Shown one piece after another: positions 1-64,000 of a stretch of 64,000 nucleotides of DNA. How positions within the stretch are numbered: the first letter of the stretch is position 1; the number at the start of each line of letters is the position of its first letter. Both the position numbers and the translations under genes were made by a program. Origin of the DNA: Methanolobus sp. WCC4 (GTDB lineage: Archaea > Halobacteriota > Methanosarcinia > Methanosarcinales > Methanosarcinaceae). Location of the stretch: assembly GCF_038022665.1 (NCBI RefSeq), contig NZ_CP150629.1, positions 1,656,480 to 1,720,479 of the forward strand, in the 5' to 3' direction. Under the pieces are notes generated by a model. The model was not told the DNA's origin, did no database searches, and worked only from the letters and a program-made list of their open reading frames with translations.

Positions 1-293
1 TCAGATATCCTTGAAAAGTCCGGGGTACATTCGAACTTACCTGCATCAACTACCTTCCTGAGAAGTTCTTCAAGGCCGGGTTCCTCACCTTTTAGCGGAC
101 TTTCCCCGCGGTTGAGCATGTCTATCTTGTAACCGGATGAAGCAGAATCCCTCTGGAATCCCAGTACAAGGTCGAATTTATCAGAATCTGCAAAAAGGGC
201 TGCAGCAGGGATGCCTACATAACCCATACCAATGACACCTATTTTCTTGATGCCCCCTTTCTCTTTCAGTATATTCTCAAGTTTTTGGCTCAT
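1..293 (-). CDS. Nucleotide-sugar dehydrogenase, 3' part outside window
   Basis: Reading the minus strand from an ATG at 293 gives 97 codons running off the window edge with no stop. The N-terminus holds a Rossmann dinucleotide motif (KKIGVIGMGYVGIPAA), and the last visible residues (DFSRIS) fit the conserved segment after the NAD-binding fold of UDP-glucose/UDP-N-acetylhexosamine 6-dehydrogenases. It starts 12 bases after the Gfo/Idh/MocA gene, preceded by a GAGAGTGAT ribosome-site-like stretch. Together with the three genes upstream it matches the WbpA-B-E-D gene set for diacetamido-uronic acid sugars, where this enzyme would oxidise UDP-GlcNAc to the uronate. The catalytic Cys region lies outside the window, so the exact substrate cannot be read. 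Confidence 0.8.
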   Translation of the reverse strand, partial: MSQKLENILKEKGGIKKIGVIGMGYVGIPAAALFADSDKFDLVLGFQRDSASSGYKIDMLNRGESPLKGEEPGLEELLRKVVDAGKFECTPDFSRIS

Positions 294-305
294 ATCATCA
301 CTCTC

Positions 306-1244
306 TCAATCTTTGATCTCTATCAGTTTTTCTCCCTTGTATGAGCTGATGGCAGCAAGGCTTACCTTAAGGGCGTGCTTGCCGTCCTCTCCGGAAGGTT
401 CTGGTTGTTTTCCTTTGTTAATGCAATCTATAAAGTATTCAAGTTCGTTCTTCAGTGGTTCTTTCGAGTCGACCTTAGCTTTTCTTATCCATCCGCTGTC
501 ATGCAGTTCCACGGTCTGGTCTATGTAGTCAAGATAGGCAACACCACCGACTCCTACAGCGGTCAGTTTCCTTACCTTGTGAGGTGTAAGCCAGTTGACT
601 TCCACAAGTCCGGAATATTCATGGTCCATTCTCATATGTATGGTGGCATGGTCCTCGAACGAATGTATATCTGCACCTGCCACCGCATATACCTGATTTA
701 CATGCGTGCCGTAAAGATATGATATTATGTCTATGTCGTGTACACCAATGTCCAGAATAACGCCTACATCCCTTATTCTTGGGTTGTAAGGTCCGACCCT
801 TGTTGTTGATATGGAGACTACTTTTCCTAATAGTCCTTCACCGATCATCTCTTTTAATTTGATAATGGCGGGATTGAATCTCTCGATGTGACCCACCATC
901 AAAAGCCTGTCATTCTCTTCGGCAGCTTTTATGATCGCTTCTGCATTCTCCACTGTATCGGCAATAGGTTTCTCGACAAGCACGTGAGCACCACTTTCTA
1001 TAGCATTGGTTGCTACCTGCCTGTGCATTTTCGTGGGAACGACGATGCTCACAGCATCGAGACCTTCAGCAAGCATTTCCCTGTAGTCTGTGAATGCTTT
1101 TGTATCGTATTGCTGTGCAAGTCCTTCTACAAGCTCCCTGTCTATGTCGGATATCCCGGCAAGCTCCACACCAGGCATCTCACTATAGATGCGGATATGG
1201 TTCTTTCCCATTGCACCGGAACCGATCACACCTACTTTCAGCAT
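306..1244 (-). CDS. Gfo/Idh/MocA-family sugar-nucleotide dehydrogenase (WbpB-like)
   Basis: 312 residues, the usual length for the family. The N-terminal Rossmann motif is VGVIGSGAMGKNHIRIY. The EKPIADT motif (near residue 90) carries the conserved EKP lysine, and GVHDIDIISYL provides the active-site His/Asp pair of the C-terminal domain. In the WbpB/WlbA group this enzyme oxidises C3 of a UDP-GlcNAc uronic acid, preparing it for transamination. The ATG overlaps the stop codon of the upstream aminotransferase (ATGCTGA), so translation is probably coupled. Dehydrogenase, aminotransferase and acetyltransferase lie side by side, which supports this role over a general sugar oxidoreductase. The exact sugar is inferred. 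Confidence 0.85.
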   Translation of the reverse strand: MLKVGVIGSGAMGKNHIRIYSEMPGVELAGISDIDRELVEGLAQQYDTKAFTDYREMLAEGLDAVSIVVPTKMHRQVATNAIESGAHVLVEKPIADTVENAEAIIKAAEENDRLLMVGHIERFNPAIIKLKEMIGEGLLGKVVSISTTRVGPYNPRIRDVGVILDIGVHDIDIISYLYGTHVNQVYAVAGADIHSFEDHATIHMRMDHEYSGLVEVNWLTPHKVRKLTAVGVGGVAYLDYIDQTVELHDSGWIRKAKVDSKEPLKNELEYFIDCINKGKQPEPSGEDGKHALKVSLAAISSYKGEKLIEIKD

Positions 1245-2323
1245 TTAAGACCACCCCAGTCTATGATTGAATTGGCAATTGTATCGATATCCTCATCCGT
1301 GACGCCCGGATGGACAGGCAGGGATAATACTTCCCTGGAAGCCTTCTCTGTGACCAGTAGGGAGTCATTGTAACCCATCTCCTTATAGAATGGTTGCCTG
1401 TGGGTCGGTATAGGATAGTAGATACCGCTTCCTATTCCCTTTGTCCTAAGGTAGTCTGAGAGTTCATCCCTGTCATGTGTACGAATGGTGTACTGATGGA
1501 ATGAGTGGGTACAGTTCTCTTTAACAGTGGGGCAGAGTATCCCTTCTATATCACTGAGCTTCTCGTTGAGAAGTTTGGCATTGTGTTGTCTTCCTGATGT
1601 ATAATCAGGAAGCTTTTTGAGTTGTGTAAGTCCAATTGCTGCTGATATATCTGTCATTCGCAGGTTGTATCCCAGCATCTCATGCAGGTAGCGCTGCTTT
1701 GAGCCGTGTGCACGTATCATGCGTGCCTTTGCTGCCACTTCTTCATTGTTGGTGGTTATGATGCCACCTTCACTGGTGGTCATATTCTTGGTCGGATAGA
1801 AGCTGAAGGCTCCTGTTCCAAAGGAACCGACCTTTTTCCCTCTATAGGTAGCCCCATGTGCCTGACATGCATCTTCAATAATGATAAGACCATGGTCCTC
1901 TGCAATATCCTTTATTGCATCCATCTCTGCAGGGTGTCCATAGAGGTGCACAGGCATGATCGCCTTTGTTGCAGGAGTTATCTTTTCCTCAATTAGATTC
2001 TCATCAAGGTTGAAAGTGTCCGCTCGTATGTCTGTAAATACCGGTTTTGCACCGGTAAAAAGTATGGAATTTGCAGTGGCTATGAAACTGAAGGAACTGG
2101 TTATAACCTCATCATCCTTTCCAATTCCATGGGCAAGTAATGCAGCGTGCAGAGCAGCGGTGCCAGAGTTCACGGCAACTGCATACTGAGTACCGGTGTA
2201 TTCAGCGAAAGCCTCCTCGAATTCTGCTACGCGCTGTCCTTCGGCTATAATGCCTGAACGAAGGACATCTGTTACAGCCTGAATCTCGCCATCATCAAGC
2301 TGCGGTTTTGCAATAGGTATCAT
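1238..2323 (-). CDS. DegT/DnrJ/EryC1/StrS aminotransferase (WbpE-like)
   Basis: PLP-dependent sugar aminotransferase of about 361 residues. Visible landmarks are the GTAALHAAL phosphate-binding segment, EDACQAHGATYRG (the Asp that contacts the PLP nitrogen), and SFYPTKNMTTSEGG, whose lysine forms the Schiff base. In the WbpE pathway it places an amino group on C3 of the UDP-hexuronate made by the neighbouring dehydrogenase. I chose the ATG at 2323 (MIPIAKPQ), with AAGTGATG just upstream; in-frame GTG/ATG codons up to 2332 are also possible. It is followed by an overlapping dehydrogenase gene in one operon. Confidence 0.88.
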   Translation of the reverse strand: MIPIAKPQLDDGEIQAVTDVLRSGIIAEGQRVAEFEEAFAEYTGTQYAVAVNSGTAALHAALLAHGIGKDDEVITSSFSFIATANSILFTGAKPVFTDIRADTFNLDENLIEEKITPATKAIMPVHLYGHPAEMDAIKDIAEDHGLIIIEDACQAHGATYRGKKVGSFGTGAFSFYPTKNMTTSEGGIITTNNEEVAAKARMIRAHGSKQRYLHEMLGYNLRMTDISAAIGLTQLKKLPDYTSGRQHNAKLLNEKLSDIEGILCPTVKENCTHSFHQYTIRTHDRDELSDYLRTKGIGSGIYYPIPTHRQPFYKEMGYNDSLLVTEKASREVLSLPVHPGVTDEDIDTIANSIIDWGGLKC

Positions 2324-2387
2324 AATCATCACTTTTTGTAAGTTCTAATATCGATTATTTGGATGTCATCATTAATTATATCATGCA

Positions 2388-3053
2388 TTATATATTATTT
2401 ATACATTGTAGCTTCTCAGGAAGTTCAACGATATTTGCAGGACAGCCTATAGCCAGTTTCCAGGCAGGCACGTCCTTTGTAACAAGTGCCCCTGCAGCTA
2501 CCATTGCCCCTTCTCCTATCTCCACTCCGGGTATAAGGGTGGAATTTGCACCTATGGATGCTCCTTTTCGGAGTATTGGTCCTTCAGGGTTGTATTCTCC
2601 TCTAATGGGATATCTGTCATTTGCAAGTACTGCACATGGTCCGATGAACACATTATCTTCGATGGTCACATGTGTAGGTATGTATACATTACCCTGAATG
2701 CTAACGTTATTTCCTATGGTCACGTTCCCGTCAATGATGACGTTGGTACCTACAAGCACATTATCGCCTATGATAGTATTTTCCCTTATCATAGCATTAT
2801 GTCCGGTCTTGAAGTTCTTCCCTGTTTTTACATTACTGAAAATAGTAGTACCTGCTCTGATGAAAGCATTGTTACCAACCACCGAACCTGGAATATCATA
2901 TTCTTCGATATCTTTACCTTCAGAAGTTATCCTGGTCAATATACTATGCTGAGGATATCCCAGAGTGACATTCTCAAGGATAGTTGAACCTTCTCCCACA
3001 GCGCTGGAACCATATAGTTTAGCAGACCTGTGAATGTATGTGTTGTTTTCCAT
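2388..3053 (-). CDS. Left-handed beta-helix N-acetyltransferase (WbpD-like)
   Basis: 221 residues made mostly of hexapeptide repeats ([LIV]-G-x-x pattern such as IGDNVLVGTNVIIDGNVTIG), the left-handed beta-helix of trimeric acyltransferases. The C-terminal part (GASIGANSTLIPGVEIGE, then AMVAAGALVTKDVP) is typical of acetyl-CoA dependent sugar N-acetyltransferases such as WbpD. It would acetylate the 3-amino group installed by the downstream aminotransferase. Start chosen at ATG 3053 because GGTGGG lies four bases upstream; the longer in-frame start at 3071 has no such site. It is the first gene of the minus-strand operon, with a TATA-like TTATTTATATG at about 3093-3103. Confidence 0.85.
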   Translation of the reverse strand: MENNTYIHRSAKLYGSSAVGEGSTILENVTLGYPQHSILTRITSEGKDIEEYDIPGSVVGNNAFIRAGTTIFSNVKTGKNFKTGHNAMIRENTIIGDNVLVGTNVIIDGNVTIGNNVSIQGNVYIPTHVTIEDNVFIGPCAVLANDRYPIRGEYNPEGPILRKGASIGANSTLIPGVEIGEGAMVAAGALVTKDVPAWKLAIGCPANIVELPEKLQCINNI

Positions 3054-3108
3054 TTTCCCACCAATTATCAAGTAATTTAAAAGGCAGGTTCATATAAATA
3101 ATTCTGGT

Positions 3109-3124
3109 CCGGCAGATTTGCCGG
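3109..3124 (-). terminator. Hairpin downstream of the histidine kinase gene
   Basis: Perfect 6-bp inverted repeat (CCGGCA, four-base loop, TGCCGG), 32 bases past the kinase stop on the minus strand and just before the TATA-like box of the acetyltransferase operon. No strong T-tract follows, so it is only a weak terminator candidate. Confidence 0.4.
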
Positions 3125-3155
3125 AGATGTCTATTCAGTTAAAAAGGTCCATGAT

Positions 3156-6100
3156 TTAAAACAGGTTCTTAATAAGATCAAGTTCTTCTTCCATCTTCAT
3201 CAGTAATTCCGGAACTATGTCTTTATCTTTGTCTGCTGCCATCTCAAGCTCTTCCGCGACCAATGCCATCAGGTTGAATCCTATGTTCAGAGCTGTACCT
3301 CTGGTACTATGTGCAATACTCTTTATTCCTGTCATGTCACCTCTATCAAGGTGATCTGTGAGTTCACAATAGTTATCATCAAAGGCTTTTAGTGCCAGTG
3401 CTACAAGCTTATCACACATCTCTTTATTCCCGCTTGTGTTCTTCAGTAACCAGTGTTCATTGAAGTGGACCGCATCACCTGAGCTACCTGGAATTTCTGT
3501 TGTAACTGAATCTTCCTGTTCCAAAAGCCATTTTTCAAGTATCCTTTTGATAGTATCCGATACTATAGGTTTGATAAGGTAGTCATCCATACCAGATGCA
3601 AGACATCTCTCTTTCTCTTCATTGAGAGAAGCAGCTGTCAAAGCTATTACAGGTACATGTTCTTTCTTTTCCTTCTCAAGGTCCCTTATCATGGCCGTAG
3701 CATCATAACCGCTTGCTTCAGGCATTTGTACATCCATAAGGACAAGGTCAGGTCCGTATTCCATATACAATTGAACGGCTTCGTTCCCATCTTTTGCAGT
3801 CAATATGTCAGCATCAGGGAGTATATTAGATATGATCGCAGATGCAAGAGCAGCATTTGTTTTATTATCATCGGCAATAAGGATCCTGTACGCATGGCTG
3901 CAAGGAAGAGTGCCCTCTTCTTCTTTTTCCTTAATTCCCTGTATTTCCGGTTCTTTAACAGGGGATAATACTGACATTGCTTCAAAAAGCTCTGTTATCC
4001 TGACAGGTTTGATAAGACTGACAAGAGGATGTATATTATCCTTATTTTGCTCAAATGAAAGGTCGGTCGAGTTATGCAGGACAATAAAAGGTATCTCTTC
4101 CTGCAACATGCATTTTTCTTTTAATGAATTGTACAGGTCTGCATCCTCTATATCAGGAATGATATCTTTGTCGACAATTATCAGGTCATTATCTGTATTC
4201 TGTTGTAAAAGGTCCAATGCTGTGAAACGATCGGGTACTATATCTGCAGTTATGCCTTTTGATCGAAGTATATTCTGCAGGATGGAACAATTTTCAGGAT
4301 TATCATCTGCAATGAGTGCCTTCCTGATCATTGTGTCGGGACAACCGGATGCTATGCTTTCCTGCTCTACAGGGATTGTGATTGTAAAATAGAATGTGCT
4401 ACCCTTTCCTTCTTCACTTTCAAGTTCAAGCTTGGATCCCATCTTCTCAAGTAATTTACTGGAGATACTAAGCCCAAGTCCGGTACCACCGTATTTTCGG
4501 GTTATTGAGCCGTCAGCCTGGGAAAATGATCCGAATATCCTCTGTCTGTTCTCTTCTGCGATACCAATTCCTGTATCCCTTACAGAGAATTTGATGTCTT
4601 TCTTTTCCCTGTCGTGAGGTATCTGTGAAGCTTCAACTTTAAGCTCTACTTCTCCTTCATTTGTAAATTTGATAGCATTGGCAAGCAGATTTACAAGTAT
4701 CTGTCTCAATCTCAATCTATCAGCAGTGACCATGCGTGGAAGATCCGGTGATATGTTGACTAAAAGCTCGAGTCCTTTTTCATGTGCCCTGTATTTGAGA
4801 ATATCTGCGATCAGATCGCACAATTCGATAATGTCGAAGACCCCATTATCCAGTTCAAGTTTACCGGCCTCGATTTTTGAAAGGTCCAGTACATCATTGA
4901 TCAGGTCGAGAAGGGAATTTGCAGATGAGGATACAGTTCTCATGTAGTGTTGCTGCTGCTCATTAAGTTCTGATCTCAGGAGCAGGTCGGTAAAACCAAT
5001 CATTCCGTTAAGCGGAGTACGCATCTCATGACTCATATTTGCAAGGAACTCGGATTTTGCATTGCTGGCATTTCTTGCCCTCTCTTCAGCTTTTTTATTC
5101 TCATCGATGTTTATGTGTGTCCCGTACATGCGTACAGGCTTGCCTTCCTGGTCATACTGTGCTATCTTACCCTGTGCACGTACCCATATCCAATGGCCTT
5201 CTTTGTGCAGCATCCTGTACTCTGACATATAGTGTTCTTTCTTTCCCAGAATAACATCCTGTAATCTTTCAGAAGTTATTTGTATATCATCAGGATGTAT
5301 CATCTTGATCCACATATCAAGGTTGAAAACAGGAAGATCCTCCGGACTGTAGCCGGTGATGCTATGCCAGCTATCCAATCCCTGTAATGTAATGTTGCCA
5401 GTCGTGAGGTCAAGGTCCCATATGCCGGCACGTGTTGCCTCAAGTGCCATATCCAGCATTTCGGTCCTGCTTTGCAACTTCATTTCTGCTTCTTTTCTTT
5501 CAGTTATGTCCTGGAGGGTCCCAACTACGATATTCCTGTCATCCAGATATTCTGCTATGGAATGTATGTGGCGGATAGCTCCATCGATCGGTCTTTTGAT
5601 ACTGAATTCTACATAGTATGGTATTTTACTTGTGACAAGCTCGCTAAGCTTTCTGTCAAGCATATGTCGGTATTCCGGTAATGCAAACGATTGCACTTCT
5701 TTTATTGAAACATCCCTGCTCAGTGTTCCGTAAATTTTATGTGCTTCCTCGGAGGCATGCACCTTGCCTGTGTTAAGGTCGAATTCCCAGCTGCCGGTGT
5801 TCCCTATCCTCTGAGCTTCACTGAGTTGTTTTTCCCTCTTGAGTAACTCTTCTTTTTCAAATTTCCTTTCAAATGCACTGGTCATTATGTCGCTTATGAC
5901 AGTCAGCAATGAGATCTGTTCTTGTGTCCATTCATGCTTTCTTTTAATGGAATTGAAACCCATGTACCCAAACATCTTGCCATGCATTTTCATGGGTATG
6001 CCTAAAAATGACCGAATGGAATATTTTAAAAGTTCTGCCTTTTCAATATCTGCTTCTGGTGAGAGGTCTTCTGTATCTGGTATGTGGACTACATCCATTT

Positions 6101-6926
6101 CAGTGACGTTCTTTTTGAACCACGGATATCTTTCCAGAGGAGTAATGTGTTCTTTCCCTACGAGGTCATTTATTCCGTGTGCCGACCAGATATATCTGGT
6201 CTTCATTTCTTTTTTGTCACTGGAAAGGAAGGATATGTAGGCCCTGTCAACATCGAATAATGATCCACATTTCTTCAGGGTAAATTCAATCGTATTGTCA
6301 AGGTCTTCATCAGTCCCACTCAAAAAAGAAGTTGATATCTCTGACACCGTCCTCTGGAAATCCAGCTGGAATTGAAGTTCTTCCTCCGTTCTTTTGCGTT
6401 CGAGCAAATGACCGATCTGCCGGGTATATATCTCGATGAGCTCTTCGTTATCGAACGTTCTGCCAGCTTCCATTATAAGTATAAAGTAACCGATTGTGTA
6501 GTTCTCTCTGAAAATGTTAGCAATTATTGCCTCTCCGATGTTGAACGTCTTTTCTATAAGGAGTATTGGTCCTTCTGGATAGATGTCTTTTGTAAGTTCA
6601 TGTATTGCAGAGAAGCGGATTATGTTCCTGTTCTTTATTCTTTCTTCAAGGACTGGCTCTATCTGCCATTCTTTTCCCTTTAACTGAAAACCCAGTAGTT
6701 TACAGGCCTTTTCAATGTTACTGCTGTTAGCTGATAGTGCTAATGTAAAATAGGAATTGGTTCTTTCTTCGAACTTGATGAATACTCCATATTTTGCACC
6801 GGCTATATTCACAAGATCATCGGTTATCTTCTGGTAATCAATGTTGCTGACTGGTGTCTGGAAGAGTTCCTCTGAAGAAGTTCCAAGTTTCCTGAGTTTC
6901 AGCTTGTCCTCTATTCTATTTTTCAT
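3156..6926 (-). CDS. Hybrid sensor histidine kinase (GAF-GAF-PAS-PAS-HisKA-HATPase-REC-REC-HPt)
   Basis: 1256 residues with a full phosphorelay in one chain. Two GAF-like sensor domains (about 15-180 and 195-355) precede two PAS domains (about 360-475 and 485-610). HisKA follows with SHEMRTPLNG (His near 633), then HATPase_c with an N-box (LLANAIKFT), DTGIGI and GGTGLGLS (near 816). The receiver domains start near 866 and 1014; the second has ADDN and LVLMDVQMP (phospho-Asp near 1062) and a KP motif. The first receiver is more diverged (LIIVDKDI). The C-terminal HPt domain has IAHSTRG (His near 1205). No transmembrane segment is seen, so it is probably cytosolic. GGAG precedes the ATG. No response regulator or output gene is adjacent, so the signal and target are unknown. 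Confidence 0.92.
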   Translation of the reverse strand: MKNRIEDKLKLRKLGTSSEELFQTPVSNIDYQKITDDLVNIAGAKYGVFIKFEERTNSYFTLALSANSSNIEKACKLLGFQLKGKEWQIEPVLEERIKNRNIIRFSAIHELTKDIYPEGPILLIEKTFNIGEAIIANIFRENYTIGYFILIMEAGRTFDNEELIEIYTRQIGHLLERKRTEEELQFQLDFQRTVSEISTSFLSGTDEDLDNTIEFTLKKCGSLFDVDRAYISFLSSDKKEMKTRYIWSAHGINDLVGKEHITPLERYPWFKKNVTEMDVVHIPDTEDLSPEADIEKAELLKYSIRSFLGIPMKMHGKMFGYMGFNSIKRKHEWTQEQISLLTVISDIMTSAFERKFEKEELLKREKQLSEAQRIGNTGSWEFDLNTGKVHASEEAHKIYGTLSRDVSIKEVQSFALPEYRHMLDRKLSELVTSKIPYYVEFSIKRPIDGAIRHIHSIAEYLDDRNIVVGTLQDITERKEAEMKLQSRTEMLDMALEATRAGIWDLDLTTGNITLQGLDSWHSITGYSPEDLPVFNLDMWIKMIHPDDIQITSERLQDVILGKKEHYMSEYRMLHKEGHWIWVRAQGKIAQYDQEGKPVRMYGTHINIDENKKAEERARNASNAKSEFLANMSHEMRTPLNGMIGFTDLLLRSELNEQQQHYMRTVSSSANSLLDLINDVLDLSKIEAGKLELDNGVFDIIELCDLIADILKYRAHEKGLELLVNISPDLPRMVTADRLRLRQILVNLLANAIKFTNEGEVELKVEASQIPHDREKKDIKFSVRDTGIGIAEENRQRIFGSFSQADGSITRKYGGTGLGLSISSKLLEKMGSKLELESEEGKGSTFYFTITIPVEQESIASGCPDTMIRKALIADDNPENCSILQNILRSKGITADIVPDRFTALDLLQQNTDNDLIIVDKDIIPDIEDADLYNSLKEKCMLQEEIPFIVLHNSTDLSFEQNKDNIHPLVSLIKPVRITELFEAMSVLSPVKEPEIQGIKEKEEEGTLPCSHAYRILIADDNKTNAALASAIISNILPDADILTAKDGNEAVQLYMEYGPDLVLMDVQMPEASGYDATAMIRDLEKEKKEHVPVIALTAASLNEEKERCLASGMDDYLIKPIVSDTIKRILEKWLLEQEDSVTTEIPGSSGDAVHFNEHWLLKNTSGNKEMCDKLVALALKAFDDNYCELTDHLDRGDMTGIKSIAHSTRGTALNIGFNLMALVAEELEMAADKDKDIVPELLMKMEEELDLIKNLF

Positions 6927-7245
6927 TGATTACTCCTTCATTGGATAATTTATGCTCCGGGAAGACTTTCTGTATATGATGTGTGCATATGTTGTCCGTT
7001 AGTTCAAAAGAGTAATCTGTTTATTATAGAAATACTTAATCATTTTCGATTGTGAACAATATAGATCTCATTTCCAAAATTATCAGTATATTCAAAATGT
7101 GGTCACGATCACGCTTTAAGGGATACTTTAATTGTTATCTATTCCATTGGCCTGGTCAATCTAGTATGTAAGCCTTATATGTGGATATTATATATTATGT
7201 ACTATAATAGTAAGGTGTGATCAATTCAACAAAGGCCTGTCGCGT
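6927..7245. promoter_or_regulatory. Divergent intergenic region, kinase / pilin-like gene
   Basis: About 320 AT-rich bases between divergent genes with no supportable ORF. On the plus strand a TATA-like run (ATATTATATATTATG, about 7187-7201) lies 45-60 bases before the pilin-like ATG. GGTGTGATC at 7214-7222 resembles a ribosome site but is 23 bases from that ATG, so it may instead be part of the promoter. Confidence 0.45.
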
Positions 7246-8841
7246 ATGAAATACCAACCATCGTTCCTGGAAAATACAGAAGCTATCTCTGAAGTAGTAG
7301 GGGAGATCCTGCTCACAGCTATTGCAGTGATCGCATTCTCCGTTGTAGCTGTGTCTGTATTCTCATATATGGACCCTCAGGAACAGGTTCATGCAGACAT
7401 TCAGGGATGGGTGGATGTGGATTCCGACACAGTGTACCTGCGTCATGCTGGTGGTGAGAGGGTCGATATCATAAAGACACGGGTCCTGCTGGATATCAAC
7501 GGGACCAGAAGAGAGGTTTCCTCCAGTGAACTGGAAACAATTAAAGGGAGTGATATATGGGATCTTGGTGAGACCATACTTATCAACACTTCCCAATTAT
7601 GGTCTGTGGACATAGGCGAGGATGATAATGTAGCTCTGATAATGCTGACCACTAACTCTAATCTTGTGATCAAGAGCGGTACTCTTCTTGGTGAGGATCA
7701 GGGAGTTGGTTCATATTCAGGTGGAAGTGGCAATGGTACAGGTCCAACAGCTCCGATACTTTCGGGCCAGAACCCATTGACACCTTATGGTAGCACTACA
7801 TCGGACGTGGTTACTTTCAGTGCTACCAGCAGCCAGTCTTCATTCAATGAGTTCCTGCTGGATGGCGTGCACATTGCATGGTCCAACGGAACCAGTCCAT
7901 CGTACACGAACACCACACCTGCTGCCGGAACATATACAGTCACATTGCTGGCAAAGAATACCACTGACACTTCATTGACAGACTCACTGATATGGACATG
8001 GACGGTCACTGCGTCTACTCCGACTCCGTCTGCTCCGGTACTTTCAGGTCAGAACCCCTCCACACCTTATGGAAGTACTACATCGGATGCAGTTACTTTC
8101 AGTGCAGTCAGCAGCCAGTCCTCGTACAATGAGTTCCTGCTGAATGGTGTTCACCTTGCATGGTCCAACGGCACAAGTCCATCATACACGAACACCACCC
8201 CTGCTGTTGGGACATATACGTTGACGCTTATTGCCAGTAATACCACCAATACTTCATTGACGGACTCACTGACATGGACGTGGACTGTGACAGCACCTGC
8301 TCCGTCAATATCCTCGGGAACAAACATGCTTCTGGAGAAGATTCAGAAGGGCGGATACATCGCAGATGGTGACTATCTTAAATTTATAACAGGTGGAGGT
8401 GGCAGTTCCATAACTATAGATGGCAACAATATCGATATAGAGAATAACAATAATGTCATGCTTGTTATGAATGGCCAGCAGACTTCGGGTGAGATGGATA
8501 TCGGTTTCTCAGGTGGATCCCGGAGTATAACTACCTATAGTTTCAATGTAGATCTCTATCTTAATGGTGTCCTGACAGATACAGGTGACATTACCAGTAT
8601 TGACATCAGTAAAGCAGATAATATTGAATCAACGCTCTCATACTACTTGCCATCGTATCTTTCCGAAACATACCTGAGTACGGATGGAGACATCAATATT
8701 ATTATTGACCGTTCTCCTGATAATGGCTCTGAGATTCAGTTCTATAATATAACACCTACCAGTGACTCCAGTCTCAGAATGCAGTTTGATCCGACTTATA
8801 CTTATATAGGTGGCTTCGATGCAAACTATACGATCGGATGA
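7246..8841 (+). CDS. Archaeal pilin-like surface protein with two long tandem repeats
   Basis: 531 residues. The N-terminus (SEVVGEILLTAIAVIAFSVV, then AVSVFSYMDP) is the Pilin_N/DUF1628-type signal of archaeal type IV pilin-like proteins: a short charged stretch, then a hydrophobic helix that prepilin peptidase processes. Residues about 169-262 and 263-350 are tandem copies of a 94-residue unit (APxLSGQNPxTPYGSTTSD ... WTWTV) resembling a PKD/Ig-like beta-sandwich. The rest is rich in Ser/Thr/Asn with many N-x-S/T glycosylation sequons (NGTS, NTT). The protein is probably anchored at the outer face of the cell. The C-terminal domain is not recognised. It is a single gene, convergent with the FIST gene 57 bases away. 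Confidence 0.75.
   Translation: MKYQPSFLENTEAISEVVGEILLTAIAVIAFSVVAVSVFSYMDPQEQVHADIQGWVDVDSDTVYLRHAGGERVDIIKTRVLLDINGTRREVSSSELETIKGSDIWDLGETILINTSQLWSVDIGEDDNVALIMLTTNSNLVIKSGTLLGEDQGVGSYSGGSGNGTGPTAPILSGQNPLTPYGSTTSDVVTFSATSSQSSFNEFLLDGVHIAWSNGTSPSYTNTTPAAGTYTVTLLAKNTTDTSLTDSLIWTWTVTASTPTPSAPVLSGQNPSTPYGSTTSDAVTFSAVSSQSSYNEFLLNGVHLAWSNGTSPSYTNTTPAVGTYTLTLIASNTTNTSLTDSLTWTWTVTAPAPSISSGTNMLLEKIQKGGYIADGDYLKFITGGGGSSITIDGNNIDIENNNNVMLVMNGQQTSGEMDIGFSGGSRSITTYSFNVDLYLNGVLTDTGDITSIDISKADNIESTLSYYLPSYLSETYLSTDGDINIIIDRSPDNGSEIQFYNITPTSDSSLRMQFDPTYTYIGGFDANYTIG
7750..8310 (+). repeat. Two tandem 282-bp repeats inside the pilin-like gene
   Basis: The DNA starting near 7750 (GCTCCGATACTTTCGGGCC) is repeated from near 8032 (GCTCCGGTACTTTCAGGTC) with a 282-base period. 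Blocks such as ACACCTTATGG, ACTACATCGGA and CATGGTCCAACGG are almost unchanged, which points to a fairly recent in-frame duplication of one extracellular domain. Confidence 0.8.
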
Positions 8842-8898
8842 CCATCTTTAGCCACAGGTTTCCGTTCAAAAAAGTATATTTTCCTGCTTCAGTGCTGG

Positions 8899-10047
8899 TT
8901 AAAGATCAGTATGTTTCGTGCAGGTGGAGTCACGGAACATTCCTGCTACAATTGTGTAGTTGAAGAATTCAAGGATATCTTCGCCCATTGAAGCGATCTC
9001 TCCCACTGAGAGAACTCCTTCGGGGATGATGCGTATGTTCCTGTTCTCCATTCTTTTTTTAATTGTTTTTAGCTCTTCTGTGAAATTATCCTGAAGATAA
9101 ATGGACCTTCCAACACATTCTATAACAAGACAATGCTTATGATCGGTCTGGTTGCTGGTGAAACAATCGTCAAGCACCCTTTCTGCAGAACGGACGAATC
9201 TGGCAGTGTCCCCTTTCATTATATTGAGTACTGCATTCTCCGGCATGTCCCCTGCACAGATCAGATGACCTTCATCATTTGTCTGAACCACCACTCTCAG
9301 AAGGTCTTCATGGTCCTCGAGATAGATACCTAAAGGATGGTGGGCTGATATTTCAAGGAAATTATCGTCTTTTATTTCTATTTTCCCATGGGATTCTACT
9401 GCTTTTTTATAGACTTCAAAGGCATTTCTCCAGTTCAGCTCTTTTACAACATTGCCTTCGCTTTTTGTCACGACCAGTGGACCGATCGCTTTTTCCCATC
9501 CATGATGTACGCCAAGGTCGCAGTGCATGTTGAGGAGGGTTATTACAGCAGCGTCCTCAAAAAAACCATCAGGGGTAAAAATAATCGGTTCAGGTCTGTT
9601 TTCGACAAACCCGGCACCGCAGCCAATATATTCAATAGAATCTGCGAAAAGGCTGAAAAGGGACGAGAGTAAAGATGATGTTTTAGGAGAGGCACCGTTC
9701 ACAATAATGAATGCCGTAGTACTTTTATCACAAACTGACCTGAGTGGCTTCAGCAGTTCTTCCATATCCTTTAACGATCTGCCGTTATCATGTACCAATA
9801 TCGGTGGCTGCATCACAGGCAGTATCTTAATTATTGCACCGGTATCATGTTTTTCCGAACCGTGTAACAGTCCGGGGAATATCCCGCCGACAAATTCGAT
9901 ATTTCTCTCGTTGAGTTCAGATATCAGGGTCTCGATGTCAGGTATCTGATGCTCGGAAAGCATTATGAAAGCTGTCTCGTTCTTCTTGATGCCAGATCCC
10001 TCGATCGTGCTAACGATCGTCTGAACAGTTGCTTCAGGAATATACAT
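8899..10047 (-). CDS. FIST N/C domain sensory protein
   Basis: 382 residues with the layout of FIST proteins. The N-terminal part includes FVGGIFPGLLHG, then a middle GCGAGFVENRPEPIIFTPDG and GVHHGWEKAIGP segments, followed by the FIST_C part (LNWRNAFEVYKKAV; HPLGIYLEDHEDLLRVV). In this family the domain is thought to bind small ligands such as amino acids and is often coupled to signalling proteins, but here it stands alone. Start chosen at ATG 10047 because GGTGA lies five bases upstream; an in-frame GTG at 10056 is the alternative. It has no transmembrane segment. A functional link to the hybrid kinase on the far side of the pilin gene is possible but not shown. Confidence 0.75.
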   Translation of the reverse strand: MYIPEATVQTIVSTIEGSGIKKNETAFIMLSEHQIPDIETLISELNERNIEFVGGIFPGLLHGSEKHDTGAIIKILPVMQPPILVHDNGRSLKDMEELLKPLRSVCDKSTTAFIIVNGASPKTSSLLSSLFSLFADSIEYIGCGAGFVENRPEPIIFTPDGFFEDAAVITLLNMHCDLGVHHGWEKAIGPLVVTKSEGNVVKELNWRNAFEVYKKAVESHGKIEIKDDNFLEISAHHPLGIYLEDHEDLLRVVVQTNDEGHLICAGDMPENAVLNIMKGDTARFVRSAERVLDDCFTSNQTDHKHCLVIECVGRSIYLQDNFTEELKTIKKRMENRNIRIIPEGVLSVGEIASMGEDILEFFNYTIVAGMFRDSTCTKHTDL

Positions 10048-10243
10048 GAAATTCACCGGGATATTCGATTCAAACCTATGCTGTATACATACATCGTTTT
10101 TGCAGAGATGCTAAAGGCATGCTTACATCTCTTCAAGAAATTAAGACTAATATTATATAAATATATTATTTTATTTAACAGTTTTATTGAGATAACTGGT
10201 TAAAAAGTGGTTGAATTGGAGATGCATGATATGTAGAGTCAGA

Positions 10244-10295
10244 AATGATTATTTTTGTAATGGTTATTTTTGTAATCATTACAAAAATAATCATT
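10244..10295. promoter_or_regulatory. Large inverted repeat upstream of the TPR gene
   Basis: A perfect 19-bp inverted repeat (10244-10262 and 10277-10295) contains three copies of TTATTTTTGTAAT: two direct (10249, 10264) and one inverted (10278-10290). It reaches the TTG proposed as start of the TPR gene. It could be an operator or an RNA hairpin that controls translation. Confidence 0.6.
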
Positions 10296-11970
10296 GTTTG
10301 AAGACAATAAAAAAAGGGAATATATTCAACTTAGAAAGTTATTTATAACTATTAAAAAGATTCCATACATGGGTACTTGTCAGGATTTACTGGACAAATC
10401 TTACTTATTCAAGTCAAAAGAACAATATAAAGAAGCGTTTGAATTTGCTATTTCTGCCAGAGATTGTGCCGAAAAAGCAAATGATGTTAAAATTTTATCA
10501 TGTGCTCTATGTATGATTGGTTCCATCTTAAATATTGCAGGATTTAACAAAGAACAGGTTCTTGAATACTACCTGCAAGCTTTAAGTATTCAGGAGAAAC
10601 TTGCTCAGGAAAAATCATTTTATTATAAATGGGTTGCTAATACTCAAAATTACCTCGGGAGCCTGCTCACTGATATGGGGAAGGAAGAGGAAGCAAAAGA
10701 AATCTACGAGCGATCTCTGAAACTATATGAGACTCTTCTGTCTGCTAATCCAGAAAATACAATGTACCAGTCATTGGTTGTTAACATTTTGAACGTTCTC
10801 GGAATGCTGCTCATCGAAATGGGGAGGGAAGATGAAGCAGAAGAAAACTACGAGCGTGCTAAAAAAATAAATCCAAATATTCTTTCTGCTGACACAGAAC
10901 ATATGACTTACCAGTCAGATGTACCTCTGACCCTGAACACACTTGGAGATTTGCTCAGTGACATGGGGAGGCAAGAGGAAGCAAAAATAAACTACGAGAG
11001 AGCTATAGAAATCAGAGAGATTCTTCTGTCTGCTGACCCAGAAAATCCGACATACCAGTCATGGATTGCTAACACTCTTAATAGCCTTGGTGCTCTGCTA
11101 AATGATATGGGGAGACAGGAGGAAGCGAAAAATAGCTACAATCGCTCTCTGGAAATCAGAGAGTCTCTTCTATCGGATGATCCGGAAAATACGGCGTACC
11201 AGTCAGACGTAGCTATGACCCTGAACAACCTTGGAAATCTGCTTAAAAAAACGGGGAAGCAAAAGGAAGCAAAAAAGAGCTACAATCGGGCTCTTGAATT
11301 ATACGAGTTTCTTCTTTTTACTGACTCAAAAAACATTGAATACCAGTCATGGGTTGCTAACACCCTGTACAACTTCGGTAATCTGCTCGGTGATATGGGG
11401 AGACCGGATGAAATGAAAAAAAGCTACGAGCGTGCTCTTAAATTATACGAAGCTCTTCTGTCTAACGATTCCAAAAATACTGTATACCAATTACGGGTTG
11501 CTAATGCTCTGAACAACCTTGGTGCTTTGTTCAATGAGATGGAGATGCCGGAGGAAGCGAAAAACAAATTCGATCATGCTCTTACATTATACGAAGCTCT
11601 TTTGTCTACCGATCCCGAAAATACTGTATACCAATTACGGGTTGCTAATGCCCTGAACAATCTCGGTGCTCCGCTCAGTGAGATGGGACGGCATGAGGAT
11701 GCGAAAAATAAATTCGAACAGGCTCTTAAGCTTTACGAATCTCTTCTATCTGCTGACCCCGGAAATAATATGTACCGGTCAGACGTAGCTATGACTCTGA
11801 ACAATCTCGGTTTTCTGCTTTGTGAGATGGGGCAGCAAGAAGAAGCGAAAAAGAAATTCAATCAAGCTCTTAAACTCTATGAGTATCTTCTATCTGCTAA
11901 TCCAGAAAATACTGCGCACCAGTCATTGGTTGCTACCATTCTGGAAAAACTCGAAAATCTGTCGACTTGA
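10294..11970 (+). CDS. Tetratricopeptide-repeat protein with 50-residue units
   Basis: 558 residues if started at TTG 10294; ATG 10369 (MGTCQDLLDK) is an alternative outside the inverted repeat. After an alpha-helical N-terminal region it has about nine units of 50 residues with the pattern YQSxVAxTLNNLGxLLxxMGRxEEAKxxYxRALxLYExLLSADPEN, plus a partial tenth. Each unit holds a helix pair of TPR type. The DNA of units seven and eight is nearly identical (around 11480 and 11630), so the array has expanded recently. TPR arrays bind protein partners; no enzymatic domain, signal peptide or membrane helix is present and no partner is adjacent. Similar solitary TPR proteins are common in Methanosarcinaceae. 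Confidence 0.8.
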   Translation: MFEDNKKREYIQLRKLFITIKKIPYMGTCQDLLDKSYLFKSKEQYKEAFEFAISARDCAEKANDVKILSCALCMIGSILNIAGFNKEQVLEYYLQALSIQEKLAQEKSFYYKWVANTQNYLGSLLTDMGKEEEAKEIYERSLKLYETLLSANPENTMYQSLVVNILNVLGMLLIEMGREDEAEENYERAKKINPNILSADTEHMTYQSDVPLTLNTLGDLLSDMGRQEEAKINYERAIEIREILLSADPENPTYQSWIANTLNSLGALLNDMGRQEEAKNSYNRSLEIRESLLSDDPENTAYQSDVAMTLNNLGNLLKKTGKQKEAKKSYNRALELYEFLLFTDSKNIEYQSWVANTLYNFGNLLGDMGRPDEMKKSYERALKLYEALLSNDSKNTVYQLRVANALNNLGALFNEMEMPEEAKNKFDHALTLYEALLSTDPENTVYQLRVANALNNLGAPLSEMGRHEDAKNKFEQALKLYESLLSADPGNNMYRSDVAMTLNNLGFLLCEMGQQEEAKKKFNQALKLYEYLLSANPENTAHQSLVATILEKLENLST

Positions 11971-11982
11971 CAAGTTGTCTAA

Positions 11983-12005
11983 ATCACAATATTGAGAATT
12001 GTGAT
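11983..12005 (+). terminator. Weak hairpin after the TPR gene
   Basis: Inverted repeat ATCACAAT / ATTGTGAT with a 7-base loop, 13 bases past the TPR stop codon. A T-rich stretch follows only loosely, so termination is a modest inference. Confidence 0.4.
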
Positions 12006-12028
12006 CTTATAACAGATACTCTATTTTC

Positions 12029-12067
12029 ACAAAAAACGAAAATAAAATCGTATGCCATCAGGCACAC
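12029..12067 (-). terminator. Terminator of argG
   Basis: On the minus strand the hairpin GTGTGCC-TGAT-GGCATAC is followed by a T-rich run (GATTTTATTTTCGTTTTTTG) just after the argG stop at 12072. Stem plus T-tract suits a terminator. Confidence 0.65.
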
Positions 12068-12071
12068 GACA

Positions 12072-13253
12072 TTACTTTTCAATAACCTTCTTATACATCC
12101 TTGCCTGGAAGCCGTGGTACTTTGCAAAGCCCTCGGCATCCTTCTGGTCGATGGTCGCACTGTCAAAGGACACGAGGTCTTCTGAGTAGAGTGCATACGG
12201 GGATGTCCTTGCGAGTATGATGACGCTGCCCTTGTGGAGCTTCACGGTAACGGTACCGGTGACACGTTCCTGGGTCTTGTCTATGAAAGCGTTGAGGTCT
12301 GCGTAGAGTGGTTCGTCAACGAGGCCGTAGTAGGCAAGTTCTGACCACTGGTCGTCAACACCTTTCTTGAACTTGAGCTCTGCCCTTGTGAGAACCAGCT
12401 TTTCGAGGTCCTTGTGGGCTGTGAGGAGTACTGTAGCTGCAGGGTGCTCGTAGTTCTCACGTGCCTTGAGTCCGAGGACACGGTCCTCGATCATGTCGGT
12501 CCTGCCAACACCGTGGGAACCTGCGATCTCGTTGAGCTTGATGATAAGGTCAACACCGTTCATCTCCTCGCCGTCAAGTGAGACAGGGACACCGTTCTCA
12601 AAGCCGATGACAAGGGTCTGGCCTTCTGGTGCTGCTTCAGGGGAAACTGTCCACTGGTAGATCTCCTCAGGTGGGATGAATCCGGGGTCTTCGAGCTTAC
12701 CGCCCTCGATACTGCGGCTCCAGATGTTCTCGTCAACACTCCATGGCTTTGCAGATGTGACACTTACTGGTATGCCGTGTTTCTTAGCATACTCGATCTC
12801 CCATTCACGGGTTAGGTTCATGTCCCTCATTGGTGCGATAACATCCATGTCAGTAAGACGGAAAACTGCCTCGAAACGGAGCTGGTCATTGCCTTTGCCG
12901 GTACAACCGTGTGCAAGTGCAACAGCGCCTTCCTGTTCGGCGATCTCAACGACCTTCTTGGCGATGAGTGGACGTGCAATGGATGTTCCCATGACGTATC
13001 CTTCATAGTCACCATTGGCCTTGATAAGCGGGAATATGTAATCATTGACGAACTCCTCACGCACATCAAGGGTGAAGTGCTTGTCACTGATCTTCTGTGC
13101 CTTCTCTGTAGCCTGTTTGACATCATCCTCAGGCTGTCCTACATCAACGGCAACTGTAACAACCTCATCGTAGCCGTATTCCTCTTTGATGAGCGGGATG
13201 CACACTGAGGTGTCAAGTCCGCCTGAATAAGCAAGTACTACTTTCTTTGTCAT
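12072..13253 (-). CDS. argG: Argininosuccinate synthase
   Basis: 393 residues, normal family length. It starts with the ATP-pyrophosphatase P-loop [10 protein letters not shown] and has the citrulline/aspartate-binding segments [13 protein letters not shown] and [10 protein letters not shown]. The enzyme joins citrulline and aspartate using ATP to give argininosuccinate, the penultimate step of arginine synthesis, in the cytosol. Its position just downstream of carA-carB is meaningful, because carbamoyl phosphate is the precursor of citrulline. It is separated from carB by about 55 bases that hold a strong carB terminator, so it may have its own promoter. GGATCAGAT precedes the ATG. Confidence 0.97.
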
Positions 13254-13273
13254 AATATCTGATCCTGAATGAT

Positions 13274-13315
13274 TGAATAGTAAAAAAGTAAAAAAGGGCC
13301 TGAAATGATCAGGCC
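13274..13315 (-). terminator. Terminator of carAB
   Basis: On the minus strand GGCCTGA-TCATT-TCAGGCC is followed by CTTTTTTACTTTTTTAC. The hairpin includes the carB stop codon itself. Perfect 7-bp stem with T-tract. Confidence 0.8.
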
Positions 13316-16300
13316 ATTTCCTTATGATAGTCGTTAATGGATTTTACTTCTGATTCACCGGACTTCATGGAAGATATTGCATGTGATGCTGCAACAGCTG
13401 CCTGAATCGTGGTGATATACGGAACCTTGAAATCCACTGCTGCGCGGCGTATCCTTGAGCCGTCCTTGCGGGACTGCTTGTTGGTTGGGGTATTGATCAC
13501 AAGAGCAACCTCATCCCTGCGCATCATGTCGATGACATTTGGACTGCCGTCGTGTACCTTCTTGATGATATCCATTTCGATTCCCTTCTCCTCGAGGAAT
13601 GCAGCAGTACCGCGGGTACCGATAAGATCTATACCTGCATCCTGCAGCTTTCGTGCCACATCTACAAGTTGTTCCTTGTCCTCGTCCCTGATGGACATGA
13701 AGACCTTGCCTGAGAGTGGCAGGAGATTATCAGCACTGAGCTGTGCCTTGAAGAAAGCACGTCCGTAATCGTAATCCACACCCATGACCTCTCCGGTACT
13801 CTTCATCTCAGGACCAAGTATCGGGTCTGCTCCTGGGAGTTTGTCGAATGGCAAAAGCACTTCTTTCACTGAAATATGTTTGACCTTTGGTTCATCCATT
13901 GAAGTGAAACCGAGTTCCTTCAGGCTCTGTCCCATAATTACATGGGCTGCGATCTTTGCCATTGGAAGTCCGACTGCCTTGGATACGAATGGAATGGTCC
14001 TGCTTGAACGTGGATTTGCTTCAAGCACATAGACCGTGTCATCCTGAAGTGCCATCTGAATGTTCAGAAGACCCTTGACATTGAGTGCAAGTGCGATCTT
14101 GCGAGTGTAATCACGTACTATCTGAAGTGTTTCCTCGGAAAGTGACTGCGGTGGGATCACACATGCAGAGTCACCTGAGTGAACACCTGCTTCTTCGATG
14201 TGTTCCATGATAGCACCGATGAGCACATCCTCACCGTCACATACGGCATCAACATCGATCTCAACAGCACCCTCAAGGAAATCATCTATAAGGATCGGAT
14301 GTTCTGGTGAAACACTTACTGCCTCACGCATGTAGCGTTCCAGGTCGTTCTGGTCATAGACGATCTCCATGGCCCTTCCACCAAGAACGTATGATGGCCT
14401 CACAAGTACAGGATAATCGATACGGTTAGCAATAGTGATCGCTTCTTCCTGTGATGTTGCATAACCTGCATCCGGCTGGTTGATCTCCAGTTTCTGCATC
14501 ATGAGATTGAACCTTTCACGGTCCTCTGCGACATCGATATCGTCAGGTGATGTTCCCATGATGACGGTCTTAAGATCAGTACGCCTTTTAAGTTCCTTCT
14601 CAAGTGGTATAGCAAGGTTGACAGATGTCTGACCACCGAACTGCACCAGTACTCCATCCGGATTCTCACGTTCGATCACGTTCATTACGTCCTCGAGTGT
14701 CAGAGGCTCAAAGAAGAGCTTGTCTGAGGTGTCGTAGTCAGTGGATACTGTTTCAGGATTGTTGTTAATGATGTGGGCCTCGATCCCCTCATCCCTGATA
14801 GCGGTCACCGCATGGACGGTACAGTAATCGAACTCGATTCCCTGGCCGATACGTATAGGACCTGCACCGAGGATCAATATCTTCTTATTATCGGTTGGCT
14901 CGACCTCACACATCTGTTCGTAACATGAATAATAGTAAGGTGTTGCAGCTGCAAACTCTGCTGCACAGGTATCTACCATCTTATATGTGGACTTGACTTC
15001 CAGTTCTCGCCTGAGGTCATTGATCTCCTCACGGGTCTTGCCTGCCATCTCAGCGATCCTTGCATCTGTCAGACCCATGCGTTTTGCATCACGCAGGATG
15101 TCTGCAGATAATTCACCGGATCCTGCTGCCTCCTTTATGGAGTTCTCCATGTCAATGATGTTCATGATCTTCCTGAGGAAGAAAACATCAATTCCTGAGA
15201 GCTCTGAAACCTCTTCGATCGAGAATCCATTTGCAAGTGCATGATAGATCACGAAAAGTCTCTCGCTCGTAGGTGTCTTGAGAAGGGTCTTGACCTCGTT
15301 GTTGGACCATTCGCCGTTTCCGAAGTTCATCTTGATATCAAGGGAACGTACAGCCTTCAGAAGTGACTCCTCAATAGTACGGCCGATCGACATTACCTCA
15401 CCGGTACTCTTCATGGCTGTTGTGAGTGTGTTGTCAGCTGTTACGAACTTGTCGAATGGCCACCTTGGTATCTTTGTGACAATATAATCGATAGTTGGTT
15501 CAAAGGACGCTGGTGTCTTCTTGGTGACATCATTGAGTATCTCATCAAGTGCCATTCCAATAGCGATCTTAGCTGTTACCCTGGCGATCGGATAACCTGT
15601 TGCCTTTGAAGCAAGTGCTGATGAACGGGACACACGTGGGTTTACTTCCACAATACGGTATTCTCCATCCTTTGCAGCGAACTGGATATTACATCCACCT
15701 TCAATTCCAAATGCACGGATGATCTTAATAGCTGCACTCCTGAGCACCTGGTGTTCCTCATCGTTGAGGGTCTGTGATGGAGTTACGACGATGGACTCAC
15801 CTGTGTGGACACCCATTGGGTCAAGGTTCTCCATGTTACAGATGACAATACAGGTGTCATTTGAATCACGCATAACCTCATACTCGAATTCTTTCCATCC
15901 GAGGACACTTTCCTCGACGAGTACCTGATTGATACGACTGCGCCTAAGTCCTCTCTCAGTGATCTCCAGCAGCTCTTCCCTGGAGTAAGCGATACCGCCA
16001 CCAGCTCCACCAAGTGTGTATGCTGGACGGATGATCAGGGGAAGTCCTAGTTCATCGATAAGTGCTTCAGCTTCCTTAAGTGAGGAAACTGCGGTACTGC
16101 GAGGTACCTTTTCACCGATCTTTTCCATTGCCTGTTTGAAAAGCTCACGGTCCTCGGTATTCTTGATAGCTTCCAGAGAGGTACCAAGAAGTTCCACACC
16201 ATACTTTTCAAAGACACCATTCTCGGCGAGTTCACTTGTAATATTAAGTCCGGTCTGACCACCGATACCTGCAATAAGACCGTCAGGTCTTTCCTTTGCT

Positions 16301-16533
16301 ATGATCTTCTCAATGGTCTTTGCCTCTATCGGCTCGATGTAAACTGCATCTGCTGTGTCCGGATCCGTCATTATGGTTGCCGGGTTGGAGTTTACAAGCA
16401 CGACCTCATAACCTTCTTCTTTAAGGGAGCGGCATGCCTGACTTCCGGAGAAGTCAAATTCTGCTGCCTGTCCTATCATAATTGGTCCTGAACCTATCAG
16501 GAGTATTTTCTTAATGTCATCACGTTTTGGCAT
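13309..16533 (-). CDS. carB: Carbamoyl-phosphate synthase large subunit
   Basis: 1074 residues, full length, with two homologous ATP-grasp halves. The N-terminal half starts at [20 protein letters not shown] and the second at [20 protein letters not shown] (near residue 560). The last 140 residues ([16 protein letters not shown] onward; [15 protein letters not shown]) form the MGS-like allosteric domain. The subunit makes carbamoyl phosphate from bicarbonate, two ATP and ammonia channelled from CarA, feeding both arginine and pyrimidine synthesis. Its ATG shares one base with the carA stop (TAATG), indicating translational coupling. Confidence 0.98.
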
Positions 16534-17630
16534 TATTTCTTTCCTCCTGCGAGTTTGAGAACCTTCTCAAAGAATATTCCCTCTGTGTCCATGGGACCGG
16601 GGTGTGCATCAGGGTGATACTGTACACTGAACATGTCCAGGTACTTGTGTGCTATACCTTCGACAGTCTTATCGTTAGTATTATACTGTGTAACCACAAC
16701 CTCAGCCTCTTCAAAGGAATCCCCGTCCACAGCAAATCCGTGATTCTGGGATGTGATGTGCACAATTCCTGTCTCAAGGTCCTTTACAGGCTGGTTTGCT
16801 CCTCTGTGACCGAACTTCAGTTTGTAGGTCTCGGCTCCCAGTGCACGGGAGATGATCTGGTGGCCCAGACAAATACCTACTATCGGCATCTCTCCTGTAA
16901 AGTGTTTTACTGCTGCGACCGCATCCTGCGCCTGTGCAGGGTCTCCGGGACCGTTGGAGATGAACAAAAGGTCAGGGTCGTATGACTCTATTGTTGAGAT
17001 GGATGAGTTACCCGGTACAACGGTCACATCCATTCCTCTTGCCAGAAGGCTCCTTTCGATACTGAGCTTTCGACCGCAGTCCATAAGGACCACATTTACC
17101 GGGTTGTTCGGGTCCCTCAGAGGACTTTCAAGCCTGAAAGGCTCCGGACAGCTCACCTGTGAGATAAGGTCGATGTCTGAGATGCTCTTCTGTGCACGTG
17201 CGAGCCTGACGGCCTCTTCACCATCATCACTGCCGTTGATGAGAGCTGCACGCATCGTTCCATGCTCACGGGTCTTTATAGTTAGCATTCGTGTGTCCAC
17301 GCCTGCAATGCCGGGCTTGCCTTCTTCCTCCATAAGTTCTACAATGGTCTTCCTGCCTAAGTGGTGAGACGGCTCGGGACATGCCTCCCTGACCACAAGA
17401 CCTTCCGCTTTAACCCCGTCCGACTCCATACAGTTGCCACTGACACCGTAATTGCCGATAAGAGGATAAGTGAACATAAGGATCTGGCCTTTGTATGAAG
17501 GGTCTGTAAGAGCCTCCTCATAGCCAGTATATTGAGTTGTAAAAACAAGTTCCCCGGAAACGATACCTTCGGCACCGAAACCAGTGCCTTTTATAATAGT
17601 CCCATCTTCTAATCCTAGTACTGCATTCAT
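16533..17630 (-). CDS. carA: Carbamoyl-phosphate synthase small (glutaminase) subunit
   Basis: 365 residues. The C-terminal class I glutamine amidotransferase domain has SNGPGDPAQ, then GICLGHQIISRALGA with the nucleophilic Cys, and SVQYHPDAHPGP with the catalytic His/neighbour pair. The N-terminal domain (LGLEDGTIIKGTGFG) is the CPSase small-chain fold. It hydrolyses glutamine and passes ammonia to CarB. Start chosen at ATG 17630 (MNAVLGLEDG), preceded by GCAGGTTC; the longer frame to 17651 has no ribosome site. It forms an operon with carB. Confidence 0.97.
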   Translation of the reverse strand: MNAVLGLEDGTIIKGTGFGAEGIVSGELVFTTQYTGYEEALTDPSYKGQILMFTYPLIGNYGVSGNCMESDGVKAEGLVVREACPEPSHHLGRKTIVELMEEEGKPGIAGVDTRMLTIKTREHGTMRAALINGSDDGEEAVRLARAQKSISDIDLISQVSCPEPFRLESPLRDPNNPVNVVLMDCGRKLSIERSLLARGMDVTVVPGNSSISTIESYDPDLLFISNGPGDPAQAQDAVAAVKHFTGEMPIVGICLGHQIISRALGAETYKLKFGHRGANQPVKDLETGIVHITSQNHGFAVDGDSFEEAEVVVTQYNTNDKTVEGIAHKYLDMFSVQYHPDAHPGPMDTEGIFFEKVLKLAGGKK

Positions 17631-17723
17631 CTTTTGAACCTGCGAATACATGTGAGGAATAGGCTATAAGCATTGCGATGGCTTCTTAGCTTTTTGCAGG
17701 GAGTAATGTAAAAAAATAGTGAA

Positions 17724-18803
17724 TTATGAGATCTTACGCAGGAATGAACCTACTATAAGAGCTACAAATGCGAATGATACCAAAAGAACCATACCTATGA
17801 ACTCCCTGGGCTTTTCCGTAGCATAGGCACGTAGTTTAAGGATATACTCGTTATCAATGATCCTTTCTTCCTCTCCGGTAGATCCTGCACCTTCTATTTC
17901 CTCAAGTTCGATCGAACCGCTGCCCAGGTCCATGACCCAGATATCGTATTCTCCATCCCTGTTGGATACATAGGCTATCCTTTCCCCATCAGGGCTCCAT
18001 GCAGGTGCTCTTTCAGAGGAACTGTCACTTGTGATCCTGGTATGTGAACTTCCATCGGCATTCAATATCCACAGGTCGTAATCCCCACCTATGTTAGAGG
18101 CATAGGCTATCAGTTTCCCATCCGGACTGTAGTCTGGTTCCACATTGTCGTATGTATCACTTGTAAGCTGTACCGGCCTTGCAGCATTGACACCGATCGT
18201 AAAGATGTCTCCCATTGATGAATATACAATGTTTTTGCCGTCAGGGCTCCATGATGGAGAAATATCATCACCTGTAGCATCTGTGAGCCTGACACTGTCC
18301 GAACCGTTGGGTGACATGGTCCATATGTCGTAATTTCCAGAAACTCTTGATGTATACACCAGTCTGCTTCCATCAGGACTTAGTGAAGGTGCCTTTGAAT
18401 CTGCAGTCTCAGTGAGCTTAACTCCTTCGCTGCCATCCTCGTTCATAACGTGGACACTTATGTAGCGTGCAGAGAATGCCTTCTTACTTTCCGATGCGAA
18501 ATATATCTTTGTCCCGTCACCGTTGAACTCGGGTTCCCCGTCCCATGCCATTCCGTCATAGAGCTTCTTCTTTCCTGAACCATCACTGTTCATGATCCAG
18601 ATAGCCTGGTCAGCTGCATAGACTATTCTGGTACCATCGGGACTCCATGCAGGATGATTGGCATTTGTGGTGTTGGTGAGCCTTACATCATTTTCAATAA
18701 CAGCAACTGCTGAGGCACATGATATGACCAGTGCCAGAAAAATGAGCAGGAATGATCCTCTTTTAAGGATATTTCCTGACCAAATAGTAAAAAGTATGCA
18801 CAT
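17724..18803 (-). CDS. TolB-like WD40/PD40 beta-propeller surface protein
   Basis: About 359 residues. A signal peptide (KRGSFLLIFLALVISCASAVA) is followed by repeated PD40 units of the form HPAWSPDGTRIVYAAD ... IWIMNSDGSG; at least six are visible, forming a beta-propeller as in TolB. A single C-terminal hydrophobic helix (FIGMVLLVSFAFVALIVGSF) and a basic tail should anchor it in the membrane with the propeller outside. The partner is unknown; there is no Tol/Pal system in archaea. The start is uncertain: ATG 18803 is given, while an in-frame GTG at 18821 overlaps the end of gatE. It probably shares the gatE transcript. Confidence 0.78.
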   Translation of the reverse strand: MCILFTIWSGNILKRGSFLLIFLALVISCASAVAVIENDVRLTNTTNANHPAWSPDGTRIVYAADQAIWIMNSDGSGKKKLYDGMAWDGEPEFNGDGTKIYFASESKKAFSARYISVHVMNEDGSEGVKLTETADSKAPSLSPDGSRLVYTSRVSGNYDIWTMSPNGSDSVRLTDATGDDISPSWSPDGKNIVYSSMGDIFTIGVNAARPVQLTSDTYDNVEPDYSPDGKLIAYASNIGGDYDLWILNADGSSHTRITSDSSSERAPAWSPDGERIAYVSNRDGEYDIWVMDLGSGSIELEEIEGAGSTGEEERIIDNEYILKLRAYATEKPREFIGMVLLVSFAFVALIVGSFLRKIS

Positions 18804-18813
18804 CAAAAATATA

Positions 18814-20715
18814 TTATGCACTTAAATATTTATTAATCTTTTGTTTTAGTATCTCACTGATGGTCTTTCCGTCCACTTTTCCACGGACCTCTGCCATAAC
18901 TACGCCCATAAGCGGACCGACCGCCGCCATGCCTTTCTCCTTCACGAAGTCCTGACGCTCACTGATGATAGCTTCGACCATGTTCTCAACCTCGGAAATG
19001 TCAATGCTTCCAAGTCCAATCTTCTCGGCTGCATCCTTTGCACAGAGCTCTGGTTCACATGCCAGAGCACGCAACAGACCATCGATCGCTTCCTTTGCAA
19101 CACCGCCCTCTGCGATAAAGCTGCATACGTCGATGAAGTGCCTGTCCTCAAGATTGTCTATGTCGACACCGTCACGTTTCAGTTCCGGTAATGTTCCTGT
19201 AAGTGTTCTGACAACAAGTGTTGCATTGACATTCTCATTGTCACCAAGGAGTTCCATGATCTCCTCAAAGAGTGGGAGGTATGTGGAATAGGCTATCTTC
19301 TCGGCCAGTTCCCTGTGAAGCCCGAACTCGGACTCGAAGCGTTTTGCACGTTCTGTGAGCAGTTCAGGCATCTCTATGGAATCGAAATATTCAGGAGAGA
19401 TGTTGACCTGTGGCACATCTGTCTCAGGGTACATCCTTGCTGCTCCCGGAAGTGGTCTCAGGTAGGAGTTGTTACCATCCGGAAGTGCCCTGCGTGTCTC
19501 TTCTGGAACACCTTCAAGTGTTTCCTTTGCGCGGATGATCACACTTTCCATTGCACCTCTGGCACGCACCTCACGATCTGCTACCATTACCACGGCATCA
19601 TTCTCCTGTGCACCGACCTCAGCACGAAGTGCCTGTACTTCCTCTTCAGTTACACCGTAAGCCGGAAGTTCATCAGTATGGAAGATCCCTCCTACACCTG
19701 ATGTCTTTGCACGGTCGGAGAACTCGGTACCAAGACGTCTTCCCGGCTGAACTTCCCTGCCGACATATCCATCGAATCCACGGAGGAGGACAGCATAGAC
19801 CTTGCCTTTCTTGATGGTCTTCTTGATAACTTTGGACTTTGTCTCTTTGAAAATATCAGTAACATCGAATATAGTATCACAGACGGATGCGTTGCGCTCA
19901 AGCAGCTCATCTCTCATTGCAAGGAGATTGACCTGACGCTCAACTTCACGCTCTACCATTGTCTCGATCATGTCGAGTGCCTGAACACCCTTTAGTTCTA
20001 CACGTGCACCCTTTGCGATCGAGATGTTAACATCCTGGCGTATGGTTCCGAGCCCACGCTTCACTTTTCCGGTGGAACGCAGGAGCATACCGATCTGCTG
20101 CGCTGTTTCCTTTGCATGCTGTGGTGAGATGATGTCAGGGTCAGTACCTATCTCCACAAGAGGGATCCCCAGACGGTCAAGGGAGTAAATAATAGAATCT
20201 CCCTGGTCCTCTATCTTCTGGCAGGCCTCTTCCTCAAGACATAGCACACCGACACCTACAGGACCAACTGATGTATCAAGATGACCATCCTTTGCAAGGA
20301 AAGCCGTCCTCTGGAAACCGGATGTGTTGGAACCATCAACCACGATCTTACGCATCATATGGACCTGGTCCACGGGTACCATGTTGAGCAGCTTTGTGAT
20401 GCTGAGAGCAATATCAAGGGCTTCCTTATTGACCTCTGTTGGAGGCTCATCATCATTCTCCACCAGGCAGGTTGTATCATATGCCTTGTAGACGTACTTG
20501 CGTCTTAGTTTGGACTGTTCCAGGGCAGCCCTGTCGGTCTCTCCCATCTCGCTTGCAGTAGGGCGGAGATATCGGAAGAACTCGTGGTTTGATTCCTCTA
20601 TGTTCCTTATCTGTGTAGGGCACCTGCAGAACAACTTCTGTTTAGAGTCAAGTTGCTGGTGAATTTCAAGCCCGCATTTCAGGCCAAGTTCTCTGTAATC
20701 GAATTTATCACTCAT
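18814..20715 (-). CDS. gatE: Glu-tRNA(Gln) amidotransferase subunit E
   Basis: 633 residues of the GatB/GatE family. The N-terminal cradle carries [25 protein letters not shown] (Zn-binding cysteines), followed by [12 protein letters not shown]. An inserted AspRS-like domain ([20 protein letters not shown]) separates GatE from GatB, and the C-terminal helical and YqeY tail ([19 protein letters not shown]) binds tRNA. With GatD it converts Glu-tRNA(Gln) to Gln-tRNA(Gln), the archaeal route to glutaminyl-tRNA. GatD is not in this window. Start chosen at ATG 20715, with GGTGAGATC a few bases upstream. Confidence 0.96.
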
Positions 20716-20846
20716 GGATGATCTCACCAAATTAGTTTCGCATACGTCGGTTTACACAACAAACAGCCTCAGGATGTATAAAGTTATTGTTAGAGATTAT
20801 CAAATTAGCTCATCTTTTTCTCCATTCTAATTTGACAAGCTTTTTC

Positions 20847-21956
20847 TCACACATAATTTGCAAATGAATTTGGATTTTTGACCTTGTTTTGCAAATTTGC
20901 AATCAGCATCAATTGATAAACAACAAAGTTCATGGTAACATAGAGTTCTCTGCTTCCTTTTCTGATTGATCTAACATCAAATTTGAGAATATGCTTCACA
21001 TGCTTGTGAAACCTTTCACAATCTTGTCTTGTCCCTTTTTTCTTCTGGAATTCTGCATCCTCCATGTTCTGATTTCTTAGATACATTCCAACTTGCTTTG
21101 ACCTTCCATGTTTGTAGAGGAACTTCAATTTTCTGTTAAGTGGAAAGTGGGGGTCTCCCCCACTTTTCCACATCTTGTTCATCCAATGATTGATTCTCTC
21201 TATTCTTCCTTCCTCACTGACAACAGCATCAGAAGGAAGGGATATTGTAGGATTCACATTAAGATCATTCCAGATATCTGCGTAGTTAGTGAATGAATCA
21301 TATGCACCATCCAAAGCATATGAATCAACTTCAGGATTCAATCTTTTCAAGAACTCAATATGCTGTTCCAGTTGTGGAGAATCATGTGCCAGTCCCTTTG
21401 TATACGTCATGTACAATGGACAAGTTCCGATTAATGTGATATGCGCTTTATCCATTTTACAGTTATAATGCGGATTATAATCACTATGCTTGTCGTACCT
21501 AGAAGCTTCAATAGGTGTTGAATCTGTTTTTAGGTCCTTTGAAGATGTTAGATCTAGTATTCTCGAAGCTACTTTTTGCATTATTTCCCGGAATCCATTT
21601 TCTCCTAACCTGTATTTCACAAAGTGGTGAAGTGTTGCTCCAGTTGGCATTGAAATATCATCGTTCGTATTAACAAAACGAAGAAGCAGAGCTTCTTCAT
21701 CTGTTAGCGATGAGATAGTTTTGTCAAATGAGAGTTTTCTGAAACACATGACAATGGTGAGTTTTATCATAGAAGAAACACGATACTTGAAATGCCAGTC
21801 TTTATTGGAATAGTAGTTGTTTTCAACATGCTGTGCGATATCATCGATATTAAGAGAATGTAGCAACCGGCAAATTGACACATTATCTTTACCAACGTAG
21901 TTTCGAATGGAGTCCTCAAAGAGGACTCCTTTATACACAGTACAAATATCCTCCAT
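20847..21956 (-). CDS. IS transposase (DDE, IS4/IS5-like superfamily)
   Basis: 369 residues. The DDE triad can be placed at LKTDSTPIEASRY (first Asp), SYALDGAYDS (second Asp) and CERFHKHVKHIL (Glu), in the order and spacing of DDE_Tnp_1 enzymes. It would cut and join the element ends. The N-terminal part (YKGVLFEDSIRNYVG) is probably the DNA-binding region. Start taken at ATG 21956; an in-frame TTG at 21968 also exists. The ORF is intact, so the element may still be active. I cannot assign the exact IS subgroup from sequence alone. Confidence 0.85.
   Translation of the reverse strand: MEDICTVYKGVLFEDSIRNYVGKDNVSICRLLHSLNIDDIAQHVENNYYSNKDWHFKYRVSSMIKLTIVMCFRKLSFDKTISSLTDEEALLLRFVNTNDDISMPTGATLHHFVKYRLGENGFREIMQKVASRILDLTSSKDLKTDSTPIEASRYDKHSDYNPHYNCKMDKAHITLIGTCPLYMTYTKGLAHDSPQLEQHIEFLKRLNPEVDSYALDGAYDSFTNYADIWNDLNVNPTISLPSDAVVSEEGRIERINHWMNKMWKSGGDPHFPLNRKLKFLYKHGRSKQVGMYLRNQNMEDAEFQKKKGTRQDCERFHKHVKHILKFDVRSIRKGSRELYVTMNFVVYQLMLIANLQNKVKNPNSFANYV
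21144..21166. repeat. Perfect 10-bp hairpin inside the transposase gene
   Basis: AAAGTGGGGG-TCT-CCCCCACTTT is a perfect 10-bp inverted repeat within coding DNA. It forms a very stable stem on either strand. Confidence 0.75.
21909..21929. repeat. Perfect 9-bp hairpin near the transposase start
   Basis: GGAGTCCTC-AAA-GAGGACTCC, about 27-48 bases into the transposase reading frame. Stems near the start of IS genes can limit translation driven by read-through from outside promoters. Confidence 0.7.
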
Positions 21957-22293
21957 GAGACTGGCCAAATTTATACTATATGAATCTATTGACCTAGCTA
22001 CTGTTTTTTTTTTTGGGGGGGCGAGGTCTTAAAGAAAAAAGAGGTAAGCTTTTAAGTCAAAATTCTAATTTGATGGACTCTGTTAGCAAGGTTATCCTGA
22101 CGATATGGATAATTACCGTTCAGTCTCCATTTCTGTCAGAAGGTTATGTTTTTCCCGGATAATTAACAGAATTGTCCTTTCAAGGAACAAGAAGAGTACT
22201 GGTCAGTTATTGATATATGTGTCATATGCGGGCAGGGAAGGCCAGCGAAATACTACACTTGCAGAAAAGTATTGAAAGGTCACGGAAAAATCA

Positions 22294-22311
22294 AATGGGC
22301 AAAAGCCCATT
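22294..22311 (-). terminator. Terminator of the wHTH gene
   Basis: On the minus strand AATGGGC-TTTT-GCCCATT is followed by TGATTTTTCC. It lies 42 bases beyond the stop of the regulator at 22353, a normal place for its terminator. Confidence 0.65.
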
Positions 22312-22352
22312 AATATTATATGTTACAGTTTTAAAGAATATCAGGTCAAAGG

Positions 22353-22640
22353 TCAGCAATAATGTTTTAGTCTTTGTTGAACCTCTTTTCCTGTATCTGT
22401 TAACATATACCTTTTCCAAGTCGTTTTTTCAGGTGTAAGGCACCTTGTGATGCCTTTGATGTTGAACTCTTTCAAGGCGCGGCTTATGTTCTGCGTCGAT
22501 CTGTTCGTTTTCTGTGCAACATCGGATGCTTTGATAACCTTCTGGTTCTCTATTGATTCCATCAGCAAGACACGGCGGTCAACACTGAGTACCCATACTA
22601 TCAAATCATCGATCGGAGGAGTTGTGCGTGGATTTTCCAT
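22353..22640 (-). CDS. Small winged-helix transcriptional regulator
   Basis: 95 residues. The core (ASDVAQKTNRSTQNISRALKE) is a helix-turn-helix, and TTWKRYMLTDTGKEVQQRL is a beta-wing followed by a C-terminal helix, as in MarR/ArsR-like regulators of methanogens. No metal- or ligand-binding residues stand out. It is monocistronic, with a TATA-like TTTTTATATAGC upstream at about 22674-22685. Two copies of TCGGATTCCT (around 22697 and 22754) lie further upstream and could be operator sites. The target is unknown; nearby candidates are itself and the vht operon. Confidence 0.75.
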   Translation of the reverse strand: MENPRTTPPIDDLIVWVLSVDRRVLLMESIENQKVIKASDVAQKTNRSTQNISRALKEFNIKGITRCLTPEKTTWKRYMLTDTGKEVQQRLKHYC

Positions 22641-23183
22641 TGTTATCTCCTTTTTTGTTTTTTAGTTAGATAGCTTTTTATATAGCTTAATAGTACCTCG
22701 GATTCCTAATTCCGATACTGTTCAATATGTATCTTGATATATAAATGTATCGGATTCCTGTGTAAGGGGAATAATGTCACCCGTTGCTTTTTTTAAGTAT
22801 GTTTTCACAGTGTGAATAACATCTCATGATACATACTATTTCTATCTGTCAAAGCAACATATCTCATGACGGCAGACCCTTAAAGGAGGAATCTCCTGTT
22901 GCCAGGTTCATTCAGATGATCCTTTCATGTTCACAAGGAATGGCAGTGATCTTCTAACAAACGAACCATGTTCTCTTTTTACAAGAGTAACGGCGTTAAT
23001 TCTAGGTTCTTTTTCATATTTATCATTATTGATTAACAATTTAAGAAGATAAGGTCATATACAGCTTTTTTTAAGCATGTTTTAACTGTTTTGTCTGTCT
23101 TTTTCAATAAATGCACAGCAGATGACTTAAAAGTACAAAAAAAGTAAAATAAAGGGAGGGAAAACCACGTTAGTGAATCGATT
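22641..23183. other. Gene-free region upstream of wHTH gene and downstream of vhtD
   Basis: About 540 bases with no convincing ORF. It holds TCGGATTCCT twice (about 22697 and 22754) and two similar plus-strand stretches, GCTTTTTTTAAGTATGTTTT (about 22786) and GCTTTTTTTAAGCATGTTTT (about 23068). The latter look like TATA-containing promoters although no plus-strand gene follows. T-rich DNA at 23130-23155 (minus strand) may end vht transcription. Confidence 0.4.
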
Positions 23184-23690
23184 TTACTTTCTCATAATTT
23201 CCAGTTCATCGAGGATCAGTTGTATGGTTCTGTCAACTGAATTCTCCACTTTTTCGGAAAGAGACAGGGATAGTTCCTCTGCTTCTTCTATCTCTATGGC
23301 AAAGATCGTGATATCTTCAGGCAGATCCTGTACATGTTCAGCTATACATAGCACATCTGCAAGACTGGTATCATGCAAAGAGTACAAATTTGAAGACGAA
23401 GCCTGTTTTATGTCCTCCGGTTTGAAACGGTGCACCGATCCGACCTCTCCGGCACCTTTGGTTGCATCGACGATTATGACCTTGCTGGCATCTTCAAGCA
23501 GATTGAGGATATCAAGTCCGCTGACACCGGCATCTATCAGCTCTACGTCTTCCGGTAGTTCGTCGCGCATTTCCATAAGGCGGTTGATGATGTGGATACC
23601 TACACCATCATCACCTATAAGTGGGTTCCCGCATCCCAGTATTCTTATCGTATGATCACTCCGCTTGTGGTTGTGGCTGTGTGTCATCAT
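23184..23690 (-). CDS. vhtD: Hydrogenase maturation protease
   Basis: 168 residues of the HycI/HybD/FrcD endopeptidase family. IRILGCGNPLIGDDGVGIH carries the N-terminal GxGNxLxxDDGxG motif with a nickel-binding Asp, and ELIDAGVSGLDIL and KVIIVDATKGAG provide further conserved positions. It would clip the C-terminal tail from the VhtA precursor after nickel insertion. It is the last gene of the vhtGACD operon and its start overlaps the end of vhtC by about 35 bases. The His-rich N-terminus (THSHNHKRSDH) is unusual and may bind metal, or the true start may be slightly later. Confidence 0.92.
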   Translation of the reverse strand: MMTHSHNHKRSDHTIRILGCGNPLIGDDGVGIHIINRLMEMRDELPEDVELIDAGVSGLDILNLLEDASKVIIVDATKGAGEVGSVHRFKPEDIKQASSSNLYSLHDTSLADVLCIAEHVQDLPEDITIFAIEIEEAEELSLSLSEKVENSVDRTIQLILDELEIMRK

Positions 23691-24513
23691 CTACGTTGAT
23701 GAGGTCAACGTAGTGGTGGTCACAGAGGTCGCTCGTTCCTGTCCAGAAGATAGCCTTGTGGTACTTCCATATCTTAGGATCGAGTTCGATGATACCTACA
23801 TGTACGGTCACTTCTATGATAAAGAAGTAAGCCATCAGGAGGTGAACGGTTCGCATAAATGCAAGTGTTCCCAGGTTGAAGTATGGACCGATCATGTCAC
23901 CTGCAAGGAGTATCAGATGGCCTATAGGCAGACCAAGTAATGTCCACTGCTGATGATATAGTGGGATACCACTGATGAATACAAGTGCTACTGCAGCTCC
24001 TTCGAACACAAGAAGGAATTTTGTCATCGGGTGGAGCTTCTCAATGTATCCTCTGTTCTTTACATCGTATACGGTGTAAGCAGGGTATGGCGCCTTACCC
24101 AGATAGTTGAGCAGGATCTGCTTCATCCTCTTTGCATCGTCAGGACCGAACAGGTACCTTCTGGCTATGTGCATTGCCCTGTGAGAATATCCACGGATCC
24201 CGCCAGCCTCACATATCGCACAGTATGGACATTCGGTGGTTATGATGTTATAGGGAATAACTATCCAGTTGGCCACCATGAATACTATCGCAAAGGCCAT
24301 GTGTATATAAAGGGCTGAGTGGTAGGTCATGAACCCCCATCCAGCGTATATCTTGAATCCTGTGACCAGCAGAATGAATAAAGCAACGAGGTGGGCAAAG
24401 TGCGCCAGCCTCTCAGGAAGGGAATATCTTTCAATATGCCTTTCCCCGTGCATCTTGATAGCCTTTCTGCTGATCAGCTTTGGACATTCCGGGTCGCTTT
24501 TCTTTTCAGGCAT
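23656..24513 (-). CDS. vhtC: Vht hydrogenase cytochrome b subunit
   Basis: 285 residues with about five membrane helices: FAHLVALFILLVTGFKIYAG, MAFAVIFMVANWIVIPYNII type segments, LLVFEGAAVALVFISGIPLY, and a helix before the C-terminus. Conserved His residues within and next to these (PERLAHFAHLV, YHSALYIHMAF, TVHLLMAYF, VTVHVGI) are suitable ligands for b-hemes. It anchors VhtGA to the membrane and passes electrons from H2 to methanophenazine. Location between vhtA and vhtD matches the known vht/vho operons of Methanosarcina. Confidence 0.93.
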   Translation of the reverse strand: MPEKKSDPECPKLISRKAIKMHGERHIERYSLPERLAHFAHLVALFILLVTGFKIYAGWGFMTYHSALYIHMAFAIVFMVANWIVIPYNIITTECPYCAICEAGGIRGYSHRAMHIARRYLFGPDDAKRMKQILLNYLGKAPYPAYTVYDVKNRGYIEKLHPMTKFLLVFEGAAVALVFISGIPLYHQQWTLLGLPIGHLILLAGDMIGPYFNLGTLAFMRTVHLLMAYFFIIEVTVHVGIIELDPKIWKYHKAIFWTGTSDLCDHHYVDLINVDDDTQPQPQAE

Positions 24514-24526
24514 GTGAATTCACCCC

Positions 24527-26317
24527 TTATACTATAGTAAAGGTTCTTGGGGTTCTGTCCTTCTCTGTCAGGTCGATGGTATGGACAGCACATGCGATAC
24601 ATGGGTCAAAGGACCTTGCAGTATGCAATATACCTGTAGGGTTGGCATTGTCGACACCAAGGAGATTCTCAGCTGCAGATATCTTTGTACCCATCAAAGC
24701 CTGTTCCAGAGGACCAGGCACTCCATTCGCATCTCTTGGTGAGCAGTTCCATGTTGTTGGAACGACCATCTGGTAATTCGTGATCTTCAGGTCGGAACCT
24801 GCCTTGACCCAGTGTCCAAGTGCACCACGTGGAGCTTCCCATAGGCCGATACCACGTGAGTCCTTTGCATTCTTCAGTTCAGGGTCGACGTAGTACTTGC
24901 CGTTTGGATCAAGGTCCACGGTCACCCATTTGAGGAACTGTTCAGAAAGGATCAGGAGTTCCTGTGCCTTTGCTATCATCCTTGTGAAGCTGTTGACAGC
25001 GGAATATCCATTCTCTGAGAACAGGTTCATCAGACCGGTGGTCAGTGGTTCGTTCATTGCTAACATACGGGAGACCGGACCTACCTCACATGGTATTCCA
25101 TTGTAGCGTGGTGCCTTTATCCAGCTGTACCTGCTGTCGCTGCCACCCTCAAAGTCGATCTCACTGGCAGATGTCACAGGGTCGGTCACGCCGTCGAATG
25201 GGTGCAGAGCATCATCAGATGTATAGAATCCATGGGTTGTCTCTTCTGTGATGTATTTATGGTCGAAGCCCTTCTTCTCGAATGAACTGTTAATGAATGA
25301 AGCTGGCTGGAACGACGTCTGGCCGAATCCTACAGGGTCGTAACCATCGCCGTTCTCGACATCATAGAATACACCATATGTAAGGAAACCTACGTTTGAA
25401 TCCTCAGGGTAGGCACCGGTCCTGTCCAGCTTGAAACTGGCAGGCAGTCCAAGGGTCTTCTCTCCGATCAGTTCCGAACCGAATGCGCTGATAAGTTCAA
25501 GGTCACCCCATCCTGCATTCTGTGAGAAATTGTTGGATGAAAGGGATCTGTCAACCACACTCTGCAGGTGTTCAAGCAGGAAGTTCACAGCTTTCTGCGG
25601 GGATGATGCCCTATAGGTGTTCTCCAGCCATGTTTCATGGTCGACACCCAATGTGGAACCATCGACGAAATCCATTAATTTATGATAGTAAGCGGTAAGC
25701 TTTCCTATGTCAGCAAGTGATGGGCGATATGTGACACCACCGGCAACAGTTGACATCTGGTGTGGCATCTTTCCGCCCATGAGGGCCAATGCCTCTTCAA
25801 GATTCTTCTTCTGTTTGATGCCGTCTATGTAAGCTGTTCCCGGAGCTACGGACTCTCCATTCAGCTTATAGCTGATCGGTGCGAAACGGGAGAGAAGCTC
25901 TTTCCATAGAGCACTGCCTGTGCCCTCGACGGTATCAAGTATGTTCTTATATGCAGGGTTCACAAGGTCCGGGCCCCAGAGCACATAGATATGTGTTGCA
26001 TGGCTTGCCATTGTGTTGAGTGACTGGATGAGGTTCCTTGTCACAAGTGCATCTTTTGGTATCTGGTCCGCTACCTCATAAAGGTCATCAAGGGCATTGA
26101 CAGCTGCCAGTGATTGTGCTGTGGGGCAGATACCGCATATCCTCTGTGTGAAACGTGCAGCGTCTCTTGGATCACGGTTGACGAGCATACGCTCCATTCC
26201 CCTGAAAAGCATTCCGGAGCTCTGCGCATCTGTGATCACTCCATTCTCATTAACCTCTGTAGCTATACGAAGGTGGCCTTCGATACGTGTTAAAGGATCT
26301 ACAACAACACGGGTCAT
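24527..26317 (-). CDS. vhtA: Methanophenazine-reducing [NiFe]-hydrogenase large subunit
   Basis: 596 residues. Nickel-binding motifs are RICGICPTAQSLAA near the N-terminus and DPCIACAVHTIDLTEK near the C-terminus. The residues after the conserved His are the tail removed by VhtD. It catalyses H2 oxidation (or formation in reverse), with electrons going through VhtG and VhtC to methanophenazine. It lacks its own export signal and should travel through Tat together with VhtG. It begins three bases after the vhtG stop. The VxDPLTRIEGH motif at the N-terminus is intact, so the enzyme looks functional. Confidence 0.97.
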   Translation of the reverse strand: MTRVVVDPLTRIEGHLRIATEVNENGVITDAQSSGMLFRGMERMLVNRDPRDAARFTQRICGICPTAQSLAAVNALDDLYEVADQIPKDALVTRNLIQSLNTMASHATHIYVLWGPDLVNPAYKNILDTVEGTGSALWKELLSRFAPISYKLNGESVAPGTAYIDGIKQKKNLEEALALMGGKMPHQMSTVAGGVTYRPSLADIGKLTAYYHKLMDFVDGSTLGVDHETWLENTYRASSPQKAVNFLLEHLQSVVDRSLSSNNFSQNAGWGDLELISAFGSELIGEKTLGLPASFKLDRTGAYPEDSNVGFLTYGVFYDVENGDGYDPVGFGQTSFQPASFINSSFEKKGFDHKYITEETTHGFYTSDDALHPFDGVTDPVTSASEIDFEGGSDSRYSWIKAPRYNGIPCEVGPVSRMLAMNEPLTTGLMNLFSENGYSAVNSFTRMIAKAQELLILSEQFLKWVTVDLDPNGKYYVDPELKNAKDSRGIGLWEAPRGALGHWVKAGSDLKITNYQMVVPTTWNCSPRDANGVPGPLEQALMGTKISAAENLLGVDNANPTGILHTARSFDPCIACAVHTIDLTEKDRTPRTFTIV

Positions 26318-26319
26318 TT

Positions 26320-27480
26320 TTATTCCTCCAGTTTTTCCTTGTGTTCTTCAGCGTATTTGTCGAAAATGATCCTGCGTGCAGCATGGGCAGCCACACCGAC
26401 CGTTGCAGCACCTACTCCTATGGCTGACATGGTACCGACATTCATTCCATATGCAAGTGGCTTGTCCTCTATCATCTCATAGAATGGTGAAGCAGCATCC
26501 GGGAATCCTGGTTCACAGCATGCTATACAGGAGGAACCTGCCTGTGTGCACATACTTACTCCATTGTTCCACTTTCTCAGGCCACAGTCCGAGCGTGTGT
26601 AAGGTCCTTTACATCCGACCTTCAGCAGGCATCCCTTGCCTGAGAAGTCATCGTCCAGTATGCCTCTGTCATAGTATCCCCTGCGCGGGCAATTGTCATG
26701 CATGGAATTATCTGCCGGGAAGAAAACGAGAGGACGTTTATATGTATCCAGTACAGGATCAAGGTTGTTGATGTCTATCTTACCAAGGATCACAGCTGCG
26801 AGTGTGAGGAGTACCCAGTCAGGGTGTGTCGGACATCCGGCAATGTTTATTACAGGTTTATCGATACCGAGCTCTGAGAGCATGCCTCCATAAGGATTCT
26901 CATTAAGGTAGGCAACGCCTCTGAAATCAGTAAGTTCTTTCAGGTCGCTGTCTGATGAATTTATACCACCGTATGCAGCGCACATTCCCACTGCCAGGAT
27001 AGCAGATGCATTGCTTGCAGCCTTCTCGAATATGTCCTTGAAGGTGCGCTCTCCATACATGCAGTATTTACCGGATCCTTCCGGACCATTTGCAATGGAT
27101 CCTTCGACCACAAGTATATAGTTACCCTCTTCGATAGCTTCATCCAGGAGTATCTCTGAGTTGAGTTCTGAGGTTGATGCAGGTCTGCCATCGACGAAGA
27201 TACCCTGCTGTGCGAGCAGTGTCTCGTGGAAGGCCAGGTCAACACTGAGCTTTTCGATCGCCTGGGAAAGGTCAGGGTTGCCACCATCCAGAAGGGATGC
27301 GGAACAACCTGTGCATTCTGCTCCGTGCAGCCAGATGACCTTTGTCTTTGAGAGCTCAAGTGCTTTTGTTATCTGTGAACGGTGTATTCCTAAAAATGTG
27401 GACGCTCCTATGGCACCTACCACCTTCAGGAAAGTTCTTCTATCCATACTTAAGAAATCCTGTTTTTCTGTTTTTTCCAT
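26320..27480 (-). CDS. vhtG: Methanophenazine-reducing [NiFe]-hydrogenase small subunit
   Basis: 386 residues. The N-terminal MDRRTFLKVVGAIGASTFLG is a twin-arginine signal peptide. Iron-sulfur ligands are visible at WLHGAECTGCSASLL (proximal cluster), AGCPTHPDW, the CPRRGYYD and GCKGPYTRSDC region, and SSCIACCEPGFPD. The C-terminal hydrophobic segment (YGMNVGTMSAIGVGAATVGV) helps anchor it. It is the first gene of the vht operon and is exported with VhtA. Genes for the Tat machinery lie about 5 kb away. The start is the ATG giving MEKTEKQDFLSMDRRTFLK. Confidence 0.97.
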   Translation of the reverse strand: MEKTEKQDFLSMDRRTFLKVVGAIGASTFLGIHRSQITKALELSKTKVIWLHGAECTGCSASLLDGGNPDLSQAIEKLSVDLAFHETLLAQQGIFVDGRPASTSELNSEILLDEAIEEGNYILVVEGSIANGPEGSGKYCMYGERTFKDIFEKAASNASAILAVGMCAAYGGINSSDSDLKELTDFRGVAYLNENPYGGMLSELGIDKPVINIAGCPTHPDWVLLTLAAVILGKIDINNLDPVLDTYKRPLVFFPADNSMHDNCPRRGYYDRGILDDDFSGKGCLLKVGCKGPYTRSDCGLRKWNNGVSMCTQAGSSCIACCEPGFPDAASPFYEMIEDKPLAYGMNVGTMSAIGVGAATVGVAAHAARRIIFDKYAEEHKEKLEE

Positions 27481-27666
27481 GGGTCTAAGCTCCTGTAACC
27501 AGATAAAATTTGATCATGAATGCTTGAACGTGATTGTCATGATTGTTAACGCTAATAAAGGTTTCTGACTGTTCTTAATTTTTTATAATATTTAATAATA
27601 ATTTCTAATAGCAATATGGTTTTTAAGTAAGTATCTTTTATATACTTAAAATGCCAATTCAAAACC
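27481..27666. promoter_or_regulatory. Divergent vht / hyp promoter region
   Basis: 186 AT-rich bases between vhtG (minus) and hypC (plus). TTTTATATAC at 27636-27645 is a TATA box only about 22 bases before the hypC ATG, and no ribosome site precedes that ATG, so the hyp transcript may be leaderless. The inverted repeat TAAGTAT-N7-ATACTTA (27628-27648) flanks this box and could be a repressor site. A second AT-rich stretch near 27578-27596 (TTTTTTATAATATTT) may serve vht. Confidence 0.55.
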
Positions 27667-27909
27667 ATGTGTATTGCAATCCCCGGCAAAGTGACCGAAT
27701 TGCTGGATGAATATACTGCCATGGTCGATTTTGGAGGCGTTGAAAGGCAGATCAAGCTCGACCTTCTTGGAGAATGTGATGAGACGCTTCTTGGGCAGTA
27801 TGTCCTGGTGCATGTTGGTTATGCCATTTCTTTGCTTAGTGAAGAAGAAGGAAAAGAAACCCTCGAGCTCATAGGTGAGCTTCTGGAAGGAGAACAGGAT
27901 GTCTGTTGA
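27667..27909 (+). CDS. hypC: Hydrogenase assembly chaperone HypC
   Basis: 80 residues. The N-terminal MCIAIPGKV has the essential Cys2 (after Met removal, the first residue), and AMVDFGGVERQIKLDLL is the OB-fold core. HypC carries the iron with its CN and CO ligands together with HypD and hands it to the hydrogenase precursor. First gene of the hyp operon. Its stop overlaps the start of the downstream hypD copy (ATGTCTGTTGA). The DNA encoding its last 29 residues is included in a 403-bp tandem duplication. Confidence 0.95.
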   Translation: MCIAIPGKVTELLDEYTAMVDFGGVERQIKLDLLGECDETLLGQYVLVHVGYAISLLSEEEGKETLELIGELLEGEQDVC

Positions 27910-28626
27910 GTCAGAACTCCTGGAAAAGATACGTGATATCTCACGTCCTGTCAGGATAATGCATATCTGTGGGACCCATGAGAGAACCATCTCTAAATAT
28001 GGGATGCGTGATGTGCTTCCCGAAGAGATCGAAGTGCTCAGTGGCCCCGGTTGTCCGGTATGTGTTACTCCCGAACAGGAGATCGACCGTGCAATAGCAC
28101 TGGCCGAGTCAGGTGTGGTCATTACATCCTTCGGTGACATGATGCGTGTTCCCGGAAGTAATGGCAGTCTTATGGAAGCCCGTTCAAGGGGATGCGATGT
28201 GAGGATGGTCTACAGCATCGATGATGCCATTTCTTTGCTTAGTGAAGAAGAAGGAAAAGAAACCCTCGAGCTCATAGGTGAGCTTCTGGAAGGAGAACAG
28301 GATGTCTGTTGAGTCAGAACTCCTGGAAAAGATACGTGATATCTCACGTCCTGTCAGGATAATGCATATCTGTGGGACCCATGAGAGAACCATCTCTAAA
28401 TATGGGATGCGTGATGTGCTTCCCGAAGAGATCGAAGTGCTCAGTGGCCCCGGTTGTCCGGTATGTGTTACTCCCGAACAGGAGATCGACCGTGCAATAG
28501 CACTGGCCGAGTCAGGTGTGGTCATTACATCCTTCGGTGACATGATGCGTGTTCCCGGAAGTAATGGCAGTCTTATGGAAGCCCGTTCAAGGGGATGCGA
28601 TGTGAGGATGGTCTACAGCATCGATG
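27821..28626 (+). repeat. Exact 403-bp tandem duplication across hypC/hypD
   Basis: 27821-28223 and 28224-28626 look identical base for base by eye. Both units begin with ATGCCATT, and the same octamer follows the second unit at 28627. In the ancestral order ATGCCATT occurs once in hypC and once in hypD, so duplication by slippage or unequal exchange between these 8-bp repeats explains the structure. Confidence 0.92.
27899..28312 (+). pseudogene. Truncated hypD copy fused to HypC tail
   Basis: The duplicated unit starts with the normal hypD ATG and reads 108 residues of HypD (MSVESELLEKIRDIS ... DVRMVYSIDDA). It then passes the duplication joint and continues in frame into the last part of HypC (ISLLSEEEGK ... 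EGEQDVC), giving a 137-residue hybrid. It retains the N-terminal CGTH motif and GPGCPVCVTP but lacks the rest of HypD, including the C-terminal 4Fe-4S cysteines. It should not work as HypD. Its end overlaps the start of the complete hypD, so translational coupling in the operon is preserved. The identity of both copies means it is very recent, or an assembly error. Confidence 0.85.
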
Positions 28627-29369
28627 ATGCCATTGCCATTGCAGAGAAGGAACCTGAAAAGAAGGTAGTGTTCTTTGCCATTGGTTTCGAGACAACGGCA
28701 CCCACCAATGCAGCAGCGATCCTTCGAAGACCGCCTGAGAATTTCAGCCTGCTCCTGTCGCACAAACTGACGATCCCTGCCATGAAAGAGCTTATCAAAG
28801 AGATCGAAGTGGATGCTTTTGTTGCTCCCGGACATGTCTGTACTATAATAGGAGTACATCCTTTCGAGCAATTCGCCGAAAAAGGGTTCCCTATAGTTGC
28901 AGCAGGATTCGAATCTGACGAACTGCTTCTTGCCATTCTCATGATACTGGAACAACAGAAGAACGGCACATATGTCGTTGAGAATGCATATCCCAGGGCT
29001 GTGCGGGATGAAGGCAACATCCGTGCTCAGGAAATGATGGAACAGGTATTCGAGACTGTTGATTCGGACTGGCGTGGTATCGGGACCATTAGGGATTCAG
29101 GACTGAAGATAAGACTTGAGTTCTCAAAGTATGATGCAGCACTGATCTATGAGGATGCCATCAATGAGAAGATGAAGGATATCCCATATGGTGATCCAGC
29201 TGCTTCACTCTGCCGCTGTGCCGATATCCTGAAAGGAAAGGAGAAGCCGGACAATTGTCCTCTTTTTGCAAAACGATGTAACCCCGCAAACCCTGTAGGT
29301 TCCTGTATGGTAAGCCAGGAAGGCATGTGCTATAACTGGTTCCGCTATAGAGGTGTCGATAATGCATGA
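28302..29369 (+). CDS. hypD: Hydrogenase maturation protein HypD
   Basis: 355 residues, complete. MHICGTHERTI, GPGCPVCVTPEQEID and FFAIGFETTAPTNA are the conserved HypD motifs; APGHVCTIIG and the C-terminal cysteine set (CRCADIL, NCPLFAKRC, GSCMVSQEGMCYNW) bind the 4Fe-4S cluster. With HypC it assembles the Fe(CN)2CO unit of NiFe hydrogenases. ATG 28302 is the equivalent of 27899 in the truncated copy. Its stop overlaps the hypA start by eight bases. Confidence 0.95.
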   Translation: MSVESELLEKIRDISRPVRIMHICGTHERTISKYGMRDVLPEEIEVLSGPGCPVCVTPEQEIDRAIALAESGVVITSFGDMMRVPGSNGSLMEARSRGCDVRMVYSIDDAIAIAEKEPEKKVVFFAIGFETTAPTNAAAILRRPPENFSLLLSHKLTIPAMKELIKEIEVDAFVAPGHVCTIIGVHPFEQFAEKGFPIVAAGFESDELLLAILMILEQQKNGTYVVENAYPRAVRDEGNIRAQEMMEQVFETVDSDWRGIGTIRDSGLKIRLEFSKYDAALIYEDAINEKMKDIPYGDPAASLCRCADILKGKEKPDNCPLFAKRCNPANPVGSCMVSQEGMCYNWFRYRGVDNA

Positions 29370-29745
29370 GTATTCGCTGGCATGTGAGATCATGGATAAT
29401 GTGATCTCCATTTCAGAGACCAACGGAGCAAAGGGTGTGAACTCGATAACCGTGGGCGTGGGAAAACTAACCCATGTGAACCCGGACCAGTTGACGTTCT
29501 GCCTTGAATCGCTTGTAAGCGAGAATATCGCCCGTGGTGCCGAGATCATACTTAACGAGATCTATCCTGAAATGGAATGCCAGTGTGGTTTTTCAGACAG
29601 CGGGAAAAGGTTCTGTACTACAGATGACGAGGTTATAGATGATATCAGGGTCTTCCTGGATGTCCCATGCCCCGAATGCGGGGAGATGATGCAGGCTTCA
29701 GGTGGTCGTGAACTTATCATCGAAAGTATCGATATTGAACAATAG
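29362..29745 (+). CDS. hypA: Hydrogenase nickel incorporation protein HypA
   Basis: 127 residues beginning MHEYSLACEIMD, with the conserved MHE nickel-binding N-terminus. The zinc site is built from CQCG and CPECG pairs; the insert between them is longer than in bacterial HypA, as is common in archaea. It works with HypB to insert nickel. ATG 29362 sits inside the end of hypD, and HypB follows 12 bases after the stop. Confidence 0.94.
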   Translation: MHEYSLACEIMDNVISISETNGAKGVNSITVGVGKLTHVNPDQLTFCLESLVSENIARGAEIILNEIYPEMECQCGFSDSGKRFCTTDDEVIDDIRVFLDVPCPECGEMMQASGGRELIIESIDIEQ

Positions 29746-29757
29746 GAGATCTTCATT

Positions 29758-30426
29758 ATGTTAATGCATGTGATCAATGTGGGCCATGATGTTCTCAAGG
29801 CCAACGACAAACTTGCAGAGAAAAACAAAAAACGACTTGACAAGAACAATGTTCTTGCCATAAACTTCATGGGTGCCATTGGTTCAGGAAAGACCACACT
29901 CATTGAAAGGACCATCACAGAACTGGGTAAGAAGTACCGCATAGCTGTGATAGCCGGTGATGTTATCGCTGATATGGATGCAGGAAGGATAGCAAAGCTC
30001 GGTGTTACTACCATTCCTGTGAACACGGGAAGGGAATGCCATCTAGATGCAAAGCTGGTGGAGAAGGCATTGAAGTCCATAGACCTCAAGAATATCGATA
30101 TCCTTCTCATGGAGAATGTGGGTAATCTCATCTGTCCTGCTGACTACCAGCTTGGTGAACACCTCCGCGTAGTTGTGGTAAGTGTCACTGAGGGTGATGA
30201 TATAGTCCTGAAACATCCGGTCATATTCAAGAGCACGGATATCGCTATCATTCACAAGAAGGATCTTGCAGAGGCGGTGTTCGCCAGTACGGAGAAGATG
30301 GAGGGAGATGTCAGACATCTTAACCCTGATATCCCTGTACTGAAGACATCAATTCACGATAAGGAAAGCATGGACCAGTGGTTCTCAACCATCTCATCAC
30401 TTGCAGATGAGCGTAAAAAGGAATGA
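29758..30426 (+). CDS. hypB: Hydrogenase nickel incorporation GTPase HypB
   Basis: 222 residues. The P-loop is NFMGAIGSGKTTLIE; GDVIADMDAGRI and ENVGNLICPADYQLGE (switch/metal region) and the IIHKKDL guanine-specificity motif follow. It is a GTP-dependent nickel donor acting with HypA. It has no His-rich nickel-storage stretch at the N-terminus. GGAGATC stands six bases before the ATG at 29758; an in-frame ATG two codons later is also possible. Confidence 0.95.
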   Translation: MLMHVINVGHDVLKANDKLAEKNKKRLDKNNVLAINFMGAIGSGKTTLIERTITELGKKYRIAVIAGDVIADMDAGRIAKLGVTTIPVNTGRECHLDAKLVEKALKSIDLKNIDILLMENVGNLICPADYQLGEHLRVVVVSVTEGDDIVLKHPVIFKSTDIAIIHKKDLAEAVFASTEKMEGDVRHLNPDIPVLKTSIHDKESMDQWFSTISSLADERKKE

Positions 30427-30431
30427 TGTAA

Positions 30432-31484
30432 ATGTCATCTCAAAAAACGATAACTATGGAACATGGTGCCGGTGGCCAGTTCATGCAGGAACTCATCGGT
30501 GGCATGATACTGAAGAACATCACCAATCGCTCTGCAGGAACCGTAGGTCTTGATGACCTTGACGACGGTTCCACCATTACCCTTCCCGATGGACTGGATG
30601 ATGGTGCCGAGCTTGTAATGACCACCGACAGTCATGTGGTGGATCCTCTGTTCTTCCCTGGTGGGGATATTGGTAAACTGGCGGTCTGCGGAACGGTCAA
30701 CGACCTGACAGTCATGGGTGCAACACCGCTGGCCCTTACATGTGCGATCATTCTTCCTGAGGGCTTCGAACTATCAGTCTTTGAAGATGTCATCAGGTCC
30801 ATGAACCTTGCAGCAGAGGAAGCCGGAGTTGCCATTGTCACAGGTGATACCAAGACCATCCAGGGCAACAAACTGGATTCTATGATCATCAACACCACCG
30901 GAGTGGGAATCGCTCCTGAGGTCGTCAGGGACAACGGACTCTCCCCGGGTGATGCCATCATAGTCACAGGCAACCTGGGAGACCACGGAATTGCACTGCT
31001 CTCGCACAGGGAAGGTTTCGATTTCGAAACAAAGCTGGTCTCTGATGTCTCACCGGTCAACGGACTCCTCAAAGGCCCACTCTGTCTAAGGACAGAGGAT
31101 GGCAGGCCTGTCATCACAGCCATGAAGGACCCCACACGTGGAGGACTGGCTGCATCAACAAACGAGATGGCCCAGAAGAGTGGTGTCGGGATAGTCCTTG
31201 AAGAAAGCGATATCCCTGTTGACATGGCAGTGAACACTGCATGTGAGATGCTCGGACTCAATCCTCTTGAGATAGCCAATGAAGGAAAGGCCGTAATAGG
31301 TGTCAGACCCGAATATGCCGAAGAGGTACTTGAGATGCTGAAAGACCACAAATATGGTTCAAATGCCCGTATAGTCGGCAAAGCTGTCAGTGAGAATGCA
31401 GGAAAGGTCCTGCTCAGGACATCAATAGGAAGCCTTCGTCAGCTTGGAATGCCAGTTGGCGATCCTATTCCAAGGGTCTGCTGA
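30432..31484 (+). CDS. hypE: Hydrogenase maturation protein HypE
   Basis: 350 residues. TMEHGAGGQFMQELI near the N-terminus and the C-terminal PIPRVC are diagnostic: the last Cys receives the carbamoyl group from HypF and is dehydrated to thiocyanate using ATP, then passes cyanide to iron on HypCD. The AIR-synthase-like fold is seen in DDGSTITLPDG and DPTRGGLAAS. Last gene of the hypCDABE operon. HypF is encoded 3 kb downstream on the opposite strand. Confidence 0.96.
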   Translation: MSSQKTITMEHGAGGQFMQELIGGMILKNITNRSAGTVGLDDLDDGSTITLPDGLDDGAELVMTTDSHVVDPLFFPGGDIGKLAVCGTVNDLTVMGATPLALTCAIILPEGFELSVFEDVIRSMNLAAEEAGVAIVTGDTKTIQGNKLDSMIINTTGVGIAPEVVRDNGLSPGDAIIVTGNLGDHGIALLSHREGFDFETKLVSDVSPVNGLLKGPLCLRTEDGRPVITAMKDPTRGGLAASTNEMAQKSGVGIVLEESDIPVDMAVNTACEMLGLNPLEIANEGKAVIGVRPEYAEEVLEMLKDHKYGSNARIVGKAVSENAGKVLLRTSIGSLRQLGMPVGDPIPRVC

Positions 31485-32093
31485 AAGGCAGGCTCGATAT
31501 CTTTTTCTTATTTTTAGCTCTGAAAAAGGCCTTTGTAGGGGTTCTGCTGATTACAACTTTGACCACAGAATTTTTCAATAACTGTATTTTTTCAGTCTTC
31601 TTCAGGATGAAAGCGAAGGAATGTGCCGCCTGCGGCGGGTGGTAGCAGTGTTCTTCGTTATAAATGATCTTTAGTATAACTATCAGAAACACAAGGATGC
31701 AGGAATAATAAGTTTGACCGATTGGAAGTCATGAATTACTTAATCCATCCCGAAGGGTCCCGGCGAAGCCGGCACGGTCCGAAAAGGTGAATTAAATTAT
31801 CTGTTGTCTTCACTTCTTTCTCTACATACCGGAATTGAATATCGCGATATTTATCATAAGACTGAAAGTCCAGATTATGGAAGATATGTACGATTACATG
31901 ATTCATTCAAATGAGAATCTCTACAGAATCCAAAAAAGCGTATTATAATGTTTATGAAGGAATATGAGAATTAGTTGAAAAACATAAAGTGAGCATGAAA
32001 AGGAGTTTTACTCACCTTTTTAGCATGGTGTTGATCCAGGTGAGAAGCTCCTCCTCCTCTTTCCGATGGAAACAATACCTGATCAGATGCTAT
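31485..32093. other. Gene-free region between hypE and tatA
   Basis: About 610 bases between convergent genes, with no ORF that I can support. Most of it is the dispersed repeat described separately. The part beyond 31930 is AT-rich and shows nothing recognisable. Confidence 0.5.
31527..31930 (-). repeat. Dispersed intergenic repeat, copy B
   Basis: This stretch, read on the minus strand, matches the region 54861-55187 in order: an end resembling TTCTGTAGA near 31927, GTGCCGGCTTCGCCG (31761-31775), CCTTGTGTTTCTGATA (31681-31696) and CCACCCGCCGCAGGCGGCAC (31623-31642). Sequence between the blocks is diverged. It lies between the convergent hypE and tatA genes. Confidence 0.7.
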
Positions 32094-32321
32094 TCAGCTA
32101 GCATCAGCATCTTCATTTTCTTCTGAAACTGTTGTTACCGGATCCTTGAGGGAACGTTCGAATTCCTTCACTGCGATCTCTGACTCTTTCTGTGCCTTCT
32201 TGAATTCACCCATGGAAGTTCCCATGGAACGTGCGAGTTCAGGTAATTTGGCAGCACCAAAGAGTAAGAATATCACTGCAAAGATCAGTATAAGCTCAGT
32301 TGGGCCTAATCCGCCTATCAT
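32094..32321 (-). CDS. tatA: Sec-independent translocase protein TatA
   Basis: 75 residues: one N-terminal membrane helix (GPTELILIFAVIFLLFGAAKLPEL), the conserved FGxxKLPEL hinge and an amphipathic helix (ARSMGTSMGEFKKAQKE), then an acidic tail. TatA oligomers form the pore-like part of the twin-arginine translocase. It is the last gene of a tatC-tatA/B-tatA group on the minus strand, nine bases after its paralogue. The likely client in this window is VhtG with its RR signal peptide. Confidence 0.93.
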   Translation of the reverse strand: MIGGLGPTELILIFAVIFLLFGAAKLPELARSMGTSMGEFKKAQKESEIAVKEFERSLKDPVTTVSEENEDADAS

Positions 32322-32330
32322 AATCTATCA

Positions 32331-32666
32331 CTACTCCGTTTTTGGTATGTTTTTCATGTCATCGGTCCTGGCGGCTTCTTCCATGAGAGCAAGAAGTTCT
32401 TCTGTGCTCTTATCCTGCACATCTATCCCTGCTGAGGCTGCGATCTGCCTGACCTTCTCATCGACATCCGTTTGGTCAGGAGTTGTATCCTTATTGACCG
32501 GGGCTGTCATGTCAAGATCGGACAGGCCAAGTTCAGCAGATATCTGTGCCTTCTGGAAGTCACCATATGCCTTCCCGGCTGCCCGTGCAAGCTCGGGTAT
32601 CTTGTCGGGACCAAAGATAAGCAACGCAGCGACCAGTATGACAACTATCTCCAGCGAACCTATCAT
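32331..32666 (-). CDS. TatA/TatB-like translocase protein
   Basis: 111 residues with the TatA/B layout: membrane helix GSLEIVVILVAALLIFGPDKIPEL, then ARAAGKAYGDFQKAQISAE and a longer acidic tail. The FGPDKIPEL hinge with Pro resembles TatB as well as TatA, and the longer tail hints at a TatB-like role. Archaea usually have only TatA/TatC, so the division of labour between the two paralogues is open. It lies in an operon between tatC and tatA. Confidence 0.88.
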   Translation of the reverse strand: MIGSLEIVVILVAALLIFGPDKIPELARAAGKAYGDFQKAQISAELGLSDLDMTAPVNKDTTPDQTDVDEKVRQIAASAGIDVQDKSTEELLALMEEAARTDDMKNIPKTE

Positions 32667-32719
32667 GGTATCACTAATCTCCTTAATTCCTTTCTGACAT
32701 AAATACCTTTTTTGTTCGC

Positions 32720-33484
32720 TTATCTCGAAACAAGTAACCCTATCTCAAATAACACTATCAAGAGAACCGCGCATACAAGTTGGGCAATAAATGTAGGGTC
32801 CGGTGTTATAAATAGGGAAAGTGTAAGAAGTGATGCATAGACCACAAGTCTCATCTTTTTGAGTGTTGCATGCCTGATAAGCTGCATCCTTGTGGCAAAG
32901 AACATCAGCACAGGTATCTGGAACACAAGGCCTGTGCCTGCCATCAGGGTAACTGCCATGGAAACTGTCTGTTTGACGGATATCTGGTTATCGGCAAAAC
33001 CCTCGGATGCCAGGATGATATAGTCGAACATCAAAGGCAGGATGAATATCAGTGCGATGGCAGCTCCTCCTATGAAGAATATGAAGGATACCGGGACCAC
33101 GCTCTTTACGAACTTCCTCTCATTGGGATACAGTCCCCTTGAAGCGAACCTAAAAAGCTCATAGAATGTGAAAGGCAGAGTGAATGCAACAGCCATCAGC
33201 AATGAGATCTTGAGCCTGGCGAACATCCATTCGAAAGGTGTGTAGATGTTCATCTCTATATTCTCGCCCAGGAAAGTATTCCATGCGTGAGTGAGCAGAG
33301 CTTCTGTGAAAGGATATGTCACAATTACACAGAGGAGCATTGCCAGGATTATCACAACAAAGCGGTTGCGCAACTCACGCAGATGGTATATGACGTGTTC
33401 ATTATAATCTCCTGACACGCCGCTACTGCCCGAATTGACTTTATTTTCAGTACGTTTTTGGTTTCCAATTCGTTCGTAATCCAT
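32720..33484 (-). CDS. tatC: Sec-independent translocase protein TatC
   Basis: 254 residues with six membrane helices. The N-terminal YHLRELRNR motif includes the Glu that recognises the twin-arginine signal; YTPFEWMFARLKIS and LPFTFYELFRFASRGLYPNER are the conserved periplasmic and cytoplasmic loops. It is the receptor of the Tat pathway. Start chosen at ATG 33484 (MDYERIGNQK); the upstream in-frame codons to 33523 have no ribosome site. First gene of the tat operon, divergent from a second tatC-like gene about 80 bases away. Confidence 0.93.
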   Translation of the reverse strand: MDYERIGNQKRTENKVNSGSSGVSGDYNEHVIYHLRELRNRFVVIILAMLLCVIVTYPFTEALLTHAWNTFLGENIEMNIYTPFEWMFARLKISLLMAVAFTLPFTFYELFRFASRGLYPNERKFVKSVVPVSFIFFIGGAAIALIFILPLMFDYIILASEGFADNQISVKQTVSMAVTLMAGTGLVFQIPVLMFFATRMQLIRHATLKKMRLVVYASLLTLSLFITPDPTFIAQLVCAVLLIVLFEIGLLVSR

Positions 33485-33564
33485 AAGATCAGTGTAGGTT
33501 TGGGATATATACCATAAAAACATAGTACCCGCAAAAACGTAAAGGTGATATTCTGAATTCTTAT

Positions 33565-34290
33565 ATGGAAGACCTTGGTGTGATCATAGTTTCACTCAGG
33601 AAGAAAATAGCCCTCTTCTTATCATTATTCTTTGTTGTCTTCATGGTATCTTTCCAGTTTGCAGGCTTTTTGATAAGCACAATAAAGGAAGACCTTTTGC
33701 CAGAGGGCGCAAAACTGGTCTACGTATCTCCCCTTGAGATCATGTTGTTGAAGATGAAGATAGCATTGTTCATTGGCCTGTTCTTCGTACTGCCATTCGT
33801 GCTGTTCTTCGCTGTCAGGGCAATTATGAAAAGGAAGATGGTAACGATAAATGTCCGAAAAGGACCACTCTTCATCGTTTCCGTGATCGCTATTGTCTCT
33901 TTCCTGGCAGGTGTATCCTATGCATACTTCATTATGCTCCCGCTTTTCATCGATTATCTGTACCTGAATGCTGCTGCTTCAGGTGTTGTTGCTACCTACT
34001 CGATATTCAGCTTCATATCCTTCGCAGTACAGGCATCGCTGATATTCGGTTTCGTGTTCGAGACACCACTTGTATTGACAACGCTGACACGTTTTGGTAT
34101 AGTGCAATACCAGACACTTGTGACATATCGAAAACACATCTATGTGCTGTGCCTGATCATAGGCGCTGCGATCACGCCACCTGATATAATAAGCCAGATG
34201 ATGGTCGGTATACCACTTCTCGTGTTCTTCGAACTGAGCATGATAATAGTCAGGATCGCAGGTAAAGGAAAAAAGAAGGATAAAGACTGA
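33565..34290 (+). CDS. Divergent second TatC-like protein
   Basis: 241 residues and about six membrane helices (ALFLSLFFVVFMVSFQFAGF, IALFIGLFFVLPFVLFFAV and others) with the TatC topology, including YVSPLEIMLLKMKIAL and a late ITPPDIISQ segment matching ITPDPTFIAQ of the first TatC. The N-terminal motif is degenerate: VIIVSLRKK in place of HLRELRNR, so the signal-binding Glu is missing. Basic C-terminal tail (KGKKKDKD). It stands alone, divergent from the tat operon. It may be a partner of TatC or handle other clients. GGTGAT is 15 bases before the ATG, rather far. Confidence 0.82.
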   Translation: MEDLGVIIVSLRKKIALFLSLFFVVFMVSFQFAGFLISTIKEDLLPEGAKLVYVSPLEIMLLKMKIALFIGLFFVLPFVLFFAVRAIMKRKMVTINVRKGPLFIVSVIAIVSFLAGVSYAYFIMLPLFIDYLYLNAAASGVVATYSIFSFISFAVQASLIFGFVFETPLVLTTLTRFGIVQYQTLVTYRKHIYVLCLIIGAAITPPDIISQMMVGIPLLVFFELSMIIVRIAGKGKKKDKD

Positions 34291-34365
34291 AACGGATTGT
34301 TTCTGGTGGGATCAGGGTCTTTCAATCGAGTGATATTTCCTGTAACCTTGATACTCCCTTATCCT

Positions 34366-36636
34366 TTATTCACTCAGGCTGGCAACGATTGCCTGTCCGA
34401 GTGATATGCCCGCATCTCCGCATGGCAGTCTGCTGTGTGAGATGAACTCAAGTCCGTTCTCTTCTACTACATCCCGGATACAATAGCTGATGTGCTCATT
34501 GTAGGCCACACCACCTGTGAGTCCAACTGTGTCGATACCTGTCCTTCCTGCTGCCCGGATAGCCAGTTCGGCCATCCCCCTGGCAAAGGCATCCTCGAAT
34601 GCCCATGCGAGTTCAGGTACAGTATGTTCATCAAGGCGCTGATATAGTTCAAAGAGCAACATACCGGTATCCAGAACCTCATCATTTATCGTAACCGGAA
34701 GTTCCAGTGTCCTTTCCTTTGCCTTTCTGGCAATGGATTCCAGTTTCATGGCAGGTTCCCCCTGATAGCTGCGATAGTTGCATATCCCAAGCAAGGCGGA
34801 TGCTGCGTCCAGCACTCTTCCCGAACTGCTGGACATTATGACATTGATCTTCTTATCCAGTTGTCCAAGGACCAGTCTTGCTTCCTTTTGCCCGTGTTTG
34901 AGTTCGAAAGGCAGTTCCAGCAGCTCATCATCGTCAACCAGTCCCTTCAACATTGAAAGGGCCATACGCTCAGGGTAATAGGAACACAGGTCCCCGCCGG
35001 GCATTGCATGTGGCTTAAGGTGTGCCAGTCTCTTATGGTCCGTATAGCTTGCTTCAAGGATCTCTCCGCCCCACACGGTTCCGTCAGATCCGTATCCCAC
35101 GCCGTCAAGAGCTATGCCTATTATCCTTGAATCACGGTCCAGTTTTGCATCCGCCATGAGCGAGACCAGGTGGGCATGATGGTGCTGGACAGGGACAACA
35201 GCATCTCCACCGTTCTCCTTTGCAAAGAGGGTCGTATTGAAATGCGGATGAAGGTCACATCCCCATCGTTCCGGCTTTATGGAAGTGAGCTTTGAGAATC
35301 TGCGGAAGACCTCCGAATGGTATCCGGCAGTCTCAAAATGACTGGTATTGCCTATATGAGGTGAAATATATGCCTTGTTCCCTGATGCAAATATGAGCGT
35401 ATTGCTCAGTTCGGCACCAACACCAACACAGGGCCTTACTTCAAAGGGGAGTTCTATGGGCTGCGGAACATATCCGCGGGAGCGACGAATGAAAACGTGA
35501 TCATCCGAGAATGACCTGATGACCGAGTCATCGATACGATTCTCTATTCTCAGATCGTGCATGAGATAATTATCTGCCACAGTTGTAAGGTCACTGATGG
35601 CCACATCATTGTCAATGACCATTGGCAGGCCGGGAACATTGGCCGATGTCATCACATACGCATTGCCTGATGTTTCCCTGAAGATCATATTATGGATGCC
35701 TGAGTATGGAAGCATCACCCCTACATTATGCAGGTCCGGGGCGATCCCTGCAAGTGCATCGCAGTCCTCTTTCTTGTCCAGTATCACCACGGGCCGTTTA
35801 CTGCTGATCAGTAGTTCTTTCTCTTTTGCATTGATGTGGACAAGTTGCTTTGCAGCATCGATATCCTTTGCCATTATAGCAAATGGCTGCTGTGGTCTGC
35901 CCAGTCGTTCCCTTAAAATTTCCACTGCATCTTCCTGAAAGGCATCGCAAACAAGATGGAATCCGCCATATCCCTTGATGGCTATTATCTTCATATCATC
36001 AATGGCCTGTGCACAGTCAATGATGGCCTGTTGTTCCCGTGACAGGATCTTGCCAGTCCTGTCAGCAAAGCTCATCTCAGGACCACAATCCTGGCAGCAG
36101 ACCGTTTGTGCATGGAACCTTCTGTCGGCAGGCGATGAATATTCACCATCACATATGCTACATGGCTGGAAATCCTTCATGGATGTGCTGTGACGGTCAT
36201 ATGGAAGTGTCTTCGTCAGGGTATATCGGGGTCCACATTCCGTACATGAGATGAATGGATAACCGTAACGTCTGTTCTTTATGTCGGAAAGTTCGGATAT
36301 GCAGTTATTGCAGATCCCTATATCGGGTACCAGGATAGAGTTAGGGGTACTGTCACTGCTGCTTTCCATGATGGAAAAACCGGGATGCTCATTGACCTCG
36401 GCTTCCTCAATTCCGATCGAGTCTATATGACTTTCAGGTGGTCTTTCTGCCTGGAGGTCATGAAGAAAGGATTCTATCTGCTGTGCAGTACCTTCTGCTT
36501 CGATCTCAACACGTCCACCCGTATTCCGCACAAAACCACTAATCCCGTTCTTCACAGCCATGCGATAGACGAATGGTCTGAATCCCACACCCTGTACGAT
36601 CCCTTCAACTTTGATAATCCTGCTGACAATAGTCAT
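34366..36636 (-). CDS. hypF: Carbamoyltransferase HypF
   Basis: 756 residues, complete. The acylphosphatase domain (about 1-90) has VEGIVQGVGFRPFVYR. Zinc-finger pairs follow (CNNCISEL, CTECGPRYT, CSICDGEY, CQDCGPEMS, about 105-185). Next comes a YrdC-like domain (GYGGFHLVCDA onward) and a C-terminal Kae1-like domain with VQHHHAHL and GLTGGVAYNEHI. It makes carbamoyl-adenylate from carbamoyl phosphate and transfers it to the HypE C-terminal Cys. Carbamoyl phosphate comes from CarAB, also in this window. It is on its own transcript, separated from hypCDABE by the tat genes. Confidence 0.96.
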   Translation of the reverse strand: MTIVSRIIKVEGIVQGVGFRPFVYRMAVKNGISGFVRNTGGRVEIEAEGTAQQIESFLHDLQAERPPESHIDSIGIEEAEVNEHPGFSIMESSSDSTPNSILVPDIGICNNCISELSDIKNRRYGYPFISCTECGPRYTLTKTLPYDRHSTSMKDFQPCSICDGEYSSPADRRFHAQTVCCQDCGPEMSFADRTGKILSREQQAIIDCAQAIDDMKIIAIKGYGGFHLVCDAFQEDAVEILRERLGRPQQPFAIMAKDIDAAKQLVHINAKEKELLISSKRPVVILDKKEDCDALAGIAPDLHNVGVMLPYSGIHNMIFRETSGNAYVMTSANVPGLPMVIDNDVAISDLTTVADNYLMHDLRIENRIDDSVIRSFSDDHVFIRRSRGYVPQPIELPFEVRPCVGVGAELSNTLIFASGNKAYISPHIGNTSHFETAGYHSEVFRRFSKLTSIKPERWGCDLHPHFNTTLFAKENGGDAVVPVQHHHAHLVSLMADAKLDRDSRIIGIALDGVGYGSDGTVWGGEILEASYTDHKRLAHLKPHAMPGGDLCSYYPERMALSMLKGLVDDDELLELPFELKHGQKEARLVLGQLDKKINVIMSSSSGRVLDAASALLGICNYRSYQGEPAMKLESIARKAKERTLELPVTINDEVLDTGMLLFELYQRLDEHTVPELAWAFEDAFARGMAELAIRAAGRTGIDTVGLTGGVAYNEHISYCIRDVVEENGLEFISHSRLPCGDAGISLGQAIVASLSE

Positions 36637-37242
36637 TGTTCTTTGTCTCCGTTGCGTTTTTTAGCGGATGCTCATTTCGGAAACTGTTACTTTTAACAGG
36701 CGTGAGATTGGCTTTACGGAATATATTCTTTGTCATGATCGGCTCTGTAGAAAAACTCTACTTTACTATAAACCACAGATACACGCAGATAAACACAGAT
36801 TTGACGAAACGTTATCTGTGTAACCTGCTGAACTATTGTTCAGCAGACATCCAGCTCCAAAGGAGATGGATGCATCTGTGTTTATCTGCGGTTATACCTG
36901 AAAACCCATTAACAACCAGGATTTCTACAGAGCCCATGATCCTTTCATTAAATATCACTGAAATTGAAGTGGATATTTGTTGCAGATTTAGTCAGAGGTT
37001 TTTGTCTTGCCGCACAAAGGATGCAAATATCAGTGATTATTAGTAAATATTCCATTCTGTCATTATAACTAATTTGAGTATATTTGTCAAAATTAGTATT
37101 TATGAGAATTAATGAAAAGGTAGCCCGAAGCTTTTTTAAGTAATAATCATGTACAATCCGGGTGCAATATTAAATTATTAATCGTGATAAATATCGGTTG
37201 ATATGCAACTGATATTCACTGTCATGAAAAACAGGGATAACC
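36637..37242. other. Divergent region between hypF and hdrC
   Basis: About 600 bases with no supported ORF. It contains the 194-bp MITE-like element (36741-36934). Nearer hdrC the sequence is AT-rich; AGCTTTTTTAAGTAATAATC (about 37128-37148) is a candidate promoter about 95 bases before hdrC. Confidence 0.5.
36741..36934. mobile_element. MITE-like element, 194 bp
   Basis: Perfect 13-bp terminal inverted repeats GGCTCTGTAGAAA (36741-36753) and TTTCTACAGAGCC (36922-36934), directly flanked by the 7-bp repeat CATGATC on both sides (36734-36740 and 36935-36941), which looks like a target duplication. Inside are a 17-bp inverted repeat (36784-36800 with 36874-36890, CGCAGATAAACACAGAT) and a 9-bp hairpin CTGCTGAAC-TATT-GTTCAGCAG (36825-36846). 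No coding capacity. The whole transcript could fold into one long stem-loop. Confidence 0.88.
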
Positions 37243-37785
37243 ATGCCATCCAATATAGAAAGATGTTACCAATGTGGTCAATGCACATCTGTATGCCCAA
37301 TGGGAGAACAGGAGCAAACATACAAGATCCGTAAGTTCTTACAAATGGAAAAACGAGGTCTTGCAAATGAAGAGAGCATGATGCTCCCTTTCATATTCTA
37401 CTGCACCACCTGTTACCGATGCCAGGATAACTGTCCTCAGGAAGTCAAGATCGTGGATGGTGTTCTGGAGATCAGAGCAAATGCTGTACATAACGGACAG
37501 ATGCTCAGGTCCCACAGGAAAGTAGCTAAGATGCTTTTTGAATATGGTCATGCGGTTCCCACTACTCCAGAGGTCATGGAAAAGAGACTACATCTTGGTC
37601 TCGATAAGATGCCACCTACAGTACAGGGATCGGATGAGCAGCTGGATGAGATAAATACCCTGCTTCAGATCACAGGTTTCGACCGATTGCTGGAGGATGA
37701 AGTACCTGAGATCAAGCTGAATGAAGGCCTTACATGTGTCCAGCAGCCAGGTTCTGAACTATCAGCAGTAGAGGAGGGTGCATGA
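37243..37785 (+). CDS. hdrC: Heterodisulfide reductase subunit C (HdrC-like, soluble type)
   Basis: 180 residues. Two 4Fe-4S motifs are CYQCGQCTSVCP (residues 7-18) and CTTCYRCQDNCP (near 48-60), the ferredoxin fold of HdrC. The rest is helical, ending in an acidic tail. It relays electrons between HdrA and HdrB. Its stop overlaps the hdrB start (ATGA). It belongs to the soluble HdrABC class rather than the membrane HdrDE class. I cannot decide from sequence whether it pairs with the hdrA directly downstream, the fused HdrA, or both. Confidence 0.93.
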   Translation: MPSNIERCYQCGQCTSVCPMGEQEQTYKIRKFLQMEKRGLANEESMMLPFIFYCTTCYRCQDNCPQEVKIVDGVLEIRANAVHNGQMLRSHRKVAKMLFEYGHAVPTTPEVMEKRLHLGLDKMPPTVQGSDEQLDEINTLLQITGFDRLLEDEVPEIKLNEGLTCVQQPGSELSAVEEGA

Positions 37786-38684
37786 GCAACCTGTCCCTTT
37801 TCCTCGGCTGTGTGGCCCCTAACCGATATCCAGGTATCGAGGCTGCAACAAAGAAGACCTTTTCAAAGCTTGGTATAGAGCTTGATGATCTGGAAGGAGC
37901 ATCCTGTTGTCCTGCACCTGGTGTCTTCAGGTCATTTGACAAAACGACCTGGCTTACACTCGCATCCAGGAACATAGCTCTCTCTGAGGAAATGGACGAT
38001 GATGTCCTTACAATATGTAACGGATGCTACAGCACTCTTAAAGAGGCTGACAGTGAACTGAAGAAAGACCCGGTACTGAAGAAGGATGTCAATGAGAAAC
38101 TCATTGAGACTGGTCATGAGTTCATGGGTCAGCATGATGTTCGCCATGTTATCGAGTATCTGTATCAGGATATCGGTGTGGAAGGTATCAGGAAAATGAT
38201 AACCACTCCGCTGAAGATGAATGTGGCTGTGCACTATGGCTGCCACCTCGTGCAGCCTCTCAAGGAAGCTGATTCAGGGCTTGTCAGTGGCACTATCACA
38301 TTCTTCGATGAACTTGTGGAAGCCACAGGTGCAAAGAGCATTGAATACGAGGACAAGATGATGTGCTGCGGTGCCGGTGGTGGAGCAAGGGCTGCTGCCC
38401 TCGATGCCACTCTCAGGATCACCGAGAACAAGTTGCAGAAAATGACGGATGCAAAGGTGGATTGTATTGTCAATGCATGTCCTTTCTGCCATCTTCAATT
38501 CGATTCCGGGCAGCAGGAGATCAATAAGAGCTCCTGTACCGAATATGCGATCCCGGTATTACATTACACCCAGCTTCTGGGACTTGCACTGGGTTTCTCT
38601 CCGGAGGAACTCGGAATTGACCTTAACAGCACAAACACTGCTGTGTTCATTGAAAGGATAAGGAATGGCTTCGTCACGGCCTGA
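37782..38684 (+). CDS. hdrB: Heterodisulfide reductase subunit B
   Basis: 300 residues with two CCG domains: the first has GASCCPAPG with ICNGCYSTL, and the second has HYGCHLVQP, MMCCGAGGGAR and NACPFCHLQFD. These cysteines hold the two noncubane 4Fe-4S clusters where CoM-S-S-CoB is cleaved in characterised HdrB. It overlaps hdrC by four bases. A gap of 165 bases with T-rich DNA separates it from hdrA, so hdrCB could be transcribed apart from hdrA. Confidence 0.94.
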   Translation: MSNLSLFLGCVAPNRYPGIEAATKKTFSKLGIELDDLEGASCCPAPGVFRSFDKTTWLTLASRNIALSEEMDDDVLTICNGCYSTLKEADSELKKDPVLKKDVNEKLIETGHEFMGQHDVRHVIEYLYQDIGVEGIRKMITTPLKMNVAVHYGCHLVQPLKEADSGLVSGTITFFDELVEATGAKSIEYEDKMMCCGAGGGARAAALDATLRITENKLQKMTDAKVDCIVNACPFCHLQFDSGQQEINKSSCTEYAIPVLHYTQLLGLALGFSPEELGIDLNSTNTAVFIERIRNGFVTA

Positions 38685-38857
38685 TCCTTACCCTTATTCT
38701 CCATTCAGATTGTAAAAACGGAAAAACGATCGAAAAACGGAAAAACAGAAAAACGATCAAAAACGAAAATAGGAAAGCTGCTTAAAAACAGTTTTTCTAT
38801 TTTATTTTTTTTAAATTATCAGGCGTCAGGATACGCCATGAAAAACGGGTGATATAT
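38685..38857 (+). promoter_or_regulatory. hdrB-hdrA intergenic spacer with repeats and hairpin
   Basis: Contains short direct repeats of AAAAACGGAAAAAC and GAAAAACGATC (about 38714-38768), then AAAAACAGTTTTTCTATTTTATTTTTTTT (a U-rich terminator-like end in two blocks), and a hairpin GGCGT-N6-ACGCC at 38822-38837 just before the GGGTGAT ribosome site (38847-38853) of hdrA. It may end the hdrCB transcript partly and start or tune hdrA. Confidence 0.45.
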
Positions 38858-40843
38858 TTGGTTTTAAAACAAATGACAGATGATCCAGATAACACTGATG
38901 AGGCAAGAATAGGTGTCTTCATCTGTGAATGTGGAGTCAATATCGGAGGTGTCGTTGACTGTCAGGCAGTTGCAGACTATGCAGGCACGCTTCCTGATGT
39001 TATACGCTCCTCGGTCAACAAATATACCTGCAGTGATTCCGGCCAGTCCGAGATCAAGCAGGCAATTATAGATAATAAGCTCAACCGTGTGCTTGTGGCA
39101 GCATGTACGCCTAAGACACACGAACCTATCTTCAGGGCATGTGTGGAAGAAGCAGGTCTGAATCCTTACCTTTTCGAGTTCGTGAACATAAGAGAACACT
39201 GCAGCTGGATTCACATGCAGGAAAAGGAAGAGGCAACAGAGAAGGCCTGCGAGCTCGTACGCATGGGAGTCTCAAGGGCAGCCAGGCTTGAACCCCTGCA
39301 GTCCAATGAGGTGCCTGTAACTGACACAGCACTTGTGATCGGTGCCGGTGTTGCCGGTATGCAGTCAGCCCTTGATATCGCAGATATGGGTTACAAGGTC
39401 TACCTTGTTGAAAAGGACCCATCCATCGGTGGAAAGATGGCACAGCTCGACAAGACCTTCCCCACCAATGACTGTAGTATCTGTATCCTCGGTCCGAAGA
39501 TGGTCGAGGTTGCAAGGAACAAGAACATCGAACTGATGACATATTCCGAAGTAGAGGAAGTGGACGGATATGTCGGTAACTTCAAGGTGAAGGTAAAGCA
39601 CAAGGCACGTTATGTGGACGTTGATACCTGTACCGGATGTGGTCTCTGCGTTCAGAAGTGTCCTGTTGAGGTACCCAACACCGAGTTCAACGAGGGCATA
39701 GGCACACGTAAGGCGATCTACGTTCCATTCCCGCAGGCCGTTCCTTTGAGAGCCGTTGTTGACAGGTCAGTATGTATCGACTGTGGTGCCTGTTCCAGGG
39801 CATGCAGCAGCAATTCTGTCATAATGGAGCAGGAAGACTCGTTCTCAGAACTTGATGTCGGTGTCATAGTCGTTACAGCAGGTTTCGATGTATACGACCC
39901 GGAGCCAACCAATGATTTCGGATACGGACTTTATGATAATGTAATTACAGGCATGGAGCTCGAACGCCTGATAAATGCCAGCGGACCTACCATGGGTAAA
40001 GTAGTAAGACCAAGCGATGTAAAGCCACCAAAGAAGGTCGGTTTTATCCAGTGTGTGGGAAGCAGGGACAAGAAGCGTAACAGATATTGTTCCAGTTTCT
40101 GCTGCATGTACGCTCTCAAGGACGCTCAGCTTATCAGGGAGAAGTATCCTGACTCCGAGGTCTATATAATGTACATGGACATGAGGACCCCCTTCAGGAA
40201 CTATGAGGAGTTCTACGACAGGGCAAGGGACATGGGTATCCGTTTCATCAGGGGTAAGCCCGGCAAGGTCACTGAAGTTGAGAATGGAGACCTGAAGGTC
40301 CGTGTCGAGGATACACTGACCAACGATATCATCGACCTTGATCTTGACCTGCTGGTCCTCAGTGTTGGTGCTGTCTCAGGAGAGAGCACTGAACGTATCA
40401 GACAGATCCTAAAGGTCAGCAGGGCTGCTGATGGTTTCATGATGGAAGCACATCCAAAGCTCAAGCCAGTGGACACCACACTGGATGGTATATTCATAGG
40501 CGGTGTCACCCAGGGACCAAAGGATATCCCGTATTCCGTATCACAGGGAAGTGCATGTGCTGCCCGTGCAACACGCTATCTGGCACAGGGTAAAGCAATA
40601 ACGGAAGGTATCACCGTTGATGTGAATGATGATATCTGTGTAGCCTGTGGAATTTGCGTACCAATGTGTCCTTTCCAGGCACTCTCACTGGAGGACGGCA
40701 AACTCAATATTATCAAGGCACTCTGCAAGGGTTGCGGAACATGTGCAGTGGCCTGTCCGACAGGTGCGTTGCAGCAGAACCACTTCAAGAACGACCAGCT
40801 TCTGGCGCAGGTCAAGAACGTCTTTACCTTCGGAGATGAATGA
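38858..40843 (+). CDS. hdrA: Heterodisulfide reductase subunit A (flavin, FeS)
   Basis: 661 residues. Start taken at TTG 38858, four bases after GGGTGAT; the later ATG (MTDDPDN) has no such site. Order of motifs: [11 protein letters not shown] near the N-terminus, the FAD-binding [34 protein letters not shown] and [14 protein letters not shown] ferredoxin pair, [20 protein letters not shown] (HdrA-specific cysteines), and C-terminal [13 protein letters not shown] and [15 protein letters not shown]. HdrA holds the flavin that bifurcates electrons between ferredoxin and the heterodisulfide in characterised enzymes. It heads an operon with MvhD, an F420-linked subunit and an FdhA-like protein, resembling HdrA2 systems that use F420H2 or formate-type donors. 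Confidence 0.95.
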
Positions 40844-41277
40844 AAATGACAGAGAACAAACAATGGGAACCAAAGATAGTCGCATTCTGCTGTAACTGGT
40901 GCAGTTACGGTGGTGCCGACACAGCAGGTATGGGAAGATTCCAGCAGCCTGCATCCCTGAGGATCATTCGTGTCATGTGTTCCGGTCGTATCGATCCGCT
41001 TCACGTTTTCAATGCATTCCTTGAAGGTGCGGATGCAGTATTGGTAACAGGATGTCACCTTGGTGACTGTCATTACGTTAACGGTAACTACAAGACCCAG
41101 GTAAGGTACGACTTCATGGAAGATATGGTACTGGAACTGGGCCTTGAGCCTGAAAGGCTTCATCTTAGCTGGATAAGTGCCAGTGAAGGTGAGAAGTTCG
41201 CAAACTTCGTCAGGGAAGTAACTGAACAGGTCAGAAAGCTCGGACCAAGTCCTCTTAAGCCAGAGGGGGTGAACTGA
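40840..41277 (+). CDS. mvhD: MvhD-like [2Fe-2S] electron-transfer subunit
   Basis: 145 residues of the MvhD/FlpD family. The five-Cys pattern is visible in [23 protein letters not shown] and GCHLGDCHY, followed by [16 protein letters not shown]. MvhD carries a 2Fe-2S centre that joins HdrA to a hydrogenase or formate dehydrogenase. Overlaps the hdrA stop by four bases. The partner here is presumably the F420-type protein downstream, as no MvhA/MvhG hydrogenase is in the window. Confidence 0.93.
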
Positions 41278-41278
41278 T

Positions 41279-42430
41279 ATGGTAGAAGTTGGAGACAGAA
41301 TAATAGGCTATTCGACCGACACCGGAGTTCGTAACAAGGGAGCTTCCGGCGGTCTTGTAACTGCAGTATTGGCAGCAGCTCTTGAAAAGGGACTTGTTGA
41401 AGAGGTCGTTGTACTCAAACACATAAGCGAGTACGAGGCTGTACCGATCATAACCAGCGATGTGAACGAGGTCCTTGCATCAGCAGGAAGTATGCACACA
41501 GTTCCTGTGAACCTTGCAAAGTACGCTGTTGGTAAGAATGTTGCCATGCCTGGAAAAGCATGTGATATCAGAGGTGTTATCGAACAGGCAAAGCGCAATG
41601 AGGTCGATATTGACAATACTTATCTTATAGGTCTCAACTGCGGCGGGACCATGTACCCGGTACAGACCCGGGAGATGCTCATCAACATGTATGAGATAGA
41701 CCCTGAGGATGTCACAGGCGAGAACATAGAGAAGGGTAATCTGATCATCAGGACAAGGTCCGGTGAGGAGAAGGGAATCTCTATCGACGAGCTTGAAGAA
41801 GCAGGTTACGGAAGGCGTGAGAGCTGCCGTTACTGTGATGTCAAGATACCAGTTAATGCAGATCTTGCATGTGGTAACTGGGGTGTCATCGGCGAGCTTT
41901 CAGGGAACGCAACCTTCTGTGAGGTAATGAACGAGAAGGGTGTCCGTCTTCTGGAGAATGCCATTGAGGCTGGTTTCATAGAGGTCCAACCTGCAAGTGA
42001 TAAGGCCATCGCTATCAGAGAGAAAGTGAACAACGTCATGCTATCCATGAGTGAGAAGTGGTCTGAGAAGATATTCACCGAGATACCGGATAGTGAACGT
42101 ACCAGATACTACATGGAGCAGTTCGCTGACTGTATCGACTGTGGTGCCTGTAAGGAGGTCTGTCCTGCATGTACCTGCGGTGAGGATTCCAAGTGTACCA
42201 TGTATCACAATCTTGAGGACAATTACAGGATGAGCATGTTCCACATGGTCCGCCTGATGCACCTGTCTGACAGTTGTATAGGCTGTGGTCAGTGTACTGA
42301 TGTCTGTCCTGCGGATATTCCGGTAACAACCATCTTCAGACGCTTTGCTGAAAAGTCACAGAAGAAATACAACTACAAGGCCGGAATGACACTTGAGAGA
42401 CCACCTTTCCTGGAGGTGATGCCAAGATGA
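41279..42430 (+). CDS. F420-type FrhB/FdhB-like flavoprotein with ferredoxin domain
   Basis: 383 residues. The N-terminal three quarters matches the coenzyme F420 hydrogenase/dehydrogenase beta subunit family (NKGASGGLVTAVLAAALEKG; PGKACDIRGV; LNCGGTMYP; CRYCDVKIPVNADLACGNWG). The C-terminus adds two 4Fe-4S motifs (CIDCGACKEVCPAC and CIGCGQCTDVCPAD). It should exchange electrons between F420/F420H2 and iron-sulfur clusters via FAD. In FdhAB and HdrA2 complexes this subunit connects to MvhD and HdrA. It begins one base after the mvhD stop and overlaps the next gene by four bases. Confidence 0.9.
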   Translation: MVEVGDRIIGYSTDTGVRNKGASGGLVTAVLAAALEKGLVEEVVVLKHISEYEAVPIITSDVNEVLASAGSMHTVPVNLAKYAVGKNVAMPGKACDIRGVIEQAKRNEVDIDNTYLIGLNCGGTMYPVQTREMLINMYEIDPEDVTGENIEKGNLIIRTRSGEEKGISIDELEEAGYGRRESCRYCDVKIPVNADLACGNWGVIGELSGNATFCEVMNEKGVRLLENAIEAGFIEVQPASDKAIAIREKVNNVMLSMSEKWSEKIFTEIPDSERTRYYMEQFADCIDCGACKEVCPACTCGEDSKCTMYHNLEDNYRMSMFHMVRLMHLSDSCIGCGQCTDVCPADIPVTTIFRRFAEKSQKKYNYKAGMTLERPPFLEVMPR

Positions 42431-43884
42431 AGGAAATGATATATCAGACGATCTGCCCCGGATGTGGTGTAGGATGCGGACTTTTCATCAGAGAGAACGA
42501 TGAGGGTAAGTTAAGTATCGACCACATGAAGAGCAGTCCTGTGAACCTTGGAAAGCTGTGCAGGTTCGGAATGAAACTCCCGCACTATTACGCTAAAGCT
42601 AATAATGCTGAAAATATGGTAGATGGCTCTGCTGTGGATGCAGAAACTGCCATAAAAGCAGCAGTTGATATCCTTAAGGATGCTGACACCGACAGTGTTG
42701 CACTGTTGTCCGTGGGTAATACCAGCAACGAGGAACAGATGGCATTCACAAAGCTTGCTGAAACACTTGGTACTGTTGTGCAGACCGGTGTTCAGAAGAT
42801 GTGCATGCCTGAACCGAGAACACTGGCTGGGATAGAAAAGGCAAAAAAGATAGTCCTTTTCGTTGATCCATATGTCCAGTACCCTCTCATTGTCAGGAGA
42901 CTGCTTGCAGCAAAGCAGAATGGTGCACACGTGATCTCAGTTGGCACAAAGCCTCTGAACCTTGCTGATGAGACACTTGACCTGAAGCCTGAGCAATATG
43001 GTGAACTGGAACTTGACAGTGAATCATTGATCATAGCTGATGTCCATCCAAATTCAGATGCCGGAATGGTGAGCTATGTGAAGGCACTTGCTAAAGGAAC
43101 GGGTGCAGGACTTCAGTTCATGAAGCCTTTCATGAACAGCAACGGAGCTGCACTTCTTGCAAATAAGGATGGCAGCAGAATAGGTCTTGCAGAACTGATG
43201 GAAGACATCGAGCTTGGCAATATCAGGACACTTGTAACTCTTGACAGTGACCCTGTGGAGCTCATGCCTGATGCTGAAGCAGCTATTGAGGCATTGAAGA
43301 AGCTCGATAAACTGATAGTCATCAGTTCAGTTAAGGGTCCGGCTACAGGGATGGCCGATGTTGTCATTGCCACTGATCCTGTTTACAGCAAGGCAGGTAC
43401 CTTCCTGAACGTTGAGGACAGCCTTCAGAAGAACAGTGGTACAGGAAAGGCCGGTGTGGATGCCCTGTCACTGCTCAATGCAGGTATCGGCGGGAAGACC
43501 TTCACCCATGACGAGATGAACTATCTTGTGATGAAGACCATCGAAGCCAGCAAGGATGGTCCATCAGGGAAAATGCAATGTAGCGGAACAGATATCGCTG
43601 TCTCTTCAACAGATATTCCTGAGGACATGTATGAACTGAGATACCTGTACAATCCTTTCATGTGGTCCGACAGGGAGGATGACAATGACTTTGTCCTTCT
43701 CAACAGGAACACGGTCAAAAAGCTCGGTCTTAAGAAGGGCGGCTGTGTGAACCTGAAAGGTGAGAAGGGTGAACTGAAGATGAGATTCCGTGTGGAATCA
43801 ATTCCTGACGGCCTTGTACTGACAGCAAAGAAACTGTCCATAGCTAAAGGAGTTTCAACCGCTATATCCATGGAGGTATGTTAA
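42427..43884 (+). CDS. Short FdhA/FwdB-like molybdopterin-family subunit
   Basis: 485 residues, well below the roughly 680 of formate dehydrogenase FdhA. The N-terminus has the CPGCGVGCGL cluster motif and LCRFGMK (fourth Cys about 30 residues later), as in Mo/W-bisPGD oxidoreductases. VQKMCMPEPRTLAG may align with the metal-ligand Cys region (CHxPxxxG) of FdhA/FwdB but lacks the following His. A C-terminal beta-barrel-like segment (NRNTVKKLGLKKGGCVNLKGEKG) resembles the dinucleotide-binding domain. It may be a divergent Mo/W enzyme or a degenerate scaffold subunit in the Hdr complex. It overlaps the F420-type gene by four bases. Substrate unknown. Confidence 0.75.
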   Translation: MKEMIYQTICPGCGVGCGLFIRENDEGKLSIDHMKSSPVNLGKLCRFGMKLPHYYAKANNAENMVDGSAVDAETAIKAAVDILKDADTDSVALLSVGNTSNEEQMAFTKLAETLGTVVQTGVQKMCMPEPRTLAGIEKAKKIVLFVDPYVQYPLIVRRLLAAKQNGAHVISVGTKPLNLADETLDLKPEQYGELELDSESLIIADVHPNSDAGMVSYVKALAKGTGAGLQFMKPFMNSNGAALLANKDGSRIGLAELMEDIELGNIRTLVTLDSDPVELMPDAEAAIEALKKLDKLIVISSVKGPATGMADVVIATDPVYSKAGTFLNVEDSLQKNSGTGKAGVDALSLLNAGIGGKTFTHDEMNYLVMKTIEASKDGPSGKMQCSGTDIAVSSTDIPEDMYELRYLYNPFMWSDREDDNDFVLLNRNTVKKLGLKKGGCVNLKGEKGELKMRFRVESIPDGLVLTAKKLSIAKGVSTAISMEVC

Positions 43885-44072
43885 TGCCTGAACTTGACAC
43901 CGAACAGCAGAAAGCCTTCATCGAAGAGATGATGCTTAAGAACGAACTCAAGGGAGCTTCCAAAAAGAGGCTCATCAGGTTCCTTGCTGAAAAATACCAG
44001 TGGGACCAGCAGAGAGTTCAGTTCAAGCTCAAAAGGGCTATACTTGCTGAAAGGTACGCACAGTCACACTGA
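43884..44072 (+). CDS. Small helical protein at the end of the hdrA operon
   Basis: 62 residues (MPELDTEQQKAFIEEMMLKN ... AERYAQSH), rich in Lys, Glu, Gln and Arg; predicted all-helical, possibly a basic helix-turn-helix-like fold (LIRFLAEKYQWDQQRVQFKL). Start at ATG 43884 chosen as it is six bases after GGAGGT; the ATG at 43878 touches that site. It shares a base with the stop of the FdhA-like gene, so it is translated with the operon. No recognised family. Could be an assembly or regulatory factor for the Hdr complex. Confidence 0.72.
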   Translation: MPELDTEQQKAFIEEMMLKNELKGASKKRLIRFLAEKYQWDQQRVQFKLKRAILAERYAQSH

Positions 44073-44106
44073 ACCTTTGATGGTAGAATAGTCCAAAAAA
44101 TATCAT

Positions 44107-44150
44107 GGCAGGACATTCCTGCCTTTAATACTCTTTTGTGTTCTTTTTTA
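44107..44150 (+). terminator. Terminator of the hdrA operon
   Basis: GGCAGG-ACATT-CCTGCC (44107-44123) followed by TTTAATACTCTTTTGTGTTCTTTTTT. Strong stem with T-rich tail between convergent operons. Confidence 0.78.
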
Positions 44151-44175
44151 AGGTAGTATCTTAGTCAATGGAAGC

Positions 44176-45480
44176 TCATTCCAGTCTCTTTTTTATCTCA
44201 TCACTGAGCTTCTCACTTTTCTCATCTTCGAGCATCTTTCGAAGTTTAACATTATCAAGCAATGGTTTTGCCTTTTCGATCCGCTCTTTTGCCATTTTGA
44301 GCAATGAGCCATCGATCTTAGGAAGCTCCACTTCAACATGCTCTTTATGCTCTTCCTTTTCAACCTCAAGTGTCCTTGAGATATCAGGATGGTCCCTTTT
44401 ACCAGTTACCATGGAATCAATGGCATCACGCCACTGCTGTGCCCAGGGGGAGTCTGGAATATCGGTGTGATTGACCTTTGTACGTTTAACCGTCATTACA
44501 TCCTTTGGACAGGCATTGACACAGGCACCGCAATAGGTACAGTAGTCGTGTAGTGCGGCTATCTTCGCCCCATCCTCGGGCACATACCAGAGATGTGAAG
44601 GACATACGTTGAAACATCCATGGCAGCCCTGTGGGTCGCATTTGTCCACATTTATCTCTATGAGACTAAGTTCTCCCTCGAACTGCTTTTTTAGATCAAC
44701 GGCATCATATGGGCAGACAGCCTGGCACCAGGTACAACGGGTGCATTTGTCATCGTCAACTGTGACAACTCCCTCTATCTCAGGCGCTTCGCCTCGTTTC
44801 TCGCCTTTGACCCTGATGGCATCCTCGGGACAGAGGTCCTGGCACAGCACACAGTAGTCGCACTTATCCTCATCCACCAGCAGCAGGTCGAATGGCTGGA
44901 TATCAGTAGGGGTCTTTTCCTTTTCCACAAGCAGGAATGCCTCACAGAATTCAGCACAGAGGCCGCAGAAGTTACATTTGTCCGTATCTATCTCTATCTC
45001 GCCTTCTGCTCCTTCCTTGAAGGGTGCTATCTCCTCTTTCTTCTGGAAGGTGAACTCTACATCTATTGCCTCCTCGGGGCATACAGCCTTACAGAGTGCG
45101 CATGGGAGGCATTTCTCATTCATCCTGACATAGGAATCGTAGGTTGGGAACTCATCCTTCTCAGGGAGCTCTCCCTCCTCGGTCATCTTAAAGGCGTGAA
45201 CCGGACAGAAGTTGGCACACATGGAACAGAATGTACACTTCTCAAGGTCCATCATCACAGGTGGTGCATCCAGTCCTGTGGCTATCTCCTGTATGGGACC
45301 CAGTTCCAGTGCTTTAGTAGGGCAGAGTCCTACACATATGCCACAGCCCACACATCTTTTGTAATCATAATCAAGGAACTTGACGGACTTGCTGCTTATC
45401 TGGCGGTAGATGAAGTGGGAGCCATCGATGTCCATATCCTTATCGACACAGAGGGAACCTTCACGGCATTCCTCGGTCAC
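44176..45480 (-). CDS. Polyferredoxin with eight 4Fe-4S motifs
   Basis: 434 residues, mainly tandem ferredoxin motifs: CVGCGICVGLCP, CTFCSMCANFCP, CLPCALCKAVCP, CNFCGLCAEFCE, CDYCVLCQDLCP, CTRCTWCQAVCP, CDPQGCHGCFNVCP and CTYCGACVNACP. The C-terminal 70 residues are charged and helical with no cluster. It resembles FwdF/MvhB-type polyferredoxins and the pfd gene that accompanies hdrA1 in Methanosarcina. GTG start at 45480, preceded by GGAGGGAG, overlaps the end of the HdrA fusion gene. It probably wires the HdrA fusion to ferredoxin-dependent donors. Confidence 0.9.
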   Translation of the reverse strand: MTEECREGSLCVDKDMDIDGSHFIYRQISSKSVKFLDYDYKRCVGCGICVGLCPTKALELGPIQEIATGLDAPPVMMDLEKCTFCSMCANFCPVHAFKMTEEGELPEKDEFPTYDSYVRMNEKCLPCALCKAVCPEEAIDVEFTFQKKEEIAPFKEGAEGEIEIDTDKCNFCGLCAEFCEAFLLVEKEKTPTDIQPFDLLLVDEDKCDYCVLCQDLCPEDAIRVKGEKRGEAPEIEGVVTVDDDKCTRCTWCQAVCPYDAVDLKKQFEGELSLIEINVDKCDPQGCHGCFNVCPSHLWYVPEDGAKIAALHDYCTYCGACVNACPKDVMTVKRTKVNHTDIPDSPWAQQWRDAIDSMVTGKRDHPDISRTLEVEKEEHKEHVEVELPKIDGSLLKMAKERIEKAKPLLDNVKLRKMLEDEKSEKLSDEIKKRLE

Positions 45481-47831
45481 TGTTCTCCCTCCTTCAGTTC
45501 GGAACCGATAGGTCCTATCTTTTCCAGATAGTCCACGAAATTCTCAATGGAACTGGCAAACCTCTCGCCCTCGGAAGCTGATATCCATTCCACTTTTAGA
45601 CGTTTGGGGTCTATTCCAACGTCACCAAGGACTTCCTGAAGGGCTTCCATCCTGTTCTTTGCATTGTAATTGGCAAAGATGTAGTGGCATTCCCCAAGAC
45701 GGCATCCTGCTACGAGCACACCGTCCGCACCATTTTCAAGTGCTTCAAGGACAAAGGATGGGTCCACACGTCCGGCACACATGACCCTTATGACACGGAT
45801 GTTGGTCGGATATTGTATCCTTGAAGTTCCGGCAAGGTCTGCACATGTGTAGCTGCACCAGTTACAGAGGAAAGCAACGACCAGCGGGAATTCTGATTTA
45901 ACTTCTGTAGCAGCGTGGATCTGAGCTATTATCTGCTCATCGGTGCTGTTACGCATCCATATGGCATCAGCAGGGCATGATGCACTACATGCTCCGCATC
46001 CCATACAGGAGAGCTCATCAACCACCGCCTTGCTGTCCACCATGGTGATCTTGTTGAACTTGCAGACATCTGCACATATGCCACAGCCTATGCATTTGTC
46101 CGGGTTGACATGTGCACTTAGCGGGTCCATCTCCAGTTCGCCCTTTGACAGGAGTTGCATTGCCTTAGCAGCAGCAGCACTTCCCTGGGCAATGGATACC
46201 TGTATCTCTTTAGGACCGGATGCGCATCCTGCTATGTAGATACCTTTTACGTGGGAGTCAACAGGTCTCATCTTTGGATGGGCTATTGAGAAGAAGCGGT
46301 CCGTGCGTCTTGTAAGATTGAGCACTCTGGATATCCTGTCCGCATCAGTGACGTTCTCCATGCCTGTTGCAAGGACTACGAGGTCGGAAGGTTCCTCGTA
46401 TATCTCACCGTTCAGGGTGTCCTCATAACGAAGCTGCAGTTTTCCTGTATTATCCTGGAGTATCTCCCCTACCTTCCCGCGAATGAAGCCGATGCCCATT
46501 TCCTGGCTGCGGATGTAGTATTCCTCGTACATCTCACCGCCTGCACGTACATCTATATAATGAATAGTAATATCAATTTCAGGATAGCGTTCCTTGAGAA
46601 GCTGTGCATTCTTCATGCTTGACATGCAGCATACTCTGGAACAATATGGGTTGCCGACCTTCTCATCCCTTGAACCGACACATTGTATGAATGATACCTT
46701 CTTCGGTATCTCCATTGTTGAAGGTGAGAGCACTTTTCCCTTTGTAGGACCGGCAGCGTTCAGCAGTCGCTCCAGTTCCATATTCGTGATGACATCAGGA
46801 TAGATGCCATAACCATATTCCTGTTTGCGGGAAGCATCGAAATGGTTGTAACCTGTTGCAAGTATTATGGCTCCCACGGTGAATTCCAGTTTTTCCTCTT
46901 TCTGATGATAATCTATAGCATCGGCAGGACATGCCTGTTTGCAGAGTCCGCAGCCTACACAGTACTCATTGTCAATATAGACCACCTGTGGGACAGCCTG
47001 TGGTATCGGCATGTTGATGGCCTTCGTCCTTCCAAGACCTGAATCGAACCTGTTGGCAATTTCCACAGGACAGACACGACCACATTCATCCACACAGCCC
47101 TTACACTTATCTTCAAGAACGTATCGTGGTTTTCTGGTAACGGTCACCTGGAAATTCCCTACAGGTCCTGAGACATCGGTGACCTCTGCAAGTGTTATAA
47201 GGTCTATGTTGGGGTGCTGGTCCACATCGGTCATCTTCGGAGCAAGCACACAGATAGAACAGTCGTTAGTGGGGAACACCTCGTTTAGCAGTGCCATCTT
47301 TCCACCGATGGTGGGTTCTTTCTCAACAACGTACACATGGTGTCCTGAGTTGGCAAGCGTGAGGGAGGCTTCGATCCCGGCAACGCCTCCTCCAATGACA
47401 AGCACATCCTTTGTAACGGGGACTTTCTTGAGCTGGAGCGGGTCCAGTAACTTGAGCCTGGCAATTCCCATCCTGATAAGGTCAAAGGCTTTCTGGGTGG
47501 CCATCTGAGGGTCATCCATATGGACCCATGAGCACTGCTCGCGGATGTTGACCATTTCCAGCATGAAAGGATTAAGACCCGCTTTTTCGAGCACCCTCTT
47601 GAAGGTCTGCTCGTGCAGGTGAGGTGAACAGGCTGCTACGAGTATATGATTGAGATCAAGGTCGGTTATGTCCTGGACGATGGATTCCTGTCCCGAATCA
47701 GAACACATGAACTGTATGTTCTTGGCAACTTTCACCCCGTCAAGCTCACTGACCTTTTCTCTTAATGACTCGACGTTTATGGTATGTGCGATGTTCAGTC
47801 CGCAATGACAGATGTAAACTCCAATTCGCAT
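45477..47831 (-). CDS. HdrA::MvhD fusion protein
   Basis: 784 residues. Residues 1-640 are HdrA: FAD motif [69 protein letters not shown] and the C-terminal CIGCGICADVCK and CMGCGACSASCPAD. From about 645 an MvhD domain follows ([46 protein letters not shown]). In M. acetivorans the first HdrA paralogue (HdrA1) stands with a polyferredoxin, matching this operon. It is convergent with the other hdrA operon, so two distinct soluble HdrA types sit within 9 kb. HdrB/HdrC for it are not adjacent. Confidence 0.93.
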   Translation of the reverse strand: MRIGVYICHCGLNIAHTINVESLREKVSELDGVKVAKNIQFMCSDSGQESIVQDITDLDLNHILVAACSPHLHEQTFKRVLEKAGLNPFMLEMVNIREQCSWVHMDDPQMATQKAFDLIRMGIARLKLLDPLQLKKVPVTKDVLVIGGGVAGIEASLTLANSGHHVYVVEKEPTIGGKMALLNEVFPTNDCSICVLAPKMTDVDQHPNIDLITLAEVTDVSGPVGNFQVTVTRKPRYVLEDKCKGCVDECGRVCPVEIANRFDSGLGRTKAINMPIPQAVPQVVYIDNEYCVGCGLCKQACPADAIDYHQKEEKLEFTVGAIILATGYNHFDASRKQEYGYGIYPDVITNMELERLLNAAGPTKGKVLSPSTMEIPKKVSFIQCVGSRDEKVGNPYCSRVCCMSSMKNAQLLKERYPEIDITIHYIDVRAGGEMYEEYYIRSQEMGIGFIRGKVGEILQDNTGKLQLRYEDTLNGEIYEEPSDLVVLATGMENVTDADRISRVLNLTRRTDRFFSIAHPKMRPVDSHVKGIYIAGCASGPKEIQVSIAQGSAAAAKAMQLLSKGELEMDPLSAHVNPDKCIGCGICADVCKFNKITMVDSKAVVDELSCMGCGACSASCPADAIWMRNSTDEQIIAQIHAATEVKSEFPLVVAFLCNWCSYTCADLAGTSRIQYPTNIRVIRVMCAGRVDPSFVLEALENGADGVLVAGCRLGECHYIFANYNAKNRMEALQEVLGDVGIDPKRLKVEWISASEGERFASSIENFVDYLEKIGPIGSELKEGEQ

Positions 47832-48029
47832 ATAGTTGCCTCCTTCCGAGATTGAATGATGACCTGAGTAAAGATATAGTTTTGGATGAATGGTGAAAAA
47901 CCATTGATTAACATCTCATTATTGGCTTTCTGTGCATATTTGGAATGTTCCATCATTGAAGCCAATCATCTATGCGAACAGTTTAACAGATGGCCATAAG
48001 GCTTTTAACCTAATTGTTCGTATTATTGA

Positions 48030-48100
48030 TTGTTTTACCTTCCTGCGCAGGGATGCGCAGAACTAAAGTGAAGAGAGGACATTGCGATGTCCTCTTCACC
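48030..48100 (+). ncRNA. Candidate small RNA, module 1
   Basis: Promoter-like ACAGTTTAACAGATGGCCATAA at 47978, then 90 bases later the hairpin GTGAAGAGAGGACAT-TGCG-ATGTCCTCTTCAC (48068-48099). The 5' end is a guess from TATA spacing. A stem near 48042-48060 (CTGCGCAGGGATGCGCAG) adds structure. Confidence 0.35.
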
Positions 48101-48294
48101 TTCCGATCATTCAGAATATCTATTTTCAAGCTTGTTTCATTAAACCGGTGCCAATATCTTTGCCCGGTTCCAGTCTTTTAAGCCAGGTTCTTAACTTTTC
48201 ATGTTTGTGTCAACCAGGTTCACAATATCATTGTAAAAAAATAACAGTTCGATCAATGGCCATAATAGTTTTATTATAAATCTGTATTGAATTA

Positions 48295-48370
48295 ATTGTT
48301 TGTACCCAACCAACAAACTTGCACGGAAATTGAGGGAAGGGGAGAACATATCCATGTTCTCTTCTCCCAC
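48295..48370 (+). ncRNA. Candidate small RNA, module 2
   Basis: Promoter-like ACAGTTCGATCAATGGCCAT at 48244 with TTTTATTATAAA, then 90 bases later GGGAAGGGGAGAACAT-ATCC-ATGTTCTCTTCTCCC (48334-48368). The loop-proximal part (GA-CAT, ATG-TC) resembles module 1. The 5' end is estimated. Confidence 0.35.
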
Positions 48371-48427
48371 CTTGCATTAGCCTTGCCAACTCCACAATAA
48401 AATTCCTCCTTTCATTGACTTTATTTT

Positions 48428-48460
48428 ACAGTTTGATCAATGGCTAGAAAAGTTATATAG
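48428..48460 (+). promoter_or_regulatory. Promoter of the PPC-protein/wHTH pair
   Basis: Third copy of the repeated stretch (ACAGTTTGATCAATGGCTAG) followed by GTTATATAGTATATT as TATA box. The ATG of the secreted protein is 92 bases from its start, and GTAGGAG precedes that ATG. Confidence 0.5.
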
Positions 48461-48519
48461 TATATTTTTTCATCTTTTTTCTGTTAACTAGTAAAAAATA
48501 ACTAGTAGGAGTACAAACA

Positions 48520-48981
48520 ATGAGAAAGATAGCAATAGGATTTATAGTACTTTTGCTCTGCATTTCAGTTGCAAGTGCAGGTCAGGACAACAAGAATAAA
48601 GATGATGGTTTTACTTTGATCAATGCAAAGGACCTGGGCTACAAGGTAGTTCCAGTGAAGTCAGACGATGGTGGGATCAGCATCATGTCAATTACCGATA
48701 CAATTACTCAGGGAGAGACAAACTGGCACTATGTTAATATTAATTCATATTATGATTCTCTAAATGTAGATCTTAATTGGGGAGATTCCAGTGATTCCCT
48801 TAAATTATACATCTATGATCCGAGTTACAATTGTATAGGTACATTCTATGATTCAGCAGATGGAAGTATCAATGGAAGAATCAATCTCTATATTTCCAGA
48901 AATGGTGGAATAGAACAGGGAACTTGGAGATACAGAGTTTATGGTTATTCTGTAAGTGGAACGGAAGATTATTCTATTTAA
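48520..48981 (+). CDS. Secreted protein with PPC-like domain
   Basis: 153 residues. Signal peptide MRKIAIGFIVLLLCISVASAG, then a linker and a beta-rich domain from about residue 62 (ITQGETNWHYVNINSYYDSL; LNWGDSSDSLKLYIYDPSYN; GTWRYRVYGYSVSGTEDY) resembling the bacterial/archaeal pre-peptidase C-terminal (PPC) fold, which in larger proteins assists secretion or binding. No catalytic domain is attached. Followed after 17 bases by a membrane wHTH protein, so they likely share a transcript; it may be the sensor-side partner or just a surface protein under its control. Confidence 0.72.
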   Translation: MRKIAIGFIVLLLCISVASAGQDNKNKDDGFTLINAKDLGYKVVPVKSDDGGISIMSITDTITQGETNWHYVNINSYYDSLNVDLNWGDSSDSLKLYIYDPSYNCIGTFYDSADGSINGRINLYISRNGGIEQGTWRYRVYGYSVSGTEDYSI

Positions 48982-48998
48982 TGTACTATTAGCTTAGT

Positions 48999-49709
48999 AT
49001 GAAAAAAATCAGATTTTTCCTCTTCTTTTTTTTCTTTTTAATATTTATTTGTCCTTGTGATGGTAACTATTTAATTGAACCGAATGAGGATTCTGATTTA
49101 ATAACCCATACAGATGGAGCAGAAGGGACAGATACATTCTGGGACCTGCCTTTTTACTTTAAATTAATAACCATCATTGCGTTTGTCCTTGCACTCGGCT
49201 GGAAACTTGTAGCAATTCTCACGGCATGGGTCAAGAAGGATCCCAAGAATGAGAATCGTCTTAAGATCCTCAACTTCATAGAGGATAATCCCGGTAGTAC
49301 GGTCAACATGATCGAGAAGGACCTTGGGATCAAAAGGGGAACTGTCCGTTACCATGTCAATACGCTGAAGGATTCCGGTAAGATACTCCTGTTCAAGAAC
49401 GGTAACTATGTAAGTCTCTTCCGTAACGGTACCGATCTGTGGAGAAAGGACCACAAGAGTACAATAGAACCTCATCTGCAGGGAATGACGTGCAAGAAGG
49501 TATGCAGTCTTATCTATGAGAATCCTGGCATAACCAATAAGGATATCTCAGATACATTGGGAATAACCAGATCAGCGGTGGCTTCCCATATAAGGACACT
49601 GGAAGAGATGGGGTGTCTTGTGGTCGAATCCAGTGGTAAGTTCAAGAACTATTACCTGGATACAGGTCATCATCCTGATAAATTACCTTTCTTTGAAAGG
49701 GTAGCCTGA
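48999..49709 (+). CDS. Membrane-anchored regulator with two winged-helix domains
   Basis: 236 residues. N-terminal signal or membrane helix (KKIRFFLFFFFFLIFICPC), a short external stretch, a second helix (FKLITIIAFVLALGWKLVAIL), then two winged-helix domains: about 80-150 (NPGSTVNMIEKDLGIKRGTVRYHVNTL) and 160-225 (NPGITNKDISDTLGITRSAVASHIRTL). This layout is typical of methanogen transcription factors tethered to the membrane. It sits 17 bases after the secreted PPC-like protein and may sense an external signal through it. The target could be its own promoter repeats upstream. Function is inferred. Confidence 0.8.
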   Translation: MKKIRFFLFFFFFLIFICPCDGNYLIEPNEDSDLITHTDGAEGTDTFWDLPFYFKLITIIAFVLALGWKLVAILTAWVKKDPKNENRLKILNFIEDNPGSTVNMIEKDLGIKRGTVRYHVNTLKDSGKILLFKNGNYVSLFRNGTDLWRKDHKSTIEPHLQGMTCKKVCSLIYENPGITNKDISDTLGITRSAVASHIRTLEEMGCLVVESSGKFKNYYLDTGHHPDKLPFFERVA

Positions 49710-50097
49710 TAATCTCAAAAGCTGATGTATGTTAAAAAATGTAATTGTGCAGATGTATGTGCTTTTGCATTTTATTTATTTTCAAGTATGTAGTTTTTTC
49801 CACAATCCTTTTTCTAACCCTGTGCATCCGGGGACACATCACTGACCTTGATCAGTCCAGATAGATTTATAAAGTTCTGACAACTATTTTAATTGGGTAA
49901 ATGTATGGGAATAGGGAGTGAATTTTGTCTGTGTGAAAGATGTTCATTGAAATGAATGTGGCAATGACGCATCATAAATGAACACTTTATGATCATTATA
50001 TACAGGTATCCACCTGGAAACTGTTCTCCTTATATCCAAGTATCCCTAATATAGCAGTATCTTAAAGATATCGTAAATAGGAAGCATGGTGAATAAA
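49710..50097 (+). promoter_or_regulatory. Upstream region of hcp with inverted repeat operator
   Basis: About 390 bases with no ORF. The inverted repeat TCATAAA-N7-TTTATGA (49972-49992) lies directly before TATA-like CATTATATAC (49994-50003), a place where a repressor or activator would act. A second palindromic stretch, GTATCTTAAAGATATC, is at about 50058-50073. Confidence 0.5.
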
Positions 50098-51783
50098 ATG
50101 TTCTGTTATCAGTGTGAAGAAACCTTGAATGCAACCGGTTGTACAAAGAACGGTGTATGTGGAAAGAAAGCTGAAGTTGCAGACCTTCAGGATGACCTTA
50201 TCTATGTCCTGAAAAGTATTGCGTTCTACAACTCCAAGGCAAGGGAGAACAATCTTAACGATGCAAAGACCGATGAGTTCATTCTTGACGGGCTATTCGC
50301 AACGGTCACGAATACCAATTTCAGCAAGGCTGACTTTGAAAAGCTCATCAGTGAAGGCTTTGAGATCAAGGATGGGATAAAGAAGAAACTGATGGATGCC
50401 AAGGTCATCAATGAGAAGTCCGGATCATCCTTCCCCGCATGGATCAAAGAGAAGCTCCTTGGTGCAAGTCCCAATGCAGGCGAGGAGATACCCGTCATGG
50501 CAAAGGTCACCCCTCAGACCCTTGCAAATATCAACACCGGTATACTTGCCACAGAGAACGAGGACATCCGTTCACTCAGGGAATTGCTTGTCTACGGCCT
50601 TAAAGGAATGGCAGCCTATGCCCACCATGCAAATGTTCTCGGCTACAAGGATGACAATGTAATGGCATTCTTCGAGAAAGCCCTTCTTGCAACTATGGAT
50701 GATGATATGGGTGTCGATGAACTGGTCCCAATGGTACTTGAATGTGGTACACATGGTGTCACTACCATGGCACTGCTTGACAAGGCAAACACCACGACCT
50801 ACGGCAATCCTGAGCCAACTGCAGTCAATATCGGTGTCAGCGATAAACCTGGTATCCTTGTCAGTGGACACGACCTGCATGACCTTGCACAACTGCTTGA
50901 GCAAACGCAGGGAACAGGTGTTGATGTTTATACTCATGGTGAGATGCTTCCGGCAAACTCTTACCCTGCTTTCAAGAAGTATGATAACTTCGTTGGCAAC
51001 TACGGTGGATCATGGTGGGAACAAAAAGAGGAATTCGAGAAGTTCAATGGTCCTATATTCATGACCACCAACTGTATCGTTCCTCCCAAGGAAAGCTACA
51101 TCGACAGGATCTACACAACAGGTATAGTCGGTTTCGATGGTGTAACACACATCAATGCCGGTGAGGACGGAGGCAAGGACTTCTCTGCTATCATAGAGCA
51201 GGCAAAGACATGCAAACCACCTGAACAGCTTGAGGAAGGAACCATCATGGGAGGTTTCGCCCACGTATCCGCACTCTCCGTAGCTGACAAGATCATCGAG
51301 GCTGTAAAGGGCGGACAGATCAAGAAGTTCGTTGTCATGGCAGGATGTGACGGAAGACACAAGGAAAGAAGTTACTACACTGACTTTGCAGAAGCTCTTC
51401 CAAAGGACACTGTCATCCTCACAGCAGGATGTGCAAAGTACCGCTACAACAAGCTCGATCTTGGTGATATAGGTGGTATTCCAAGGGTCATTGACGCAGG
51501 CCAGTGTAACGATTCCTACTCACTGGTAGTTATCGCGCAGGCGCTTGCTGAGGCATTCGGACTTGATGATATCAACGACCTGCCTGTATCATATAATATC
51601 GCATGGTACGAGCAGAAGGCATGCCTTGTCCTGCTTGCACTTCTCAGTCTTGGTGTCAAGAACATCATGCTCGGTCCTACACTGCCGGCATTTGTCTCAC
51701 CGAACGTTCTCAATGTCCTTGTTGAGAACTTCAACATCAGGCCGAACTCAACAGTTGAAGAGGACCTCAACCTCCTCATTTAA
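50098..51783 (+). CDS. hcp: Hydroxylamine reductase / hybrid cluster protein
   Basis: 561 residues. The N-terminal cluster motif [23 protein letters not shown] (Cys spacing C-x2-C-x8-C-x5-C) and later hybrid-cluster ligands ([42 protein letters not shown]) are all present. Hcp reduces hydroxylamine and, in bacteria, nitric oxide, and is usually linked to nitrosative or oxidative stress. Start chosen at ATG 50098 with GGTGA about five bases upstream; an in-frame ATG exists at 50086. A terminator follows, so it is monocistronic. Confidence 0.95.
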
Positions 51784-51805
51784 GCTTTTTACAGCAGTTC
51801 TTAAC

Positions 51806-51840
51806 AAGGCTTTTATTTTAAGCCTTGATCTTTCTTTTTA
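51806..51840 (+). terminator. Terminator of hcp
   Basis: AAGGCTT-N7-AAGCCTT (51806-51826) followed by GATCTTTCTTTTTATC, just after the hcp stop. Confidence 0.72.
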
Positions 51841-51856
51841 TCTAGGAAGTGGATCA

Positions 51857-52195
51857 ATGAAAATTACAAGTTATACAGGTGCAGAGAAGAAAGACAACCC
51901 GCACGGGGTTACAGTACACAAGCTCTATGATACAGAACATGCCCAGGTCATGCACATGCAACTGAAGCCGGGCGAGGCGCTCAAAAAACATTCAACTCCT
52001 GTGGATGTGTTCTTCTATGTGCTTGAAGGCGAAGGCATCGTTGAGATAGGTGATGAACAGCAGACCGTTACAAAGGACATGCTCATTGAAAGTCCTGCAA
52101 AGGTCCCACACAGGCTTTTGAACGAAAGCGACGGACTTTTCCGTGTTCTTGTGACGAAGGTCCCACGTCAGACCGAACCGACAAAGATGGTTTGA
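51857..52195 (+). CDS. Cupin-domain protein
   Basis: 112 residues, a single cupin barrel. Motif 1 is seen around MQLKPGEALKKHSTPVDVFFYVLEGEG and motif 2 around PAKVPHRLLNE; His and Glu positions are partly kept, so a metal site is possible. Start at ATG 51857, preceded by AAGTGGATC. Small cupins like this are often of unknown function. It stands alone between hcp and the FTR gene. Confidence 0.8.
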   Translation: MKITSYTGAEKKDNPHGVTVHKLYDTEHAQVMHMQLKPGEALKKHSTPVDVFFYVLEGEGIVEIGDEQQTVTKDMLIESPAKVPHRLLNESDGLFRVLVTKVPRQTEPTKMV

Positions 52196-52333
52196 ACAAA
52201 GGTGGTTCAGGTCGGTATATCCAATGTCTGCCTCTTTTTCAGACTGGAAAAATAAGGTCGGGCGGAAATAGATAAATAATGATATCTTGAATATACCAAT
52301 CATACTTTTATTGACTAGAACAGGAGATCATCT

Positions 52334-52612
52334 ATGACAGACCTTGCGCCAATTATGGAAAAAACACACGAATGGGCATCAAAATATGCAAAGAAGAAAG
52401 GTTTTATCTTAAACCCTGATGAAGAGATGCTTCAAATGGTCATTGAAGGGCTTGCCCGGAACAAGGAGGAGCATGGCAAACAGTATTGTCCGTGCAGGTT
52501 GAGGACCGGCGACGATGAAGAGGACCGTAAGATAATCTGTCCATGTATCTATCATCACGATGAGATCGAGGACGAGGGTAGCTGTCACTGTTCTTTGTTC
52601 TTTAAGGTCTGA
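52334..52612 (+). CDS. Ferredoxin:thioredoxin reductase catalytic subunit-like
   Basis: 92 residues. The three cysteine motifs CPC, CPC and CHC (YCPCRLRTG, IICPCIYHH, GSCHCSLFF) match the FTR catalytic chain, where they hold a 4Fe-4S cluster next to a redox-active disulfide. In methanogens such proteins pass electrons from ferredoxin to thioredoxin or other thiol targets. No variable subunit is needed in archaeal forms. GGAGATCATCT precedes the ATG. It is 70 bases before the fwd operon. Confidence 0.9.
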   Translation: MTDLAPIMEKTHEWASKYAKKKGFILNPDEEMLQMVIEGLARNKEEHGKQYCPCRLRTGDDEEDRKIICPCIYHHDEIEDEGSCHCSLFFKV

Positions 52613-52680
52613 AAGTATCTCCTATGAAAAAAGGTTCCTGAACAAAGATTTAACGAACGCATTTCCAGAAGGTGAAAATG

Positions 52681-53142
52681 ATGGCAAATGTAATGGAGAT
52701 ATACCAGTTACTTCCAAAGACGAACTGTAAGGAATGCGGGAAGAGCACATGTATGGCATTTGCCGTGGATCTTCTGGGACGCAAGGTAAAAGTGGATGAT
52801 TGTACTCCCCTTGTTAATGAAACAAAGCACAAGGACAATTATGCGAAATTATCGGAGATGTTCGCTTCTGTAAAGGATGTCACAGAGACCGGTCTCATAG
52901 TCCATAATGAGAAGTGTATCGGCTGTGGTAATTGTGTTGTGGCGTGTCCTGTGAATGTCGCCAATGACCCTCTGGGCGCAGGCAGTGGAAAAGCACCCAC
53001 ATCTGATAAGGTCATTTTCAAGGTTGAAGATGGTGTCGTGAAGGCTAGCAACGTACAGGAATGTCGTCGTTTCGGAGAGAACAAGATCCTTTGTGTCGCA
53101 TGCATAGATACTTGTCCTACAAAGGCAATTGAATTTGTTTGA
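52681..53142 (+). CDS. FwdG-like iron-sulfur protein with N-terminal Fe-S domain
   Basis: 153 residues. The N-terminal part (PKTNCKECGKSTCMAFAVDLL) is a C-x2-C-x4-C four-cysteine Fe-S domain like that at the start of the acetyl-CoA decarbonylase gamma subunit. The C-terminal half has two ferredoxin clusters (CIGCGNCVVACPVN and ILCVACIDTCPTKA plus an extra upstream Cys). It precedes fwdB and fwdD and likely passes electrons to formylmethanofuran dehydrogenase in place of FwdG. Start at ATG 52681, five bases after GGTGA. An added N-terminal domain on FwdG is notable. Confidence 0.82.
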   Translation: MANVMEIYQLLPKTNCKECGKSTCMAFAVDLLGRKVKVDDCTPLVNETKHKDNYAKLSEMFASVKDVTETGLIVHNEKCIGCGNCVVACPVNVANDPLGAGSGKAPTSDKVIFKVEDGVVKASNVQECRRFGENKILCVACIDTCPTKAIEFV

Positions 53143-53176
53143 TCGTTCCCTGTCCTTTTTTTAGTGTGGTGATAAT

Positions 53177-54427
53177 TTGAGTGAATATTATGTTTGTACG
53201 GGCTGTGCTCTCCTCTGTGACGATATAGAGGTCGAGACAGAAGATAACAAGGTGATAAAGGTCCATGCTGCATGCCGCAAAGGCGTTGCACGCATGAAAG
53301 GTTGCAGCGATTCGATGGAATGCACCATCGATGGCGAGAAGGCAGAAGTCGGTGATGCTATCCAAAAGGCTGCAGGTATATTGGGGAATGCTGAGAATCC
53401 TCTGATCTTTGGTCATGGCAATTCCAGTTCAGAGGCGCAGAAAAGGTCCATCGATCTTGCAAAAAGGACTGGAGCATACATTGATGATACTTCCTCGTTC
53501 TGTCAGGGTCCGATAATAGAGGCGATACTTCAGGACAGGATAAAGACATGTACCCTTGATGATGTAAGGCACAAGGCCGATGTAATAATATTCTGGGGTG
53601 CAGACCCTTCCAATTCACACCCACGTCATCTTTCAAGATATTCCTATTTCCCACGTGGTAAGGAGCGCCAGAGGGGATGGGAAGAGGACAGGACCGCAAT
53701 AACCATCGATATCAGGAAGTCCGATACTGCCGTTATATCCGGTGATACTCGTTTCTACCAGATCCCGATGGCTGGGGATGCGGAGTTCATGGAGGCTCTT
53801 GTAAGTGCGCTGTCAGGAAAAGTTCCTAAAACATCCTATGGTTTCGATGTTAAAAGGATACTTGAGCTGTCAAATGTGCTGAAGAAGGCAAAGTTTGGTG
53901 TCATCTGTGTTGGTCTGGGACTCATCTACTCTCTTGAGGAACTCGAACCATTGTTCACGCTGATGGATAAGCTCAATGAAGTATCTGACTTCAATCTTAT
54001 CCCGATGGTCGGACAATATAATATGAGAGGTTTCGATCACAATCTCTTTGAAGAGACAGGATACATCAACCGTGTCAAGTTCAACCCTGAAACAGGTGAA
54101 GCAGAACACGGCGCTGAACATTCGGTTGTTGAGGCTCTCAGGAGCAAGGCCGTGGATGCCGCCCTTATCATAGGCTCCGACCCGTTGTCAAGCCTGCCGC
54201 TTTCCGTTGCACGCTATCTTGCTGAGATCCCACTGATCACCATCGACCCATGTAGGAACCTTACAGCAACAAAGTCCACGGTAACGATCCCCTGTGCACT
54301 TGGAGGTGTTGAAGCAGGTGGCACAGCCATCAGGATGGATGGAGTGGAGATAGAGATGAAAAAGATAATCGATACCGATAATCTCTCCGATGAGGAGATA
54401 CTTACAAGGATCACGGAGGCGATCTGA
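53177..54427 (+). CDS. fwdB: Formylmethanofuran dehydrogenase subunit B
   Basis: 416 residues. TTG start at 53177, four bases after GGTGAT. The 4Fe-4S motif is VCTGCALLCDD with ACRKG as fourth ligand region; TSSFCQGPIIEAIL contains the probable Mo/W-ligand Cys. FWGADPSNSHPRH and GSDPLSSLP are typical of the bisPGD-binding fold. FwdB reduces CO2 to formate inside the Fwd complex, the first step of CO2 reduction (or the last of methyl oxidation). In better-known FwdB the active-site Cys is followed by His; here it is Gln. Metal type (Mo or W) cannot be told. Confidence 0.93.
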   Translation: MSEYYVCTGCALLCDDIEVETEDNKVIKVHAACRKGVARMKGCSDSMECTIDGEKAEVGDAIQKAAGILGNAENPLIFGHGNSSSEAQKRSIDLAKRTGAYIDDTSSFCQGPIIEAILQDRIKTCTLDDVRHKADVIIFWGADPSNSHPRHLSRYSYFPRGKERQRGWEEDRTAITIDIRKSDTAVISGDTRFYQIPMAGDAEFMEALVSALSGKVPKTSYGFDVKRILELSNVLKKAKFGVICVGLGLIYSLEELEPLFTLMDKLNEVSDFNLIPMVGQYNMRGFDHNLFEETGYINRVKFNPETGEAEHGAEHSVVEALRSKAVDAALIIGSDPLSSLPLSVARYLAEIPLITIDPCRNLTATKSTVTIPCALGGVEAGGTAIRMDGVEIEMKKIIDTDNLSDEEILTRITEAI

Positions 54428-54831
54428 TGGGATTCGGACAATTCCTTGCAGCACCTGAAGTAAAGATGAAGATAGTCACCTACAGGGACGTGTTCCAGAA
54501 CACTGCCCAGGAAACATCACGTTTTGGTGAGGATTACGAAAAGCTCTCAGCAGTGATAAAACTGGACCCAAAGGACATCTCCAGACTTACTATCAAAGCC
54601 GGGGAGACTGTTGTTGTCAGGAATGCTTTCGGAAAAGTGGTCGTAACCGCACAGGTATCAGATAATGAGGGAGCTCATCCGGGAATCGCTTATATGGTGA
54701 ACGGTCCCTGGTCAAATGCCCTTGTGCCAGATGAGACAGGCGGTACAGGTGTTCCAAAGTTCAAGGACTTCGAGGCTACCGTGCAGGGTGCAAAGGGTGA
54801 GAAGGTCACAGGGATACAAGAGATATTCTGA
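54427..54831 (+). CDS. fwdD: Formylmethanofuran dehydrogenase subunit D
   Basis: 134 residues forming the molybdopterin dinucleotide-binding beta-barrel domain, a separate chain in Fwd (ISRLTIKAGETVVVRNAFGKVVV; HPGIAYMVNGPWSNALV). It completes the bisPGD site of FwdB. Overlaps the fwdB stop (TGATG). The other subunits (A, C, F) are not in the window, so this is a partial fwd set, probably an extra isoenzyme locus or one split operon. Confidence 0.92.
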   Translation: MGFGQFLAAPEVKMKIVTYRDVFQNTAQETSRFGEDYEKLSAVIKLDPKDISRLTIKAGETVVVRNAFGKVVVTAQVSDNEGAHPGIAYMVNGPWSNALVPDETGGTGVPKFKDFEATVQGAKGEKVTGIQEIF

Positions 54832-54860
54832 TATTTTCTTTTTTAGTGTGGGAGATCGTC

Positions 54861-55187
54861 TCTGTAGAATTCCCCATTTGAATTCAGAAATAAAGTATTA
54901 TCAACTGATGTCTATATCCATCTTTTCGGATTGTGCCGGCTTCGCCGTGACCCTCCGGGATGGTTTTAGTTGTTTATGACTTCCGATCAGGCAATCTTAT
55001 TGTTCCCCTGCAACCTTGTGTTTCTGATGGATCTGTAAAAGTTCGTTGACAAACAAAGAACAATACAACCACCCGCCGCAGGCGGCACGCTTCATCACTA
55101 TTGTCCTGATGTGAAGACCGTTGGAATATTGTAGTTGTTGAAAATTGCTGATTTAAAATTTGTGATTGAAAGGATCTCTACAGAGCC
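54861..55187 (+). repeat. Dispersed intergenic repeat, copy A
   Basis: Ends carry the short inverted repeat CTCTGTAGA (about 54860) and TCTACAGAG (55177-55185), like the MITE at 36741. Inside are GTGCCGGCTTCGCCG (54933-54947), TTGTGTTTCTGATGG (about 55016-55030) and CCACCCGCCGCAGGCGGCAC (55069-55088), all found in the same order on the minus strand of 31527-31930. It lies between the convergent fwdD and the small secreted protein gene. No coding sequence. Confidence 0.72.
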
Positions 55188-55200
55188 CGGCTATTCATAT

Positions 55201-55767
55201 TTAAAGTGTTTCCGGCTCTACATTCTCATAGACTATCACATTATCCTGTCTATAAAGTGCCATAACCGCCTTACCATTAATTGATTTTCTGGTCAGTGCT
55301 ATATGGTAGGGATTCTCGTCGATATCGATGGTCCCGAAAAGGATATTCCTGTGAATTGTCAGTGAGACGCTGCTGTTCTCATATCCTGAAACTTTTCCCT
55401 TGTATGTATGAAAACCTGCTTCTCCAAGGATAAAGATCCCGGATTCGTTGATTAATTTTATCTTTCGCTGGTCTTCGGGGAGCACCTGCTCTGTCAGGTG
55501 CAGTTCAAGGTCGCTATCCGGTAGCGATAACCTGATGATACCATCAGTCGCAGTATGATTGAATTTTTCAGGGTCCAGAGTTATTGTCATCGTTTCAAAG
55601 GGCCACACGTCTGTGATACCTGATGTGCTTTTTTCAATGTTCCCGATATCTACCATCTCAATTTTAGGCTCATAGACATTCTCTGTTGTTACTATAGCAA
55701 CTAATGAAAGAATAATTGTTAAAAAAATAAGGAACGATAATGTCTTTGAAAATCTCTCATTCCACAT
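55201..55767 (-). CDS. Membrane-anchored propeptide-like protein, possibly truncated
   Basis: 188 residues: an N-terminal membrane helix (FLIFLTIILSLVAIVTT), then a beta-rich extracellular domain (ESGIFILGEAGFHTYKGKVSGYE ... SVSLTIHRNILFGTIDID) similar to the propeptide part of secreted archaeal zinc metalloproteases. No protease domain follows, and the stop is only about 14 bases from the end of dispersed repeat copy A. So the gene may be the stump of a longer peptidase cut by the repeat, or a stand-alone inhibitor-like domain. The call rests on general resemblance. Confidence 0.55.
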   Translation of the reverse strand: MWNERFSKTLSFLIFLTIILSLVAIVTTENVYEPKIEMVDIGNIEKSTSGITDVWPFETMTITLDPEKFNHTATDGIIRLSLPDSDLELHLTEQVLPEDQRKIKLINESGIFILGEAGFHTYKGKVSGYENSSVSLTIHRNILFGTIDIDENPYHIALTRKSINGKAVMALYRQDNVIVYENVEPETL

Positions 55768-55835
55768 TTGTATCCACTATGTGAATAAATGCAGCATGCT
55801 ATTTAAAAAAAGTGAAAATTGTTCTATTGCAGTGA

Positions 55836-56042
55836 TCAGTTGTTGTAAGCATCGTATATCTGCCAGACCCATACAATGAATCCCAGCAGGTAGCCTATAA
55901 GGATGAATTGCAGGAACCAGCAGATAACAAGGACCGTCCATATGCCTATAGCTTTGAAGAATTCACCTTTTATTATCTGTCCCAGCCCCGGGATGAAGAT
56001 TGAAAGTAATGCCGGAACCCCATATCTTTTATCGTTGCTCAT
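55836..56042 (-). CDS. Small TM2-like membrane protein
   Basis: 68 residues with two to three hydrophobic helices (ALLSIFIPGLGQIIKGEFF; GIWTVLVICWFLQFILIGYLLGFIVWVWQIYDAY) and the short loop G-x-G-Q-I pattern of TM2/DUF5683-like proteins. Function unknown; such proteins are often found alone. The sequence ends NN, as is common in this family. It has its own AT-rich promoter region upstream. Confidence 0.75.
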   Translation of the reverse strand: MSNDKRYGVPALLSIFIPGLGQIIKGEFFKAIGIWTVLVICWFLQFILIGYLLGFIVWVWQIYDAYNN

Positions 56043-56408
56043 GATCTTAGCTCTTTATTGCTTTTAGTGACCTCATGTTAATGATGTTAAAATGATACAG
56101 GAATATAAAAAAGCTTACATATATCGTCCTTTATTGCTGGCACTATTATTGTTATCAGGCAGTAAAACTTTTAATCCATGCAGACATTAAGCAGTGTTAG
56201 GCGACGATATAAATGTTCATGACCAAATTATCTATCTTTTCTTTCCCGGTTTGTAGGTGATATATCTCTTTATGCACTCTATTTTAATATCATCTAAAAT
56301 TATATATTTAATGAACGCTAAAACGGGTAACATAAAAGCGGGTATCTAGTGTGAACGATCGATCATCTCTTTCCTGTAATTTCCTTTTCTTCGGAGGTTT
56401 TCCTCATA
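56043..56408. promoter_or_regulatory. Divergent region between TM2-like and SRPBCC genes
   Basis: About 365 AT-rich bases with no ORF. A TATA-like AAAATTATATATTTAATG (about 56293-56310) lies upstream of the SRPBCC gene, and GGAGG at 56393-56397 is its ribosome site, 11 bases from the ATG. Confidence 0.45.
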
Positions 56409-56849
56409 ATGAATAAGATCTGTACTGACGTAACAATTGAAGCTCCTATAGATGTGGTCTGGGATCTCCTGACCGATTTTGAGAACTACGAGAAATGGAA
56501 CTCATTCATTCCTGATATCAAAGGAAAACTCGAACCCGGCTCAAAACTTGATATCTTCCTGCAGCCACCTGAGATGAAAGGCATGAGGATCGACCCGGTG
56601 GTCACAAAGGTCGAACCCGTGAAGGAGTTCAGGTGGATAGGTAACCTGTGGGTCAAAGGTATCTTTGACGGAGAACATGCTTTCAGACTTGAGGATCTGG
56701 AGAACAACAGGACAAGGATGATCCAGTGTGAGAGATTCAGGGGTATACTGGCTCCTCTTATATTGTATCTTGTTGGTGAAAAGACCAGAATGGGTTTCGA
56801 AAGTATGAACACAAGCCTGAAAAAGGAATGTGAGAAAAGAAAGGTTTAA
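56409..56849 (+). CDS. SRPBCC-family (polyketide cyclase/START-like) protein
   Basis: 146 residues. Pattern typical of the SRPBCC superfamily: TIEAPIDVVWDLLTDFENYEKWNSFIP at the N-terminus, then beta-strands (PVVTKVEPVKEFRWIGNL; HAFRLEDLENNRTRMIQCERF) and a long C-terminal helix with GFESMNTSLKKECEKR. The fold has a deep cavity for a hydrophobic ligand; the ligand is unknown. It is convergent with citrate synthase, with only a few bases between the stops. Confidence 0.82.
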   Translation: MNKICTDVTIEAPIDVVWDLLTDFENYEKWNSFIPDIKGKLEPGSKLDIFLQPPEMKGMRIDPVVTKVEPVKEFRWIGNLWVKGIFDGEHAFRLEDLENNRTRMIQCERFRGILAPLILYLVGEKTRMGFESMNTSLKKECEKRKV

Positions 56850-56853
56850 GGGC

Positions 56854-57951
56854 TCAAATGGTATGTGCCCTTGGTCTGATAACTCTGTTATCAGAATATT
56901 GTTCCATGCAGTGAGCTATCCATCCTGATACCCTGCCCATTGCGAATATCGAGGTTGCAAGCTCGGCAGGTACATCCAGATACTTGTACACCACTGCAGA
57001 ATAGAAATCCACGTTAGGATAGATCGGCTTTCCTCTCATCTCTACGAATTCGTGGTAAAGGATATGTTCTATCTCTTCAGCCATATCGAACCATGATGTA
57101 TCACCGTTCTCAATTGCAAGTCTTCTGGCAACGTCCTTGTAGATCTTTGCTCTTGGGTCATATGTCTTGTATACACGATGGCCGAATCCCATGACCTTCT
57201 CCTTTCGTTCGAGTTTCCCGAGAACGTAGTCCTTTGCATTCTCAATATTGCCGATCTCGTCCATCATGTCCATGACACCTTTCCTGGCACCGCCATGTAA
57301 CGGTCCCTTGAGGGTGCAGAGTCCGCAGATCACAGCGGAGTACATGTCTGAAAGTGTGGATGCAGCAATTCTTAATGAGAATGTGGATGGGTTAAGTTCA
57401 TGTTCTGCACTTAAAATGAGATCTTTTTCCATTGCCTCTGCTTCAAGCTCGGTTGGCATCCTGCCTGTGAGCATGTAAAGGAAATTTGCTCCGTGGGACA
57501 GGTCATTGTCAGGACTTATAACATCCAGGCCATGACTTCCACGGTGAAGGGCTGCAACGATCGTGGGGAACTTAGCCACAAGTCTTGCAGTCTTGTTCTG
57601 ATTAGCATCTACTGTATGATGATTGTTCTCTTCATCAAAATGGGCGGTGCAGGAAATTGCGGTCCTCAGACCATCAAGTTCTTCGCTACCCAGGCTCAGA
57701 TCCTTAAGGAAATCTACCAACTTGCAATTGATATGACGATTTTCTTTAAGCTTCAGGGAGTATTCGTTCAATTCGGCTTCATCAGGGAGCTTTCCGTTGA
57801 TAAGCAGGTAGGAAACTGCATCATACGGCAGGTCTACAAGATCCTCTATCCTGATCCCTCTGTACATCAGGATTCCCTGGATACCATCGATAAAGGATAT
57901 TTTGGTATCCAGAGCTACTACGCCTTCCAGGCCTTTTTTCATCTCTTCCAT
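56854..57951 (-). CDS. Citrate synthase
   Basis: 365 residues. Conserved segments are LEGVVALDTKISFIDGIQGILMYRG, SAEHELNPSTFSLRIAASTLSD (first catalytic His), GPLHGGARKGVMDM (second), GFGHRVYKTYDPRAK (third His/Arg) and the C-terminal RVSGWIAHCMEQY. It is a si-type citrate synthase with normal length and seems functional. Start at ATG 57951, seven bases after GGAGGA. With aconitase (next gene) it forms the oxidative branch leading to isocitrate and, with isocitrate dehydrogenase elsewhere, 2-oxoglutarate for glutamate synthesis in Methanosarcinaceae. Confidence 0.95.
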   Translation of the reverse strand: MEEMKKGLEGVVALDTKISFIDGIQGILMYRGIRIEDLVDLPYDAVSYLLINGKLPDEAELNEYSLKLKENRHINCKLVDFLKDLSLGSEELDGLRTAISCTAHFDEENNHHTVDANQNKTARLVAKFPTIVAALHRGSHGLDVISPDNDLSHGANFLYMLTGRMPTELEAEAMEKDLILSAEHELNPSTFSLRIAASTLSDMYSAVICGLCTLKGPLHGGARKGVMDMMDEIGNIENAKDYVLGKLERKEKVMGFGHRVYKTYDPRAKIYKDVARRLAIENGDTSWFDMAEEIEHILYHEFVEMRGKPIYPNVDFYSAVVYKYLDVPAELATSIFAMGRVSGWIAHCMEQYSDNRVIRPRAHTI

Positions 57952-58114
57952 ATAAAATTCCTCCGATGGGTCGAAGTACACGTTTTTTTAAAATATGTTC
58001 AATAATACCTTTTGTTTGTCCATATATATACTTTGCTGGATTTTTAACGCCATAATATAATTAGATTGTTTCAAAATATGGACAATCCTGAACAAAAACA
58101 GGAGAACGAACAGT

Positions 58115-60898
58115 TCATTCTCCTCTTACCTTATCTCTCAGGAACTTGTGAAGAATTCCACCGTTCATGTAATATTCAACTTCCACATCGGAGTTCAGGC
58201 GAACATCTACGGTGAAGGTCTTTTCTGTGCTTTCTTCAGTCTTTGCGGTTACTGTTACTTCCCCGAAAGGCTTGAGCTCATCGATTCCTGTGATATCGAA
58301 AGTCTCCTTTCCTGTAAGTCCGAGGCATTCAGCACATTCTCCTTCTTTGAACTGGAGCGGGAGAACACCCATACCTACAAGGTTACTGCGGTGTATCCTT
58401 TCGAATGATTCTGCAATGACAGCCTTGATTCCAAGGAGCTGGGTACCCTTTGCAGCCCAGTCACGTGAGCTTCCTGTACCGTATTCCTTTCCTGCCACAA
58501 CGACAAGCGGAGTACCTTCTTCTACGTACTTCATAGCAGCGTCGTAGATAGGCATTTCCTCGTTCTCAGGCTGGTGTATGGTCCATGAACCTTCCTTGCC
58601 TCCAACGAGCTTGTTCTTGAGACGGACATTTCCGAATGTTCCTCTCATCATGACCTCATGGTTACCACGCCTGGATCCGTATGAGTTGAAGTTCTTCTCA
58701 TCGACTCCCTTTGATATCAGGTACTGGCCTGCGGGGTAGCTTGATGGAATGGATCCTGCTGGTGAGATGTGGTCAGTGGTTATACTGTCAGCCACCATCA
58801 CAAGAGCGCGTGCTCCTTTGATGTCTGCCAGACCGTCCACCTCAAGCGGGAAGTCCTTGAAGAAAGGTGGTTCCTGGATGTATGTTGATTCCGTGTCCCA
58901 GTCATAGAGCAGTCCCTTTGGAGCTTCAAGTTCTCTCCAGAGGTCTGTTCCCTGATAGACATTGGAGTACTGTTCCTTGAACATCTCAGGTGTTACAGCC
59001 TTGCGTATTGTCTCATCGAGCTCTTCCTTGCCTGGCCATATGTCCTTAAGGTAGACTGGCTGTCCGTTAGGGTCACAGGCGATCGGCTCGTTCATAAGGT
59101 CTATGTCGACTGTACCTGCAAGTGCATATGCCACGACGAGCATTGGTGATGCAAGGTAGTTAGCCTTTATCTGTGAGTTGATCCTTCCTTCGAAGTTCCT
59201 GTTACCACTGAGAACTGCTGCAACGGTCAGGTCCTTGTCCTCTATCTTGTTCGAGACGGCTTCATTGAGTGGACCACTGTTTCCGATACATGTGAGACAT
59301 CCGTATCCTACAAGGTGGAAACCAAGTGCATCGAGATATGGCATAAGATCTGCTTCCTCAAGGTAATCTGTAACTACACGGGAACCAGGTGCCAGACTTG
59401 TCTTGACGAACGGCTTGACCTTCAGTCCCTTCTCAACGGCTTTCTTTGCAAGGAGTCCTGCACCGATCATGAGAGCTGGGCTGGATGTGTTGGTACATGA
59501 TGTGATGGATGCGATAACAACAGAACCATGTGTTACTGCAACGACATCGTCAGCACATTTGATCTTTGTGATGCCTGTGTGATGTGGATGTGTGATCTCT
59601 GATACGCTGTATCCACCATCTTCGAGCCAGCGGCTGTAATCCTCGTCATCCCCATTTGGAGCCTTTCCGCTCTTTGCAGCGAACACGTCCTTCATTGTCT
59701 GGTGGAATGCCCTTGACATATCCTGAACAGGTATGCGGTCCTGAGGTCTCTTTGGTCCTGCAAGACTTGGTGTTACTGTGCTGATGTCAAGTTCAAGTGT
59801 TGATGTGAATTCGGGGTCCTCTGCTCCTTCTTCAAGGAAGAGTCCCTGTTCCTTACAGTACTGTCTGACAAGTTCGACCTGTTCTTCGCTTCTTCCTGTC
59901 ATGGTCATGTACGCAAGTGTGACCTCATCGACAGGACAGAATCCCATTGTAGCACCGTATTCTGGTGCCATGTTAGCAAGTACTGCCCTTTCTGTGAGTT
60001 CAAGTGCCTTGTATCCAGGTCCGTAGAATTCCACGAACTTACCTACAACACCGTGCTGCCTGAGCATCTCTACGACAGTAAGTACGAGATCAGTGGATGA
60101 TACGCCTTCCTTGAGCTCTCCTGTGAGCTTGAATCCCACAACTTCAGGGATCGGCATGTAGTATGGCTGACCGAGCATTACGGCTTCAGCCTCGATACCA
60201 CCGACACCCCAGCCAAGGACACCAAGTCCGTTGATCATTGTGGTGTGTGAGTCGGTACCAACGAGTGTGTCAGGGTAAGCGACAAGTTCGCCATCCTTCT
60301 CTTTGAGATGGACCACGGATGCGAGGTACTCGAGGTTGACCTGATGGATGATACCGCTTGCAGGTGGTACTACTCTCATGTTATCGAAAGCATTCTGTGC
60401 CCAGTGGAGAAGCTCGTATCTTTCCTTGTTGCGGTGGAACTCATATTTCTCGTTGCAGTTACGTGCATATGATGTGCCGTAATAATCCACCTGTATGGAG
60501 TGATCGATAACGAGGTCTGCAGGGATCACAGGGTTGATGGTCGATGGGTCGCCACCAAGTCTCTGGGTTGCTGACCTTATAGCAGCAATATCTACAACAG
60601 CAGGCACTCCGGTGAAGTCCTGCATAAGTACCCTTGAAGGATTGAATGGTATGTCGACTGCAAGAACCCCGTTAGGACTCCAGCTTGCCAGGTTCTTCAC
60701 ATCTTCCTCTGTGATCACCTTTCCGTCCACGTTCCTCAACACAGCTTCAAGTAAGACCCTGATGGAGTAAGGTAATCTGGAAATGTTGGTGATTCCCAGC
60801 TCTTCGAGCTTTTTCAAGCGATAGAGGTTTACCTTCTTGTCACCGATAGTGATGGTCTGTTTGGATCCAAATGAATCCTTGAGATCGTCATTTGTCAT
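58115..60898 (-). CDS. acnA: Aconitate hydratase
   Basis: 927 residues, the AcnA/IRP1 length. Cluster cysteines are in ITSCTNTSSP and GYGCLTCIGNSGP; VLMQDFTGVPAVVDIA, GTDSHTTMINGLGVLGWGVGGIEAE and the C-terminal swivelling domain (GSRRGNHEVMMRGTFGNVR; GTGSSRDWAAKG) are intact. It converts citrate to isocitrate. Encoded upstream of citrate synthase on the same strand, with 163 bases between, so probably co-regulated. AGGTGA stands five bases before the ATG. Confidence 0.96.
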   Translation of the reverse strand: MTNDDLKDSFGSKQTITIGDKKVNLYRLKKLEELGITNISRLPYSIRVLLEAVLRNVDGKVITEEDVKNLASWSPNGVLAVDIPFNPSRVLMQDFTGVPAVVDIAAIRSATQRLGGDPSTINPVIPADLVIDHSIQVDYYGTSYARNCNEKYEFHRNKERYELLHWAQNAFDNMRVVPPASGIIHQVNLEYLASVVHLKEKDGELVAYPDTLVGTDSHTTMINGLGVLGWGVGGIEAEAVMLGQPYYMPIPEVVGFKLTGELKEGVSSTDLVLTVVEMLRQHGVVGKFVEFYGPGYKALELTERAVLANMAPEYGATMGFCPVDEVTLAYMTMTGRSEEQVELVRQYCKEQGLFLEEGAEDPEFTSTLELDISTVTPSLAGPKRPQDRIPVQDMSRAFHQTMKDVFAAKSGKAPNGDDEDYSRWLEDGGYSVSEITHPHHTGITKIKCADDVVAVTHGSVVIASITSCTNTSSPALMIGAGLLAKKAVEKGLKVKPFVKTSLAPGSRVVTDYLEEADLMPYLDALGFHLVGYGCLTCIGNSGPLNEAVSNKIEDKDLTVAAVLSGNRNFEGRINSQIKANYLASPMLVVAYALAGTVDIDLMNEPIACDPNGQPVYLKDIWPGKEELDETIRKAVTPEMFKEQYSNVYQGTDLWRELEAPKGLLYDWDTESTYIQEPPFFKDFPLEVDGLADIKGARALVMVADSITTDHISPAGSIPSSYPAGQYLISKGVDEKNFNSYGSRRGNHEVMMRGTFGNVRLKNKLVGGKEGSWTIHQPENEEMPIYDAAMKYVEEGTPLVVVAGKEYGTGSSRDWAAKGTQLLGIKAVIAESFERIHRSNLVGMGVLPLQFKEGECAECLGLTGKETFDITGIDELKPFGEVTVTAKTEESTEKTFTVDVRLNSDVEVEYYMNGGILHKFLRDKVRGE

Positions 60899-61405
60899 AA
60901 TGTCACCTGTTAAATGTAATTCGATAATGATGTTCTATAGGATCAAAACCGGCCCTTCTGCCGGAATTGTTAGTATCGTTTGCCTGTGGCATTCCTAGCC
61001 GTTCAAATAATTCCCTGCCGATATCAACTGTTTTGCTGACCATGATGCCAGCTGTCCGCAGGGTGTTCAGACTAGGGAATAAAAACCCGCATTGAAATAA
61101 ATAAGTTTGCCCTCCTTTAATGTGATTAACTAAGTTTTTGTAATCTGTGGGGATGGGGGTGGAATGGTCTGATCGTTTCTTTATAATTATCGGATTAGTT
61201 TTTGGTAGGATAGTTGTTGAAACTATTTTTATTGTTTCAAGCAAATTGGTAGGACAATCATAGAATATGCTACTCATATCATGAAAAAGCACGCTAAATG
61301 GGATAAAGCATAGTGTGCTGGTTTATTTGAAGAAAAAACAAAGGAAGGGATATTAACTTTTAAGAGTGGGGCTGTTAGGAGAATGATGAAGACTTTAAGT
61401 TTAAT
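60899..61405. other. Gene-poor region upstream of aconitase
   Basis: About 500 bases. A short minus-strand reading frame (from ATG near 61041 to TGA at 60903-60905) would end inside the AGGTGA ribosome site of acnA, but I find no family and weak coding signs. A CCGGCCCTTCTGCCGG hairpin-like stretch (about 60949-60963) lies in it. The part beyond 61090 is AT-rich and unassigned. Confidence 0.35.
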
Positions 61406-62704
61406 TTACTTTTCTAGCTTAGATTGAATTTCTTTAACTATCCCATCTTTGCCTTCTTTATTATAGTCTAAATACCCTATACTATCTGGAATGCCTACTA
61501 TGGATGTATTGTCAATTCTAATTGGTAATATAAATTCAGAATCTCTTTTTTTTGCCTCTGCAGCTGCAACGCTAAACTCAAAATTTGTCCAGTCCTTTTT
61601 TGGATAGTGTTTTGAAATGAAAGGAACCACATATCTTGTATTTGTTGCATATGTTTCTTTAAAATAGCAATCTAGTCTTTTGCCCCACAAATTGCTTTTT
61701 TCATATTCATCATAAAAAACTGAAATTGAGCTTTTTACTAAATCCCCAGCAATTTCTTCAACAATACTTCGATCTTCTCCTGCAAATGAAAAAGCAATAT
61801 CATACTTGAATTCATTATATTTTTTTAGGATAGCATCGTTTGCTCCATCATAATTAGAATAATTGATGTTAATTTCTAACTCTTTATTTCTTTCGTCTTG
61901 TTCTTTTATAAAATAGTTAAGTACATTAATGCCAAATTTTAAGTTATCATTTTCTATAAAGTCAACTAAATAATCTTCAAATAAGTATCCTGTAATTAAT
62001 ACGTAGAATCCCCCCATTTCGTTTACTTTTCCAAATGTGAGAATTCGATTATCAACAATCAAGTCTTCTCTACTTACTACTTGAGTAGTCGGATTTCCAT
62101 GCAGTAAATCTCTACAAACCAAATTTGTCTTCTGGTGAAATGGATCACTAACTGCAATTTTGTCAATATCGTTGAATATTTGATGATATGATGTATTAAA
62201 TTGATACTTTTTGTCTATGTTAATTATAAACTCTTTTAAACTTCTGAAGTGATGTTTTCTATCAAAACCAATAATTTCATCATTTTCGTTCATATATGTG
62301 TCAATACCTAAACCTAAATCTAATGCCTCTAAAAATTGATTTATTTTTGATAAATTATTGGAGTTTAAATCTCCATTGCCAATAGTGTGAAGTATTATCC
62401 CTCCTTTGGAGAAAAATTCCTTTACAGTACTAGCTTCGATTTTTGAAAAATCACTTTGTGGTTGTGGAGTTCCTTCAATTATTAAAACATTATATTTATT
62501 TTTTAAAAAATCATGTGTAGAAATGAGTTCATTTTTAAATTTACTATCTGGTAGTTTTTTATGTATATCATCATCTATAATAGCAAATTTACTATCAACA
62601 ATAGATTCCTGTTTTAATATTGATATGAAATTTTTTAATTTTGTATATGATGATGTATGAGACCTAGGTTTGATATATAAGTGTATAATTTTTGTATTCA
62701 TCAT
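61406..62704 (-). CDS. TIR-domain protein with amidotransferase-like N-terminus
   Basis: 432 residues in markedly AT-rich DNA. Residues about 296-432 form a TIR domain: YDIAFSFAGEDRS (first strand), SISVFYDEYEKSNLWG, and KDWTNFEFSVAAAEAKKR with the WxxxE catalytic Glu near 376, as in NAD-cleaving bacterial TIRs. The N-terminal about 280 residues start HLYIKPRSHTSS and include NVLIIEGTPQPQSDF and FFSKGGIILHTIGNGD, resembling the class I glutamine amidotransferase/ThuA-like fold. No adjacent nuclease, SIR2 or cyclase gene is seen. It may be a stand-alone defence effector, such as an NADase triggered by its own N-terminus. Base composition suggests recent transfer. Confidence 0.82.
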   Translation of the reverse strand: MMNTKIIHLYIKPRSHTSSYTKLKNFISILKQESIVDSKFAIIDDDIHKKLPDSKFKNELISTHDFLKNKYNVLIIEGTPQPQSDFSKIEASTVKEFFSKGGIILHTIGNGDLNSNNLSKINQFLEALDLGLGIDTYMNENDEIIGFDRKHHFRSLKEFIINIDKKYQFNTSYHQIFNDIDKIAVSDPFHQKTNLVCRDLLHGNPTTQVVSREDLIVDNRILTFGKVNEMGGFYVLITGYLFEDYLVDFIENDNLKFGINVLNYFIKEQDERNKELEININYSNYDGANDAILKKYNEFKYDIAFSFAGEDRSIVEEIAGDLVKSSISVFYDEYEKSNLWGKRLDCYFKETYATNTRYVVPFISKHYPKKDWTNFEFSVAAAEAKKRDSEFILPIRIDNTSIVGIPDSIGYLDYNKEGKDGIVKEIQSKLEK

Positions 62705-63012
62705 TTCAACTCTACTATATTTGTTATATATATGTAAAATTGATTTATGAATTTATATTATTTGCTACTCGATAATAATGTCTAATTTTAACATTCCAAT
62801 CAAATCTTCAGAACTATCAAATTAACGATGTACAATCTATATCGAACCTGACTGAAATGCACGTAAAACCGTCAAACCAAAGCAGACATATTAACAGAAT
62901 CAAAAACAGAGACCAATATGTCTCCTGTCCGTGCCGTCCGTGACAAAAAAATGTGGAGAAAAAAAGGAGGTGTGTTCCGTTATTAGCGGAACAATGAGTC
63001 TATTAGTAGCAC
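62705..63012. other. Region between TIR gene and truncated corrinoid gene
   Basis: About 300 AT-rich bases with no ORF. It holds the hairpin terminator of the corrinoid gene and a promoter-like stretch (TTATATATATG, about 62724) before the TIR gene. Confidence 0.45.
62956..62992 (-). terminator. Terminator of the truncated corrinoid gene
   Basis: On the minus strand GTTCCG-N7-CGGAAC (62974-62992) followed after a few bases by CTCCTTTTTTTCTCC. Lies about 20 bases after the stop at 63013. Confidence 0.7.
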
Positions 63013-63321
63013 TTACATTCCGACAACGAGGTTGCCAAACCAGCAGACGTCGTCTTTGGAATTCATGATGGTTGGCTTGAGCACATTCATTCCTGATTCC
63101 ACGATGTGGGAGGCTTCGAATATCTGGGCGAGCTGTGACTTGCCTTCTTCAAAGAGGTCGCCTACGACTTTCATGCCTTCGATGAATCCCTGTTCTATAA
63201 GTTCCACAGGACTGATCCCTGCTTCAAGAGCTTCATGGGCTATTCTTTCGACGGCGCTTTCGTCGAGATCTATAACGGCATGCTTTGCCATATCGATGAT
63301 CTCTTCCTTTGTTGGGTTCAT
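63013..63321 (-). pseudogene. Methyltransferase corrinoid protein, truncated after the cap domain
   Basis: 102 residues. NPTKEEIIDMAKHAVIDLDESAVERIAHEALEAG, followed by ISPVELIEQGFIEGMKVVGDLFEEGKSQLAQIFEAS, is the four-helix cap domain of MtmC/MtbC/MttC-type corrinoid proteins. The frame stops just where the B12-binding domain should start (WFGNLVVGM, compare the usual VVIGTVEGDIHDIGK), and the DxHxxG cobalt-ligand motif is absent. Normal length is about 215. It has a good ribosome site (AGGTGAG) before ATG 63321 and a terminator, so it might still be expressed, but methyl transfer is not possible. Probably a remnant of a methylamine or methanol pathway gene. Confidence 0.78.
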
Positions 63322-63398
63322 ATATCTCACCTTTATTTTGGTGTAATTCCTGTTGTTCTTATCTATATTATAGTGTTGATCGTTCTTTTATTCCTGCC

Positions 63399-63821
63399 CT
63401 ATACAATTCCCAGATCAAAAGCCAGCGACAATACGATAGCTATTATCGAGAAGACAAATATCACCAGGTAATTCAGGCGTTCCTTTGAGACTGACAGACT
63501 CCACATGATGTATTCCAATCCGCGATAGTCCTCTTCGCTCAAAGTTGTCCTGCTCACTATCTTCTCGAGCAGTTCCAGGTTCCTAAGAACGCCTACCCGG
63601 CGTGTTGCTATATGATACCTGTGTGCAAAGAACACCAGATACCCTATAACACCCAGGTAGAACAGAGCTTTCGCCAGTATCCCGTTATAATAATCAGCGA
63701 TTATTATCAGTCTCAGGAAGGCTGCGGAGATCAGTCCTATCCAGAAATAGAACTGCACCTTCCTCAGGCTGCTGCCCTCAGGGATATGTATGTTATTCAG
63801 ATTTGTGACTGTTTGAGTCAT
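63399..63821 (-). CDS. Uncharacterised three-helix membrane protein
   Basis: 140 residues: a polar N-terminus, then helices FYFWIGLISAAFLRLIIIAD, ALFYLGVIGYLVFFAH and, after a cytosolic charged stretch (RRVGVLRNLELLEKIVSRTTLSEEDYRGLEYIMWSLSVSKERL), YLVIFVFSIIAIVLSLAFDL. No family recognised. It lies upstream of the truncated corrinoid gene on the same strand (about 78 bases), possibly in one transcript with it. A role in methyl-compound use is only a suggestion from context. Confidence 0.68.
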   Translation of the reverse strand: MTQTVTNLNNIHIPEGSSLRKVQFYFWIGLISAAFLRLIIIADYYNGILAKALFYLGVIGYLVFFAHRYHIATRRVGVLRNLELLEKIVSRTTLSEEDYRGLEYIMWSLSVSKERLNYLVIFVFSIIAIVLSLAFDLGIV

Positions 63822-64000
63822 TTTTGATTCTACCTGTCTTTTTTGTTGTATCTGTTTCCAGCAGATCGTTTTTGGTTTCGTTTTTGCTGGAAGACAGAAT
63901 CTTGTTACCGCCTTAATATTATTTAAAGCTATTGCTTATTCACTTCTGTTAAGTTAAGGTTCATCTGTAAAGGTGGTCTGGTTGGATGTTCAGGGGAACG

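Follow-up and report, generated by a model that had tools for sequence, protein, structure and literature searches.

An exact 403-bp tandem duplication in the hyp operon of Methanolobus sp. WCC4, very probably a recent microhomology-mediated event

The stretch of DNA analysed here (the window, 64,000 nucleotides) comprises positions 1,656,480–1,720,479 of one 2,851,899-base contig from Methanolobus sp. WCC4. Within it, a complete hydrogenase island that includes hypCDABE spans window positions 23184–36636, and the hyp genes adjoin a membrane-bound [NiFe]-hydrogenase cluster, presumably of the Vht type. Of 27 Methanolobus genomes only 7 have HypD, and the island is therefore patchy in the genus. 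The features of the island and of the duplication inside its hyp operon are, in window coordinates:

23184–23690, minus strand: maturation protease
23656–24513, minus strand: membrane cytochrome b-like subunit
24527–26317, minus strand: hydrogenase large subunit
26320–27480, minus strand: hydrogenase small subunit with a twin-arginine signal
27667–27909, plus strand: hypC, intact, 80 aa (Pfam HupF_HypC 5.3e-24; TIGR00074 above cut-off)
27821–28223, no strand: first 403-bp unit of the exact tandem duplication (unit 1)
27821–27828, plus strand: microhomology octamer ATGCCATT on the hypC side, upstream breakpoint, read as TAT GCC ATT (Tyr-Ala-Ile) in HypC
27899–28312, plus strand: hybrid frame hypD', 137 aa (Pfam HypD 3e-46 over 6–122; below the NCBIfam hypD cut-off)
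28224–28626, no strand: second 403-bp unit of the exact tandem duplication (unit 2), 100% identity to unit 1
28224–28231, plus strand: junction octamer ATGCCATT, hypD flank (GATG) at left and hypC flank (TCTTTG) at right
28302–29369, plus strand: hypD, intact, 355 aa (Pfam HypD 1.8e-138; TIGR00075 above cut-off)
28627–28634, plus strand: microhomology octamer ATGCCATT on the hypD side, downstream breakpoint, read as GAT GCC ATT (Asp-Ala-Ile) in HypD
29362–29745, plus strand: hypA (Pfam HypA 1.6e-21)
29758–30426, plus strand: hypB (Pfam cobW/HypB/UreG 2.6e-21)
30432–31484, plus strand: hypE (Pfam AIRS and AIRS_C; translation ends PRVC)
32094–32666, minus strand: two tatA genes
32720–33523, minus strand, and 33565–34290, plus strand: two tatC genes
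34366–36636, minus strand: hypF

The open reading frames and their Pfam and NCBIfam profile matches give the operon order hypC, 137-residue hybrid, hypD, hypA, hypB, hypE, in agreement with an earlier note on this DNA, which had also proposed that HypC and a complete HypD survive on either side of the hybrid. Indeed, full hypC and hypD are each complete family matches above cut-off. The last 89 bases of hypC form the start of unit 1. Since each unit carries the hypC stop, the overlapping hypD start and the upstream ribosome-binding site (GGAG), all copied exactly, the hybrid and hypD have identical start regions. Each start still overlaps the preceding frame, and the duplication should therefore cost the cell little.

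In a self-comparison, positions 27821–28223 and 28224–28626 are adjacent, head-to-tail and 100% identical over 403 bp, as the earlier note had reported. The exact self-match at a lag of 403 is 411 bp, longer than the unit itself, because the first eight bases, ATGCCATT, recur a third time at 28627–28634. An exact match of this length cannot have arisen by chance. The octamer, which the note had recognised in both the hypC and the hypD sequence, thus lies at 27821, 28224 and 28627. On its left the first copy is flanked by hypC sequence (GGTT), and on its right the third is flanked by hypD sequence (GCCATT), while the middle copy joins the two genes as GATG-ATGCCATT-TCTTTG. This arrangement is typical of tandem duplications formed at 8 bp of microhomology: head-to-tail exactness, a direct repeat at both breakpoints and one repeat copy kept at the junction are the features of a microhomology-mediated event. 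A 5-bp hairpin beside the junction octamer (28215–28227) was considered and set aside as unremarkable (terminator-like sites, 5 found and 3.3 expected).

The breakpoints fall in conserved protein motifs. The octamer encodes Ala-Ile in both genes, as part of GYAI in HypC and DDAI in HypD, and these motifs place GCN-ATH in one common codon phase, so that a fusion between the two sites is automatically in frame. The octamer is a by-product of codon conservation, with conserved protein motifs supplying the microhomology.

The comparison with close relatives that the earlier note had proposed was carried out with one genome per species, the duplication itself being known from one assembly. Among HypD proteins, that of M. 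profundi is the closest (85%). The duplication is absent from every relative examined; all of their hypC-hypD loci are single-copy, which is the ancestral state from which a microhomology-mediated tandem duplication starts. The two units show 0 differences in 403 bp, compared with 46/403 to M. profundi. The upper 95% bound on divergence between the units is approximately 0.74%, or ~7% of the M. profundi distance, provided that gene conversion has not acted. In the aligned Methanolobus relatives the hypC-side octamer position reads ATGCTATC, differing at two synonymous positions, and the perfect ATGCCATT pair is therefore private to this lineage among those sampled. At the hypD-side position the M. 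profundi bases are identical. The same hypC/hypD site pair in relatives has 2 to 8 bp in common. Eight shared base pairs are also found in UBA470 (ATGCTATC) and in Methanosarcina MSH10X1, neither of which is duplicated; these two loci are natural comparison loci for the rate of duplication.

An older duplication whose copies have been held identical by gene conversion would differ from a recent event in age alone. Tandem identical copies recombine readily, and conversion could keep older copies alike; the two synonymous differences of the hypC-side octamer both match hypD, as conversion from the junction could explain. Two third-position changes are, however, ordinary, given that 33/108 hypD third positions differ from M. 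profundi, and repeats this long should tend to collapse, not to persist. We regard the older age as improbable.

Exact identity would also be expected if the assembly itself had duplicated the unit, by an unmerged 403-bp contig overlap or an untrimmed contig end joined head to tail. To assess this, we searched the whole genome for exact and near-exact tandem copies and counted TRF rows with a period of at least 60. The 403-bp array is the sole row, out of 34, whose period is not a multiple of three; the remaining 33 (~22 loci) have periods divisible by three, as in-frame modular repeats do. No further non-modular tandem copy was found in the genome, and systematic assembly duplication was rejected on this ground; no other such duplication occurs in the 2.85 Mb. 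The other exact direct repeats of at least 200 bp (three ~5.2-kb blocks, which are of rRNA-operon size, ~1.2-kb copies, which are IS-like, and modular arrays) are all resolved in one contig. As these are harder repeats than the one studied here, the assembly was probably built from long reads.

Several of these repeats are of interest in their own right. At window positions 20793–22013, a 1.22-kb block with an exact copy elsewhere in the genome overlies a gene for a 373-aa transposase that matches IS1182/IS5 weakly. Exact repeats of similar size are found at genome positions 883394, 2550440 and 2850602; the one at 2850602 stops 66 bases short of the contig end. The window also contains imperfect modular repeats of 282 bp (7750–8285) and of 144 bp (10663–11914, TPR-like by eye), both with periods that are multiples of three. 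Outside the window, at contig positions 1089714–1094556, ~18 copies of a 270-bp unit with 99% identity form an unusually homogeneous array.

Long-read assemblers are known to err by tens to hundreds of bases and to duplicate contig-end bases, which favours an artefact, while Flye contig-end errors were at most 13 bp in one benchmark (PMC8442456). In the present assembly, longer repeats have been resolved and the duplication lies away from the contig ends. A contig-end or circular-join artefact was rejected: the contig, which was not rotated to start at an origin gene, begins within a sugar-nucleotide gene cluster, its two ends share no overlap, and the duplication itself sits at 1.68 Mb. Moreover, microhomology of at least 8 bp occurs at 0.023–0.027% of random breakpoint pairs in this genome (~2.5 in 10,000), so a blind joining error would seldom look like this one. 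Blind contig overlaps almost never show 8-bp microhomology, whereas replication slippage and microhomology repair do. Together, these data make an assembly error unlikely, if slightly less so than the older age considered above. The earlier note had left the choice between a young duplication and an assembly error. A young, microhomology-driven origin is well supported by the identical copies, the 8-bp homology, the absence from relatives, the uniqueness in the genome and the resolution of harder repeats; the assembly error has been made less likely and no more than that. The locus thus very probably represents a real and recent microhomology-mediated tandem duplication that arose in a single mutational event.

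We propose that during replication or repair a nascent strand that was paired at ATGCCATT in hypD shifted to the identical octamer in hypC, 403 bases upstream, and copied the intervening stretch a second time. Such a step would leave two exact head-to-tail units with one octamer retained at the junction. The event would be near-neutral, with a whole hypC at the left and a whole hypD at the right, and the operon should still be translatable because the duplicated stretch brings its own ribosome-binding site and hypC-stop/hypD-start overlap. The copies would be expected to collapse to one at a measurable rate. In Deinococcus, 438-bp direct repeats undergo deletion by recombination at ~6.5e-4 (PMC4627823), and by analogy collapse to one copy is expected in Methanolobus cultures.

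The reading frame at 27899–28312 encodes the 137-residue, in-frame fusion of HypD to a HypC tail that the earlier note had described. The protein consists of HypD residues 1–111 followed by the last 26 HypC residues; its last 28 residues match HypC, as the two residues Ala-Ile are common to both parents, and the peptide MVYSIDDAISLLSEEEGK spans the fusion junction. Against the NCBIfam HypD profile (TIGR00075) it scores 167.6 bits, below the cut-off of 192.8, over profile positions 21–138 of 372. The hybrid starts MSVESE and hence does not have the HypC N-terminal Met-Cys (Cys2). Also missing are HypD residues 112–355, including the cysteines of the 304–343 region; these C-terminal cysteines we take to be those assigned to the [4Fe-4S] cluster. 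HypD Cys24, Cys52, Cys55 and Asp80 are retained, and Asp80 aligns with T. kodakarensis Asp100. The latter is the counterpart of E. coli Asp98, which is among the residues important in HypD, and HypC Cys2 and HypD Cys41 are predicted to hold the iron (PMC12130793).

The AlphaFold model of the hybrid has a moderate mean pLDDT of 69, and the HypC-derived tail, at 31–50, is predicted to be disordered. The best structural match to the model is the HypD chain 2z1d (Z 10.7, 81 aligned residues, 1.8 Å), in which the match covers chain range 66–304; this suggests that the native HypD domain also uses a later segment that is absent from the hybrid. Near-full-length matches to 3vyr, 3vys and 3vyu have rmsd values of 7–9 Å. 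With these values and the moderate model confidence, we dropped any reading of function from the fold. A search of 150 genomes of the class yielded no comparable partial HypD beside hypD, which rules out a conserved hypD' gene among them; the other partial HypD matches are lone or frame-broken and lie in different genomes.

The evidence does not support the earlier idea of a hybrid still able to bind HypC partners: HypC Cys2 is missing from it, as are two thirds of HypD with the C-terminal cysteines, and the HypC-derived tail is predicted to be disordered. A function is unlikely, and we expect the hybrid to be a dead by-product, probably translated, non-functional and likely degraded; there is a small chance that it interferes with HypC-HypD assembly. 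Selection might instead have kept the duplication, with the hybrid as a decoy, regulator or dosage device for the HypC-HypD scaffold. Its frame is open and in phase behind a ribosome-binding site identical to that of hypD, and Cys24, Cys52, Cys55 and Asp80 match residues important in HypD (PMC12130793). Weighed against the missing HypC Cys2, HypD 112–355 and C-terminal cysteines, the moderate mean pLDDT of the model with its low-scoring tail, and the lack of a like partial HypD next to hypD in any other of the 150 class genomes, this seems highly improbable; moreover, identical copies carry no readable trace of selection. More improbable still is a reversible switch, in which a HypD'-HypC-tail peptide made by cells with two units would damp the maturation of [NiFe]-hydrogenase, and a return to one unit would restore it. 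If such a switch existed, its host would be a methylotroph for which H2 metabolism may at times be dispensable, and its site pair would be predisposed by codons common to conserved HypC and HypD motifs.

If reads confirm it, the locus would be a clean archaeal tandem duplication captured while its copies are still unchanged and both of its breakpoints can be read. It could then serve to determine the rates at which such copies arise and collapse in a methanogen. The locus also illustrates that conserved motifs in neighbouring genes can give in-phase microhomology, in which case a fusion is in frame automatically. Knowledge of hydrogenase maturation is unchanged by it.

The two parent genes are whole and are typical members of the families that form the HypC-HypD scaffold (PDB 3VYR, 3VYS, 3VYU; 2Z1D), whereas the hybrid, with less than a third of HypD and 26 HypC residues, cannot be a scaffold. 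The 403-bp repeats provide a substrate of the same length class as the 438-bp direct repeats of Deinococcus, which were studied for slipped mispairing and single-strand annealing (PMC4627823); there the repeats lay in an engineered reporter with a 1.5–10.5-kb spacer, while the present copies abut each other in an archaeal host. The closest likeness is to microhomology-mediated tandem duplication (MTD), known from fission yeast ssp1 and from other genomes (review PMC13207564), with which the locus shares exact head-to-tail copies, a short bounding direct repeat, one repeat copy at the junction and expected reversibility. Unlike the fission yeast case, the host is archaeal and the 403 bp lie across a gene boundary with no gene broken. 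The event thus belongs to the known MTD class and is new only as an instance of it.
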